Both the position numbers and the translations under genes were made by a program. DNA of 64,000 bases from Blastomussa wellsi (taxonomy: Eukaryota; Cnidaria; Anthozoa; Scleractinia; Plerogyridae): positions 10,015,770-10,079,769 of the forward strand of contig OX393568.1 of NCBI GenBank assembly GCA_947652115.1, given 5' to 3'. How positions within the stretch are numbered: position 1 is the first letter of the stretch; each line of letters opens with the position of its first letter. Shown here piece by piece: positions 1-64,000 of the stretch. A model generated the notes under the pieces. That model saw nothing but the letters and a program-made list of their open reading frames with translations, was not told the origin of the DNA and made no database searches.

Positions 1-3000
1 TAGCAGCAGCGATGGAGAGGGCTTCTACTTCGCAAGGAAGCCACGTTGTCTGAGTGCCCCGCAGCTTAGCGCTGAAAAAACCGGCAATGTGTAGCTTGTT
101 GTTGCGAGTCACATAAAGGGTGGCGCCTATTCCTGGGTCCTTGACTGCACCATCGGTGACGACCCATAGTTGGTCCTCGGGTCTAGGTAGGGTGATAGAG
201 AGGGCTGAGGAAAGGGCCTTCTGAGCATTATGGAATGCAGACCTGAGACTATCGGACCAGGTGATGGATTCTTGTGAAGTACGTCCAGCCGTAACAGCAT
301 CCAGCGGGGTGAGATAACTAGAGCACCGTGGGATAACACGAGACAGGACTTTGTACGCACCAATGAACGATCTCAAACGACCAACGGTGTTCGGCACAGG
401 GTACGTGGCGAGGGTGTTGAGGCGATGGGCACTGGCAGACAGGGTACCGGCAGACCAAATCCAACCAAGGATAGTGGTTGACTTGGGGTTGACTATGGTC
501 TTGTGGGCTGACAAACGCAGGTTGCATTTGTGAAGAGCTTGCAGGACCCTCTTCCAGTTGTGGAGTAACTCTTGAGGGGTGTTGCCACTGCAGTATAAAT
601 CATCGACGATCTTGGCCACGGCTCCATCTTGTAGTAAGGGACCTAGAACGCGGCACATAACCTCCTCTAGAGCAGTCTCCGAGCCAGGCATTCCCATAGC
701 GGAGCGGGCGTACACCCGTACACCTTAAAGGGGGTGGCGACACCGCAGTACTTCATGGACTCTTTGGCTAAAGGGATCTGGTAGAAAGCACTTGTAAGGT
801 CAGTGACAATTATGTGTGACCATTGGGCGATGAGTCGTAACGTGGAGTCAACATCGGGTAGCAGGGATGGTTGGGGTTTGCTGTATCTGCCCACATCAGA
901 AAAGGCGTTGACGAGACGGGAACCACCATTAGGCTTCTTTACAAGGAAAGATGGATTGAGGTATTCAACGGTGATACCCACATCTTCGGGGCGGCGGAAG
1001 ACTCCAAGCTTCTCTAGGTCGTCAAACTTTTCCTGGAGCTCGATGAGCTTATCCCTTGCGTATTGGGGGAGGCGACCCTTCCGCTGAGGAGGTTCGACAG
1101 GACCCATGTTGACTTTGGCCTTGTACGCGCCAGCGGCTCCATTGTACCCAGGGAATTGCGGGTCAAATACAGTGTCGTACTCTGTAAGTAGTGATCGGAA
1201 GTCTGCACGGATGGTCTGGGGGAGGGTGCTGTTTGAATCAACCTGAACGGATGCAGAGTAACTTGTACTGGAGGGCGGTAATGGACGCTGAGCAGTAGGT
1301 GGGGGTGATGATGGGACTTCGGGAGGCTCAAAAACAGGGACGACTTGGCAGAAGTGTTCGTGGCGCTTGAGAGTACGGGGTACGCTTGATAGGTTAGGAA
1401 TCCGTATGGCTCGGGCAACGCTGGAAACGACACCAGGTTGTGGCCACAACTGGGATGGCTTCAGATTGTGTGCACTGGGTGCGTCGATGCGAGGCTCTAG
1501 TGCGTACTCCGAGTCAGAAGGTGCCTCGTCTGGTAGACGTACTTCCACGAACTCTCCAGGCCACACTGTCTGGGATGGAGAAGGGGCACGTAGGACAAAT
1601 GTTCTACGTGCGGTGGCATGAGGGCTGGGTGGAGATTTGGACCCATACGTGTAGGCGGAGCCATTGCCTAGTAGTACCTCTCTCTTAGCGGGTCGGACAG
1701 CAATGTCATTCGTCTCCATAAAGGGGGTACCGGCAAGTACCTCAACATCAAGATTCTCGACAACAAGACCTTCAAACGAAAAGTCTGCGTTGTCACGGGT
1801 GAAGGTGGTACGAATTTCTCCGACCACCTGGAGCTGAGAGGAACCATCAGCCTGTTGGACGGACTGGGCACTTGAGATTATTGGACAGCCGAGGTGTTTC
1901 GCGGTTGAATGGCGTATCATATTTCCGGTTGCACCGCTGTCGATGGTGACGCGCACAACGCGATGATTATGAAAGACATCCATGTAAGGGGACTGGCGGG
2001 TCTGCACACGGTAGGCCACCATGTCCGGGCCGGGCGATGTTGTGTCGGAGTCTGGTGAATCAGAATCGGGACTGGTCTCGGTTTCTTGGTCATTGTCAAG
2101 GATGCCTGCGATCTGTCGTGCTTTCACCATGAAACGCCTGTCACTGTCGGGGAGGAAGGTACACTGACTGAGGAAGTGGTTTGTCATAGAACGGCCAGCC
2201 TGTTTACATAAAGGACAGACCTTGTCTTGGCGGGGTTGTCTGGGACGGGCTCTAGAATCACTCCTTTTACTCTGATGAGGGCAACGAAAATCGTCTGCAA
2301 CAGCAGCACGCAAGATTCTGGCATCATCCGATGTGCGGATTTCCTCGAGTAAGGAATTGAGGGCCTGCGAGATCTCAGGTTTGATCGAGGCAAGAGTACG
2401 GGATCTCAACTCTGTACCATAACGCTGCTTAACCAGTCGTGGGAGACTGGGGTGAATGAGGCGTAACCAAGTGAGGACCACAAAGTTTTCGAGTGTAGGA
2501 GTTAACTCCTCATCCTCCAGCACTGCTTCGCCATTGTGGGTTAAGCCGTTGGCACGTAGCAATGAGTCTTCTACGAATGCTGTGAGACGCTGGTACAGAT
2601 CTTCAGGGCGCTCATCAGCAGCCAGGTGTATTTCGGAAAAGTCAATGAACTGAGCTCCGGTGACTTGGAAACCAAAGTGCTGCCTGATGGTTTGCCAGAT
2701 GAACTCGAGGGATGTAGAGTTTTTCACGAGAGTACTTCGAGAGATAATTGGACAATAGTTGGCGATCTGTCCTAACATCAGCTCGAGGAAGTTAACTTTT
2801 TGGCGGGCTGTCAGGCGACGAGCTAATGGCACTGATTCGCCATCGTTTTGAAGACCTCGAAGCGGCTGGTCCCTGGTCTTTTTTAACCATGTGAATCCAT
2901 CTGCGAGGAAGGGGGCGAAGTTGCTGTCCAAAGAAAGAGTGTAAACGAGGTTTTGCTTCCAGTTTTCAAAGGAGTTGATAGATTCCACTTTGGAGAGGCA

Positions 3001-3033
3001 CCACTGCTTCGGTGCACGGTGTGTTGCAGCCAT
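1..3033 (-). pseudogene. Gypsy-A gag-protease-RT polyprotein, frameshifted
   Basis: This would encode the structural and replication proteins of Gypsy-A. The 5' frame (667-3033, 788 codons) has a gag-like region, then a single Cys-rich knuckle CPLCKQAG...H...C near residue 270, an aspartic protease site IDSGAT near residue 363 and the first RT motifs from about residue 640. Near position 710 the homologous reading moves by one base, and the rest of RT, with the IVDD active-site box at 599-610, continues in another minus-strand frame open to position 1. RNase H similarity ([13 protein letters not shown]) appears near 130-170. The shift sits in a short A/G-rich run, so it may be a true mutation or a base-calling slip. 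The start codon chosen is the first Met of the long frame. Confidence 0.8.
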
Positions 3034-3151
3034 AATTCACGTTTAGGGCTCTGGAACGTGTTGACACAGCGAAGGATACACTGTTTTGGCTCACGTGGAC
3101 GAGGCGAAAAATAGCGGTCTTCGGCGAAAATAAGGCCTGGGTAGAACCGAA

Positions 3152-3162
3152 CGCTGCCACCA
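3152..3162 (-). other. Primer binding site of Gypsy-A (tRNA-Leu type)
   Basis: The minus strand reads TGGTGGCAGCG, which pairs with the 3' end CGCTGCCA-CCA of animal tRNA-Leu(AAG/UAG). The same box occurs at 13774 (Gypsy-C) and 25517 (Gypsy-D). It marks the boundary between the 5' LTR on the right and the leader on the left. Confidence 0.6.
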
Positions 3163-4018
3163 CGCCAGTAGAAGAGTTAACACAATGAACCAAGGCACGT
3201 CCAGATAGTGAAAGGCTTTAATCACAACAGGAAAACTAGACTCCGAACGAGTAACAAAGCAATATGGCCGACGCCACGAGGACAAGGGATTGAAAGCGCA
3301 TGCTCAACCCAGATACCGCTGATCGGTACTGGCGCTGCTCACGAAGCAACACTGTCCTCAAAAAATCCCAGCACGTAAGATGATATCACGTGATACGTGA
3401 CGAGACCGGAAATGGAACAAGACGGAAATAAAATGGTAGCCACACCCCAGGTTTACAATAATAAGATCGAGCGATTGTCCACGCACCTACAGCGTTATAT
3501 GTCAAAATGGATTTAATTGTCGAGAGTTTGTAAGACGCTTACGCCGAACACGGGAGAGAAACATAACTTCGTCCCTTTTGAGAAGTACAACTCGAGTACA
3601 GTATTGTCAGTCTGATTTTTCAGCCGTATACAGAAGCCCAGCGAGATTCAAATGTTTACGACTGATCGACTGAACGACCGACCGACCGAGTAGTCTGGGG
3701 CTAACTACAATACTCCTGAATTGTATCAAATTCATTCGTAAAAATGTTTTATATAATAACATCTCAACGATGGTGAAGTTGGTTTTAACAATAAAAACTC
3801 TGTCCTCGACCATGCACTTGACCATGATGACTGTGGTAACAATGATGAACACAACACAACCATTTTATCTGGGCTCCGCATCCACATCCTTCAGCTATTG
3901 GTGAACAAATTGCAATACAAATTATGCGAACAGAGCGGGCGGCCACACACTTTCCATGTGAAAAACCCTTTGCTTGGCGACTTCGTTCATCCAGATGTCA
4001 AAAAACCAATTCTTGAAA
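3163..4018. other. Probable Gypsy-A 5' LTR and unassigned flank
   Basis: On the minus strand this should hold the 5' LTR of Gypsy-A directly beyond the primer site. An ATTAAA-like signal (plus CTTTAATC near 3210) and a palindromic TCACGTGA box (3386-3393) fit an LTR. Without the partner LTR the outer edge cannot be fixed. From about 3480 to 4018 no gene was recognised; the short frames there have no convincing protein character. Confidence 0.35.
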
Positions 4019-4166
4019 GAGGGCATAAGTTTCTAAAGAAACTCTGGTGCTGCGTCGGTGGGAAGTATAACAATATAATTTGGTTTTATCAACTGGGTTG
4101 ATAATGTGAATTGGCCACCGTAAAGAGATTCGAGAGCTGACGTTTCGAGCGTTAGCCCTTCATCGG
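4019..4166 (-). repeat. PLE terminal repeat (copy in PLE-1)
   Basis: This 148-bp block recurs at 13587-13735, 52678-52902 (two arms) and at both ends of 56153-57848. Read on the minus strand it runs from the hammerhead-like core through CTCTTTACGGTGGCC and AACCCAGTTGATAAAACC to AGAAACTT. Here the end nearest the ORF abuts coding sequence directly, which is the deletion junction described for PLE-1. Confidence 0.8.
4125..4166 (-). ncRNA. Hammerhead-like core, 5' stem lost
   Basis: On the minus strand this copy has CCGATGA, stem II GGGC-TAAC-GCTC and GAAA followed by CGTC, as in a hammerhead ribozyme core. The 5' strand of stem I is gone because the internal deletion joins RT-linker sequence to the core. 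It is unlikely to fold fully. Confidence 0.4.
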
Positions 4167-4189
4167 TCCCGATATTTTGTCAACGTTGT

Positions 4190-6129
4190 GAATGAAAGGG
4201 CATGTTTTGCAACGTGCGCGAGAGCATTTAAAAGTTCCGGGTTCATCACTTGTTTGGAATGCACTTCTGGCTAAAAAGTTAATTATGTTTTTGTCGGGTT
4301 TGAATGAAATTAATGGAGTTTTTGGGAATGGTGGATTTTACTGCGTGGTTGTGAGGGTGAAATGTGAGGGTGAATGGGATTCTATCGCTGTTTTCTCTCT
4401 GTGATGTTTGTTGTGCTGACTGTCGATCAATTTGTTGGGCGCGATGATGGCCCGCTTGAACGAAGGAAGGAAAAAAAAATCAGAGTCACTACAAAGACGC
4501 CGAAGTCTAAGAAACTGAGAATAAGGAATGGAATTCTTGACATGTGATGGATGTGAAGATGAATACAACAAATAACTATGAGAATCTGTTGGTTTGTAGT
4601 GCACACTGTTGCATAAACCGTTGCCTTTGATAGAAACTTTGATATCCAGGAATGCTAAGGAAGTAACGGAAATTTCCCAGGTAAATTTAAGGGCAGGATG
4701 AAACGAATTAACAGCGGTTATTAATTGATTGAGATCCTCTCTGGTAGAAGAGGTAGCGCCGATACAGTCGTCAATGTAGCGACAATAGAGTTCAGGTTTT
4801 GGGCCCTTGTATTGATTGAAAAATTGGTGTTCAATGTAGCCTACGAAAAGATTGGCGTAGCTGGGTCCCATTTTGGTACCCATGGCCACGCCATTGATTT
4901 GTTTGTAATTGTCCGCGAATGAAAAACAGTTGAGTGTTAACACTAACTCAGCCAGGCGAAGTAGTGTTTCCGAGCTTGGTTCCTTAACAGTGTGTAAATC
5001 ATTAAAAAGTTTGAGGGCTAGAAGACCTTCGCCATTTGGGTTGACGATGTAAAGAGATGTAATATCCATAGTGAAAATAAGTTTGTCATCGCCCAGGAAA
5101 TTGAAATCGCAAAAAATTTGAAGTGCGTGTTGACAGTCTTTAACGTATGACGGTAAAGATCTGACAATGGGGCCATAATTTTGTCTAAATAGCTGGAAAT
5201 GAGTTCGGTAGGGCAACTACAGACAGAGACGGTCGACCTGGGTTGTTAGGTTTGTGAATTTTAAGGTAAAAAGTAAATACACGAGGTTCTGGGAGTGGTA
5301 ATGATGGGATTGGTAGTAGTAGCCGGCAATTCTTGTTTGACTATAAGGTCGTTAATAGTGCTCTTGACAATTTGTTGGTTAGTGGAGGTGAGATCTTTAT
5401 CGACTTTAGCACAAAAAGAGGTGTCTGAAAGTTGCCGCAAAGCTTCTTTTTGGTAGAGGTCGGCCCGCCAAACAACAAAAGCGCCGCCTTTGTCGGCCGC
5501 TTTGATAATTATGTCTTTGCGCTTGCTAAGGCTTTTTAGCGCCGCCCTCTCTCCCGAAGAAAGGTTGGAAAATTTGGTGTTACGGTTGAAATTAAGTTTA
5601 TTGATGTCGTGACGAAAATAAAAAAAATCTAAAGAAGCAAACTGGCCCTCTGGGGGAGTCCACTTCGATTTTCGAGTCTGAAGCGTCTCAAAAGTATCTT
5701 TGTCTGAGGTGTTAGAATCATCCTCTTTGTCATGGAAAAAGGCATTCAGTTGAACGCGGCGAATAAATTTTTCAACATCTTGCTTAACTGAGAATTCGTC
5801 CGGTTTTTTGGATATAGGAACAAACTTCAAGCCCTTAATGAGGACGGATTTCTCTGAGTCAGAGAGCGGAAGAGTTTCTGGAATAGTAACCACGGTCTTT
5901 CAAGTGATGAGTCACAAGTAATTTGAGGACCTATTAATTGTTGAAGGTTTTGGGCCTTAATTTGGTGTAAATGGTTAAAAAGTTTAGAGTTTAACTCCTG
6001 AATTTTGGCGCGAATAGATTGTACTAAAATAGCTAGACAGGTTTTGGACAGTTCAGAGCGATAATGTAGAATTTGTCTGTCGAGGTCATCACGTTTTTGG
6101 CACATAGCTCTGAAAGTAATTCTCATAAT
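4190..6129 (-). pseudogene. Penelope-type reverse transcriptase, broken
   Basis: This encodes the RT of PLE-1. Three pieces follow each other on the minus strand: an N-terminal helical part (5827-6126), an N-terminal RT part with the Penelope signature IIKAADKGGAFVVWR (5261-5893) and the RT core (4338-5216). The core holds MGTKMGPSYANLF and the catalytic box YCRYIDDCIG, followed by the KPTDSHSYL motif and a region before the linker. At least two single-base frame changes (around 5890 and 5215-5265) and later stops separate the pieces, so no full protein can be made. The RT type is clear; Penelope RTs are related to telomerase RT and prime on target DNA. Confidence 0.85.
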
Positions 6130-6440
6130 AAGGTAAGGTAAGGTAAGTCTGCTGTCGGGCCTAGTGGCCCATCAGGCCGGAGCTTATCCCCGGTTTCCGA
6201 AGCATTAAGCGACAGAGAGTATTTCTACTCCCCCCTGGATGGGATGCTAGTCCATCGCAGGGTTACCCCCCAGCAGTAAATTCGCCGGTACCCATTTATA
6301 CACCTGGGTGAAGAGAGGCACTGTGAGAGTAAAGTGTCTTGCCCAAGAACACAACGCAGTGCCCCGGCCAGGACTCGAACCCGGACCGTCCGATCCAGAG
6401 TCCAGCGCACTAACCATTAGGCCACTGCGCCTCCCACATC
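6130..6440 (-). mobile_element. SINE-1 copy 1 (tRNA-derived)
   Basis: A 311-bp minus-strand SINE. Its tRNA-like head at the right end has a box-A-like TGGCCTAATGGTTAGTGC and a box-B-like GGGTTCGAGTCC. The body carries CTTGGGCAAGACACTTTAC and TATAAATGGGTACC, and the left end is a (AAGGT)n tail. It is flanked by the 8-bp target-site duplication CTCATAAT (6122-6129 and 6441-6448) and sits inside PLE-1. Two other copies are at 19840-21154 (interrupted) and 55715-55991. Confidence 0.85.
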
Positions 6441-6477
6441 CTCATAATGTTACGTGAAAAAGAATTTTGAGTACACT

Positions 6478-6619
6478 TGTTACGATCAAAGTAAGGACAC
6501 CGAGCATAAACACAACACAATAACTTTAATGGCGGCGAGCGAAAGACCACGAGGTCTGATTACATAACAATAAGTCACGTGATACAGAAATGCATGCTAA
6601 TTTATGCAGTATCACAACA
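6478..6619 (-). repeat. Gypsy-B 3' LTR
   Basis: 142 bp. The plus strand begins TGTTACGATC and ends TATCACAACA. It pairs with the right LTR at 9373-9514. An ACTTTAAT block (reverse-complement ATTAAA signal) and a TCACGTGA box (6575-6582) lie inside. Confidence 0.9.
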
Positions 6620-6632
6620 TCTTCCCCTTTGT
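6620..6632 (-). other. Polypurine tract of Gypsy-B
   Basis: The minus strand reads ACAAAGGGGAAGA directly before the 3' LTR, the expected place for the plus-strand primer in reverse transcription. Confidence 0.65.
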
Positions 6633-6815
6633 AAAGAAAGTGTCTCAACTGAGTCTTGTAAATTGCGACTGAGTTTCTTAGCAAAATAAACAATGTTCAA
6701 AATGAAGTTTCTAACAAAGTATACAGTTTAAGTCACAAAGTCCTGAAAATGGGCTGGTGTTTTTACAATACGACCACTCCTTGTAACAGTTGGAGGGGAG
6801 GCAACTTCCACATGT

Positions 6816-9213
6816 TCAGCAGCAGGTTTCACAACAGGTGGGGGGGTCTGTTTGTAGAACTGACTGCAGAGGCTCAGCTACTGGTTTCGCAACAGGGTGG
6901 AAATCTGACTGCGGCACTGATCGCAGCTGTCGGCGATTTCGTCGGTAGGTTCGACTACCCAATACAGCCACATCAGAACGCGAGCCAATCATTTTCTTGC
7001 AAACAACTTCTGACCAGGTAGATTCTTTTGGCTTCTTCATCCTGACAGTCTGTCCAGGTTGTAACTCAGGTAATGCTGTACCTTTCAGGTTGTAGTAGAA
7101 AGCCTGCTTTTGCTTAGAGTCAATCAGTTTATCTTGCACATCCTGTGGAGGAACTGACTTAGGCTCCAGTTGTTTACTTGACAGCGGTAACAAATTGCGT
7201 GTTCTCCTGCTTAACAGCCTTTGCGCTGGGGATGAACCAATTTCCGTAGGCGTGTTACGATAGTCTAGGACGGCAAGATAAGGATCAAACTTTCCACGCA
7301 CAGCCTTCCTCGTGATGTTTTCACAGATTTTTCCCGCACTTTCAACCTTTCCGCTACTTTGGGGGTTCCGTGGAGAGGAAGTGATGTGTTGAAAGTGTCA
7401 GTCACTTGCAAACTTTGCAAACTCTACAGAAGCATATTGTGGTCCATTGTCAGAAATGACAATTTCCGGAATTCCATGCCGGCTAAACTGCATTTTCAAC
7501 TTCTCAATAACAGTTCTGGAATCTGTCATGTTAAGCTTATCCACCTCGAAGAAAGAAGAATAATAATCAACAGCAATCAGGTACTGACGCTGATCAAACA
7601 CGAACAGATCTGTGCCAACCTTTTTCCCAGGCCTTGAAAGGATTTCATGGGGCATTAGCGGCTCTCGAGGCTGTGCTGGCTTGTACAAATTGCAGATGTC
7701 ACACTTGAGAATGAAATCTTTAAACTCGGCATTCAAGGGCGGCCAGTAAAACACTTCTCTGGCTCGTCTAAGGCAGCACTCAATACCAAAATGGGACGAG
7801 TGCACCCTTTCCATCATTTCCTTTCTTAACTTGGCAGGTACAATGAGGCGCTCGCCCTTAAACAGCAAACCATTTTGGGCTGTAATTTCATCTCGAAACT
7901 GGAAGTGTGGCTTGATCTCAGCTAGAACTTCATCCAGAGTGTTAGGCCAACCCTCTAGAACAGTGGACACGAGGATCTGAAGGATTTCATCCGAGGCGGT
8001 GCACTCTTTGAATTCCTTCAGTCGTGCTTCTGAAATGGGGAGATCCTCCACAAGTAGTATCTCCTCCAGCTCATTGCAAAACTCGGTCTGTGTGGGAGGG
8101 TCGTCGAGATAGGCTCGGGACAGAGGATCAGACATAACCATCAAGCTTCCTTTTTGATACTTAACATCAAGGTTGTAACGCTGTAAGTGTAACAACATCC
8201 TCTAAAGACGCTTGGGAGCAGAACCAAGGTCCTTCTTGAAGATGGCTTCAAGGGGTTGATGATCTGTTTTAACATGCACCACATCTCGACCATACAGGTA
8301 CGTATCAAACCTCTCACAAGCAAAAACAACTGAGAGAAGTTCCTTCTCAATCTGAGCGTAGCGACTTTCAGCAGGAGTTAGAGCTCTTGAGGCAAATGCA
8401 ACTGGCTGACCCTCCTGAAGTAGGGAGGCGCCAAGTCCACTGAAAGATGCATCACTTTCAATTGTGACTTTCCGATAAAACTTCCGATAAAACACTGGAG
8501 CTTCACATAAAAGACTCTTGATACTTTGGACAGCTTCATCATGAACAGACAGCCAACACCATTCAGCATCCTTAAGCTCCAGTCGCCTTAATGGTTCGCA
8601 GACACTGGACAGGTTTGGTAAGAACTTTGCTAGGTAAGTTACCATGCTAAGAAATCTTTTCAAGGATTTGACATCTGTCGGGACAGGCATGTCACGTATG
8701 GCACGTAATTTGTTTGGATCAGTCACAACACCATCCGCTGTGAGTAAATGGCCCATGAATGGTACGCGTGATAGGCGAAGCTTAATCTTCCGAAGATTAA
8801 GTGTCGGTTTCATCTCACGGCATCTTTGCAGAAAGGCGGTTAAATTCTGATGATGATCCTTCACAGCTTCATCTACTGTGTCTCCAAATCGACAAACCAG
8901 GAAATCATCAGCAATTACTTCAACTCCTTGGAGACCCTCAATGGCTTCATGCATCTTCCGCTGCCATATCCCGGGAGCAGAACTTATGCCGAATGGCATC
9001 CTCAGCCAACGGAAACGGCCAAAAGGGGTATTAAATGTGGTAAGGTAACTGGAGTTCTCAGTCAGTTTAACCTGCCAAAAACCACTCTTGGCATCCAAGA
9101 GAGACGAGAGGTGACATCTTCCACTGTCGGTAGGGGATAGTGAGAGCGCTTGATTGCATTGTTCAAAGGCTCAACGGCGAGTGAATTTTCGCAGTAGTAC
9201 TAACAGCAGCCAT
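6816..9213 (-). pseudogene. Gypsy-B pol remnant: RT, RNase H, integrase
   Basis: The minus-strand frame holds, in order, an RT with MPFGISSAPGIWQ and the IADD active site (8904-8915), an RNase H with IESDASFSGLGASL and TDHQPLEAI, an H2C2 integrase zinc domain (HSSHFGIECC...CDIC) and an integrase core with DLFVFD and SDNGPQY. The integrase tail runs to 6816. Two in-frame stops break it, at about 8199-8204 and 7395-7397. A frame change lies near 9100. Upstream, a gag-like ATG (9211-9213) is fused to mid-RT sequence through a large deletion. The element could only move with proteins from another copy. Confidence 0.85.
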
Positions 9214-9353
9214 ACTTGTGTTAAATAAACTTGCAACGATCCAAACACACACTCGAACGTAAACTATAGACTTCAGTGAGCCTACCAATGACGGACGAAG
9301 CGTTGGACTTGAAGACTTCCAAGCTGGGAAGTGATCCTTGATCATTTGGTCTA

Positions 9354-9372
9354 AATCCCACTTTTGACACCA
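9354..9372 (-). other. Primer binding site of Gypsy-B (tRNA-Leu CAG/CAA type)
   Basis: The minus strand starts TGGTGTCAAAAGTGGGATT right after the 5' LTR. This matches the complement of the 3' end of animal tRNA-Leu(CAG/CAA) except for two bases, by recall of that tRNA. Confidence 0.6.
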
Positions 9373-9514
9373 TGTTACGATCAACGTAAGGACACCGAGC
9401 ATAAACACAACACAATAACTTTAATGGCGGCGAGCGAAAGACCACGAGGTCTGATTGCATAACAATAAGTCACGTGATACAGAAATGCATGCTAATTTAT
9501 GCAGTATCACAGCA
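9373..9514 (-). repeat. Gypsy-B 5' LTR
   Basis: 142 bp and colinear with 6478-6619, with three substitutions seen by eye. Its right end is followed by the ACACT duplication. It contains TCACGTGA at 9470-9477. Confidence 0.9.
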
Positions 9515-9595
9515 ACACTGAATTTGGCGACGATATTGATTAGAAGAGCCAAAGAAGTTCCCAAGCGTTAACTTTGGAAAAGTGGGAATGAGTTG

Positions 9596-10121
9596 AGAAT
9601 TGTTTCATTTGACCCAAAAAGTAGTGAGACGGGTGATGTAGCAGCTCTCTCGTATGGTCTCACGTGAATGGCTCACTACCCTGCCTGAAAACAGTAAAAC
9701 AAACAACTGGAACAATGCCCCCAGCGCCTAAAACAATAGCAACTGCTACACTAGGAGGACCAGTAGAAGTACAAGCTTAGTGGAGCTGCAACACTACTCC
9801 TTAACACTTTTCGCTCTGCATTGCTCCTTCAGCGCATATTTTCTTGGTATTGTATTGCCGCCGCCTACACTTAATTGTCTGGCACCGCTATGTCGCACTT
9901 ACCACTCGGGCTGTAGAGCAGTGCAAACTCCTTCTTTCACTAGCCTATCTGGAAATTAAATTATTTTGTTTGGGAACAGCATCGGACATATCCATATCCA
10001 AAACTGATTTTAGTGCTGAGCAATGAACATATGCAGGTAAATGTACATAATGTTTTCCCCTCTGAAGGTCTGGTCCACCTATGTATTTAACTCACGTACC
10101 ATTTATTTTGCTTGCTTACAG
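9596..10121. other. Unassigned intronic sequence before M13 exon 1
   Basis: No coding region or repeat was recognised beyond the PLE-1 N-terminal part. The last 30 bases are a pyrimidine-rich splice acceptor (TTTTGCTTGCTTACAG). The upstream M13 exon is not visible here. Confidence 0.4.
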
Positions 10122-10189
10122 GTCACTAAGTTATGGTGCTATAGGATCCATTATTGGACATGAGATGACTCATGGATTTGACAATACTG
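10122..10189 (+). CDS. M13 metallopeptidase (neprilysin/ECE-like), exon with HExxH zinc motif
   Basis: This exon encodes [20 protein letters not shown] and NTG, which contains the HExxH zinc-binding and catalytic motif (HEMTH) of peptidase family M13. M13 enzymes such as neprilysin and endothelin-converting enzyme are usually type II membrane proteins that cut peptides outside the cell. The exon is bounded by acceptor TTACAG and donor GTCAGT. It starts one base into a codon and ends one base into the Gly codon that is completed at 17342. It is 68 bases long, and the splice phase and the protein both fit the next exon 7.2 kb away. Confidence 0.9.
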
Positions 10190-11426
10190 GTCAGTTTATT
10201 TAGAACTTTTTCAAAATCATTAATAATAATTATCATAGCAGCGAAAATTAAAAATATTCGTTTTGGTAGCAAACAGTTTCAGTAAGACATTCGTTTTTTG
10301 CGTGGATTTCTACCCATATAAGACCTATCACACGAAAACATTTTTTGCGGTGTCCGTTTGAATGGCTCAATGGATGGCAAGCGGACGGATAAAAACGGAA
10401 GCACATTGAAGTCGAATGGCTGAACGGCGGAACAAAAGTTTAAAGGCTTAACCAAAATGGCTGATCGGCAGAAAAAATTGTAAACTCCAACGGCCAAAAC
10501 GCAAAAGGTTATTTTCGAATGGATCAAATTGAACGGCTGAAACAGCCGATGAAAGAAAAGACAACATGAAACAAAACCCGCAATTCCAGAACTCTCGAAA
10601 GAAATTAAATAATATAAACAGCAACGAGAAGAGTTGCATTTATAATCGTAAACGTGTATATTAAAAAGACCTCGAATAAAACTTTTGAAAGCAAAACAAG
10701 CGTTTCTGCGTTCGGTGGAGAGTTACACATAATGCCGTTCGTTGCTCATTGCTGAATGAAAAAATAACTTTTGTCATTCAGCAGATTTCTATAATATGTA
10801 ACGGAACCACTTTTCATAACAGCGACGTTTCGGGGAAGGTGACCCTTTTTCCAATAGGTGTTTCTTTGTAAGAAAAAGCAAATTTTTAATAAAATATTTA
10901 CAGTAAAATTCCGACAGCGTAAATAAAATTTCATTTGTCGGCATTTTTCGGCTGCATTGATTTGCGTATTTACTGAGAACAACCTGGCTATTAATTTGTA
11001 ACAACAAACAATATTTTGATTTCTAATGAATTATAAAATGAGTGTGAAATTAATTGAAGCAGTAGATTGGCTTGTGTTTGAAAGCGGATTTTGTTTTGCG
11101 AAAGTTTCACTGTAATTGTGTCAAAAATTTGCACGTCTGACTCATGCACCTGTGAGGACGTGACTCATTCTTGGGAATTGTTGATTCTCCTCTAAAAATA
11201 TCCAAAATCCTATGTTATATAAACAACGGTTGTTGAACAGGAAGTTTCAATTTATTTGTTATTTTCGGCTATAGCGACTTTAAACTGCAAAGGGGAATAA
11301 AATGACTTTTTGAGGGAATATTGTTTATTTGAAACCTTGTTGTGTCATTTGCGGCCCTCGCGTCACTTTATTATCATTATTATCAATAAACATGGCCCAA
11401 TAACATCCTGATAACTAGGAAATTTA
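10190..11426. other. M13 intron, no recognised element
   Basis: AT-rich intron sequence. Between about 10360 and 10560 short variants of GGCTGAACGG recur loosely on the plus strand, possibly an old degenerate repeat. No gene was found. Confidence 0.35.
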
Positions 11427-11651
11427 CAGTCTTTCCCGTAAAACCGTGAACACCAGAAATGTTTATGGAATGTTATTGTGTTACAAAGAGAAAGCAATCA
11501 GGTGTGAGAAAACTTAACTGCAAACAGCAACGGTCGTCGGTTTGTGGTTTTGAGGTTTGTTCGCGTGTCCTGAACTTTGCTGCAATTGGTCACTACACAA
11601 TAAACATTCCAGAAATTTTTTCTGGTGTTCACGGTTTTACGGGAAAGACTG
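11427..11651. mobile_element. MITE with long terminal inverted repeats, TA-flanked
   Basis: A 225-bp non-coding element flanked by TA (11425-11426 and 11652-11653). The ends are inverted repeats beginning CAGTCTTTCCCGTAAAACCG and continuing with gaps for about 55 bases (TGGAATGTTATTGTGT inside). A CAGT start and TA duplication are typical of Tc1/mariner-related elements. It has no ORF, so it would depend on a transposase from elsewhere. Confidence 0.75.
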
Positions 11652-12109
11652 TAATAATGTTTTCAACAATACAAGTAACAACTTACTTCGCTCCGCGCTG
11701 AAAATGTTATAACGGTAAAACCTGGACTGATATGTTTTGAACAGGCGTAGTTGCGGATATAGCTACAAAGTCTCTGAAATGAGTTAAAAACTCATGGCTA
11801 ATCATAATGTTTAGCGAACTTACATTTTCCAGTTGATCTTCGGAGGGTGAACTAATCAGCTTCAGGGCCATTAATGGTCAGTTGCGGCCCGCGGAGCGTT
11901 TATTTTGACGAGGCCAGATTTCAATATGGCCGCGTACATTGACAAAAATGAAGTTTCATTGCAGAGGCGCCTGATTGATGCGACTGGGTATTCACACAGG
12001 AGATAAGATTTAACCAAGCCTAATATATAGATAATTAGATTTATTCCAAGGAAAAAACTTCGGACTTGAGCCCGCGATCCAGTGATATACCTGTCCAACC
12101 TGAGCCCGC

Positions 12110-12316
12110 GATCCAATGATATTCGGGGGAGTGGGACAGCTAGGTTGCCCTCGCAATTCCTAAGAGAATAGGTAGATATTGCAATTCGATTAGTAAACAT
12201 TGATTTCAGATAATCAGGGGCTAGATTTTTTAAGAGATTTATAGACCATGGTGGATGTTTTTAAATCACGTTTAAGACTAAGTTTTTGCCAGCCAAGTTT
12301 AACAAAAAGATCATCC

Positions 12317-12351
<35 letters not shown>

Positions 12352-12430
12352 TACAGTGCGATTCCGTAGTTTTTGTAGTTTAATGGAAAGAGATTTATTG
12401 CAATTCCCCCATACGACACTACAGTAATCG

Positions 12431-12462
<32 letters not shown>

Positions 12463-12727
12463 GTGGAACAGCTTACCTACCAATCTGCGACAAGCACAAA
12501 CTCTTGCTAGTTTTAAATCTGGCTGTAGGGGTTTCCTTTTTTTTAATTCATCACACGGCATTCATGGAAAGCAGGCATTTATTATTGTTTTTATTTTTGT
12601 TGTTATTAGATTTATTTTAGTAGTAGGTTAATATCTTTATAATGTAATTAATGTAATTTTAGTATTTATTTTAAGTCCTGATTATTTATCCGTGTGTAAA
12701 TAAAGTTAAATAAATACATAAATAATA
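12110..12727 (+). mobile_element. CR1/L2/Jockey-type LINE end with inverted 5' segment
   Basis: Two parts of one LINE lie head to head. On the minus strand, 12432 down to about 12120 encodes RT C-terminal sequence (FDYCSVVWGNCNK, LGWQKLSLKRD, MFTNRIAIS, SLRNCEGNLAVPLPR), with one frame change in an A run. On the plus strand, from about 12436, the next part of the same protein follows (NSFSYSGAVLWNSLPTNLRQ), then a 3' UTR and an A-rich tail ending near 12727. This is the layout of a 5' inversion made by twin priming. It lies in the M13 intron. Confidence 0.75.
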
Positions 12728-13586
12728 TACTATACCTGATCAGCGGTCAACTTAAAAAAAACACATGACCTCGATGAGCTCGCGATATGGCCATGTGATA
12801 CTGGTAAGAGGATGACTTCTTTTGACAGCTGTCAGTTGATCATAACATCGCAAGAACGAAACAGCTGTCCACGGTTGCAGTCCTGCTTTATCGGTTTCTG
12901 TCGGGTTGTTGTCTCGCAAAGTCAACTTTTTCACGTAGTATCAGTCTTGCAGTTATGTTTGTGTTACAGTTTATTTTTGGCTGATTAGGTCTCTTGCAGA
13001 TCCTACGTAAACTAGCAGCATTATCGTTCGCGGTCCTTTGCAGTTTTCACGTCAACTCCAGACCTGAGCCCGCAATATTCCCACGAGCCCGCTAGCAATT
13101 CCTCTAGCCATTTTGCCCATGAAAATTGGACTGCACGGGTTTGTATCAGTATGGTGCTCCGGAGTTCCGCTAAAAGCAAAGCAAAAAGCAATTTTTGTTT
13201 GTTCTTGTTTATTTCTGAAAATATTCTCCTTGAAAATGGTGTTATTAAAAGTTACCAAATACTCCTGAACTGTGTAGCTACTTAAGATCCCATATATTAA
13301 ATTGTCAACTGAAATGGCAGAATACGTTGGAGGACTACGAAGCTGTCAATAACAAAATGGTTGACCATTATCAGACTGGTAGCAAGTACCAGGTATTAGC
13401 GGCATCTACAGATATGTAATTCCCTTGTAGAATAAAGGTTATCTTTCTATGTAGTCATGTGCATATGGCTTGAAATCTGTAGGACTGGTACGGAGTTCGT
13501 AGATATCACCAAGCAAGGCGCGGTAGCTAAGTGCGATTCTGTACCGTTGCTCGAAGCGTGTTCGTTTTGTTGTAAAGTCGTCCCAG
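12728..13586. other. Unassigned M13 intron, possible LTR of Gypsy-C
   Basis: No gene was recognised. From about 13450 (TGTAGTCATGTGC) the sequence could be the start of the Gypsy-C 5' LTR, which would end CACTACA at 13772 and would have been interrupted by the PLE fragment. This is only a suggestion. Confidence 0.25.
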
Positions 13587-13634
13587 GATTCGCTCCGACG
13601 AAGGGCTAACGCTCGAATCGTCAGCACTTGAATC
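13587..13634 (+). ncRNA. Hammerhead-like ribozyme fold in PLE repeat
   Basis: Stem I can form from GATTC/GAATC plus GCT/AGC-like pairs, stem II is GGGC-TAAC-GCTC, and the core reads CCGACGA where a hammerhead has CUGANGA. The GAAA box is GAAT here, so this copy is probably inactive. Confidence 0.45.
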
Positions 13635-13696
13635 TCTTTACGGTGGCCAATTGACATTATCAACCCAGTTGATAAAACCAAATTATATTGTTATAC

Positions 13697-13733
<37 letters not shown>

Positions 13734-13735
13734 TT
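13587..13735 (+). repeat. PLE terminal repeat fragment, plus strand
   Basis: A lone copy of the Penelope terminal repeat from GATTCGCTCC to AGAAACTT, matching 57692-57837. It lies just before the Gypsy-C primer site and seems to interrupt its LTR. No PLE coding sequence adjoins it. Confidence 0.75.
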
Positions 13736-13773
13736 ATCCAGTTTTTAAAGGTTTCGTCCCCCATTCACTACAA

Positions 13774-16385
13774 TGGTGGCAGCGATGGGTTTACATCGAG
13801 TAGTCCAACGGAAAGCGGGAATTCCTTTGAGACTTCAAAACCTACGTAGCGCTTAACGAGTGGACGGACGAAAAAGCAGGGCGATACTTGGCTGTATATT
13901 TGAAAGACGACGCGAAAGCATTTATCACCAGAGCTATCGAAGGCTCTGAAGCAGAGATGCGAGGGGGCACTGGCCTTATTAAAGTACAAGAAAGACTTCA
14001 ATTCTAGAAGCCGAAAGGAAGCTGAAACATTACAGATCTCCAAATGGCTTATAACAGAGCCTACGCTCCCCTGCAGTCGATTAACTACCGGAAACTCCTA
14101 ATGCAGTGCAGAAAAAGAAAAACAGTGAACAAATCGACGCTCGACAGTGGAACAGAAGCTAGGACAGTTAGGCAGAGGCTCCCAAGGCCCTTGTCTGCAG
14201 CAGTTGAGAAGGAAGGAAAACTGCCAGGTAGGTAGAGACCTTGTCCAAAGCCCACTGACATTTGTAGGGCTTGCTATGGCCGTGCTCACTGGGCCCGTAG
14301 CTGTCCGACCTTAAACGAGAACGGAGCTGGTCAAGGATCCAGACACCAGTCTTGAACACCAGTAAAGGGGTCAATTACTCGTACCGTCCTCAGAAAGAGT
14401 CCATTATTAACACTGCACAAAGTTAAGACTATAAGCAGGAGGACTTATTATGTCGGGGACTGTGGGGACATTTTCCTTGGTTGATACTGGTGTAGAGGTG
14501 AGACTGATATCTTCAAGTACCCCTGATTCAGTGGTCAAGGCTCCAAAGTATCTCCTGTGTCAATTACTCACAAGCCTATTGCAGTTTGTGGTGAAGCAGA
14601 AGTAGTGCTAGAGCTAGGATGTGTTCAGACACAGTGGAAGTTCCTAGTGGTTGATAACCTCGAGGAGTCTGTGTTAGGGGTAGATTTTATTGAACTTCAC
14701 CACAAGAGTTCATGGGAAATCCGTGATGGTGCCCTGTGGTTTGATGATTGGAAAATACCCCTGTGGCTGCCAGGTGCACAGTGGAATTACCTGCCAGACA
14801 TTAGGTCCTGATTCCTATGAAAACTGAAGATTTAGCAAGGATCCCAGGGGTGTTAATGTCTAAAACGGCTGTTGATCGTAACAAGGATGGAGGTTTTTGG
14901 TTGAAAGCTGTTAACCTGTCTGATGAAAACGTGATAATGTTTAAGAACCAGAGAGTTGGGGTTCTCACTGACTTTGGTTACTGTTCAGAACCTTTGAACA
15001 TAGCTTGAGAAACCGATTGCCCTACTGTGTCTTACATTGCAAATGATTTTCGTAAAGGAAACCTTGGCATTGACTTGTCAGGCAGTGACCTGAGTGGCAC
15101 ACAGAGAGGGTTCATTGGCAAATATTCGGCGGAAGTGCAGCACTATATTCCTCTGAAAACTGGTACTACTCTAGTTAAACAGAAGCTTCGCAGAGTTCTT
15201 TTTGCTCATCAAGAAAGAGTCAAGTCAGACTTGAAAGCTATTTTGGAAGAAGACGTTATCAAGAAATCCAACTCCGAGTGGGATAGCCCTTTAGTCATTG
15301 TTAGGAAGCCTTCTGAGGATCTGAGAATATGTGTGGATTACGGAAAATTGAATAAAGCTACAATGGTAACCAGTTACTCTCTCCACAACATGACCAAGAC
15401 ATTGGGCCGGCTGGTTGATGCAAAGTTCTTCACAACGATTGACATGGTATCAGGTTATCACCAGATTGAGGTGGCACCTGAGGATCGACACGACTGCTTT
15501 TGTCTCACCGTTTGAATTGTTTCGGTATTGTCGGTTACCATTTGGTCTTGCCGGGGCACTTGGAATATTCCAAGTTTTTAACACTGAAGATGTTATGGGA
15601 TTCCTGAATGATGTGATTTGTTTCCACTCGAATTTCGAGGAACATTTAAAAGACATTGAGAGATTATTGTTGTCAATTAGGAAATCTGGATTTAAGTTAT
15701 CAGACAAGAAGTGTCAGTTTGCCACGAGGTCAGTCAAGTTCGTTGGTCATGGCATTGACAAAGACGGTATAAGGCCTCAACCAGAGAAGTTAGACATTAT
15801 CCGAGAGTGGAAGCCCCCTCAAGATGAAGCTGATATCCGTCGGTTTCCGGGTGTTTGTACATTTTGGAGAAGGTTTGTGAAAGATTTGAACATATTGCCG
15901 TTCCGCTTAATGACCTCCTGAACAAAACAGAATTTGTATGGACACCTAAATGTGACTTCTTTCAAACATATTAAGGACATCCTATGTTCATCGGTGACTT
16001 TGAAGCTTCCAGATAGACAGGGACCTTTCATTGCTTCTTGCGATGCCTCTGAATAGGCAGTTGGTTTTGTTCTAGAGCAGTTCTGAAGACTTCAGACTTC
16101 AGTGGGGTTAGAAGACCACTCGTGTTCGGGGGCTGGAAGCTAAACAAGGCCGAATGCAATTATTCAACCACGGAAAAGGAATGCCTTGTAGTGATTGAAG
16201 CCCTGAAAACCTATCGGCAATGTTTCCTTGAATGTGAGGTTGATTTGTTCACTGATCACGAGTCTCTAACGTGGCTACTAACTCGAACCAAGGAACTCAG
16301 CGGACGGTTGTGGAGATAGGTTAACAAGTTGACAGAGTTCCAATGCAGATTTCACCACGTCGCAGGCAGTTGGTAGAAACAACTA
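13774..16385 (+). pseudogene. Gypsy-C: decayed Ty3/Gypsy gag-pol
   Basis: After a tRNA-Leu-type primer site (13774-13789, TGGTGGCAGCGATGGG) comes a decayed gag (DEKAGRYLAVYLKDDAK, 13870-14040), a protease trace with VDTGVEV near 14480 and a protease tail with VLGVDFIELHH (14557-14811). RT follows (15027-15921) with RICVDYGKLNK and VSGYHQIEV, then an RNase H trace (16122-16319) with VDLFTDHESLTWLL. Frames change several times, and the RT active site reads FLND where YLDD is expected. Integrase and a 3' LTR were not seen. It is an old dead copy in the M13 intron. Confidence 0.8.
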
Positions 16386-16569
16386 ACGCTTAAGTGGACA
16401 TTTTTACATTGATTTTTTGTAGTAAAGAAACTAAAGGAACAGTTATTGGGCTTCGCCATCAATTAATAATGCCTGTGGTTGTACATATAAAAGGGCGTAT
16501 TATTTAAGGTCTGTTAATTGTAAAAACGTTCATTGCAAAATTTGGATGGTAGTCTATCAACTATTCTCA
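16386..16569. other. Short unassigned M13 intron sequence
   Basis: No gene was seen. Two small hairpins lie at its right edge, CTATTCTCAATAGAGAATAG and GGAAAGAGTTCTTTCC (about 16561-16606), just where a LINE end starts. Confidence 0.35.
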
Positions 16570-17041
16570 ATAGAGAATAGTTCTTTTTATGGAAAGAGTT
16601 CTTTCCATAATTCTCCCAGATATGTCATATCAGGACTGCTTGGACAGCCTAGGCCTGCCAACGTTAAAAGAGAGACGCAATGATCTATGTAAACGACTCT
16701 TTGATTCAATCGCCAACAACTCGGGGCATAAACTACACAACTTACTGCCTCCAAGAAATGAACAAAGCTACCGCCTGCGACAACAGAGAACATATAATCT
16801 ACCACGCTCGCGCACAGACCGGTTTAGTCTGTCCTTTGTGTATGCAATGTCAAGAGATGCCAGAGCAACATACAACGCGTAGTACATAGCTAGTGACTTT
16901 ATAATTTTAATCCTATTAGATACTTATATTTTATATCATGTATATATGATTGTAATTATTTTTAACATTTACTTATTTATATATTTTTCTGTAAAATACG
17001 CAATTCAGTCTGGTGACTGCGATGTATTTCTGAATAAACAG

Positions 17042-17076
<35 letters not shown>

Positions 17077-17078
17077 CT
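16570..17078 (+). mobile_element. 5'-truncated LINE end with (TATC)n tail
   Basis: A frame at 16589-16882 encodes ILPDMSYQDCLDSLGLPTLK and LHNLLPPRNEQSYRLRQQRT, the C-terminal tail of a non-LTR RT protein of the CR1/Jockey group. It is followed by an AT-rich 3' UTR and a microsatellite tail of TATC units (about 17042-17076). Only the last 500 bases are present, as expected for an incomplete reverse transcript. Confidence 0.7.
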
Positions 17079-17341
17079 AAACTTTGACACACCACAGTTT
17101 CATTATTCATTTAATGATTAAGTGAATCAGGTTTGCCAAAGTTCTTCTGTCAACGTGCATATTTTTATTTTACAGTTCTACCTCTATTTGAAAGTTCTCC
17201 CTTATAGATTGTGCTTTATTTCATTTTCACCTGGTTATAGTGACGATTTTACACGTGTAGACTGAGGAGCAAACAAACTTGTTAAAGTCTAGTGAATCGT
17301 ACAGTAATAATTATTTCCCGGTACCTTTGTTTGTTCACCAG

Positions 17342-17472
17342 GTCGAAAATTTGACAAAAATGGGGATATCGTTAAAGAATGGTGGAGCAAGTCTTCACTA
17401 ATGGAATTTAACAAGAAATCAAAATGCATTGAAGAACAATACTCTCAATACAAGGTCCAAGGCAAATATCCG
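17342..17472 (+). CDS. M13 metallopeptidase, exon 2 in window
   Basis: This 131-base exon encodes RKFDKNGDIVKEWWSKSSLM followed by EFNKKSKCIEEQYSQYKVQG and KYP, the stretch that follows the HExxH helix in M13 enzymes (FDKDGN..WW, then a conserved Cys). Acceptor TTCACCAG and donor GTGAGG bound it. Its first two bases complete the Gly codon begun at 10189, and it ends on a codon boundary. Confidence 0.9.
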
Positions 17473-17561
17473 GTGAGGGGATTATTAGAACATTCTGGAC
17501 ACTATAATCTAAGCATGATTTATCGCTCAAAAAGTTTCCGGCCTTTTTGTTTTGTCTCCAG

Positions 17562-17627
17562 ATCAGTGGAAAGGTAACACTTGGGGAAAACATTGCCGAC
17601 AATGGAGGAACGAAACTTTCGTATTTT
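17562..17627 (+). CDS. M13 metallopeptidase, exon with ENIADNGG zinc-ligand motif
   Basis: This 66-base exon encodes ISGKVTLGENIADNGGTKLS and YF. The Glu of ENIAD is the third zinc ligand in family M13, and the next Asp helps catalysis. Acceptor TGTCTCCAG and donor GTAAGT are canonical. It starts and ends on codon boundaries and lies only 89 bases after the previous exon. The following intron reaches 44355, about 26.7 kb. Confidence 0.9.
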
Positions 17628-18479
17628 GTAAGTACCTTTATATTTTTGCTGTCGTAAGAAAAAGTGTAGATTATCTTAATAACTAGAACCATTTCAAAAT
17701 AAATTTAAGTAATGACATTTCTGGATCAAATTGGAAATAGGTCTACAATGTCTATATCTATGGCTTAAAGTAAGATCACGTGTGGTGAATGTAGTGACAT
17801 ACGACCTTCCTACTTTTAATCTAACTGTGAGATACCAATCCAACCATCAGTTGCTCTAGAGAGCTGTTGTAACGGTGGGGTTTTTCTATCTTGGCGAACG
17901 GGAATGGGCAACCTCTGAACACTTGAATATTAATGTGATAACGGCGGGTACCCGCTTGCAAGGAAGAACCGTTACACACTTGGGTACCGGAATCTAACCA
18001 CGAACTGGACAAACAGCGATACTTCAACTTGGTTTCAACAGAAGTTTAATCCACGTTTACTCAAACGTAATCGGGAATGTAATCGAAAAAGCGTTGCTTA
18101 ATTATTGTTACCAGAGTATAATAAGTGCGCTAACATAAGATTATGAAAAGTAATTACAAGTCCTTTGAGTATAGCGCAACCTAATAAAATGCTTAATTCT
18201 TTTAAGAATTAAGCTATCGAGTAAAATAGTGTTTTGTTACTAGGACGGAAAAGTTCCATCTAAATAAAACTATATTAAAAACTACGAGCGAAATTAAAGC
18301 GAGCGAATAGCTAATAAATTGTAAGGTGCTTCGGAGCGGCTTGTACTAAACGTTCTCACCCAAGATAATTTAACTGTCTAGACATTCATCACTGAAACTG
18401 GATAAGCCAGCGAACGTATTCAAAGCGTATTGGATCGGCAGGTACAGGCTGTTAATTAAACCTATTGAATTGAACAGAG
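17628..18479. other. M13 intron start, possible small LTR-like block
   Basis: No gene was recognised. At 17868-17976 a 109-bp block begins TGTAACGG and ends CCGTTACA, which resembles a short solo LTR or small inverted-repeat element. No flanking duplication was found. It could also belong to the 3' end of BEL-A. Confidence 0.3.
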
Positions 18480-19839
18480 AGCGGTGCCAAAGCTGGTCGG
18501 ACAAGTACTGAATTCTGCACCATCTTCTGCCTGAATAAAGATCAGGTCGTGAGAAATTACCGGGAGGGGGTTAGGCTACTTTGGTCTTGAAGGTAAGCAG
18601 GTGGTTTGGTGTAATCGGCTCGGGTGCCTCTGGATCCGATAAATTGTCGATAGTAAGCGGACGACTGTTCACGATGTTTTCTGCTTCAGTGAACAAGGAG
18701 TTCGAAGGGCCTCGTCATCAAGTTGCTGGGCGTGATCGACCAGGGAGGACTGAGCGTACAGAACGAATAAGTCGCTCCCATATGCTTCCATACCCACACC
18801 CGTGGCATGGCATGTTAAACTTCAACTAGATGAAGTCACAATCTTGGCTTTGGAGGAAATTGTTGACAGATTCGGTGTTCATTTCTTTCAAGGCAGCGCA
18901 GAGCTCATTTTTTTCCTCCAACAAAGTTTGTTTCTTGATCATATCTTAGTTCGCGGACTTTGTCCTTTTGATTGATAAATCGCCTGGGTGCATTAATAAA
19001 GGCATCCGAGTCCATCCAGTTTAGTGTCTCGAATTGAAAAGCTCGGGAACAAAGGGAAGCTCTTCAGTCCCTGCCGACCCTCTTTAATGCACCAGGGACC
19101 AAAATACTTCCAAACCAGAACAGGTAAAAGGTGCGGCGGGAGTAGTATGCTCTTCGGGAAGGTTCGCCATCTTTTGAACTTGAGCTTGTCCGCGGAGCTT
19201 TCGACAGATGGTGCACCTTCGGAGTTGCTACGAGAGAGGGGAGCGTCCACTGATAAGTGCATTGTGGGCCATATCACAACCTTGATGATGCTGTTCTTCC
19301 CTGTGGTGGTGCCTGATGAGAAGCTCGGTTATGTGGCTCTTCTTTGGGATGATGATGGGATGCTTAACTTCATTGGCTACGATAGCTTTTTCAGGTGTGG
19401 CAAAGGGCATTAAGCCATCATCCACAGATAAGTCATTCTGGAGGAAATCTGTGGCTGCCAGGCCAAACTGCTCATGACCAGCCTCGACGGTTGCTCTGAG
19501 ACCAAAATTTGCTACAGCCAGCGAAGAGAGCGCCCCAAACAGATGGACATTCATCCGATATATACAAATTTGGCCATCCAGTTTGTTATCCTTAAGCCAC
19601 ATAAATCTCAGAAAGTCCCTGTGTTCCGGGTTGACATGAAAACTATGAAAAATCTGTTCCATGTCACATGTTACTGCTGATTCTTCTTTACAAAATCGAG
19701 ATAGTACGCCAACGAGACCATTCATCATATCTGGTCCTTGTAGTAGATGCTTGTTAAGGGACTGATCTTGGAAGACAGCACTACAATAAAAAAACTACCG
19801 TAATTTTATCTGACGTTTTAGGGTGGTAAACATCAAAAT

Positions 19840-21154
19840 GTGGGACGCGCGGTGGCTTAATGGTTATGGAGCACTATCCAGTTCTGCGGGTGCCACAAGG
19901 CAGTATTCTTGTGCCCTTACTTTTCCTAATATACTTCCTAACATATATTAACGACCTCCCCAACTGCCTAAATGCTGCCTCTGCGAAAATGTTCGCAGAC
20001 GACACCAACATTTCTATTTCTGGTTCCACTCTCACGGACCTCGAGCAAGTGACAAACTCTGAGCTTACGAATCTTTACTGTTTGCTACAAGCCAACAAAC
20101 TAAGCCATAATTCAGCGAAAACCGAGTTTATGGTTATTGGCTCTCGACAGAAGCTTCATGTCGAGAGATATGACGAAATAAATATCAAATTAGAAAAACT
20201 AACCAATCAGCCGAGTTGATCAGGCTAACTCAATAAGTTATTTATCGACTCTCCTGGTCTAACCATGTTGACGAAAATGTGCAAAACGGTATCCTCGGCA
20301 ATAGGTGCCCTGAGGCGCATCAGGCCCATTATTTCCCAATTTACTGCAGTGTTACTTATAAAACCCGCATCCAATCTCATTTTGATTACTGTAGCCCCGT
20401 CTGGAATGGCTTATGTAATCAATTAAGTGAAAAACTTCAAATATTAGAGAACCATGCAGCTAGAATGGTTTTGAAGGCCAATTATGAAACTAGTTCAACT
20501 GGTAGTGAGAAGAATGAAACAAAAAGCAGTAATGATGTTTAAGTCCCTTAATGAGTTAGCTCCATTGTACCTACAAAATTTATTCAATGAACGAAGCACA
20601 GACTACGATTTACGCAATTCTTTCTGTAAATTATCATTGTCCAGACCGCGTGTTAACTACTTAAAACATATTTTCAGTTACAGTGGTACGTTGCTGTGGA
20701 ATTCTCTCCCTGAAAACATCAGAAAGATTAAATCAATTAGGCAGTTCAAGAAGAAAATTCACCACGTAGATGAGTCATCTGATTCTCACTCGGCAATCTT
20801 GTAAAACAGTATGATTAGCTTCTAATTAATGTTATTTTAAATTGTAGGTAATTTAAAATGTAATTACTGAAGATTTGTACCGAGTTTCAAATAAAGAAAT
20901 CAAGTGCGCTCGCCTCCGAATCGAATGACCGGGGACATTGTTTTGTCATCTTGGGCAAGACACTTTACTCTCACAGTGTCTCTCTCCACCCAGATGTATA
21001 AATGGGTACCGGCGAATTTACTGCTGGGGGTAACCCATCCCATCCAGGGGTTGAGTAGAAATACTCCTAGTCGCTCCATGCTACGGAAACCGGAGATAAG
21101 CGCCAGCCTGATGAGCCACTTAGGCTCGAACGCAGACTTTACCTTACCTTAAAA
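19840..21154 (+). mobile_element. SINE-1 copy 2, split by a LINE
   Basis: The tRNA-like head (19840-19866, GCGGTGGCTTAATGGTTA) and the rest of the SINE (about 20903-21154, with CTTGGGCAAGACACTTTAC, TATAAATGGGTACC and a CCTTACCTTA tail) are separated by a LINE. The whole is flanked by the 12-bp duplication AAACATCAAAAT (19828-19839 and 21155-21166), so the SINE landed in BEL-A first and was split later. Confidence 0.85.
19867..20902 (+). mobile_element. 5'-truncated CR1/L2/Jockey-type LINE inside SINE-1
   Basis: Plus-strand RT sequence begins near VPQGSILVPLLFLIYF, with the active-site region MFADDTNI at about 19990-20010 and ANKLSHNSAKTEFMVIGSRQ. It continues through FDYCSPVWNGLCNQLSEKLQ to FSYSGTLLWNSLPENIRK, then a short 3' UTR and an AATAAAGAAATCA end. 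Frame changes near 20220-20280 and 20500 break the protein. No clear target-site duplication surrounds it. Confidence 0.8.
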
Positions 21155-21725
21155 AAACATCAAAATAAGGCAAGTACGAGACTCTCCCCACACTGGTGTT
21201 TAGTTCATCTGTGGGAATGAGACTCTCATGATTCTTGTCAAAGATCTTCTGCATGAAGTCAGTGTAATGTCTTACAGTCTTCCCATTTTTCAGGAGTTTT
21301 CGCTTGATGCCAAGTAGTCTTTTCAGACATTGGTCACGATTTTTCGGTAAAGGCACATCGGCAGAGGCATCTCCCAATTTCCCTTTTCATTTTCTGTGGA
21401 TGTTGGTAGTTACAATGTTGCAGAAACGTTTGTCTTCCATGGACTCACTTCTCTTTGCACCTGTGATGTTTCGGGTGTAGCGAAGTTCGCTGTAGTCCAA
21501 TTGAATCATCTCTCCAATGCTGAGGCGAGGTGCTCTGTGGTAAACGATACCGCAGAGTCTTCTTTGGAGCTGTTGCTGGTTGGCACATTGAAGAGGCTCT
21601 GAAGATTTTCTCGCTGTTAACTGTCGCACAGTTTGCGTTGTCCTCTCTTTCTTCAAGACACACAGGACCGATGATACTCTTCAGCCCAAGGCTCATTTTC
21701 TCTGCCGTAAATGTTACGCAGTGGC

Positions 21726-21970
21726 TGGAAAGCGGACGGGATGTTACGGCCGATTATTAATCCTATCTAAGTGTCAGTACAGTGGTGAATGTGGTGGGAA
21801 ATCCCTTCTAAATGTTTCCATCTCTGTCCCTCGGAAGGACACAAATATGGCGTCTCCATACTAAGCTTTGTAAAATTGCGTGGAACGTTTCGGCAAATAA
21901 CTCACAAACGGGACACCGCACAGGCCTGAGACTTGGGGTAAATTTTAATTTGTTTATCATCTACACCCTC
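21726..21970. other. Non-coding flank of BEL-B
   Basis: No gene was seen. This sequence and 34190 onward were joined before BEL-B inserted. The last bases CCCTC and the bases CTCTC after the 3' LTR form an imperfect 5-bp duplication. Confidence 0.4.
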
Positions 21971-22206
21971 TGTTACCGCCGTTGAACATTGTTATTATTT
22001 TATTTTTTTTTTTGTTTATTTTTGGGCATGGACATTTCGTGTCGCTTACGTGAAATGTAAACTTTTTTGTACCCGGATGTGAACACATGGTTCAGATGTA
22101 AAAACATGGACGAGTCGAGTGTGTTTTTGGTCTTTTGGAAAGCATTAAAAAGTCGTGTATGGTCAAACAATGTTGTCGTCTTTGTGATTGGAAAGTAGCG
22201 GCAACA
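21971..22206 (+). repeat. BEL-B 5' LTR
   Basis: 236 bp, begins TGTTACCGCC and ends AGCGGCAACA. It matches 33953-34189 apart from 11 rather than 12 T in the T run. Such close LTRs suggest recent insertion. Confidence 0.9.
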
Positions 22207-22211
22207 TTTTC

Positions 22212-22237
22212 TGGTCCTTGGAAAGCCGGATTCGAAC
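22212..22237 (+). other. Primer binding site of BEL-B (tRNA-Tyr-like)
   Basis: Five bases after the LTR the sequence begins TGGTCCTT and later reads GCCGGATTCGAAC. Both blocks match the complement of the 3' acceptor end and T arm of animal tRNA-Tyr, with a two-base insertion and one mismatch between them. The match extends unusually far into the T arm. Confidence 0.6.
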
Positions 22238-22275
22238 AGCGATCTACAGATATTTGGAAGGTCTTGGAATTTAGT

Positions 22276-25200
22276 ATGGAATCGACCGTAGCGAATGATG
22301 GCCGCCATTTGGATTTAACTCAAAACATCGTGACTTTGAAGTATCAGCGAGCAGCTGTAAAAAGGAGAATCACGAACACTCTCAAGAAATTGGACTCCAC
22401 CATCGAACTGTATGGACGAAAAGCCATAATTCGTGGGTTTTGTAAACAGCGTACAAGAGTATCTCAACGAAGTGAAAGCGCTAAACGATAAATTGATGTC
22501 TTTAGTGCCTGAGAACGAACAGGAAAGCGCCGTTAACTGGTACGAGGAACAACTCGAAAGAGTCCATCAAGCAAAACTGGAAGCCAACGCACATCTTGAA
22601 GAACGGGCTGAAGACAGTGTCAGTGTATTGAGCTCGGCTAAGCAAAGCAAAACAAGCAAAACATCGTCAAGAGCTCTGTCCCAGGCGGCTCAAATTCGCG
22701 CCAAAATGGCCTCGAGTGAAATGAAAGCAAGACAGCTTGCGTTGGAAGAGCAGCGGAGAACACAGGAATTCGAAAGACAACTGGAGGTAAAGCGAAAGCT
22801 TGAGCTTGTACATGATGAAGCTGAAATGCTCAAATTTGTGGCCGAGGATAGAAGAAAGACTCAAGAAGCCAAGGACGAGGCCGAACGCCTCGCAGCAGAA
22901 GCAGCAGTCTTGGAGAAGGTACAAAGTTTGGTCAATGATCCTGAAGTTTTGTCAAATCGATTACTTGATTTTATGGATGTCGAGTCTTTAGAATTCGCTG
23001 AATCAGCCGTTGATGATGAAACGTTACCTGTCATTTCTCAATCATCCCACCCTGGTCTTCTAAAAGAAACAAGTGCAGATGATGAAACTGTATTGCAAAC
23101 CAAAGCCATCCCAGAAGTTATTTCTTCATCGCCTTTGTCTCAGAAGCCAAAATCACGTGTTTCCTACTTAATTCCTCCAAGGGAGGAGAAACCTGAAGGA
23201 GTATCACCCATGTGCCTTTCATGGATTGAACATTTACCAGATACAGTACAGGTTAGGGATAACTGGAACTCATTGAACTGTGGTCATTCTCACGACTCCC
23301 TTCCTAAGTTGCGCCTTAACCAATTTGATGGTGATCCTTTACACTGGGCAGACTGGTCTTCAATGTTCAAATCAATTGTACATGATACAAATCTGTCACT
23401 GAATAAGAAAATGAAGCACCTTCAGAACTCTGTTGTTTCAAAAGCTAAGTGGGCAATTGAAGGGTATGGTTACAGTGGAGACTCTTATTATGAAGCTCTG
23501 AAGGAACTGGAATCTAGATTTGGCAAACCTTCCCTTGTTGTGAAGGTCACACTGGAGAGGCTAAGGAAAATGGCTCGCCTACAAAATGACAAACCCCAGG
23601 AGGTACGAAGTCTGTCGGATGTCGTCTCGACTACTGTGTGGACATTTAAGAAGTTTGGATATGAAAGTGATCTGAAAGCAGAGTCTAATGTCTCCCTTGC
23701 GGTTGACAAACTGTCCCAAGAGCTCAAAATCAAGTGGAAAGACAACATCAAAGCTACCAATTTGGAACGACCCAGTCTTGTTGACTTTAGTGTGTGGTTA
23801 AAGGGTCAGGCAGATATTTATGATGATTGTTGTTACCCGAGGTTGACCAGCAAGTCTCCATCCTTGCCTCACAAGAATAAACCTCGCTCTGGTGGATCAC
23901 GTGGAGATACTGAAAGACAAAGCACTTTCTCAAGTAACGTTTCACCTCCAAAATCAGGAAGTGCTTCTTCTTGCATTATGGGTGATGGTCAGCAACACAA
24001 ATTGTCTTCTTGTCCTAAGTTTAAGGCTCTAAGTGTACAAGAACGCCTTAATGAAGTGCAGAAACATGGTTTGTGCTTTTCTTGCCTCAGTCCCCAACAC
24101 TGGCTAAGCAATTGCTCAAATCAAAAACAGTGTGGTGTTAATGGGTGTACACGATCACACAATGCATTGTTGCACAATTTGAGGAATGTTTCATTTGTGG
24201 AAAGCAGTGATGTAGTTTCTGCTACTAACCCACCAGCAGAAGCAGTAGTTGGCCAGTCTACTGAACATTCTAACACAACCCACAGGAGCAGTCATGCCTC
24301 TGTTTTGCTACAGGTGATACCAGTAACCCTCTATGGTCCAAATGGATATTTCAACACTTATGCGATGATGGACACAGGAAGCACTTGCAGCTTGCTGTTA
24401 GCAGATGTTGCTAGAAGACTTGGACTGGACGGTCCTTTAGAAAATGTGGTTTTAAATGGAATTCAGAAAACCTCTGAGCTTACGACAAAGCGTGTTAATG
24501 TACAAGTCAGCAAAGTAAATGACTTTGGTACCCGATTTGATGTGAATGGAGTTCTTGTAGTTGATCACCTGAATGTGCCTGAGAAGAAAGTTAAACTCAG
24601 TCAGCTGCAAGAAAGATGGTCGCACTTATCAGACATTGAGCTGATTGAAGTTGCTGGAACTCAAGTCACTTTACTCCTTGGTAGTGATGTCGCTGATCTT
24701 ATTGTTCCCCTGGAAACACGGCATGGTCCCAAAGGTTTGCCTGTTGGGGTTCGCACTCGGATTGGATGGACTGTTACTGTCGCCTGCCTGGTCATGTTAA
24801 AGAATGTGAATCCATTTGTAAAGTTCATGTGGCCACTCCTGACGAGGAACTCAATGAAACAGTTAAAACTTGGTGGCGAACAGAGAACTTTGGTTGTCGT
24901 TATGACAGCGACATCCAACGCTCGGTTGAAGATGAAAAAGTCATGGAATTTTTGGATGAAAAAACGTGTAAAGTGGAGGGCCGTTATGAGGTCCCCCTGA
25001 TATGGCGTGACGACAAAGTTAATCTTCCTGACAACTTTGCTGCTGCGGCTCAACGTCTAAATTTTCTTGAGAAGAGGCTTAGTCGTGATCCTGATTTGGC
25101 TGAAAGATACAGGAAAACTATTGACACAGACATTGAAAAGGGATACATCAAACAGCTCTCCAAGGAGGAGGCAACCGCACCAGTCTTGCGCAAATGGTAC

Positions 25201-25364
25201 CTTCCTCATCATCCTGTTGTTAACCCCAAGAAACCGGAGAAGGTTCGGCGAGTATGTGATGCTGCTGCAAAGTTTCAAGGTTCGTCATTGAACTCCAATA
25301 TTCTCACTGGCACTGATTTACTGAACAATCTTGTGGCGATTTTCATGAGATTTCGTGAAGAAAA
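22276..25364 (+). pseudogene. BEL-B gag-protease-RT N-terminal part
   Basis: The gag begins at ATG 22276, changes frame by one near 22425-22440 and continues to about 24180. It has a long charged coiled-coil stretch (22560-22920), a core with LRLNQFDGDPLHWADWSSMF, and BEL-type knuckles CFSCLSPQHWLSNC and CGVNGCTRSHNALLH. The protease site MDTGS is at 24371-24382. After a second single-base frame change near 24780 the RT N-terminal half (LPHHPVVNPKKPEKVRRVCD) runs to 25364, where Gypsy-D cuts in. BEL gag-pol is normally one polyprotein. Both frame breaks lie at short homopolymers. Confidence 0.85.
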
Positions 25365-25515
25365 TGTAATAGTAGGTCACGTGACAGTTTTTGGCGCGAA
25401 AACACTCGACTGTACTTTGAGTTCAGTATTAAAAGCAAGTGTGACGGTTGCTCAGTTTGCCCGTTATTTCTGCTATCCGTTCGTTCTGTTTGTCGACTAT
25501 TTGCCGTTTATTACA
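25365..25515 (+). repeat. Gypsy-D 5' LTR
   Basis: 151 bp, with a TCACGTGA palindrome at 25377-25384 and an ATTAAA signal near 25430. No difference from 30948-31098 was found by eye. Confidence 0.93.
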
Positions 25516-25516
25516 T

Positions 25517-25533
25517 TGGTGGCAGCGGTTGGG
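25517..25533 (+). other. Primer binding site of Gypsy-D (tRNA-Leu AAG/UAG type)
   Basis: TGGTGGCAGCGGTTGGG, one base after the LTR. It matches the complement of the 3' end of tRNA-Leu(AAG/UAG) with one extra T. Confidence 0.7.
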
Positions 25534-25539
25534 ATCACT

Positions 25540-26557
25540 ATGAGTGCAAAGGATGAAGCGACTGATGATTACGGTGGAGCAAAACCGAAAATACCTTCCC
25601 ACGCGCCCGACGAGAAGGGAGCCATTGGTGGCCACGAGGTGAAAACCGAAACGACTTCAACTCCGCCGCAAGAAGGAACTGGTGCTATGATAAACGAACT
25701 GATAAGTGCAATGACCCAGGCTTTCAAGCAATCTTCGGATAAACCAAGTTCTGGCGATTCAATCAGCAGAAATGTTGCTCTAAAGCAGCCAAAATCGTAT
25801 TCGCTCGGTCAGAATTTCAAGGTATGGCTGTCGCAATTTGATGAATATTCCAAGTTGGCTAGCATCCCTGAATCGAAGAAGAAAGCATTTCTGGTCACTT
25901 TGCTGGACCAAACAGCGTACAGAGCCGTCCAACTTCTCAGAATTCCCGAGAGTGCTTCGTATCAAGTTTTTTTTGCAACGTGTTATGACTCGGTTTGACT
26001 CAGGAAAATCCCCGGGGGATTACAAACTGCTTCTTCGAGCTCGGCAACAAGACAGCAACGAGGACTTTGAAATGTACGCTGATAATCTTCTGGAACTAGC
26101 TGAGAACGCCTACCCTGATGCTGACTACCGCTTCAAAGAGGAAATAGCGAAAGATCGGTTTTTGGAAGGTGTTCGCTGTAGTGATGGATGTCGTGAACAG
26201 TTGTTTATTAAACAACCCGAAAGCCTTTCAGCCGCCGTTCGGCTGGTGCGACAACTTGAGAGTGCCCGCGTAGCTTCGCGTAATTCAGCTGAAAATAAAC
26301 CACCTCGACCGCAGCTAAATGTCATGGAGGAAAATAACACCCTCGAAGTTTCAGAGCTCAAGGGCTTAATGGCATCCATCAATTCGCGGCTCGAGAGGTT
26401 GGAAAAACAACAGCAAGAACCACGCAGACGCCCAGTTGCGGGATCTTCAAGAGTCAGATGTTATCGTTGTCAGAATTACGGCCATTATGCTCGCGATTGT
26501 CTCAGTTCATCGGGAAACGGACAGAGGGGCCTGCCGAGGGTCAACCAGTCCCCTTGA
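25540..26557 (+). pseudogene. Gypsy-D gag with CCHC knuckle
   Basis: The gag starts at ATG 25540 (MSAKDEATDDYGGAKPK) soon after the primer site. Its capsid-like part includes KVWLSQFDEYSKLASIP and FEMYADNLLELAENAYP. A coiled-coil-like LERLEKQQQEPRRR stretch is followed by one zinc knuckle, CYRCQNYGHYARDC (26459-26500). At the T8 run 25967-25974 the frame changes by one, so the copy as given cannot make full gag. The second frame ends at 26557 and overlaps pol by about 40 bases, where a -1 frameshift signal lies. Confidence 0.85.
26512..26554 (+). promoter_or_regulatory. Programmed -1 ribosomal frameshift signal between gag and pol
   Basis: The heptamer G GGA AAC (26512-26518) lies in the gag frame exactly as X XXY YYZ requires. 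It is followed by a six-base spacer and a stem-loop: AGGGG (26525-26529) pairs with CCCCT (26550-26554), and CTG with CAG continues the stem after one mismatch. Slipping back one base leads into the protease-pol frame. This lets a small share of ribosomes make gag-pol. Confidence 0.75.
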
Positions 26558-29500
26558 ACGACTCAAAGACCCGAAGTTCGAGCGACGACAAGGCGTGTAG
26601 AGAGGAAAATTTGTTTGTTTTGAGCGGCCGCGGTGTTTATGTTTCTGGTCTGATTAATCACACTCGTGTGTCGCTCCTTTTGGATACCGGCGCGACGTCG
26701 AGCATTCTAAACGAAGAAACATGGAAGAAGAGTGGTCAATACCAAATCTTGTACGATGTTGGAACGCTCGTGGTTCAGGGTGAAGAAATTCCAATCTTTT
26801 ATGAGCGAAAGGCCCCAAGCGTATGCCGTGTTGTAGTTGAAGAGGAAGTTGAGTTGAAAGCGGGCACCGAAGTTGTTTTGTGTGGAAAATTGGAACCTGG
26901 ATTCGAGCGGAACAATGGGACTCCAGGGATCCTGGAAGGACACCGGAAAAACACAGCCGAAAAGCTTACAAGTAGATTCTGCATAGCACGCTCCCTGATC
27001 GTTCCGAAGGAAGGAAAAACTCCCATTCGTATGGCAAACTTCTCAGACCAAACCATGTTGTTAAGGCCAGGTCAAACTGTGGCTCAGTTTTATCCTCTTG
27101 ATCGTGTCGATGCTTCAGTAAATTTGTTTGATTTGGAAGAAAAACCTTCAGAAAGGGAGACAAAACAGGATCCTAGAGTAGAAATGCCCCCCTCCGACCC
27201 ACCTGTCGTGAAACAAGAGATCCGTGCTGACTTTTCTGGACTTTCAGAGGGGGAGAAGCAATCGTTTAATGGCCTGCTAGAAGAATATAGAGATTTGTTC
27301 GCCACGGGGAATGGCAATTTAGGTCGCACTGATTTGTTAGAACACACCATTGACACCGGTTCAGCCACTCCAGTCAAGCAAGCACCTCGTCGACTCCCTC
27401 CATTCAAACGAGATGAGGTCGACAGACAGCTCTCAGACCTCTTAGCACAGGGGAGAATTGAACCATCCAACAGCCCCTGGAGTAGCCCCATTGTGTTGGC
27501 CAAAAAGCACGATGGAGGCTATCGCCTGTGCATAGACTACAGGAAGCTTAACTCCGTAACTGTTAAAGATGCTCAACCCCTTCCGAGGTCAGATGACATC
27601 TTGGAATCCTTGGGTGGTGCAAAGTGGTTTAGCTGCCTTGACCTTGCCTCAGGGTACTGGCAAGTTCCTGTCGCAAAAAGAGACCGCCCAAAAACTGCGT
27701 TTGTCACACATCGGGGTCAGTTTCAGTGGACCTGTTTGCCCTTTGGGGTAACCAATGGACCTGGAACATTTACCCGGCTGATGAATCTTGCATTACAAGG
27801 TCTGACCTGGAAAGAGTGTTTGGTCTACCTAGATGACATCATCATCATGTCGGGCACCTTTGAGGAACACTTGTCTCGCCTTCGCTCTGTCTTTGAAAGG
27901 CTGCGAGAGGCCGGGCTGAAATTAAAATCATCAAAGTGCATCTTTCTTCAACGTCAAGTTTCTTTCTTGGGGCACGTTGTTTCGGCTGAGGGGATACAAA
28001 CCGATCCCGATAAAGTAGCTGCTGTCCGTGACTGGCCTACTCCAACAAGTATTTCCGAGCTGAAAGGGTTCTTGGGCCTTGTAACATACTACAGACGATT
28101 CATCCCCAGTTTTTCTGCAAAAGCAGAACCACTAAACTATTTGACAAGGAAAGGAGTAGAGTTCAAGTAGGGACCCCAACAAGAGAAAGCCTTCTGCGAA
28201 CTGAAACATCACCTCATGAACCCACCAGTATTAGCCTATCCAGATTTCAGTGAAACCAGTGGCCAATTCATCCTTGATACTGATGCAAGTAGTGGTCATG
28301 GTATTGGTGCCGTGCTCTCGCAAATGCAATCTGATGGCACAGAGCGTGTTCTTGCTTACGGAAGTCGTGCATTACACTGCCGTGAGAGAAATTATTGTGC
28401 AACCCGTCTTGAGATGCTTGCCCTGGTTGACTTCATTGATCACTTCCGTTATTACCTTCTTGGGCGAAAGTTTCTCGTGCGAACAGACCATCATGCCTTA
28501 AAGTGGCTGATGTCGTTTAAACAACCAGAGGGACAGGTAGCACGGTGGCTGGAAAGGCTCCAAGAATATGACTTCATTGTTGAGCACCGTCCTGGGATCA
28601 GTCATGCTAACGCCGATGCACTGTCCCGGAGGCCTAGACGAAAACATGGAAGTTGTCCATCATGTGGTGATACTGAATATGTTTCAGCAGCATTCCTGCG
28701 ACAGAGCAAGGAGAAAGAGGGGACGTCCGAGACCCCGGAAAGAACATTTTCATGGGCAACGGCCGAAATTGCTCAGGCTCAACGCAGTGACCCGGATATT
28801 AGCCCAGTGATTGCAAGGATGGAAGAAGGCCAACCCAAACCATCGCCTGGTGAACTTCTCCGTTTCAGCCCCATCTCTAGGGCAATATGGGCACAACACG
28901 AACTACTCGAGTTAAAGGACAATGTACTGCGAATTCGCCCAAAGGAGGAGTCAACGAACCTGAAACCCAGAATCGTCCTCCCGGAACCTCTGGTAAAACC
29001 AGCACTGCAACGGCTACATGATGGGGTGGAGGGGAGCCACCTTGGCCAGCTCAAAACGCTACGGAAACTCCAAGCCAGATTCTGGAGACCCGGTCTTGCA
29101 AAGACTGTGAAAGATTACTGTACCGCTTGTTTAACCTGTGCTGCGTGCAAGCCCCCCAGGAAAACGCCTAAGGCACCGCTCCGCCCCATCCCTTCATCTT
29201 ACCCTTTCCAGCGACTTCACATTGATATCATTGGTCCACTTCCCAGAACCAAACGTGGAAACCGTTACATTCTGACTGTCCAGTGTTCATTTACAAAGTG
29301 GGTAGAAGCCTACGCCATACCAAATCAAAGAGCCAAAACGTGTGCACGAGTACTGGTGGACAACTGGGTTTATCGGTATGGCGCACCCGATACCATCCAT
29401 TCTGACCAAGGACACAATTTTGAATCCCACCTCTTTAGTGAGCTTTGTCAAATGCTCGAAATCAGAAAAACCAGAACAACCCCATATCACCCAGCTGGGA

Positions 29501-30789
29501 ATGGACAGGTGGAGAATGCCAACAAGAGTATCAAGGGGCTGTTAATGGCAAAAGTGGAAAGTGATCCTGACACATGGGACCAACACCTTGGGCCTTGTAT
29601 GATGGCATACCGAAGTAGTGAGCACATCTCAACCGGGTACACCCCATTTACCCTTATGTTTGGCCGGGAAATGCGACTTCCCCTAGATGCAATGGTGGGT
29701 AATCCAGACGACGCAGCCCCTGATCGGTATGGAGAGTACGTCTCAAAGTTGAAGAATCAACTCTCCGATGCGTTACAGGATGTCCGTCAGCACCTGAAAA
29801 CAGCACAACAGCGCCAGAAAGAGTACTTCGACCGAGGAGTGAAGGAGCGCCTCTACCAACCCGGGGACCAGGTATTCCTGTTCGACCCGCAGCTGAAACC
29901 TGGTGAGGCGGCCAAATTTCACCGAAAATGGAAGGGGCCCTATGAAGTGTTGGCACGTACAACTGAGGTCAACTACCGCATCAAGAGACCACAAGATCCT
30001 GTAAGCCGCTCCAAGGTTGTCCATTTCGATAACCTAAAGCTATACCAACGTAGGCAACCAGAGGTGCAAGTGAGTCAGAAGAATCAGAGTGGCCGCGAGC
30101 GGGGCAACAAAGAGAAGGAGAGGGGAACAGTTCTTAAATCTCTAGAGAGGCGAGGCACCAATTGTGGGGATGACCTTAGTGAAGATAGAGATGAAGATGA
30201 ACTTCCAGACTTCTGCCTTCCCATACCAGAGCCAGTAGTGACCGGACAACAAGCAATCCAGGACCCTGAGTACAATGGAAGTCGCAAGGTTGATGTATCG
30301 ACAGCGAATGAAGTGGGCAACCTTGATGGAACTCATCAGTCAGATGACCATCAGCCAGAAGGCATTTCGCCTCCAGGAAGTCAAGTAGGAGACGTTGACC
30401 CTGGTCTTTCTGCTCAGGCCAACCCTGGTGCAGAGGGTGACGTAGAAGAGAACACCACTTATACAAGGCAGGAGAATGGATTGGAGAGTACACTTGTCGC
30501 GGACGGTGATGTGGGGCAGGCCGAGGAGAGAGTTGGCAGGCCTGACCCAACTGCCCAAAGACCACCACCAGCTGCTTCACGCCCAAAGAGAGTAACACGC
30601 TCCCCGGATCGCTATGGAGACTGGGAACTTAACACCGTATGTTCTTCTGGTTATCCCATGGCCCTCAAGAACAAGGTTGAAGGTCTCAGGGCTTTCTTCC
30701 AGGAGCAGGAAAATCGAGTACTCCGTTTTAAATCAGATTATGTGCAAAAAGCTCGACAGCTGAGGATCAAGGACATATTGAAACATTGA
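26518..30789 (+). pseudogene. Gypsy-D pol: protease, RT, RNase H, integrase; one stop
   Basis: The pol frame has protease LLLDTGATSSIL (Asp at 26683), RT with CIDYRKLNSVT, LDLASGYWQV and the YLDD active site (27826-27837), and RNase H with DTDASSGHGIGAVL and RTDHHALKWL. Integrase follows with an H2C2 zinc domain (28990-29150) and the core residues in HIDIIGP, HSDQGHNF and GQVENANKS, then a GPY/F-like module near KWKGPYEVLA. An unusually long acidic and Pro-rich tail runs to 30789. A TAG at 28168-28170 interrupts RT-RNase H where the family usually has Trp. All catalytic residues are otherwise present. Confidence 0.9.
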
Positions 30790-30947
30790 GTTTAAAGTGA
30801 GGTTGTTACAAAACCTCAGGACTACCGGACAGTGACATCTCTCTAGTAAATGTTAAGCCAAGTGAACATTTTTCTAGAACTTTAAACAGGGTAGTGTCGT
30901 TACCATTGTTAAAGTCACAGTGTCGACCCTTTAGAAGGAGGGGATGA

Positions 30948-31098
30948 TGTAATAGTAGGTCACGTGACAGTTTTTGGCGCGAAAACACTCGACTGTACTT
31001 TGAGTTCAGTATTAAAAGCAAGTGTGACGGTTGCTCAGTTTGCCCGTTATTTCTGCTATCCGTTCGTTCTGTTTGTCGACTATTTGCCGTTTATTACA
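30948..31098 (+). repeat. Gypsy-D 3' LTR
   Basis: 151 bp, preceded by the purine tract and followed by the AAAA duplication. TCACGTGA is at 30960-30967. Confidence 0.93.
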
Positions 31099-31102
31099 AA
31101 AA

Positions 31103-33929
31103 GATTGCACTTTCAGCGGACATCGAAGCTATGTTTAATCAGGTTGCGGTACCAGAACAAGATCAAGTGGCCCTTCGATTTCTATGGCGTCAAACCCCTG
31201 AGTCATCTACAGAAGTTTACCAGTATGTGCGCCACATATTTGGAGCCAAATGTGCGCCAACCTGTTCTAACTATGCCTTGTTGAGAAGTGCTGAGGACAA
31301 TCAGGAACAGTTTCCTACTGCCGCCGCAGTTGTGAAGCGAAACTTTTACATGGATGACTTTTTCAAGTCTGTCAAATCAAGCGATGAAGCTCTTGAACTG
31401 CAACAAGAGCTTGTTGAAATGCTAAACCTGGCTGGTTTTCACTTGACCAAATGGATTTCAAATGAGAAGGAAGTGATTAAGCACATACCGGAATCAGAAA
31501 GAGCTCCCTCTGTCAAAGTCGTAGAGGAAAGCATCATAATGCCTATGGAACGTGCCCTTGGTGTCATGTGGGACACAAGCGTGGACTATTTTGTCTATGA
31601 GGTTCTGAAGAAAGACATAGCAAACACACGTCGTAAGGTGCTGAGTTTAATAGCTTCACTCTTTGACCCTATTGGATTTCTTGCTCCCTTCTTGGTTAGG
31701 GCAAAGATCCTTCTTCAACAAGTATGGCTATGTGGTATTGGATGGGATGATGTTCTGCCACAAGAGTTTCTAGAAGAGTGGTCTAAATGGCAAGAAGAGT
31801 TGGATGGAATTTCACAATTTGCCATTCCTCGGTTCTATCGTCACATACCTGATAGCCCGTCTGTTATTCAACTGCACGTCTTTGGGGATGCTAGCGAACA
31901 AGCCTTTTGCTCAGTGGCCTATTTAAGATTCTGCTACAGCAGTGGAGCAGTGCGATGTGCATTTGTTACAGCTAAAACTCGGGTAGCACCGAAGAAACCC
32001 TTGAGCATCCCAAAACTTGAACTGCAGGCTGCTGTTCTGAGTGCAAGGTTGGCTGTTGTAGTAATCAAGGAACATGATTACATCATTGACTCCACCTATT
32101 TTTGGACAGACAGCAGCACTGTGTTTCAGTGGATTCGTGGAGAGTCAAAGCGCCACCCCGCCTTTATCGCTAACCGAATTGGAGAGATCCTGGATACTAC
32201 TGAACCCAGTCAATGGAATCACTGCCCTGGACGGTTGAACCCAGCAGACGATGGTAGCAGAGGTCTACCAGTGACTTCGATTACATCTGAGAGCCGTTGG
32301 CTTAATGGTCCTGCATATTTACTGTTGTCTGAAGACACATGGCCAAAAGGAAATGCGAACTTGGAAACTCCTAAACAGTCTGTTAACAGCCCACAGACAC
32401 AAGAAAAGCCTGTGAACTGGATTGGTTCAGCGAAGGATTCAAAGATTGAATTCCTTTCTCCAGCAAAGTATTCGTCTCTAAGAAAGCTTCTTAGAGTAAC
32501 TGCGTACTTCTTGCGGTTTATTTGGAACTGTAGACACCCTAAGTCTGAACGTCATATTGGTTCTCTGTTGGTTGAAGAGTTGGAGCGGGCTCGACAGTTC
32601 TGGATTTGTACTGCCCAAACAGAATCCTTTCCTCAAGAAGTCACAGCTCTTAAGTCATAACAGAATGTTTCAAGCAAGAGCAAGTTGGTATCTCTCTCAC
32701 CCTTTATTGACGAGCATGGAATTATCCGTGTGGGTGGTCGTATTGAGAAAGCTGATATTCCATTTTGCAGTCGTCATCCTGTAGTGCTATCACCTGACAA
32801 TGAGTTGACCCGTCTCATCGTCACGAACTGTCATGAAAGACTAAAACATGAAGGAGTAGACCATGTCCGAAATGAGTTGAGACAACAGTATTGGATCTTA
32901 CGTTGCCGTGCTACGGTGCGAAAGATTTTGCATCAGTGTTCTTACTGCCGAAGGCGTAGAGCAAAACCAGAAGCTCCTATGATGGCAAGTCTACCGTATG
33001 ACCGTCTGCAAATTGCACCAGCATTCTCTAAAGTCGGTACCGGTGTGGATTTCTTTGGCCCACTTAAGGTAAAGCACCTAAGGAGGCAAGAGAAGAGATA
33101 TGGATGTCTCTTTACCTGTTTGGTGACTAGAGCGGTTCATTTGGAAGTTGCGTTCTCCTTATCTACTGATTCCTTTATTATGTGTCTTAGAAGGTTTATG
33201 GCTCGAAGAGGTAAACCAACCGTCATCTACTCCGACAATGGGACTAACTTTGTGGGAGCAAACAATGAGTTACGCGAGTGTATCAATGAGTGGAATCAAG
33301 AGAAGATTGGTAGTGTGTTGAGCCAAGAAGGAGTTCAGTGGGTGTTTAACCCACCTGCCACCCCCCATATGGGAGGTGTATGGGAGCGTCTCGTAAGGTC
33401 ATGCAAGAAAGCTCTCAATGCTGTTCTACAGAATCAAGTTCTTACCGATGAAGTGTTGCAAACAGCCTTTGTTGAGGTGGAATGGCTTGTGAACAGTCGT
33501 CCGCTTACTGAAGTGAGTTCAGATGTGGATGACCTTGATGCTCTGACACCGAGCCACTTCATCCTTGGAAGAGGATCTTACAACTTGCCGCCCGGAATCT
33601 TCCTGGACAAGGAGATATCGAGCCGAAAACGTTGGCGTCAAGCACAAGTAGTTGTAAGCCACATCTGGAATCGGTGGTTACGAGAATACCTACCTGGTCT
33701 GATCGACCGAAAGAAATGGTTTCAACCCACCGTGAATGTCAAGGTTGGAGATTTGGTGTTGGTGGTGGATTACACAGTTTCAAGAGGTTCTTGGCCACTT
33801 GGCAGGATCGTGAGGGTTTTCCCTGGACATGACAAAGTTGTACGATCGGCGGAAGTGAAGACCCAGTTTGGCGTGATGAAACGTCCTGTAACGAAACTGG
33901 CCCTTCTGGAAGAGTGTTCGACTGGTTAG
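31103..33929 (+). pseudogene. BEL-B RT C-terminal part, RNase H and integrase
   Basis: The BEL-B frame resumes after Gypsy-D. RT follows with QDQVALRFLW and the active site YMDD (31347-31358). RNase H has LHVFGDASEQAFCSVAYL, LELQAAVLSARLA and FWTDSSTVFQWIR. An in-frame TAA at 32658-32660 precedes integrase. The integrase has an HHCC-like zinc region (HERLKHEGVDH...CSYCRRRR) and core motifs GVDFFGP, YSDNGTNFVGA and GVWERLVRSCKKAL, plus a C-terminal domain. It ends at 33929, 23 bases before the 3' LTR. Confidence 0.88.
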
Positions 33930-33952
33930 ACGGGTCGAACACGGGGGGAGGA

Positions 33953-34189
33953 TGTTACCGCCGTTGAACATTGTTATTATTTTATTTTTTTTTTTTGTTT
34001 ATTTTTGGGCATGGACATTTCGTGTCGCTTACGTGAAATGTAAACTTTTTTGTACCCGGATGTGAACACATGGTTCAGATGTAAAAACATGGACGAGTCG
34101 AGTGTGTTTTTGGTCTTTTGGAAAGCATTAAAAAGTCGTGTATGGTCAAACAATGTTGTCGTCTTTGTGATTGGAAAGTAGCGGCAACA
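33953..34189 (+). repeat. BEL-B 3' LTR
   Basis: 237 bp, matching 21971-22206. The purine-rich tract GGGGGGAGGA just before it is the likely plus-strand primer. Confidence 0.9.
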
Positions 34190-34619
34190 CTCTCTGAAAT
34201 TCTAAGCTTCTGAAGTTGAATTGTTTTGAATTTAGTTTTTGATAGCGTGACAATGAAAACCACCAATTGAAGCGTCAATCCGACATACGATATACCATGC
34301 TACGACGTGAATCGCAGGGCCAAGTGTTTTGTTTACACGGTAGGGGCTGTGAATCTGCGGTGAATGTCAATATTATGCTCTTTGTTTAATATTCGTAAAT
34401 AAACGAATCAAAGCAAAAACAAAACATTCCTTTCAAGAGGTTATTCCAAACGCAGTACAGCTGAGAGGTCTGTTTCCTGATTGGTACAAAAATCCTGCTG
34501 GACGTCTTTGCACATTTTAGCGTGATATTGGCAACATGATATAGAATTCTCTTGTAGGCATTCAAGGTATTTTAAAGGTATGTTATCACTGGAAATATCT
34601 TTTAATTTACTTTTAATTA
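34190..34619. other. Unassigned flank right of BEL-B
   Basis: AT-rich sequence without a recognised gene. It was continuous with 21726-21970 before BEL-B inserted. Confidence 0.35.
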
Positions 34620-35710
34620 GTGGCTAATTAAGGTCCCGTGCAAGCATGCGAGAAATTTCCGGCTGTCTTGATATTATTGTAATTGATACCTTGTCACCGA
34701 CAAAAAAAACTAAACCGTGCCCCGAGCTAGATCCGCGCGAGCCTACAGCCGCGCGGCTAATAATTGAGAACTTTGAGACTTGCAATTTTCTTTTGCTGAA
34801 GAAAGTCACTGAACTCCTCCAAACCAACTTCGTCGTTTGGACCAACTTCACTGCCTTCAAAAACGTTGGGTCTCGCTTGTGGCAGTCGCTGTAATTGGGT
34901 AATCTTTGCGTAGTTCTGTGGTATAGGAGAATAAGTGGCTACACTTGGTGACGGAAAGAATGCTGGAATATTTCGGCAGAAGCCTATAAAGAATAAATAA
35001 CGATATTTAGAGAGGAAAGCAACATCAGCCTCAGCTGGTTCCATGCGGGTCCTCTATCAAGGTTGAATTGGAATTTGGAAATGCTCGTTTTTGAGGAGGG
35101 AGGAAAACCAGAGAACCCGGAGAAAAACCCTCGGAGCGAGGAGAGAACCAACAACAAACTCAACCCGCATATGGCACCGGGCCAGAATCGAACCCGGGCC
35201 ACATTGATCGAGCGCTCTCACCACTGCGCCACCCTCACTCCCCCCTCCCTCACTCCCACTCTCGGTGTAGTAGGCTAGTGCTCTGACTTTGTTGTACAGA
35301 TTACTGGAATGGTTGGGGGACCTTGACTTCCAGAACTAAACTTGGCTGTAGTGTACACCGGTGAGAATGGGTTGAAGGGTCTCTGGGTTTCTTGAACTGG
35401 TGGTACTGGCAGCTAATCGAGATTGGTGTCCCTGATTGTCAGGGTGGCTCAACAGATTGAGTAGATGCCTCTTGTGTAGTGGGTGCTACAATGTCAGCCT
35501 CAGATATGAGCGTCAATTCGGTTTCCTTCAAAGGAATCGATCGAATGGTGTACAGTGGTGGTGAGCTGAGGTTGTCATTCATCATCTAGATTATCCTCTT
35601 CATCCAATCCCTTTTTGTTCACAGCTTCTTGTGATGCGATTTGTTCAAGTTCCTTCTGGATCTTCAAATGTTCTAGTTCTAGCTCTTGTTGTGCAATGAC
35701 TGCATGAAGG
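34620..35710 (-). pseudogene. Possible BEL/Pao gag fragment, interrupted by SINE-2
   Basis: The minus strand encodes a Glu/Lys/Gln-rich helical stretch (QELELEHLKIQKELEQIAS, about 35620-35710) and, left of the SINE, LQRLPQARPNVFEGS near 34870-34910, which resembles the opening of a BEL gag core. Stops and frame changes are frequent. It might be the displaced 5' part of BEL-A, which lacks a gag, but that is a guess. Confidence 0.45.
35046..35246 (-). mobile_element. SINE-2 copy 1 (tRNA-derived)
   Basis: The minus strand begins with a tRNA-like head containing GGTGGCGCAGTGGTGAGAGC (box A) and CCCGGGTTCGATTCTGG (box B), then a body rich in GGTTTTTCTCCGGG and GGTTTTCCTCCC. A second copy at 38105-38300 shares the order. 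The family differs from SINE-1 in head and body. Confidence 0.7.
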
Positions 35711-36289
35711 TAGCTACACGAGAGAAATGCCAATAAGAAAGGCTTACCTTGTTCCGTTTGCGTATTGATTGTCTGTGGTGTGGTTATTCCACCGATCTAA
35801 GGCGTTTAAGCGATTTCTTTTATTCCTACTCTCCACTCATAAAGAAATGACAAGGCCGAACACTTCGGTCGAAAATAAGGAAAAGCGGAAAAATGTAAAA
35901 AAAGAAAAGCACAAAGACATGTCACTCTTGAACCCAAACTTTGCCTTGTACGCATGCCAAGGCCAAAATGCCACAAAACTCGATGCCTGTGAAAAGACGC
36001 ATAGTTTCGTGTTGCGAATGACGCCTTGAGTAGTTGGGAGCAGATTTAGCTCATAAATGACCATAAAATGTCACAACTGCATGATGTTCTCTGCAAAGCC
36101 AAATGGTCATGCAAAGCTCAATCAGTGTTAGATCTTGACCTAAACAAGGAAGAACTGTCGATGTAACGTACGTTGGGGCGTCAATGAGATATGGAGAATG
36201 ACAAGTTTATGTTCAAGGTTTCCCTTAAAGGCAGACCGAACGCTCGTCGTGCTATACTTTCCTTGACCTATTCTTTTTATACCTTGCCT
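35711..36289. other. Unassigned sequence between BEL fragments
   Basis: No convincing gene was found. A Lys-rich plus-strand frame at 35769-36029 has no recognisable domain and is probably chance. Confidence 0.3.
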
Positions 36290-38000
36290 TCAGTTTCCGT
36301 TTATTTCAGCAAAGAAATAGTTACAAGACCTTTGTAAACAGAAACTTGGATGGGATGATGCAGTCAATGACATTGACGGAGAAAGGTTGGAGAAAAGGAA
36401 GAGTCAGTTAGCCAATCTTTCTTGGATAACAGTACACAGATGCATTAAACAAGCCTGCTTTGGACACTTGAGGACTGCCGAGTTACACAATTTCCCAGAC
36501 GCAAATTGCATATATAACAGTCTCGTATCTCAGATAAGTGGATGTGAAGGAAAGGATCCATCGTGCATTTCTCGTCGAGAAATCTCGTCTTGACCATCTA
36601 AGACCAATGACCTTGCCAAGATTGGAATTTTCGGCTGCAGTCTTAGCCGTTCAGTTAGAACAGACCGTTTGAGAGGAGCTAGATATCCCGATTAGCCAAA
36701 CGAAATTTTGGATCGACTCCACTTGCGTGTCACAGTACATCAGAAATCAGTCAAAGCGTTTCAATATATTTGTTGCAAATCGGCTGCCAGTGATGCATGA
36801 CAATTCAGCACCCCATCATTGGAGACACGTTAGTTCTGAACACAACCCAGCTGATGAAGTCACCAGATATCTTATAGTGGATTAAATGAGTACAATCAGC
36901 AAGTGGCTGAGTGGTCCCGAGTTTTTGAAGACGAAGGGAGAGTTTTTGCCTTGCGATCCGTCAATTCGCGAATCAGAACTATCAGATGACGATTCAGAGA
37001 TCAGACGTGAAACTCAGTTATACAGCCAGTGGAAGTGAAACAGTTCTACCCATGTTCATAGGGCGCTACTCATCGAGGGAGAGATTACGGAGAGCAGTGG
37101 TCTGGCTATTGACATTCATAATATGATTTATGGAAAGACGCAGCAGTAACTTCATTAACCCCAGACCTCAGAGTATTTTGGAAAGCGGACCCCTCCTGTC
37201 GGTCTGAGTCCTCCCTTTCTGCAGCGTACAGCAAGCGAGGTTATCAAACACGTACAAAGGCTTTCATTTCCAGACGTCTTTCAAGCCATGCCGAGAATCA
37301 ATTCATCGAAGTCTTTCCGTCAAGCAACTTCTGAGTTGAAGAACCTGAAGATACCACCTCGCGCGCGCAAGCTTCATTCATTATTGGACAGCGACGGAAT
37401 CCTTGGCGTTGGAGGACGACTTGAAAATTCTTTAATCAATACGAAGCTTAACATCCAATTATTATTCCCTATCGTCACCACGTTACAGATCTGATCATTT
37501 CCTAGCATCACCAGAAAACTAGCCACCTTGTTTTACACCAGTTCTACTGGATAATCAAGGGACGATATAGTTGTGTTGTGTTCGGAGTGATGAGTAGTTG
37601 TTTACCGTGCAAGAAACTTAGTCTAGTACGTGGAAAGCAGTTGATTGCTGACCTACCAAAGGAAATACTCATGCCAGGAGATCCGTCATTCACTTATGTA
37701 GGCGTGGACTGTTTGTTGCAATTCTATGTGCGTCATTGTTATTGTTGTCTGTTTACTTGTCTCGTCATCAGAGCTGTACATACTGAAGTCGTTCACTCGC
37801 TTGATACCGATGGTTTCATAAATGCATTGCAAAGGCTCATTCATCAATTTAAGAGGAAGTCCATCGACCATTTACGGTGAGAACGGAACCAACCTTCAAG
37901 CTGGAGAAAGGAAGATATGTGAATCGTTGAGAGGTTGGAATAAGAAATCAATCCACAAGTTTCTCTTTCAGAAGAACATCAGATGAAATTTTAATCTACC
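36290..38000 (+). pseudogene. BEL-C: decayed BEL/Pao RNase H-integrase fragment
   Basis: Plus-strand sequence shows an RT/RNase H trace (CKQKLGWDDAVND, near 36330), an RNase H end ([15 protein letters not shown], near 36820-36860), the linker to integrase (RLSFPDVFQAMP, GILGVGGRLENSLINTKL, 37288-37494) and integrase ([49 protein letters not shown]; 37578-37880). The integrase core stops after LQRLIHQF. Frequent stops show it is dead. Confidence 0.75.
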
Positions 38001-38104
38001 TGCTTCCTCCATACTGGTAGGTGCCCGGCAGCTTAAAAAATAACGCAAATGTAATTTGTTTACCCGCAGTACACCTAAGAGCTGGAGATCGTTTAAACGT
38101 GACC

Positions 38105-38300
38105 GTGCGTTCCAGATCGAATTGGAATTTAGAAATGTCGGGGTTTTAAGGATAGGGGAAAACTGTACTAGCCGGAGAAAAACCTCTCGGAGCAAGGCCG
38201 AGAACCAGCAACAAACTCAACCGACATATGACGTCGGGTCAAACCCGGGTCATACTGGTGGGAGGCGAGTGCTCTCCCCACTGCGCCAACCCTGGTCCCC
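38105..38300 (-). mobile_element. SINE-2 copy 2
   Basis: Shares with copy 1 the tail-side ATCGAATTGGAATTT, the body CCGGAGAAAAACC and the tRNA-like head at the right end with CACTGCGCCAACCC. It is more diverged. Confidence 0.65.
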
Positions 38301-38985
38301 AACCATGCTCCCTGCTCCCCAATTATATCGGCGACGAAACTATGCTTCTTGGAAGGAGAGAAAGTAAATTGATTTAAGTGGCTGAACTTGTCTTTAAGAA
38401 AGAAAGACGGAAATTGAGTCTAGTGTTTGCTAATTGTAACTTTACAAAATTCAAATCTAAATGATAGATAATATAAATAAATGAAGCATCTAGGCTTAAA
38501 ACATTTGTTCGAATGTACTACTAATCATAATTTGTTATACCGGCAGTTAATAATTTGCGAAGTGCTGCTAGCAAATGGTTTAGATGAATAACTTGTATTG
38601 TGCTGCTAGCTGATGGTTTCGATGAATAATTTATTTAGGCCAAACATATTCGCCTGATGCTTATGATAAATTTATGCTTCTGTATAATGAATTTTCTTCA
38701 TTTATGGTAAGCAATGATCATAAATGCAGGTTTAATACTCCATTTCCATCCTTATTAATTCTGATAACAAAGGCCGTCAGCTGACAGAGATGATCATCTA
38801 GCCGGGCTTGGATCTGCATTTGTACATTTAGAATAGACGGGCTTAAAACCCATGTAGATTACAAGATACGGGTGTCAAGTTTGACTGATTTTTTCTGTTT
38901 GTCATTGTCATGATTACCCTGAAATAAAATTATACTATATCACACTACAATCTGAGACCTAAATCTGATATAAATTTGGGAAGCC
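38301..38985. other. Unassigned AT-rich M13 intron
   Basis: No gene or named repeat was recognised. Short near-repeats such as GTGCTGCTAGC occur around 38560-38610. Confidence 0.35.
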
Positions 38986-39000
38986 TTCTAAATGACCATT
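38986..39000 (+). repeat. Target-site duplication of L1-A, left copy
   Basis: TTCTAAATGACCATT, repeated exactly at 44274-44288 on the other side of L1-A. Confidence 0.9.
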
Positions 39001-39175
39001 TTTTTTTTTTTTTTTTTTTTAATGTCTTTAATATCCACATTTTTCACATAATTAATTAATTATATAATTAGGTACACGTACAAAAACAAAAATATAAATA
39101 TATATATTAAGATATGAAGTTTGAACAGTATTTGTAGTATAGAGAACAATTAAATAGGTAAATAAACTAAATAAA

Positions 39176-42100
39176 TTACAAAAAGGGTGCCCAAGTTGTT
39201 TCGAATTTATTTAGTGACTTGTTTTTTATAGCTATTGTGCGCATGATATCTAACTTGTTTTTTAAACGTAGAAGAAAGCAATCAAAGCTCAGCCTGTCAT
39301 CGCAGACACTTGTTGTGAAAATGTGATATTTGGCAATGATAAGAATGTAATTGAGCACTCTCTTATTCTTCGCATTCTGGTGCCAGCCAGATAAAATCAC
39401 ATTTGCAGATAGGACAATTGTTTCAGAAATTTTTTCTTCCCACCATCGCGTAAATTTTTCCCAAAAGAGGAGCGATTCGCTGCAATTGTATAACATGTGA
39501 ACAAGCGATTGTTTTTCTAACTTGCACAATGAGCATATATCATCATCTACAAGGCCGGCGCGAAATAAACTGGAGCGACATGGCAAAATATTATGTATTA
39601 TATTATACTGGAAGGCAATAAGCTTCGTTTCTTTGGTAACTGAGAAAGGAAGCAAGTAGACGTCGTGAATATTCTCTTTGGTGAATCCGTAATCTAGAAT
39701 TTTGTTTTCATTTGTCGGCGGTATAAAAGTTCTTTCAAGGATGTTTTTGTATGCAGTTCGAGTGCTGGGATTTGTTAATGGAATGGAAGTTTCAGGAGAA
39801 GCAGTTTGTATTGGTTTGTTTGAATTCCGGATTGACCTTTTCCACTTGTTTGGAATAGCTTTTATAAGACCGTGGTACAAGGTGAATGGTGTATCGATGT
39901 TAAATTTTTGTTTGAAGTTGGCCAAAGACAGAAACTCTCGGTTTGCATTTAGTAGGTCCTGGACCTGTACAATATCATGATGGAACCAGCTACTGTAAAA
40001 TAATGATTTTTTGTCAACCAAAATGTTTTGGTTGTTCCAAATAATTTCATATTCTGGGGGTGTTCTGCTACATGGCGTCAGTAATTTGTAATCTTGCCAG
40101 TACCTCAGTACGAATTGGTAAAAAGTTGGGAGATTTTTAAGGTCGAGTAGTTTAGAGTCGTAATCACAATTTGTTAAAAAGGACAGACCGCCATATTGAA
40201 CTAAAGCTTGCTCCGGAATTATTTTCCAAGAGGCGTCACCTTCATCTTTTATTCTTTTGATCCAGGCTATTTTAAAAGCCTTTTCCATAATTTCAAAGTC
40301 CATCATTTTCAGTCCGCCATGTTTCTTTTCGGCAATTATTGTTTTCTTCTTTATTTTTGCAGGTTTGCCTTCCCAAATGAAGTTAAAAGTGAGTTTATTG
40401 ATTCTCTCCACCAAGAGTGGGGGGATAGGGAGCACGGACGTACTATAAATAATTTTAGATAAGCCCAGGGACTTGACAATTTTTATTCTTCCGATCAAAG
40501 TGAGATTTCGTCGCCTCCACGCGTTTAGAACTTTTTCTATGTTTTTGATCTTTTCCTCAAAATTTAGCCTGTTCGCGTGTTGTTCATCATAAGAGAAATG
40601 TACACCGAGGGCCTGCACAGGCTCTTTTGGCCATTTAAAATTGTATGGGGTTTCTCGGCAGTTTCTCCAAGAACCTAGCCACAAGGCCTCGGTTTTAGAG
40701 GTATTGATTTCCAGTCCACAGTTTGTTTTGAATTCCTCTAAAAGTTTCAATAATTGAGTTACTGACTCACAGTCACGAACAAAAATCGTGGTGTCATCAG
40801 CGTACTGCGTGATTTTAATTTCTTTTTGGCCAACGTTTATGCCGTTGATAGTGGTATCATTTTTTACGGCCCTGGCAAAAAGCTCAATTCCAATCACGAA
40901 CAGGAGACCCGATAACGGGCAACCTTGTCTTACTCCCCGTTGAAGGGGAAAAAATTCCGACGCGTGGCCGTTGTTTAAAACACAGCTAGAGACTTGGTGG
41001 TATAATATAGCAAACCAGTTTAACAGATCAGGACCAAAATTAAAGAGCTTTAAAGCAGCGTTGATGTAATTCCATTCGATTGTGTCAAAAGCCTTTCGAA
41101 AATCCAGAAAAATTGCGATTCCTGTTTTTTCCATGGTTTTTGTGTAAAACATAATATCTTGTATTAGCCTGATGTTTTCGCCAATAAAGCGGCCTTTAAT
41201 GTAGCCAGTTTGGTCATGGTTTATTATTTTGGGGAGTATTTTCTCTAATCTCTTTGCAATTGCCTTAGTAAGAATCTTATAGTCAACATTGAGTAATGAA
41301 ATTGGTCTAAGGTTTTCCAAAAGTGTCTTATCCTTGTCTTTTTTCGGAATAAGCGAGATTATTCCACGCCTCTGACTAATAGAAAGGATTCCTTTTTGGA
41401 AAGCGTAATTGAAACTGGAAGTCATGTCCGCTTTTAGCTCTGGCCAGAAGAATTTATAAAATTCACTTGTAAACCCGTCTGTTCCGGGAGATTTGTTATT
41501 CTTGAATTCTTTTATTGCATTTAGGCCCTCATCTTCAGAGAGAAGACCTTCACAAGATTCCATTTCTTCTTGTGTTAGTGGTGTAATATTTTGTGGCTTG
41601 AAAAAAGGCGATTCAAGGAAGGTGTCATTGTCTATGTTTTGGGATTTGTAAAGTGATTCGTAAAAGCGTTTCTCTTCTTCTAATATGGCAAATTGGTCAT
41701 TAACATACTTATTGTCACCAATTTTCAGCTTTGTTACAGTTTTTCTGATATGGTTCCGCTTTTCAATGTTGAAAAAGTACCTGGTGTTACGTTCACCATG
41801 CTCGTGCCATCGTGCTTTACTTCTGAGAATTGCACCTTTTGTCCTTTGGTGCATTATCTCTTTTAGGCGCAAATTAGTGGCGTAAAGCTCGTTTAAAATT
41901 CTTTTGTCACTCGGGTTTTTTTCCGAGTCCTGCAAAAGTTTGTTTGCCTTCTTTTGCAGCAACAATTCTTCTCTTTCGCGTTTCTTCATTTTAATTTTGG
42001 AGTATTTGATCGTAAAGCCACGGATTTCCATCTTAATTAAATCCCATTTTAACCCAAGATCCTCGACATTGGCGTATTTTTCCTTATATTCACGTATATT

Positions 42101-42925
42101 TTCACGTAGCTTGTTCACATAACGAGAGTCTTCTAAAAGAGAGCTGTTAAATTTCCAGAAGCCTGGGCCTTTATCCTGCTTTAGCTCCTCTGATTTGAGA
42201 TGCAAAAAGATTGCGGAATGGTCGGTTTCGGGTGCATTCAATATTTTACAGGCTGTGGTCAGGTCGCCAAGATCTTTGGAGATAAGAAAGAAGTCAAGGC
42301 GACATTGAATTTTGAGGGATTTGTTTCTCCAAGTAAAGCGTATTGTCTCGGGATTTAGATTTCGCCAGATATCGAATAAGTTATAAAGATTCATAATTTC
42401 TTCGATTTTCTTGATCACGAGAATTTTTTTTGAAACTGGATTTCCACCCTGCTTGTCCTTATCTTGTAGAGCGCAGTTAAAATCTCCGCCTATTATAATG
42501 TGTTCCTGAGCAAATTCCTGAAGAATATGTTGGAGGTCATTAAAGAAGACCAGCTGTTGATTGAGATCATTGGGGGCGTAAATGTTTACAAGAACTACGT
42601 GCGAATCGTTAACCATTGCGTCTAAGATGATATGTCTGCCATTATTGTCAGAAATTACTTTTTCTATTTTGAAATCTACTTTTGGATTGACAAGAATCAT
42701 GACACCTTTGCTGTGAGAGGAGCCAGGACTGAAAAAGACTTTACCGCCCCATTCAGCTTCCCAAGTTTTGGCGCAATCTTTAGAACTATAGGTTTCTTGT
42801 AGAAATGTGAAATGGTTGTTTTGATTATGCAGCCACCTGAAAATGGAGCGTCGTTTAATTGATTTGTTTAGACCTCTAACATTTAGAGATTCGCATTTAA
42901 TATTTGCGTTCTGTAGCGGGCTCAT
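39176..42925 (-). CDS. L1-A ORF2: endonuclease and reverse transcriptase
   Basis: This protein nicks target DNA and copies the element RNA into it. The frame is open from 42952; the Met at 42925 (MSPLQNANIKCESLNVRGLN) is preferred because the endonuclease domain starts right after it, giving about 1249 residues. The AP-like endonuclease shows ESLNVRGLN, FLQETYSS, IIGGDFNCALQD (near 42480) and ETDHSAIF. The RT shows FLDFRKAFDTIEW, GVRQGCPLSGLLF and the active site YADD (40793-40804). A C-terminal CSLCKLEKQSLVHMLYNC knuckle fits C-x2-C-x9-H-x4-C spacing approximately. No stop or frame break was seen. Its closest kin appear to be L1/Tx1 elements of aquatic animals. Confidence 0.93.
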   Translation of the reverse strand: MSPLQNANIKCESLNVRGLNKSIKRRSIFRWLHNQNNHFTFLQETYSSKDCAKTWEAEWGGKVFFSPGSSHSKGVMILVNPKVDFKIEKVISDNNGRHIILDAMVNDSHVVLVNIYAPNDLNQQLVFFNDLQHILQEFAQEHIIIGGDFNCALQDKDKQGGNPVSKKILVIKKIEEIMNLYNLFDIWRNLNPETIRFTWRNKSLKIQCRLDFFLISKDLGDLTTACKILNAPETDHSAIFLHLKSEELKQDKGPGFWKFNSSLLEDSRYVNKLRENIREYKEKYANVEDLGLKWDLIKMEIRGFTIKYSKIKMKKREREELLLQKKANKLLQDSEKNPSDKRILNELYATNLRLKEIMHQRTKGAILRSKARWHEHGERNTRYFFNIEKRNHIRKTVTKLKIGDNKYVNDQFAILEEEKRFYESLYKSQNIDNDTFLESPFFKPQNITPLTQEEMESCEGLLSEDEGLNAIKEFKNNKSPGTDGFTSEFYKFFWPELKADMTSSFNYAFQKGILSISQRRGIISLIPKKDKDKTLLENLRPISLLNVDYKILTKAIAKRLEKILPKIINHDQTGYIKGRFIGENIRLIQDIMFYTKTMEKTGIAIFLDFRKAFDTIEWNYINAALKLFNFGPDLLNWFAILYHQVSSCVLNNGHASEFFPLQRGVRQGCPLSGLLFVIGIELFARAVKNDTTINGINVGQKEIKITQYADDTTIFVRDCESVTQLLKLLEEFKTNCGLEINTSKTEALWLGSWRNCRETPYNFKWPKEPVQALGVHFSYDEQHANRLNFEEKIKNIEKVLNAWRRRNLTLIGRIKIVKSLGLSKIIYSTSVLPIPPLLVERINKLTFNFIWEGKPAKIKKKTIIAEKKHGGLKMMDFEIMEKAFKIAWIKRIKDEGDASWKIIPEQALVQYGGLSFLTNCDYDSKLLDLKNLPTFYQFVLRYWQDYKLLTPCSRTPPEYEIIWNNQNILVDKKSLFYSSWFHHDIVQVQDLLNANREFLSLANFKQKFNIDTPFTLYHGLIKAIPNKWKRSIRNSNKPIQTASPETSIPLTNPSTRTAYKNILERTFIPPTNENKILDYGFTKENIHDVYLLPFSVTKETKLIAFQYNIIHNILPCRSSLFRAGLVDDDICSLCKLEKQSLVHMLYNCSESLLFWEKFTRWWEEKISETIVLSANVILSGWHQNAKNKRVLNYILIIAKYHIFTTSVCDDRLSFDCFLLRLKNKLDIMRTIAIKNKSLNKFETTWAPFL

Positions 42926-43324
42926 TATGCGTGTACATACAATATGTAACACTCAAGGGACTGCATTGGGCTAAGATTTTGAATGCTTTCATTAATCAAA
43001 AGCTCGGATGTGTGATTCACAGAGCCTGCATATTTGATGATGTGAACAAATATGAAACAAAGATCAAAAAGACAGCATTTTAGGCAAGAAAAAAACAACA
43101 AACCTAAACAGTAAAGAAAAATACAAAAAACATGCAAAAACAACATACACACAAATAATCTAAAACAGGCTCAAGAAGGCCCTAAACGCACCGTTGCCGA
43201 TTTAGGTTAGCGTTTTTTGACTGGATGCTAAACACGCGATTTCAGACTATACGTGTAACTTCTTATTCTACGTTAGGAGTAGGATGGATATAATGTCAAT
43301 TGATATAAAGTCTCCTTTACCTTG

Positions 43325-44137
43325 TTACGTGTATTTTGTCATTTCGCCTTTTAACTTTTTCAAGTCTTCCTCGCCAACGGTCTTTTGCCTGCCTTCTTCG
43401 TCGATATACTTTAAGGTAGCAGGATAGGCAATAAAAACTTTCCTGTCGTCACCTAACTTCTTTTGGAGGTGTTTCTTGTAGGGCAGAAGCTTCTTTCGTC
43501 GCTCTTGTGTTTTCTTCGCAAAGTCTGCGCTGATACCAATAATGTTCCCGTTATAGGGGTTTCCTTTTAATCTAGCAGCGGCGTTTGCAAGAATCTTCAA
43601 TTTTTCTGTGTGTCTTAAAAAAGCCACATGAATGGGTCTTGGTTTCTTCATGTTGTGTTTTGCGGCGTACGTTGGTGTGCGGTGTGCACGTTCTATTTCA
43701 ACTTGCCCGCATAAAGTTTCCAAAGCCATGTGGTTTGCAATGAAATTCTGGATAAATTCTGCGCAGTCTTGACCTTCCGCTCTTTCCGGGATGTTGTAAA
43801 ATACAAGATTATTTCTTCGAGACCTGTTTCGTAAATCTTCAACTTCTTCTTCTAGTAATTGAAGGTGCTCTTTCTCTGCTTTCTTCTCTATACCTTCTTT
43901 CAAATCTGCTACCTCACTGTTAACTGAGTTTAATCCTCCTTCCAGTTCGAGGACTTTCTGTTTAATGGTGCCCATATCGTCTTCCATTTTGATAAGGCGT
44001 TCGTCAATTTTGTCGAGAAGGTCCAGCTTTTCTAGTCTCCTTTGGATGTCAACCAAGATGGCGTCGCCGACGCCGAGCACATGGTTTTCTTCAGAGCTTG
44101 AGACTCTTGACCTTTTTTCGCTCGGTTTAGGTGGCAT
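43325..44137 (-). CDS. L1-A ORF1: RNA-binding nucleoprotein
   Basis: 270 residues. The N-terminal third is basic and Ser-rich (PPKPSEKRSRVSSSEEN). A coiled coil follows (about residues 30-105), then an RRM-like start RRNNLVFYNIPE, and a C-terminal part with VEIERAHRTP and RPIHVAFLRHTEK, as in transposase_22-type L1 ORF1 proteins. Such proteins form trimers on the element RNA. It lies upstream of ORF2 in the usual order. The start is the first ATG after the 5' UTR. Confidence 0.88.
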   Translation of the reverse strand: MPPKPSEKRSRVSSSEENHVLGVGDAILVDIQRRLEKLDLLDKIDERLIKMEDDMGTIKQKVLELEGGLNSVNSEVADLKEGIEKKAEKEHLQLLEEEVEDLRNRSRRNNLVFYNIPERAEGQDCAEFIQNFIANHMALETLCGQVEIERAHRTPTYAAKHNMKKPRPIHVAFLRHTEKLKILANAAARLKGNPYNGNIIGISADFAKKTQERRKKLLPYKKHLQKKLGDDRKVFIAYPATLKYIDEEGRQKTVGEEDLKKLKGEMTKYT

Positions 44138-44273
44138 ACTTGAAGTGTTTAAGCTGTAAGTGGCGATGGGTAGATTTGCCCGTTATTTTAGGCGATAATT
44201 TGTTGTAGATAGGTAGCTTGTATCGGAGCACTTTAAGACTGTCTATTCCATCGGCGTGTCGGGCCCAGTCCCT

Positions 44274-44288
44274 TTCTAAATGACCATT
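44274..44288 (+). repeat. Target-site duplication of L1-A, right copy
   Basis: Exact repeat of 38986-39000. It fixes the 5' end of L1-A at 44273 and shows full-length insertion without 5' truncation. Confidence 0.9.
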
Positions 44289-44355
44289 GTTGGGTTGAAG
44301 GTGTAACCTTGTACATCGCTTAGCGTTGTTACATGAATCTTTCTTCCTCCTGCAG

Positions 44356-44454
44356 GCATACCACGACTGGCTAAAAAGGCATGGTACAGAGGAATTTGAA
44401 CTTCCTGGCCTGGAATACACCAACAAGCAATTGTTTTTTATTGGTTATGCACAG
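44356..44454 (+). CDS. M13 metallopeptidase, exon 4 in window
   Basis: This 99-base exon encodes AYHDWLKRHGTEEFELPGLE followed by YTNKQLFFIGYAQ, matching the region after ENxADNGG in M13 enzymes, where LPGL..(T)..QLFF(I/L)(G/S)(F/Y)AQ is conserved. Acceptor CCTCCTGCAG and donor GTTAGC bound it. It begins and ends in phase 0, agreeing with the previous exon 26.7 kb upstream. Confidence 0.9.
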
Positions 44455-44549
44455 GTTAGCTGGTTTTCCGAATAAAATCGAATGTACACTGATTTTTCCA
44501 ATATTTGAAAATATAAAAGTAAATATACAATCCTTTATTGAATTTCTAG

Positions 44550-44626
44550 GAGTATTGTAGTCATTCCCGACTAAAAACAGAGTACATCGCCACGCTGAGT
44601 GAGATTCATGCACCGCCCAAGTTCAG
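44550..44626 (+). CDS. M13 metallopeptidase, exon 5 in window
   Basis: This 77-base exon encodes EYCSHSRLKTEYIATLSEIH and APPKF, then two bases of an Arg codon. It corresponds to the (V)WCSHSRPEY...HSP.KFR segment of M13 enzymes, with Tyr where Trp is common before the Cys. Acceptor TTTCTAG and donor GTTTGT are acceptable. The last exon, expected to hold the SPMNP..KC..W ending, was not found downstream in the window. Confidence 0.85.
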
Positions 44627-45799
44627 GTTTGTTGGTGGTTGTTCAGTCTTTGTCTAAATGAGAAGTACAGTGAAATCCAACAGAGACTAGAAGACACCTA
44701 GAAGCGGACACTAACCTCTAACAAACCGTAGACCTTACTGAGGAATAATGACCCAGAGGATGAGCCAGCATTGTACAGTATAGACCTTATTCCATTATGG
44801 CGGCTGATTAATCATTCTTTTATATGCATTTGTATATATATCAATTTGCCCTCTACAGCATGAGCAAAATTCAATTATTGCTACTCGAAAGTGAGGCTAA
44901 AAGGGCCAATTTACATGTGTATAAAGCAGCGGTCATTTTGGAATAAGCGTATGCCTCGAACAACCTAAGGCAGTAAGTAGTTTATGATTTAGTCAGCCAT
45001 ACGGCACTTCAAAGGACTTCTGCTGATTTTTAGTGCAGAATGCACGTTTGTGATGGTGCGGTCGTTGCTTATGACTAACTTCTAAACTATGGTGTAAACT
45101 TTAATTGCTGATTAATTAATATTAGTTACGTATGTAATTATCCATATGAAGGGATTAGGAGGTAGCGAGCCCCTCGCTGTGTTCACAAAGTAAAAGGCCG
45201 AGAAAGGTATATATTTGGTTCAAAAAACCCTATGTTTGCCTTGTTGTAGTATTCTTTCTTGAACGTGCTTGAATGCATGCCCAAAAAACATCACGAGACT
45301 GACCGTGACCAATTTGATGGTGAAATATGTTCTTTCGCCTCAGTGAATTGGTCTGTGAATAACACAGCTTGCATGGAAGTTTCAGACTTTTCAATTATTA
45401 TTAGTTCCAAGCATAGATGTAAAATGGTAATTTGTGAAGCGAAAGTCATTAATATATGGCTCGTTATTTTTTTTGTATTATATTATTTTTCCTTGTTATG
45501 AAATTACAAAGTATGCTAACCCCCACCTCCCTCCCCCCTCATCACGAGCACGCACACACCACAACACCCACTCACACCACGACACAAACTCCCACCGGTG
45601 ACAAAATCGCTTAGACAGAAATTATAAAGATATTTGTTAATAAATCAAAAATAATAAAAATGATAATAAAATAAATAATAATTGTGCACGTTTCAATAAA
45701 TTATTCATCTTCAAAACCACACTTGCTCCATTTCAAAGAGTGAGCTTGCCACTTGTTTTTCCAATTAATATAATATATATATATATATATATATAGACT
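44627..45799. other. Unassigned M13 intron with low-complexity tracts
   Basis: No gene was recognised. A C/A-rich stretch lies at 45520-45600 and an (AT)n tract at about 45770-45795. The frame at 45259-45501 has no clear domain. Confidence 0.35.
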
Positions 45800-45809
45800 G
45801 ACTTGATTC

Positions 45810-48800
45810 TTAGTAATAAAACATTAAAGAGAGGTTTAGAATTATTGGTCCGACAATAGTATATGTACTGCTTTGCGATAAGAATAATGTGATTAAACAG
45901 CAAATAGTAACCTTTCCTTTGCCAGTCACCAAATATAATATGTACCTATCAAAAACTTTCTGGTTATCTACGACAAGTTGAATTTCGTCCTGAAGGTGAA
46001 AAGGACTTTTATTCACGTATCCATTTATTTTCAGGGACTGTCGCCACGGTGCAGGGATAGCGTCTATTAAAGACATTAGATCAAAGACGTCTTTTGGAAA
46101 AAAATCCAACTGACGTAAATTGCATTGAAAAATAAATCGATTATTTTCTGTTACGAAATCACCTATTCTGAATAATCCCTTATTAGCCAAGCTTTGATTG
46201 TATATAGATTTACCATTGATACAGATGAATTTGTTGTTCCAAATAACAGTGTTGGATATTTCTTCGTGTGACAGCTCAGGTACCCAATTACGTGTGGCTG
46301 CGAGCATTGCGCGAAGCACTCAAAGCATTCTTTTGCAACTTTGGAAGATTAATCGGAAGCTTTAAGCATAGAATAAACTTATCCCCAACAGGTTTCAGGT
46401 AGTGTAATAAAATAGTTTTCCAATGAGAAGGTTCATCTCTTGCAAAATATTATTCTCAGAGTCTTAATTATAGATTCTAAGTGCGGGGCTTTCAGCCCCC
46501 CATCTTTTGTATCACTGATTAGAGATACATGTTTTACTTTGTCTTTACCTTTCCATATAAAATCAAAAATAATCCTGTTGGCTTTAATAATAACTTCTGG
46601 CTATACAAATTGAACCAGCACGATACATTAACATCGGGATCACGAAGGTTTTTACAATCTGAATTCTTCCAATGATTGTCAGGTTCCTCCACCTCCAAAA
46701 CTGGAATTTTGTTTAAATAACATTTATTATTTCCTTAAAGTTTAATCTGTTTCTCAGACGGCAGTTATAAGAAAAATACACTCCTAATATTTTTACCGCT
46801 TCCTTAATCTCAGTGTTTAAAATACTTGGGTCTTCTGCTGGGGCCGCCCACGTATTTCCCAAGATGACAATTTCTGTTTTAGTAAGATTTATAATAAGGC
46901 CTGCACAATTTTCGAGGTTTGACATAACATCTAATTGGTGTTTGAGAGATCTATCGTGTAACAACCGCTAGTCTTCTCAGTATAAACAATGCTTTAATAG
47001 AACAAACTTCTCAAACTCGAGCTGACAACGTGGTAATTCAAAGTGTTGCTAATGCGCATGTGCGAACTGAACTATGTTGCATATCTCGGAATACTGGACT
47101 GGATATTACATATCGTTCCTCAGGAAAAGAGTTAGATCATCTGCAAAAATCTCAAGTTTAATTTGAATTCCATCAACAACAATTCCTTGAATATCATCAA
47201 TCCCGCGTATAATTGGATCTCCTTGTAATTCATACCTCTTTGTATTTGAAAAGGTCTAGTAGATAAACCATTATTCAAAACACTACTTGTGATATTTTGA
47301 TAAAAAGTACGTCTCCACTGAATGAACGGGGGAACAAAATTGAAAGCAGCCAGCGTGCTATATAACAAGTTCCCTTTTACCGAATCAAAGGCTTTCTGAA
47401 AATCTACTGCTAGCATCTTACCGTGAATCCCATAGCTTTCTGTATATTCGAGTATGTCATCAATCGTCCTTATTGCGTCGTTGATTGTTCTTCCTTTTAC
47501 GTACGCAAGCTGATTATGATGGATAATTTTAGGTAGGACAGTCTGTAGTCTCAGGGCAATAGCTTTAGATCCAATCTTGACATCTACATAAAATCAATGA
47601 AATCGGTCTCCAATTTGAAATTTTACGTTTATCTTTCTTTTCTATCAAAGTTATTGTTACTTGTTTTTGTGAGCTTGATAATTCACAATGATCAAATGAG
47701 TAAGTGAGACTATCCAAAAGGAGTTCACCGAGCGTTTCCCAATACGTAGTGTAAAACTCGACTGTAAGGCCATCGTTACCTGGCGATTTATTGTTTTGAA
47801 AGGATCGCAGACTCTTAAAGCATTCAGTCTTCCCTCACACAAGTAGCATCCTTGCTAGATAACTCAGGGAATCCCTGAGGCTGTAAAAGTGGACTTAATA
47901 CATCGCCGTCGTCGGGACTCTTCAATTGTCCTTCGTTTTGAGACTATTATAAAAGTTTTCCACTTCCTTCATAATTCTTTTGGGGTCAGAGGTAAGGAAA
48001 CCGTCTTCGGTGTATGCTTTACGGATACAACTCTTCGATTTTTGGTGAGTTTCAAGGTTTAGAAAATACTTACAACTTTTTTTTCCTTGCTCGCACCAAT
48101 TTGCTCTAGAACGTATTATCGCCCCCCTTGCTAGATGCTCATAAAACAATTCATACTCCGCTCGGAGGGTTTCCGATTTTTCTGTATTTTTAGTACAATG
48201 GTATCTCTACAATCATTCTCACGCTGAGTCTTCTATTGTTTTCAATCTCTGCTTTCTTGCATTAGCTTTTACTTTGCTATACTTAATCGACACTTGCCTT
48301 ATTCGGTATTTAGTCAAATCCCTAAAGAACTATCTTGTCATTAACCTCAGTCTATAAACTCCTCGCGCTACACTGGCACACTCTGAGTTATAAGCTTACG
48401 AAAATCAGGATCATCTAATAAACTTGCATTAAATTTCCAATACGATGGACCGTGCCTTTGTTCCTCAATACTATTAAAATGAAGCACGATAGCCGACTCG
48501 TCGGGATTTATGGCGGGAGTTATATCGACACCTTGTACATTCTCCTGGTACTAGTCAGTAATCTAATCTCTGTTGGATAAAAGGATTCTTCTGTCTACAT
48601 GTAAAGCGTTTACATTCTGGATTTCTTACACGCCAAATATCCATTAACTCAAAATTTAAACATATATCTTGAATATTCTTTACAGAATCTTTCTTTGTGG
48701 GGTCACCACCAGAGCAATCCCAATCAGGATCAAGAGTAACATTGAAATCCCCACCTAATACTATTTTTTGCTCAGCACCATCACGAAACCTCTCTATCAA

Positions 48801-49217
48801 TATGTTTAGGGCGCTAAAAAATTCGCATTGATCTTTAACCTTATTGGGTGCATAAATATTGACAAATAAAAAGTCCGATCCCTGCACAGTGGCATCAATG
48901 ACGATGAAACGGCCTTCGGTATCTAATACAGACGATTTAAGATCGAATTCTAGATCATCTTTTATTATTATCATCACTCCACAACTGTGATTGGTACCAT
49001 GAGAATAAAACATCTTACCTTTAAATTGTGTTTTCCAGAGAGATTCTATCTCTTTCGTGCTGTACGTTTCGTGGAGAAAAATGACGTCCACATTTTGCTT
49101 GTTTAACCACAGAAACAGAGCTTTCCTCTTTGTAGATGAACGAATCCCTCGAACATTAAGAGAAATCAATTTAAAATCAACATTATCTTTGCTGAAGGAA
49201 TTTAAAGCGTGAACCAC
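45810..49217 (-). pseudogene. L1-B ORF2 remnants: endonuclease, RT and C-terminal region
   Basis: The endonuclease part (48555-49217) is nearly complete: LISLNVRGIRSSTKRK, FLHETYSTKE, IVLGGDFNVTLDP. RT traces follow at 47922-48149 (RANWCEQGKKSCKYFLNLE), 47132-47416 (AVDFQKAFDSVKGN) and 46713-46964 (NCAGLIINLTKTEIVILGN). The C-terminal region is at 45810-46319. The YADD box is not intact where expected (near 47130-47200). At least six breaks are present. Confidence 0.8.
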
Positions 49218-49582
49218 ATATTATACAAACTTGTTGAAACGTGCATACAAAGTTGATAAAACATTGCGATTATCACCGAAACAATATTATTTGATATACA
49301 TAAAGACAATAAACATGAAAACAATGAACAACAAAACACACATAAAAACATTAAGAAAAGCAGTAGATATTCTATATCCTTGTGCTACCTTGGGATTTAA
49401 GGACCGAATTTGTTTCTCTACAATATGCAAAGTTCGCATTCTACGCCGTTATCAAAATCATCCGTGTAACAAAGATTTTAAACACTCAAACACCATCTTT
49501 GGCCACAATTTCTTCCTCCTATCTCGTATTTCTTCCGGAAAATCAGAATAAACTTTCACATCTGATTCCTGCCCTAGATCTC

Positions 49583-50271
49583 TCACATTTTTATCGACCT
49601 TGGCTGCCCTGACTTCTTTTTCCCGAGTCTGTGGACCCGCTGAAACTCTATGTTTCTTGCAACTTCTAACTCTAATTCATTCTCCAGAAACCTGTAAACC
49701 ACTTCACATGTATTCTCTATGCCCTGAGCTTCTTCGTGGAGGCCGAAAAAGCGTAAATTCTCTCTCCTGCTGTAGACATTTTGATATATAATTCGGTCTT
49801 CCAAGCCCTTAACTCTGTCTTTAGTTTGTTGCTCTCTCATCTTCATTTCCTCAATATCTGCATTGGTAGACGTCAAACCCGCTTCCATCTCCTGTATCGT
49901 CTCCCCCATCTTCTTAGCTTTTTCCTCAAAGCATACCATACTCGCTTGAATCTTGTTTACCGCGATCTCCAGGCTAGAAATCTTAGCGAGAGCTCCTTCC
50001 ATAGTTTGTAATTTCGTCTTCATCCGATCAACTCTGTCAAGGATTTGTTGAAGCTGTTGACCAATCCTGTCAGTCATCGTTAAAGCTTTCAGAACTTGGT
50101 CGTCACTATCATCGAGCGGTCCCTCGCTAAGCTCGCTTATAGCAGAATTCGAAAGCGTCGTATTAAAACTCGAGACGAAGATCCGCTTACCATTTACACG
50201 TTCCACTATCTGAATTAGAACTCTTACTTGTTCTCGTTCGCTTGAGAGTTTTCACGCTCGCCTTCGCCATG
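49583..50271 (-). pseudogene. L1-B ORF1 remnant with coiled coil
   Basis: A long coiled coil (QQLQQILDRVDRMKTKLQTM onward) precedes an RRM-like NVYSRRENLRFFGLHEEAQG and VEFQRVHR-like sequence. A frame change near 50200 separates the first 22 codons from ATG 50271, and the frame breaks again near 49590. The function would be as for L1-A ORF1. Confidence 0.75.
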
Positions 50272-50486
50272 AAAACCAAAGAATAACTAACTGAAAAGTT
50301 GAAATTTACGGGAGCAGAATGAAAAACGCCTTCACTCGCTCATGGCCAGTCCCAGTCCACAGGCTCGTTATTGGCAAAAATGCCACCTCGACCATCATCC
50401 AGAATTCAAGACATACGTAATAAATAATATTTTTCTGAGACTGAGAAATGATCATCGCAGTGAATTCCAATTTAAGCAAAAATCAG

Positions 50487-50549
50487 GGCTTCAATGGGAT
50501 TCGAACCCGTGATACCGGTGCGATGCTCTACCAACTGAGCTACGAAGCC
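50487..50549 (-). pseudogene. tRNA-like pseudogene with shortened anticodon arm
   Basis: The minus strand begins GGCTTCGTAGCTCAGTTGG and has a D arm, box A, box B (GGGTTCGAATCC) and a closing ATTGAAGCC that pairs with the acceptor start. Only about 13 bases separate D arm and T arm, some nine too few for a normal anticodon arm plus variable loop. It is a decayed tRNA or the head of a tRNA-derived repeat. Confidence 0.6.
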
Positions 50550-51345
50550 ACACGTTGGGAGCGAGGTCAATTTATTTCCCATGAGGAGTAAATGACGTAA
50601 AGTATATGAAATAATTCATGTATGAACTGCGGATGTCACCACACAAAAGTATCGTGTTAAGAAAAAGCTAAGTATCACGTTTGGTGTTTCAGTGTGTATT
50701 AAGATATTATCATTTATCAGTCCCATTGCATTTTGCACTATCCCGGCCTTTGAGTCTCTGAGTTTGATGATGGGAGCAACTTGGAAATAATCAGCTAACA
50801 CGAGTTTGAACCAGAGTGTAAACACGTTTTCTTTCCCCAGGTTTAGTTACAAATTTTGAATTTTCCAGCTTAAAAAAAAAAATGCGCTACTAATGACTGT
50901 TTCCATAAAAGCAGGCCATAGGGCAAAATCTCAACAGAGAAAGAAACGACCAGAACGCCATGAATATCACAGCAAGGGACAATCTGTCACTCCCGACTCC
51001 CGAAAGTCGGATTGTGGCACTCCAGATTCCCCTGAGTCAGAATGTATGTGGTCACGTGACCACTCGAGCTTGTATTTTCGCCATGTGCTTTGAGGTGCCG
51101 GATTTGTTATCAATTTAGTTTGGAGTTTACAGAGCTTATTCTATTTGTTTTGTTGAGAGGCTATACAGTTCGGTAAGTTCAACACTGTGGACATTTGTAG
51201 ACCTTTTTCTTGAGCGTATAAGACATTGGAACCTTGTTTTTTTGCAGAAAACCACATACACACACACACACACACGCAATAAGCGGGCCACGATAGTAGT
51301 GAGTTTTCACTGTATGTTTCGAGTCTTCGCGTCTATTTGTGCAGA
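50550..51345. other. Unassigned sequence with palindromic E-box and CA repeat
   Basis: No gene was recognised. GTGGTCACGTGACCAC, a perfect 16-base palindrome, lies at 51048-51063, and a short (CA)n tract at about 51250-51275. It may be part of the terminal region of the DIRS-like element. Confidence 0.35.
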
Positions 51346-52677
51346 TTATGCGATTGTATCATTTTGTCGTCCGTGGCCGTGCGGACGAGCATCAGTGAGT
51401 CTGGAATCGTGAATAAACCAATACGTTACTGACACAATCGAAGGATCTACCGGCAACTGACGATCAGCCCGTTTTAGATCACGTTTGAACAACAAACAAC
51501 CTGGCCCGAGCTGAACAATTCGCTCCGCGATGTCGTCGATAGTGGGATAAGTTAAGGACAGGTTCACCCAAAGGAATAAATCGACGTTCATTGCTGTCCG
51601 GTTTTGGAACAGAGTTGGATACAAGGCGATAGGCGCCACGAAAGGATTGCGTGCAAATGGACCGCAAACGGAACCTAAAGAAAGTTCCATTGACAGGTAG
51701 TTGTCAACGGCAGACGGAAAGTCCAGTGCACCTTTGTGATTGCGAAAATCACTAGAAGGTAAAACCCCATGATAATCGTAACCGATTAGCCACCCAAACT
51801 CTAAGTAATCACAAACCACAAGGAAATATTTAAGGCGTGGGCACAGATAAACGCGCGCCTAAAAATTAGGTTGCCCCATAGCGTACACTTGGTTACAACG
51901 TGACAAATGAATTTGGCTCCAAAGGAAGCGCTACTGGAGTTACGAACGATTGGGACGAAATTGCCACGCTAGAACTAATACTAGGCTGCCCTTCATGCAG
52001 CGATGAGCAAACATCATTAAAATCATCATTAATAACTAAAGGAACCGTGACTTGCGAAGAAGGCAAGGGTGTGTCACTATCACTGCCAGTATCAGAGTGA
52101 ACCATCTCGCTAAGTCTAGAGTCTAGATAACACTTATCTTCCACAGAAGATATAGAGTCTTGAAAACATGAACGAAGTCTAGAGTCTGGTTTCGCTCGCC
52201 CCGAAGGGTACCGTAGTGATCGTTGTTTAACTTACATGCACCATGTTGAAAATCCCGGCAAAAGGAAACCGCGGTGGAGCCTTCCGTGCGCGAGACCCCC
52301 GCCCGAGATGAAGGGTTTACTGGGTCTTGAAGAATCCTTGACTCAAAATGAGTAAATGAATCTTCCCAGTCAGCCATACCACATTCGATTTCATAAAGCA
52401 CGGCCGCGTGAAGATCTCGGACTGAAGACCAAGTAAACTGTGTAGCCAAATACATCAGAGATGAAAGATGAACAATGCGGGCGCGAAGTTCATGTGGTGG
52501 GAGGGTAGGCCTTTGGAGAATAGCAGCGAATCCGGCAGCGAATTCTGCTAGTATGAGATCATCGTATGTTTTTGTCCTTTGAAACATATGGCAAACCCAA
52601 GTGGCTGTGGGGCCATAGCTGAGGGTTGACTACGCGGCTAGTTAATTTACTGGTCTTCCCTGACCTTAACGTGTGTC

Positions 52678-52902
52678 AATATAATTTGGTTTTATCAACT
52701 GGGTTGATAATGTCAATTGGCCACCGTAAAGAGATTCAAGAGCTGACGTTTCGAGCGTTAGCCCTTCGTCGGAGCGAAACGTCAGCTCTTGAATCTCTTT
52801 ACGGTGGCCAATTGACATTATCAACCCAGTTGATAAAACCAAATTATATTGTTATACTTCCCACCGACGTAGCACCACAGTTTCTTCAGAAACTTACCCC
52901 CT
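52678..52902. repeat. Head-to-head pair of PLE terminal repeats
   Basis: Two PLE terminal repeats meet in opposite orientation to form a palindrome of about 80 bases per arm. The left arm is the minus copy (ATAATTTGGTTTTATCAACT onward), the right arm the plus copy (to AGAAACTTACCCCC). A hammerhead-like core lies in the centre. The unit is flanked by the 13-bp duplication CTTAACGTGTGTC (52665-52677 and 52903-52915), so it inserted as one piece into the DIRS-like gag. Confidence 0.85.
52726..52797 (-). ncRNA. Hammerhead-like fold at the centre of the PLE pair
   Basis: The minus strand reads CCGACGA, stem II GGGC-TAAC-GCTC, then GAAACGTC and AGC. The flanks GATTCAAGAGCT and AGCTCTTGAATC are fully complementary and extend stem I. 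GAAA is intact; the U4 position of the core is C. Confidence 0.45.
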
Positions 52903-53367
52903 CTTAACGTGTGTCGCCTACCTCTGGTAGATTTCTTTTTAGTGTTGTCGTCATCCTCACTTTCCTCACTGCTACTGTCGTCTAGCTGGGAAAGGAACTG
53001 TTCCACTTTGGAAGACACGAGCGGGATGGTGCGCATATCTTTTAGTGTGGTTTTCTTCTGATCCTGATCAGCACGCTTTTCCAACGTGGCATTGCGCGGG
53101 CGAAGCGTCTCCAGTTCTTTCCTCATTTGCTCAAGCTGGGAAGACTCCTCCAGGAGTTTGTTTCTTTCTTTCTCTTCCTCCAACAGACGTTTAATTTCGG
53201 CGAAATCATGTGCTTGATAGTTCAAGGCGTGGTGTCTCCAACTGGCGCTGAGAGAGGACGAGGGCCTGGAGAAAATCCGTATGTCGGGACCTGTGCACTT
53301 TTCTCAGCGTGTATCATGGCGTAGTCGACGTGCTTACGAGAGCGAAGGTTGTACTTGGATTCAGACA

Positions 53368-53555
53368 TGTTGTTAACGCAGACACTTAAAAACGAAATTA
53401 ACTTCACAAACTAACTTTACACGAATCAATCACGGAATAATTGTCTCTACCACGTGCGTGGCGGTATATATAGAACTACATTAATAATTAACTAAAATAT
53501 ATCTGTTCCGACACGTGATTACAATAAAGGTTGCGCGCGTCAAATTAAACATTTT
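53368..53555. other. Leader or terminal repeat of the DIRS-like element
   Basis: An AT-rich stretch upstream of the gag-like start with CACGTGCGTGG, TATATATAGAAC (TATA-like) and ACACGTGATT. It is likely the element's promoter/terminal region, but no partner repeat was found to prove it. Confidence 0.35.
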
Positions 53556-54640
53556 AAGCGAACCTCAAAATCGCCAACGTTTCCACGTTGAGAGATTGAT
53601 AACTTGCCAATATAATTACATACGCTCCATTTAGCCTTGCTGAAAGATCTGGTCCTACCAAATCGAAGAAATGCTTATAAAATTCCACAGTTAGACCGTT
53701 CTTCCCTCGGTAATTTGCCATGTTCAAGGTATTACAATGATTTTTGGCATTCCTCAATTGTCAGGGGGCATCAAGTTCATTCCCTTCATCATCGTTAAGT
53801 TTACGGAACTCGAGGTTTTCGGTAAATATTTCGAAGCTGTCTTGTGTCTCAGTTGTTCTGGAGTCGTACAGGTCACTCTATTAAGTTCTGATTGCCGACA
53901 GGATATGCTTTTCATTTGTAGTTGCTTCCCCGTTTCCTGATTTAATTTTATTGATGGTTTTCTTATTATAGTTCCTCTTCTCCAAATGAAAGAAGTATTT
54001 TTGGGTTTTTCTCCCTCTTCGTCCCAGCGGCATTACAGATTGTTTTGTCCAGCGCATCTTGGTTCTCTTTAATAATTATCTTAATTATCTCTTTTAATTG
54101 CTTTTGTTTTAGCGAAAGAAATGGTGGTGTTCCTTATTTCCATCTTTATAAGTTCCCAAAACAGCTGTTGGTGCTTTACATGCGAATATTTTTCGCGACA
54201 TTTCGGGTATAATTCTCTTATTTAGGCTGTATACTCTTCGTCTTCTAATAGCGTATTGACGAGTTTCCAGAATCCGGGCCTCGAGGGTTTTCGTTTGGCC
54301 ACGACAGCGACAATGATATCATGTTGGGATTTGGCGCAATTGAGTTTTGGATGTCTACCTTTTTAACAAATTACGTTAGGTGTTGAGCAACTAGAAAAAA
54401 GTAAATCCATGATTTAACCCCTAACGCTTTGGACACATAAGCGTTCTTGTTTAGCTTAGGGTGACGAGTTCTTTGAATGTCAACAAGGTCGAGTGTATCC
54501 ATTGTAATTTTAACTAAATTCTGATACGCTGAGGGTCTCCAGGGAGCGCCACCCGTTTTATCCCTCGTTTGATATAGGGTCCAGTCACCTCCAACAGTTA
54601 GGGTTGCAATTTCAGATCTATCAATGAAGAGTAATCAGTT
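53556..54640 (-). pseudogene. L1-C: decayed L1/Tx1-type LINE fragment
   Basis: The minus strand shows an endonuclease trace (TRDKTGGAPWRPSAYQNLV, ITMDTLDLVDIQRTRHPKLN, about 54440-54600), a linker, and the start of RT (GLTVEFYKHFFDLVGPDLSA, 53554-53757) ending in an ILRFA-like sequence. It is short and full of breaks. It differs from L1-A and L1-B. Confidence 0.65.
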
Positions 54641-54751
54641 CTTGGATAAAATATTAGCTGTTGTGCATGATCGTTTCAGTGGCGCACATTATACATTACA
54701 AAGTGACAATTCCAGACCATTGTACGTAACGTTGATTAGGATTATTATACG

Positions 54752-55071
54752 AGAGGTGTCATTTTAATTGGCCCGATTTATACCAGAGACGGATCATCCG
54801 TCTGGGATGAATTTGGACAGAGAACGGTTATCTGTCCGATAATTCGCATGTGTATAAATACGGGCAAACAGACGGATCATCCGTCCAGACAACTTACCGC
54901 GATAGTTCGCCATGACCGACGAACTATCGTTGATAATCCGTCGAGAAACACCGATAGCTTGTCCCAAGATCGTCCCGTATTTATACTAGACCGACGGCCC
55001 GTCTAGACGGTGATCTGTCTTGACGGATGATCCGTCTCTAGAATAAATCGTGCCATTAAAATTACACCTCT
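54752..55071. mobile_element. MITE-like element with long inverted repeats
   Basis: A 320-bp non-coding block. The ends are imperfect inverted repeats of about 50 bases, starting AGAGGTGT and running through CGATTTAT and AGACGGATCATCCGTCT. Inside, the palindrome ACGGATCATCCGT or its variant occurs three times (about 54795, 54878, 55023). No ORF and no clear target duplication were found, so the superfamily is open. Confidence 0.65.
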
Positions 55072-55701
55072 GGTGGTATTCCGCATTGAGAATAGCTCCC
55101 AAACAAATGCTTACTCGTATTTTTCCATTTATTCTTATTAAGGATTATCCCAAACGAACGCGCATTTTTGCGAAGGCTAAAACTATTTTCGGTTACTGCC
55201 GTTGTTAAAATAACCAAATATATAGGTTGAGAGGTCACCTGATAATTCAGAACTGTTTTTTATTCTTAACTACAGGGTAATTGGGACACTTTCTAATTTT
55301 AAGGAGTTCTCTGAGGCGTTTAATTGTCCAGTCAATAGCACCATGAACCCCGAAAACAAGTGTGAGGTGTGGTGATGAAGTCTGCAAGGATATGAAATGG
55401 TATCATAACCAAGGAATCAAGTGAAATGACAGTGCATTCACATCTTGCTTTTGCTGTAAAGGCCGCTGTGCGGTTTCGTACCAGCAGTTGAGGCACTGGA
55501 ATGTTTCAAGGAAGCTTAAAGCCATTTTATGCATCACATTTTCGGAAGGATCATTAACTTATTTTGTTACTATGTTGTGGCTTCACGATGATGACTTACC
55601 CTAGACATCTGGCCACTTGATGTGCTGTCAGTGATAAAGCAATCTTTACAGGAGTGTTACTTGTGTGAATAAAATAATTTTCAGTCAAGACAAGTCATTG
55701 T
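55072..55701. other. Unassigned sequence
   Basis: No gene, RNA or known repeat was recognised in this stretch. Confidence 0.35.
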
Positions 55702-55714
55702 AATTCTCTGGGTA

Positions 55715-55991
55715 GGTAGCATACGAGCCTAGCAGCCAATTAGGCCGGAACTTATCACGGTTTCCTTAGCATACAGGGACAGAGAGTATTTCTACTGCCC
55801 CTGGTTGGGATGCTAGTCCATCGCAGGGCTACCCCCAATCACTAATTTGACGATACCAATTTACACACTTGGATGACGATAGGCACTGTGAGGGTAACAT
55901 GTCTTGCCCAAGAACCAAACGCAGTGTCCCAGCCAGGGCTCATCCTATCCAGAGTCCAGCGCATTAACCATTACGCTACATTGCCTGCCAC
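55715..55991 (-). mobile_element. SINE-1 copy 3
   Basis: A minus-strand copy with a tRNA-like head at the right (AATGGTTAATGCGCTGGA on the minus strand), the CTTGGGCAAGACATG block and a GGTAGGTAG remnant of the tail. Imperfect 13-bp duplications AATTCTCTGGGTA (55702-55714) and AATTTGCTGGGTA (55992-56004) flank it. It is the most diverged copy. Confidence 0.75.
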
Positions 55992-56203
55992 AATTTGCTG
56001 GGTATTGCACTACTTTTAGGGAGAAATGTATTATTTTTCGTGTGCGATTCAAGCATTTTGGTGATATTTTTGGAACGCAATCGAAAATTGCAAACCAAGC
56101 AGGAAAATGCAAAGGATTTAAGTTGACATCATACCTGCCTTAAAAAGGATTATAATTTGGTTTTATCAACTGGCTTGATATTGTAAATGGGCCACCGTGA
56201 AGA

Positions 56204-56251
56204 GATTCGAGAGCTGACGTTTCGAGCGTCCGCCCTTCGTCGGAGCGAATC
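56204..56251 (-). ncRNA. Hammerhead-like fold in PLE-2, minus arm
   Basis: Minus strand: GATTC, GCT, core CCGACGA, stem II GGGC-GGAC-GCTC, GAAA, CGTC, AGC, CTCT bulge, GAATC. All stems close and GAAA is intact. Only core position U4 (C here) departs from the hammerhead consensus. Confidence 0.5.
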
Positions 56252-56341
56252 AAGGAATTGTGGGTCGTGTGTGGTTTATTTTCAGAAAGATGGAGCTTCA
56301 CCATTGGTTAGTGCTTGGTAACGTGAAAACAACGGAATAAA

Positions 56342-56836
56342 TTAGTTGAATGAAAAGCGTTCGTTGATACTGTGAGGACTAAGAGTGCCGATTGGAAAAA
56401 TAAATTTTTCTTCTACAGTTTTGCGGCTTTCCTGGCTTCCTTGGTGAAGGGAGAGACCGCAGACTGCCATATGTTGCTTAGAATGATTTGGGAGATTGAA
56501 GTGTCTCGCGACCGGTTTATATGGATTTTTGTCGTCTTTCTTTACGTCCCGAAGGTGTTCTCGGAATCGGTCGCCTAGTCGCCTCCCTGTTTCGCCGATG
56601 TATAACTTTTTGCAAAGAGTGCAAGTAATGCAATAGATGACATTGGCTGAGGTACAGGTGAAATGATCAGTGATATTGATAGATCGCTTGGGTCCCGATA
56701 TTTTGTCAACATTGTGAATGAAAGGGTATGTTCCGGGTTGATCACTTGTTTGGAATGCACTTCTGACTAAAAAGTTACCTATGTTTTTGTCGCGTTTGAA
56801 TGAGGTTGCGAAAGATTCTACCAGTATCGGGATCAT
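56342..56836 (-). pseudogene. PLE GIY-YIG endonuclease, minus arm
   Basis: 164 codons. The linker (FKRDKNIGNFLVRSAFQ, FIHNVDKISGP) precedes a GIY-YIG domain: NVIYCITCTLCKKLYIGETG, then RRLGDRFREHL and RHFNLPNHSKQHM. The Tyr pairs, the Arg of RLGDR and the C-x2-C type spacing within ITCTLC are as in Penelope endonucleases, which nick the target during integration. This domain is uninterrupted, but the RT upstream is only a fragment (56870-57227, FLDIKVSIEDNGLC, KPTDFHIYLLYSS), so the copy is not complete. Confidence 0.88.
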
Positions 56837-57225
56837 TTTGAAGTAATTTAAAGTTTTTCATAATTATGGATTTTACTGCGTGGTTGTGAGGGTGAATGAA
56901 TTCTATCGTTGTTTTCTCTCTGTGAGGTTTTTAGTGCTGACTGTCGATCAATTTGTTGGGCGCGATGATGGCCCGCTTGAACAACAGAAGCAGGATAGCC
57001 GCGTTTGTCGAAGACATTTCACATTTCCTCTTATTTTAAGGAAAAATCAGAGTCGTCACTACAAAGACAGCGAAGTCTAATAAACTGAGAATAAGGAATG
57101 CAATTCTTGGTATGTAATGGATGTGAAGATGAATACAGCAAATAAATATGAAAATCTGTGGGTTTGTAGTGCACACTGGTGCATAAACCGTTGTCTTCGA
57201 TAGAAACTTTGATATCCAGAAATGC

Positions 57226-57600
57226 ATTCACAACGTTGACAAAACACCGGTAACCAAGCGATCTATCATGATCACTGATCGTTTCACCTGTACCTCAGCC
57301 ATTGCCATCTACTGCATAACTTGCACTCTTTGCAAAAGGTTATACATCGACGAGACAGGGAGACGACTAGGCGACCGATTCCGAGAACACCTTCGGGACG
57401 AAGAGAAAGACGACAAAAAATGCATCTAAACCGGTCGTGAGACACTTCAATCTCCCAAATCAGTCTAAGCAACATATGGTAGTCCGCGGCCTTTCCCTTC
57501 AACAAGGAAGCACGGAAAGCCGCAAAACACTAGAACAAAAATTTTTCAAATCGGCACTCTTACTCCTCACGGTATCAACGACAGTTTTTCATTCAACTCA
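57226..57600 (+). pseudogene. PLE GIY-YIG endonuclease, plus arm, broken
   Basis: Plus-strand traces of the same domain: AIYCITCTLCKRLYIDETGR-like sequence near 57305-57360, RRLGDRFREHLRD, then RHFNLPNQSKQHM (57437-57480) after a frame change near 57420. The Gly of YIGETG is Asp here. It mirrors 56342-56836. Confidence 0.75.
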
Positions 57601-57691
57601 TTTATTCCGTTGTTTTCACGTTACCAGGCACCAACCAATAGCGAAGCTCCATCTTTCTGTATATAAACCACACACGACCCACAATTCCTTG

Positions 57692-57739
57692 ATTCGCTCC
57701 GACGAAGGGCTAACGCTCGAACCGTCAGCTCTCGAATCT
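57692..57739 (+). ncRNA. Hammerhead-like fold in PLE-2, plus arm
   Basis: GATTC/GAATC and GCT/AGC form stem I, with stem II GGGC-TAAC-GCTC. The GAAA box is GAAC and U4 is C, so it is probably inactive. Confidence 0.45.
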
Positions 57740-57800
57740 CTTTACGGTGGCCAATTTACATTACCAACCCAGTTGATAAAACCAAATTATATTGTTATAC

Positions 57801-57845
<45 letters not shown>

Positions 57846-57861
57846 CCATTAAAAAGGATTA

Positions 57862-59126
57862 GGTCGGTGAATTTCAGCAACATTTAAACTCAGTCAATGT
57901 GTTGAAGTGGATGTCCACAGGAACCAACGCATACTGGCCACTATCCCAATTCCCAATTGCACCACTCTTCATCACGCAAATGATCTCTGGTTAACAAGTT
58001 ACATCATCAGAAACAAAGACATTCCTTCCACGAGTAAAGGAATTCGAAAGGAAACTCAACGAGTTAAGAGGGACCGTGGAGCAGGGGGGAGGAGGGGGCG
58101 CTGTTGAGCTTCAGCCCCCAATAATTATTTGAGAAAAAGTATTAAATTTACCCAACTGAAAAGTTACCGTTTTACTGCTCTCATAGATATGCAGTAACTA
58201 AATAATTCACTGCATCAGGTATTTTGGAATTCATTTTTATCATGTTAAAGGGAGCATACCCTTGACCCTCCCTTGACCCCCGGCGGCGCGCGCTACAAAT
58301 TCACTAGACCCCCAATTGAAAATATGCTGAGCGGTGGCAAAAAATATCTGATGAACGATCACCCATGGTCTTGTCAACCTCCAACAAAGACGACGTGCTT
58401 CAGATGAACTGGGTGAATTGAAGCGTTGATGGATACAATTCAAAAATCCTCTGATTTTTCGATACCAACGCTGGTATCCTTCATGCATCAGGAGATGGCT
58501 AAACAAGCGTTTCCTGTCGTTTCTGGCAGGATGTAAATCCTAGACCATGTATCCGAATGGTCGCTCTGCCACTTTTTGATAGACTGCCATTATGTCTGAC
58601 CAGTAAGTGGGAGTAGTTAACCACGCTCAACCGGGCCGTAGCCCATCACAGCACGGTACATATCATTAAACATTTGAATGGGCCAATCAGATTGCCGTAT
58701 TCATGAATTTGCATAAAAACATGGCGCGAGGTTGCAAAAACTCGCAAAGAATCTCGTTCCAGGCGTGGAACGAGCCCACGCAAGCTATTGTTTTAGTGGG
58801 TAAATAATGAGATTCTCTGTAGCGTCCGCGTAAGGGACGTCATAAAAGTCATTAGCATGAAAAGTCGATTACACGTGACGTCAACAACGTGGTTCCCTGG
58901 ACCACTGTCGCAAAAAAATGTAAATTTATAGATTGAAAAGGTGGGCAAACGGACAAGTTTCAATGGGAGTTGGCATGCATGGGTAAGCATGGACAAATTC
59001 TTGACAAGTTTAAACATGAAGGGTGACATGGTTTAATGACGATCAAAAAACTGATTATTTACATAACATAAGTTTGAAACCATAACCAAAACGCGTCACA
59101 CTCAGTCATGAGACAATGGTGAATAT
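57862..59126. other. Unassigned sequence before Gypsy-E
   Basis: No gene was recognised. A frame at 57907-58107 and a minus frame at 58240-58506 have no domain. There is a G-rich run near 58080-58100. Confidence 0.35.
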
Positions 59127-59262
59127 TGTAGTATCCTAACCGGCAGAGACTGGCCACCAGTGCGGCTCACTAAGAACACTGGGACTCCTAGGCTTGGTTA
59201 CCTAGTTAGTAAGACAGCATGGCTGACAGCCGATCTAAGTATCTATCGTTTATCTATTAAAT
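59127..59262 (+). repeat. Probable Gypsy-E 5' LTR, left edge uncertain
   Basis: The sequence before the primer site starts with a possible TGTAGTATCC and ends TATCTATTAAAT. The 3' LTR is not in the window, so the limits and even the LTR nature are inferred only from the primer site. Confidence 0.3.
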
Positions 59263-59280
59263 TGGCGACGAGGATGGGAT
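59263..59280 (+). other. Primer binding site of Gypsy-E (tRNA-Ser GCU type)
   Basis: TGGCGACGAGGATGGGAT is the complement of the 3' end of animal tRNA-Ser(GCU), ATCCCATCCTCGTCG-CCA, over all 18 bases, by recall of that tRNA. Confidence 0.7.
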
Positions 59281-62200
59281 AGAAATGGGTGACGAAGGTC
59301 AGGAACAGGAAAATAACACACAAAGAAGTAAAGCGGGAGTCCTTGCAAGCGTTCGGACGAGTGTGGGTGCCATGAACTTCAAGGGAGAACCGGGACAACG
59401 CGAGAAAGCATGGAAGCTGTGGCGAGATCGATTCGAGCGAGCTACGCGCTGGATGGCGGTGAGCGAGGAAGACAAACTCGACTTGTTTTTGTTGGTCGGT
59501 GGCGAAGAGCTGCAAAAGCTAGTGGAAACACTACCGGAACAGCCTACTACCTACGCGTCGCACATAGAGAAGTTCAACCAACACTTCGAGGCCCACCGGA
59601 ACAACACCTTGGAACTGTACAAACTCCTCAACATAGAGTGGCCTTCTGACTTACCATTTGCCGATTTTGAAACGAAGTGCAGGGAACAAGGGCTCCACTG
59701 CGAGTTTCCAATCACACTGGATAGCGCTATCATCATGTTGACGGTGGTAAAAACGAGTAACAGCGAGCTTCGCAACGAGTTGATCCGAAAGAATGGGGAT
59801 CTCAAATCGGTCCGTGAAACGGTGAAAGCATTTGAAATAGCCAAGGAGGGGAGTGAGATCGTAATAAGCGGTGAGTGTAAAGATAAAGAAGAAGAACAGC
59901 AGGTGCACACAAATCAAAGCAAAGAAGTGAATAAGATCACAAGGCCAGGACGGTATAGCATGAGGAATAGTACCCCAGACAGGGCCACAGGCAACCCAAC
60001 AACTAAACCCGTATGTACAGGATGTGGAAATGATGCTCACCCCAAAGGAAGTTTTTGCCCCGCAAAGGGAAAGAACTGTTTGAGATGCGGGGGAATCAAC
60101 CACTTTGCGAGAGTGTGTCCGGGCAAGAAAGGTTATCGCCCCGGCAAAGTCAGAGCCGTGGAGGCAGGACTAAAGCCTAGTGAGACTTGTGTGCAAGATG
60201 ACGCAGAGGAAACGGAAGATGTGTATCTTTACCAAGTGGTGCAGGGTAAATCGCGAAACCCTACAGTGACACTAGAAGTAAACAGCGTCCCAATCACACT
60301 ACACCTGGACACTCAAGCAGATGTTACGGTCATCACTGAAAAACATTTTGAGAGTCTCAAAAGTGCAAGCCGTCTGCAGCCAACCAAGGCGATCATAAGA
60401 AGTTATTCAGGGGATGGAACGGGACCAGTTTTGGAATTAGTTGGCTGTTTCTTTCCCACCATTAGCAGAAATCAAAAGAACATCCAGGAAATGGTCTACG
60501 TAGTCAAGGGTCGAGGGAACACGGCGCTCCTGAGTCGACAGGCAGCTGAAAATATGGGCCTCGTGGAATATCACATCGATCAGACCACAAAAGCACCGCA
60601 GCCGGTTCTGGGAGAGGAACGGCAAGCCATAAGAGACATGATCCAAGAGTATGAAGATGTTTTTACCGGCATCGGGAAACTTAAAGGGGTGACCGTAAAG
60701 CTGCATGTAGACCCCAAAGCCCCAGGAGCGGTGCAGAAACAGAGAAGAGTGTCTCTACCCTTGAAAGACAAGTTCGAGCAGATCCTGGACAAATGGCAAG
60801 ATTTAGACATCATAGAAGATGTAGGAGACGAGCCCACTGACTGGTGTAGTAACGTAGTTCTCACACCGAAGAAGGACGGTGAAAGCGTCAGGGCTAGCTT
60901 AGACATGACCGATGTGAACAAGTACATCAAGAGGACGAGGCACACCATACCTACCTTACGGGAACTGGAGACTAGGCTCAACGGCGCTAAATACTTCACG
61001 CACCTGGATATGAATGATGGTTACATGCAGCTTGAGCTGGCAGAAGAGAGCAGAAAGCTGACCACATTCTACACACACCGCGGGCTCAAGCGTTTCAAGA
61101 GGTTACACTTCGGGGTCAACAGCGCGGCAGAAATATTCAACGAAGAAGTGCGTAAAGTTGTGTCGCTGGAACCCAACGCCATCAGCATCTACGACGATAT
61201 ACTGATCTATGGGGCAACGCAGGACGAGCATGACCAGGCTCTGAAACATACACTGCAACTCTGGCGAGAACACGGGCTTACCCTCAGTATCAAGAAAAGT
61301 CGATTTAACCTACGAGCGGTCACGTTCTTTGGTAAAGTGTTTTCCAGTGAGGGAATCTCGCCGGATCCAAGCAAGGTGGCAGCGTTACAAGCAGCAGGCC
61401 CACCGGAATCGCAGGCAGAAGTGCGATCATTCTTGTTCTTCGCCGGCGCCAATGCCGACTTCATGCAAGGCTTCGCACAGGTCACAGCACCTCTAAGGGA
61501 ACTTATCAAGGACGGAGTTGAATTCCAGTGGACTCCGGATTGTCAGAAGGCGTTTGAGCAAGTGAAAGCAATGCTAACAGGAGACACGGTAATGGCGTAC
61601 TTCGATCCCCAACGCCAGACTAAATTAAAGACGGACGCAGGACCACAAGGCATAGCAGCCACCATGAAGCAGTACGACCCACAAGCAAAACGATGGAGGC
61701 CAGTCACGTACCGCTCGAGAGCTCTCACTGACACTGAGACGAGGTATTCACAGTTGGAGAAGGAAGCAAAGGCGGTAGAGTGGGGTGTGTTTGCCAATCA
61801 GATCTACTTGTACGGACTCCGGGACACATTCGACATTGACACTGATCACAAGCCCCTGGTGCCCCTGTTTGCGACCCACAAAACCACGGCACCGCTGAGG
61901 ATAGAAAGAATGAGAGTTCGTCTGCAAGGTTTCAACTATAGACTCAATTATGTTGCCGGCAAGAAGGCAGGAGCGGAGGCAAATGAGGCAGATTACAACT
62001 CCAGACACCCAGGGCCATCTGTGGCGCAAGACAACTTCGCAGATCACCAGGCAGAATGGACAGCCAGAGATGCAGAAGAAGTATTTGAGAAGGATATCAT
62101 GGCAGTAGTCCAGGCTTCGCTGCCAGACGCAGTATCGTGGGAAGAACTCCTTGAGCAAACGGGCCGGGATCCACAGTTAACAGAGCTGAAGAGCGCAATA

Positions 62201-63429
62201 GCCAGAGGGTATTTCACCACACAAGAACGAAAAACTCTGGGACCACAGTTCGACCCAGTCTTCACAGAGTTAGCCGTAGTAGGGGGACTGGTGGTGAGAG
62301 GAGCTCGCATAGTGGTACCCAGTACACTAAGAGATAAGGTGGTCCGGCTCGCCCATGAAGGACACCAAGGGGTCACAAAGACAAAGGAGTACCTCAGAAC
62401 CAGGGTATGGTTTCCGGGTTTGGACAGAATGGTGGAAGCATGTATCCAGCACTGTCATCCGTGCCAAGTGGTAACGTCGTCTTACGAACGCGAACCACTG
62501 CGAATGACCCCTTTACCAAGCGAGCCCTGGAAGGAAGTAGCCATGGACTTTTGGGGGCCAATCAACACGGGCGAGTATCTGCTTGTAGTGGTATGCAAAC
62601 AGTCAAGATGGGCAGAGGTGGAGTTCGTCAGTGGCACTAGCGCACGGGCAGTAATACCGAAGCTGGACCGGATTTTCTCATCACTTGGAATACCAGTGTC
62701 GGTGGACAGTGACAACGGGCCTCCATTCAGCGGGCAAGAGTTTGAAGATTTCAGCAAGTACTTGGGCTTCAAACATGAACGCAAGACACCTCGGAATCCC
62801 CAGGCCAATGGAGAAGCCGAGCAGTTTATGAGGGTGCTGAAGAAGCTCTACCAGATATGCAGGCTGACCGGACAGAATTTTAAGCAAGAAGTACACAGAT
62901 TCCTGCGCTCTTATCGTGCAACACCGCATTGCACTACCAAACTTGCCCCGGCAGAACTGATGTTCCCCAGCCGCAAGTTCCGCACCAGACTACCGGTGGG
63001 TGTGATCCCACGCCAGCTGGATTTCGAGGAGCTGTACCAGCGTGATCTAGAGAAAAAGATGCAGATGAAAGCCTATGCCGACAACAAGAAAGTTGTGAAA
63101 ACGTCCGACATTCAGATGGGGGACACAGTGCTGGTCAAACAGGACGCCCGCAGGAAAGCCACCCCGCCATTTGAAGAAGAGCCGCTGAAGGTTCAGTATC
63201 GGAAAGGATCCCAGGTGGTGGCCAAAAGGAAGGATGGAAGTACCATAACAAGGTCAACAGCACACTTCAAAAGGGTGCCCTACCAGTCCAATGGGGAAAC
63301 AGAAAGATCTACGCCAGCCGCAGAAACTGATGCACCTACTCATGATCCAGCTGAGCCACCTCAGGACACGGATCTTACCAACGGAGTGCAGCAGCCTGAT
63401 GCAGATTATACGCGTCCTAGGGGAGTCAC
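59263..63429 (+). mobile_element. Gypsy-E: Ty3/Gypsy element with one open gag-pol frame
   Basis: A plus-strand element from a tRNA-Ser primer site through one uninterrupted gag-pol frame. Its 3' end is cut at 63429 by the LTR of Gypsy-F. A purine run CTAGGGGAG (63417-63425) just before the cut may be its own polypurine tract. The remaining 3' end should lie right of the window, beyond Gypsy-F. Confidence 0.85.
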
Positions 63430-63484
63430 TGTAGTGTTGTTAAGCCACAAAGACAGCCACAAAGGCTTAAAACATACGGTTTAA
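59285..63484 (+). CDS. Gypsy-E gag-pol polyprotein, 1399 codons
   Basis: One frame encodes all proteins. Gag (1-250) has a core with AWKLWRDRFERATRWMAV and two knuckles, CTGCGNDAHPKGSFC and CLRCGGINHFARVC. The protease site reads LHLDTQAD (60308) where DTG/DSG is usual. RT has ASLDMTDVNKYI, THLDMNDGYMQL and IYDD (61187-61198). RNase H has KTDAGPQGIAA, YSQLEKEAKAVEW and DTDHKPLVPLF. Integrase has H..H...C..C (HEGHQGVTK...CHPCQ) and core residues in MDFWGPI, DSDNGPPFSG and NGEAEQFM. The last 18 codons (from 63430) are read out of the LTR of Gypsy-F, so the native C-terminus is lost. The start ATG lies four bases after the primer site. Confidence 0.9.
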   Translation: MGDEGQEQENNTQRSKAGVLASVRTSVGAMNFKGEPGQREKAWKLWRDRFERATRWMAVSEEDKLDLFLLVGGEELQKLVETLPEQPTTYASHIEKFNQHFEAHRNNTLELYKLLNIEWPSDLPFADFETKCREQGLHCEFPITLDSAIIMLTVVKTSNSELRNELIRKNGDLKSVRETVKAFEIAKEGSEIVISGECKDKEEEQQVHTNQSKEVNKITRPGRYSMRNSTPDRATGNPTTKPVCTGCGNDAHPKGSFCPAKGKNCLRCGGINHFARVCPGKKGYRPGKVRAVEAGLKPSETCVQDDAEETEDVYLYQVVQGKSRNPTVTLEVNSVPITLHLDTQADVTVITEKHFESLKSASRLQPTKAIIRSYSGDGTGPVLELVGCFFPTISRNQKNIQEMVYVVKGRGNTALLSRQAAENMGLVEYHIDQTTKAPQPVLGEERQAIRDMIQEYEDVFTGIGKLKGVTVKLHVDPKAPGAVQKQRRVSLPLKDKFEQILDKWQDLDIIEDVGDEPTDWCSNVVLTPKKDGESVRASLDMTDVNKYIKRTRHTIPTLRELETRLNGAKYFTHLDMNDGYMQLELAEESRKLTTFYTHRGLKRFKRLHFGVNSAAEIFNEEVRKVVSLEPNAISIYDDILIYGATQDEHDQALKHTLQLWREHGLTLSIKKSRFNLRAVTFFGKVFSSEGISPDPSKVAALQAAGPPESQAEVRSFLFFAGANADFMQGFAQVTAPLRELIKDGVEFQWTPDCQKAFEQVKAMLTGDTVMAYFDPQRQTKLKTDAGPQGIAATMKQYDPQAKRWRPVTYRSRALTDTETRYSQLEKEAKAVEWGVFANQIYLYGLRDTFDIDTDHKPLVPLFATHKTTAPLRIERMRVRLQGFNYRLNYVAGKKAGAEANEADYNSRHPGPSVAQDNFADHQAEWTARDAEEVFEKDIMAVVQASLPDAVSWEELLEQTGRDPQLTELKSAIARGYFTTQERKTLGPQFDPVFTELAVVGGLVVRGARIVVPSTLRDKVVRLAHEGHQGVTKTKEYLRTRVWFPGLDRMVEACIQHCHPCQVVTSSYEREPLRMTPLPSEPWKEVAMDFWGPINTGEYLLVVVCKQSRWAEVEFVSGTSARAVIPKLDRIFSSLGIPVSVDSDNGPPFSGQEFEDFSKYLGFKHERKTPRNPQANGEAEQFMRVLKKLYQICRLTGQNFKQEVHRFLRSYRATPHCTTKLAPAELMFPSRKFRTRLPVGVIPRQLDFEELYQRDLEKKMQMKAYADNKKVVKTSDIQMGDTVLVKQDARRKATPPFEEEPLKVQYRKGSQVVAKRKDGSTITRSTAHFKRVPYQSNGETERSTPAAETDAPTHDPAEPPQDTDLTNGVQQPDADYTRPRGVTVVLLSHKDSHKGLKHTV

Positions 63485-63588
63485 TGGAGTACACACAGTA
63501 CACGCTCCAACACTCTATTTTCCCCCGCTCTCTCTCTGTCCCGGATGTATATTCTTACATATGCAACCGCTGTCCTCAATACACTACA
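63430..63588 (-). repeat. Gypsy-F 3' LTR
   Basis: A 159-bp block that on both strands starts TGTAGTG and ends CACTACA. On the minus strand it follows a polypurine tract and has an ATTAAA signal near 63483. It is inserted in the 3' end of Gypsy-E; the other LTR is outside the window. Confidence 0.8.
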
Positions 63589-63605
63589 TCCCTTTCTTTC
63601 TTCGC
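63589..63605 (-). other. Polypurine tract of Gypsy-F
   Basis: The minus strand reads GCGAAGAAAGAAAGGGA directly before the LTR. Confidence 0.7.
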
Positions 63606-63767
63606 TTGGATACTTAATCAAAAACTAAAGTTCATTTCATGTTCTTATGCTCAAATGTTCACAAGTCACACTAGCCATAAACATGGCCTTGCTGTTTAGT
63701 TCATAAAACAATGCTCCAATGTCACCTGTTCAACACAACAACGAATATCATATGACTGCAAATATCA
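63606..63767 (-). other. Gypsy-F 3' untranslated region
   Basis: Minus-strand spacer between the pol stop codon and the polypurine tract. No further ORF such as env was seen here. Confidence 0.55.
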
Positions 63768-64000
63768 CTAGTTTAAGTATAGAACATAATCGTTCAGAGC
63801 CTTCGGACGGCTCGAAATTCGAGTGGACCTTCTCAATGGCTGCTCAGCTGCAGGCTTAGCATTCTGCGGTTTAGCATCCTGTAGCGACATCTGTTCTTTC
63901 TCAGCTGTAGGGTGAGCAATCTGAGGTTCAGCATCCTGTAGAGGTGTCTCCTGTTCTTTCTGATCTGCCTTATTAAAGAGCTTAATATGCTGAAGGTTGC
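63768..64000 (-). CDS. Gypsy-F pol C-terminal end, partial
   Basis: A minus-strand frame open to the window edge ends at 63768. It encodes a Gln/Lys/Pro-rich tail and LRRSTRISSRPKALNDYVLY, typical of the very end of Ty3/Gypsy pol proteins (RRS.R....P..L.DYV). Two similar units of about 20 residues, each with KEQ..LQDA, follow one another (about 63850-63965). The catalytic domains are outside the window. Confidence 0.75.
   Translation of the reverse strand, partial: NLQHIKLFNKADQKEQETPLQDAEPQIAHPTAEKEQMSLQDAKPQNAKPAAEQPLRRSTRISSRPKALNDYVLYLN

Follow-up and report, generated by a model that had tools for sequence, protein, structure and literature searches.

LINE copies with open reading frames raise the question of whether they are still working sources of new insertions or are simply too young to have decayed. 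The copy considered here occupies 39001-44273 on the minus strand (5.27 kb) of the window, by which we mean the whole stretch of 64,000 nucleotides that was analysed; an initial annotation had described it as full length, apparently competent and perhaps a source element. Genome searches used the window's own assembly (368 Mb, 124 contigs), in which the window is 10015770-10079769. The element, found in an anthozoan, is almost certainly a young, full-length copy belonging to an L1-group (L1/Tx1) non-LTR retrotransposon subfamily of low copy number. Here, L1/Tx1 denotes the group as a whole, not the Tx1 clade proper.

Structure of the element

The bounds first proposed for the element, 38986-44288, are exact when the duplications are counted in. 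As had been reported, it is flanked by a perfect 15-bp target-site duplication, TTCTAAATGACCATT, at 38986-39000 and 44274-44288; this sequence occurs only twice in the window, against none in 100 dinucleotide shuffles. The features are listed below, with the basis for each in parentheses.

38986-39000, target-site duplication on the element's 3' side (TTCTAAATGACCATT on the plus strand, with an exact second copy at 44274-44288)
39001-39020, minus strand, poly(A) tail, an unbroken run with 20 A beyond the duplication (sequence read)
39021-39175, minus strand, 3' UTR, 155 nt, AT-rich (composition, signal, fold)
39176-42925, minus strand, ORF2, 1249 aa, with APE-type endonuclease, reverse transcriptase (YADD) and C-terminal zf-RVT (reading frame, Pfam)
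39461-39628, minus strand, C-terminal zinc-binding region of ORF2, CxxC...HxxxxC (PF13966 below cut-off; motif position)
40595-41350, minus strand, reverse transcriptase domain of ORF2 (PF00078, query residues 527-778)
42218-42889, minus strand, endonuclease domain of ORF2 (PF03372, query residues 14-237)
42926-43324, minus strand, inter-ORF region, 399 nt (reading frames)
43325-44137, minus strand, ORF1, 270 aa, predicted coiled coil, RRM-like and C-terminal regions of the L1 ORF1p type (reading frame, Foldseek)
44138-44273, minus strand, 5' UTR, 136 nt (5' end nearly common to three other genomic copies)
44274-44288, target-site duplication on the element's 5' side (exact repeat of TTCTAAATGACCATT)

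The tail of about 20 A following an ATTAAA signal is also as described: on the plus strand, 38999-39020 consists of 22 consecutive T, 20 of them beyond the duplication, and the signal lies at 39027-39032, 6 nt ahead of the tail. The sense strand of the element is A-rich (35% A). There is no sign of a stem-loop tail, since the 3' UTR and tail together fold no more stably than shuffled sequences (z +0.94). The sole Rfam match at a loose threshold, to SmY (E 0.43, under the gathering score), was taken as chance, which leaves the 5' end with no match to a known ribozyme. No relatives of the element were found in viral and prokaryote contig collections.

Encoded proteins and class

Both reading frames are indeed open, each ending in TAA with zero internal stops, and that of ORF2 is open from 9 codons ahead of its first ATG (at 42925). 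The dN/dS run used ORF2 from this ATG; the Pfam, protein-database, PDB, conservation, genome and private-change runs used it from 42928, with residue numbers one too high. The endonuclease and reverse transcriptase motifs noted initially are recognized by Pfam as Exo_endo_phos (E 2.4e-10) and RVT_1 (E 1.8e-39), and zf-RVT (PF13966) is matched at E 5.7e-4, below its curated cut-off. The closest solved relative of ORF2 in the PDB is human L1 ORF2p (E 6.5e-114, with the alignment spanning query residues 7-890), with R2 far behind at 4.6e-23; beyond these, solved structures are known for few LINE clades. ORF2 has the L1 motifs, in which YADD takes the place of FADD and TDH that of SDH; TDH also occurs in the four relatives that were read (P0001, P0002, P0003 and P0012).

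In the protein database, P0001 matches the full ORF2 at 76% (cluster of 229 sequences) and P0012 matches 704 aa of it at 95% (cluster of 77 sequences). No full-length relative closer than 76% appears among the best 120 of 632 matches, and the close matches from a search with the C-terminal part of ORF2 cover parts only. For ORF1, P0121 matches at 94% over the protein (cluster of 38 sequences). Where the protein relatives carry an organism name, it is Oculina patagonica or Porites evermanni, and on this basis the host is probably a stony coral.

The ORF1 sequence gave no clear match of its own in a Pfam search. Within its family, PF02994 is matched at E ≤ 1 by 6 of 40 members (best 0.0037) and is absent from the window's own protein; coiled-coil profiles are commoner, with PF05531 in 23/40 and PF04513 in 15/40 (best 1.5e-5). 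An AlphaFold model calculated from the 40-sequence alignment has a mean pLDDT of 72.6 and a pTM of 0.35, and the placement of its domains is therefore unsure. When this model was compared with the PDB using Foldseek, each of the 5 matches with E ≤ 0.001 was human L1 ORF1p, with a best E of 2.4e-6, and the next two were the central domain of the same protein (E 0.04-0.05, rmsd 2.8-3.8 A). TM-scores for the five best matches, normalized by query length, are low (0.24-0.28, with rmsd 14-23 A), as would be expected of the model if its long coiled coil bends differently. Searches of the PDB by ORF1 sequence returned GCN4 and a designed coil and, in a second search, influenza HA2 and GCN4 as the best 60 of 140 matches; all of these coiled-coil matches were discarded as compositional. 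The fold search settles the predicted type of ORF1 as coiled-coil/RRM/CTD, that of L1 ORF1p, where the modelled structure fits with low TM-scores and the sequence similarity is weak.

Because both ORF2 and ORF1 match human L1 proteins, we place the element among the L1-group LINEs. ORF2 has an N-terminal APE endonuclease and a central reverse transcriptase and is closest to L1, not R2, among solved structures, and the poly(A) tail is combined with target-site duplications of variable length. We found no evidence against this class; the matches listed include no named Tx1 reference.

Sister copies

The initial annotation had proposed counting near-identical copies, and the 3' 600 bp of the element was used as the query. 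All 20 genome candidates were scored: 17 copies, including that in the window, match at 93-100%, 13 of them over the whole 600 bp, and the remaining 3 candidates are short and weak. The close look covered 9 of the 17, again with the window copy included, and full-length status is taken from these nine only. The seven copies fetched (L009-L015) are 0.88-1.36% from the window copy. Three of them begin no more than 17 nt from its 5' end: L009, from element position 3, has open ORF1 and ORF2 and its own 16-bp duplication; L010, from about position 17, has a duplication of 14 bp, and its ORF2 carries two 1-base indels; and L011, from position 5, has deletions in both ORFs and no duplication found by the boundary rule. 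The other four (L012-L015) are 5'-truncated. The near-identical 5' ends in 3/7 copies, together with the exact duplication, the pure-A tail and the low divergence, bear out the description of the window copy as full length, and as recent. The closest copy found, C15, is truncated to 1.85 kb and has 6 differences from the window copy over an 1811-column stretch, gaps aside.

Other LINEs in the window had been described as 5'-truncated and broken, which is half correct. Stops and frame changes interrupt the ORF2 relative at 46029-49184, and the LINE sequence at 53620-54344 consists of short, broken pieces. Just upstream of the former, an ORF1 frame that by eye is coiled-coil and L1-like can be read at 49583-50206; this relative thus looks decayed, not simply 5'-truncated. 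The window LINE's ORF1 gave no match to this frame.

Age, selection and competence

Over 5243 columns aligned with the seven fetched copies, 28 changes (0.53%) are private to the window copy. Those in coding sequence are 10 synonymous and 13 not (P 0.04 against a neutral 25% synonymous). Between the window copy and L009, ORF2 shows 20 synonymous changes to 21 that are not (P 0.0008, dN/dS 0.27), and dN/dS for ORF1 is 0.17. These values show purifying selection on the lineage; the low dN/dS and the synonymous excess mean that the lineages behind the copies were kept functional until recently, and this points to a recently active lineage behind the window copy. The copy itself would have been inserted through nicking of the target and then priming, from a parental lineage that was probably active not long ago.

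At such an age, open frames are weak evidence of competence. Without selection, both ORFs would still be stop-free with a probability of about 0.68 if 10 changes had occurred and about 0.34 if there had been 28 (a range of 0.3-0.7, with indels not counted). This would suit a copy that was dead on arrival but is young, its frames open only for want of mutations, as would the small indels already present in other young copies of the family (L010, L011); a point on the other side is that zero private changes fall in the located endonuclease, reverse transcriptase or zinc motifs, which we take to hold the catalytic residues. We consider such a history modestly probable.

The conserved positions of ORF2 bear on the same question. 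Conservation of 90% or more across 71 relatives and one long fragment marks 186 positions, and the window copy keeps 182 of them. Three of the four departures are private to the window copy among the fetched copies covering them, with one in the endonuclease. The corresponding number of departures is 1 in L009; in the 18 subfamily B-E copies counted, a set without L017 and L026, it is 0 to 8. ‘Apparently competent’ is therefore apt for the open reading frames and goes no further, given the private changes at strongly conserved ORF2 positions. Judged from its sequence, the window copy may still be able to move, and we lean against it.

Is the window copy a source element?

For the window copy to be a live source element, it should be the parent of other copies in the genome. 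Its open ORFs are compatible with this role, and of 11 testable derived changes it has 7 in common with the truncated C15. The other 4 are found in the window copy alone, and all of them alter amino acids; parentage of C15 would need a later origin of these four. Their absence from C15 indicates a parent lineage common to both, with no need for the window copy itself to be the parent. Flanking sequence and 3' tags also count against parentage, as do the private changes at conserved ORF2 positions: the 25 bases past the window's 3' duplication are found in no fetched locus but the window's own (L001), and the extra 3' tag of L013, the one copy with such a tag, occurs nowhere else in the genome at ≤2 mismatches. 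Since a genome-wide search for a donor of this tag found only L013 itself, the donor of L013 was not the window copy. We regard the source role as possible and, on this evidence, unlikely; nor would it be special, as the counts of intact copies show.

Intact copies and other subfamilies

The implication in the initial annotation that an intact copy is rare did not hold. In a genome search with ORF2, 23 of 37 scored matches, the window copy included, are full length and stop-free; as 37 of 4184 candidates were scored, the intact count is a lower bound. By our reading, both frames are open in at least 17 of 29 copies (2 of subfamily A, 6 of B, 6 of C, 2 of D and 1 of E), the 29 being the window copy, L009-L035 and C15. 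In subfamily B, ORF2 is open from stop to stop, and its first ATG is at residue 74, inside the endonuclease, in 7/7 copies; thus, B ORF2 either starts without AUG or is crippled in all copies. With subfamily B set aside, both frames are open in 11/29.

The closest full-length pairs within subfamilies B, C and D are at least 99.67%, 99.89% and 99.93% identical, respectively (among pairs with each family's first copy, or above 99.8%). The window copy is 97.4-99.0% identical to its full-length kin, below the best B, C and D pairs. From the intact counts and these closer pairs, intact L1-group copies are common in this genome, and the window family is not the youngest.

Insertion sites

Site-specific elements of the Tx1 clade insert in one repeated target, and according to extracts of PMC4640811 and PMC3747384 such elements occur in the L1/Tx1 group. 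The copies with a detectable duplication sit here in different sequences: the duplications vary from copy to copy, and no common target is seen among the 13 usable sites (of 29 copies). All that these have in common is a short preference, GC on the sense strand before the duplication, at 6 of the 13. It is therefore very improbable that the window LINE is a site-specific Tx1-clade element.

The 13 sites come from four subfamilies. The last base before the duplication is C in 9 and the second-last is G in 8; the window's own site is CAAC|AATG. The GC hints at a TT/GC-like nick, in a small sample and with boundaries that the tail in part dictates: since the rule used can never place an A immediately ahead of the duplication, the C there (9/13) is in part forced. 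Of the 16 copies left out of the site table, L011, C15, L017, L018, L025, L028-L032 and L035 have no duplication by the boundary rule (for L017, the extracted stretch ended early). For L015, the sole match is one arising by chance within the element; L034 has no family mate from which to set boundaries, L012 has a low-complexity match, L014 an A-rich boundary and L016 an 8-bp match. Those kept include L022 and L033, with duplications of 8 and 9 bp, and L026, which is T-rich.

Host gene around the insertion

The location of the element is new relative to the initial annotation: it is an antisense insertion in an intron of an M13 metallopeptidase (endothelin-converting enzyme/neprilysin-like) gene, before the third of four pieces that run in profile order along the plus strand of the window.

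near 10122-10189, plus strand, M13 gene piece 1 (PF01431 E 4.7e-7, profile 27-52)
near 17562-17627, plus strand, M13 gene piece 2 (PF01431 E 0.0044, profile 95-116)
44356-44454, plus strand, M13 gene piece 3, host exon (PF01431 E 0.004, profile 115-149; endothelin-converting enzyme 1, E 1.2e-5)
near 55277-55372, plus strand, M13 gene piece 4 (PF01431 E 8e-8, profile 172-205)

Taken singly, two of the four are below the PF01431 curated cut-off. The third begins 67 nt from the edge of the target-site duplication.

A broader picture, which we put forward as speculative and unlikely to hold as a whole, would be that at least four L1/Tx1 subfamilies are being kept young in this genome at once, that their endonucleases have a common TT/GC-like nick preference unlike that of human L1, and that one subfamily appears to make ORF2p without AUG. 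The window copy would then be one live source, whose antisense position within the M13 peptidase intron could influence splicing and whose presence there could be polymorphic.

Comparison with known systems

The window copy leaves the understanding of LINEs unchanged. It provides a clean, well-bounded young L1-type example in a non-model animal, with sister copies, and together they can be used for dating and for work on insertion polymorphism.

Like the window LINE, human L1 has two ORFs, with a coiled coil, RRM and CTD in ORF1p and an APE endonuclease and reverse transcriptase in ORF2p, as well as a poly(A) tail (the window duplication is 15 bp) and an A-rich sense strand. The window LINE differs in its short 5' UTR (136 nt, compared with about 900 nt in human L1) and its long inter-ORF region (399 nt, compared with 63 nt). 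It also has YADD, not FADD, in reverse transcriptase motif C and T for S in the endonuclease SDH motif, and the proposed nick is TT/GC-like, unlike the TTTT/AA of human L1. The protein-database relatives P0001, P0012 and P0121 have the same protein architecture as the window LINE.

Among the matches listed from the open-licence literature, by title and the opening of the abstract, none has a single intact coral L1 as its topic. In three stony coral genomes, L1-Tx1 LINEs identified with RepeatMasker amount to 6,122-13,255 pieces, or 0.91-1.03% (excerpt of PMC12005156). These have the same group label and the same kind of host as the window LINE; the figures in that excerpt are totals, whereas here a single copy is described with its intactness read. 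The abstract of PMC5389967 describes multiple active families in non-mammalian vertebrates, with few recent copies of each, and the several young subfamilies side by side in the present genome resemble that arrangement, unlike the single family of mammals. The window LINE is well preserved and of an ordinary, already known type.

Host gene and neighbouring repeats

Between 10122 and 55372, the plus strand of the window carries segments of a gene for an M13 metallopeptidase (ECE/neprilysin-like), ordered as in the profile; for profile positions 53-94 and 150-171, no matching piece was located in the window. The introns of this gene house the young L1/Tx1 copy (the window LINE) and other repeats between 10.2 and 55.3 kb. 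These include a second, decayed L1-group LINE, whose ORF2 has ~30-45% identity to that of the window LINE; it is old, and apparently more than a mere 5'-truncated copy.

Features in the window
44356-44454, plus strand: exon of the M13 metallopeptidase gene
45810-50206, minus strand: second L1-group LINE
49583-50206, minus strand: L1-like ORF1 frame of the second LINE

Related copies in the genome

In subfamily B (L016-L022), the open ORF2 frame starts TAG TTA ATC AAC in 7/7 copies, and none of the seven has an ATG ahead of residue 74, which lies within the endonuclease. Yet the frame 5' of this first ATG is conserved and can be aligned with other ORF2s; thus, synthesis of ORF2p in this subfamily may start without an AUG.

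Two full-length copies of another subfamily, L033 and L035, differ at 4 of 5414 positions and have both ORFs open; they are younger than the family of the window LINE.

The truncated sister copy L013 carries an extra ~40-60 bp between its tail and the duplication, with its own A-rich end. This stretch resembles a 3' transduction; as it is single-copy in the assembly, the search there found no donor locus.

Feature in L013
L013 5560-5650 (G000:C4, about 15.244 Mb): extra 3' stretch

Insertion-site preference

Insertion sites of four L1/Tx1 subfamilies (L009-L035 and the window LINE) show a leaning toward GC: on the sense strand, these two bases precede the duplication at 6 of the 13 usable sites. 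The human L1 insertion site differs in this respect.
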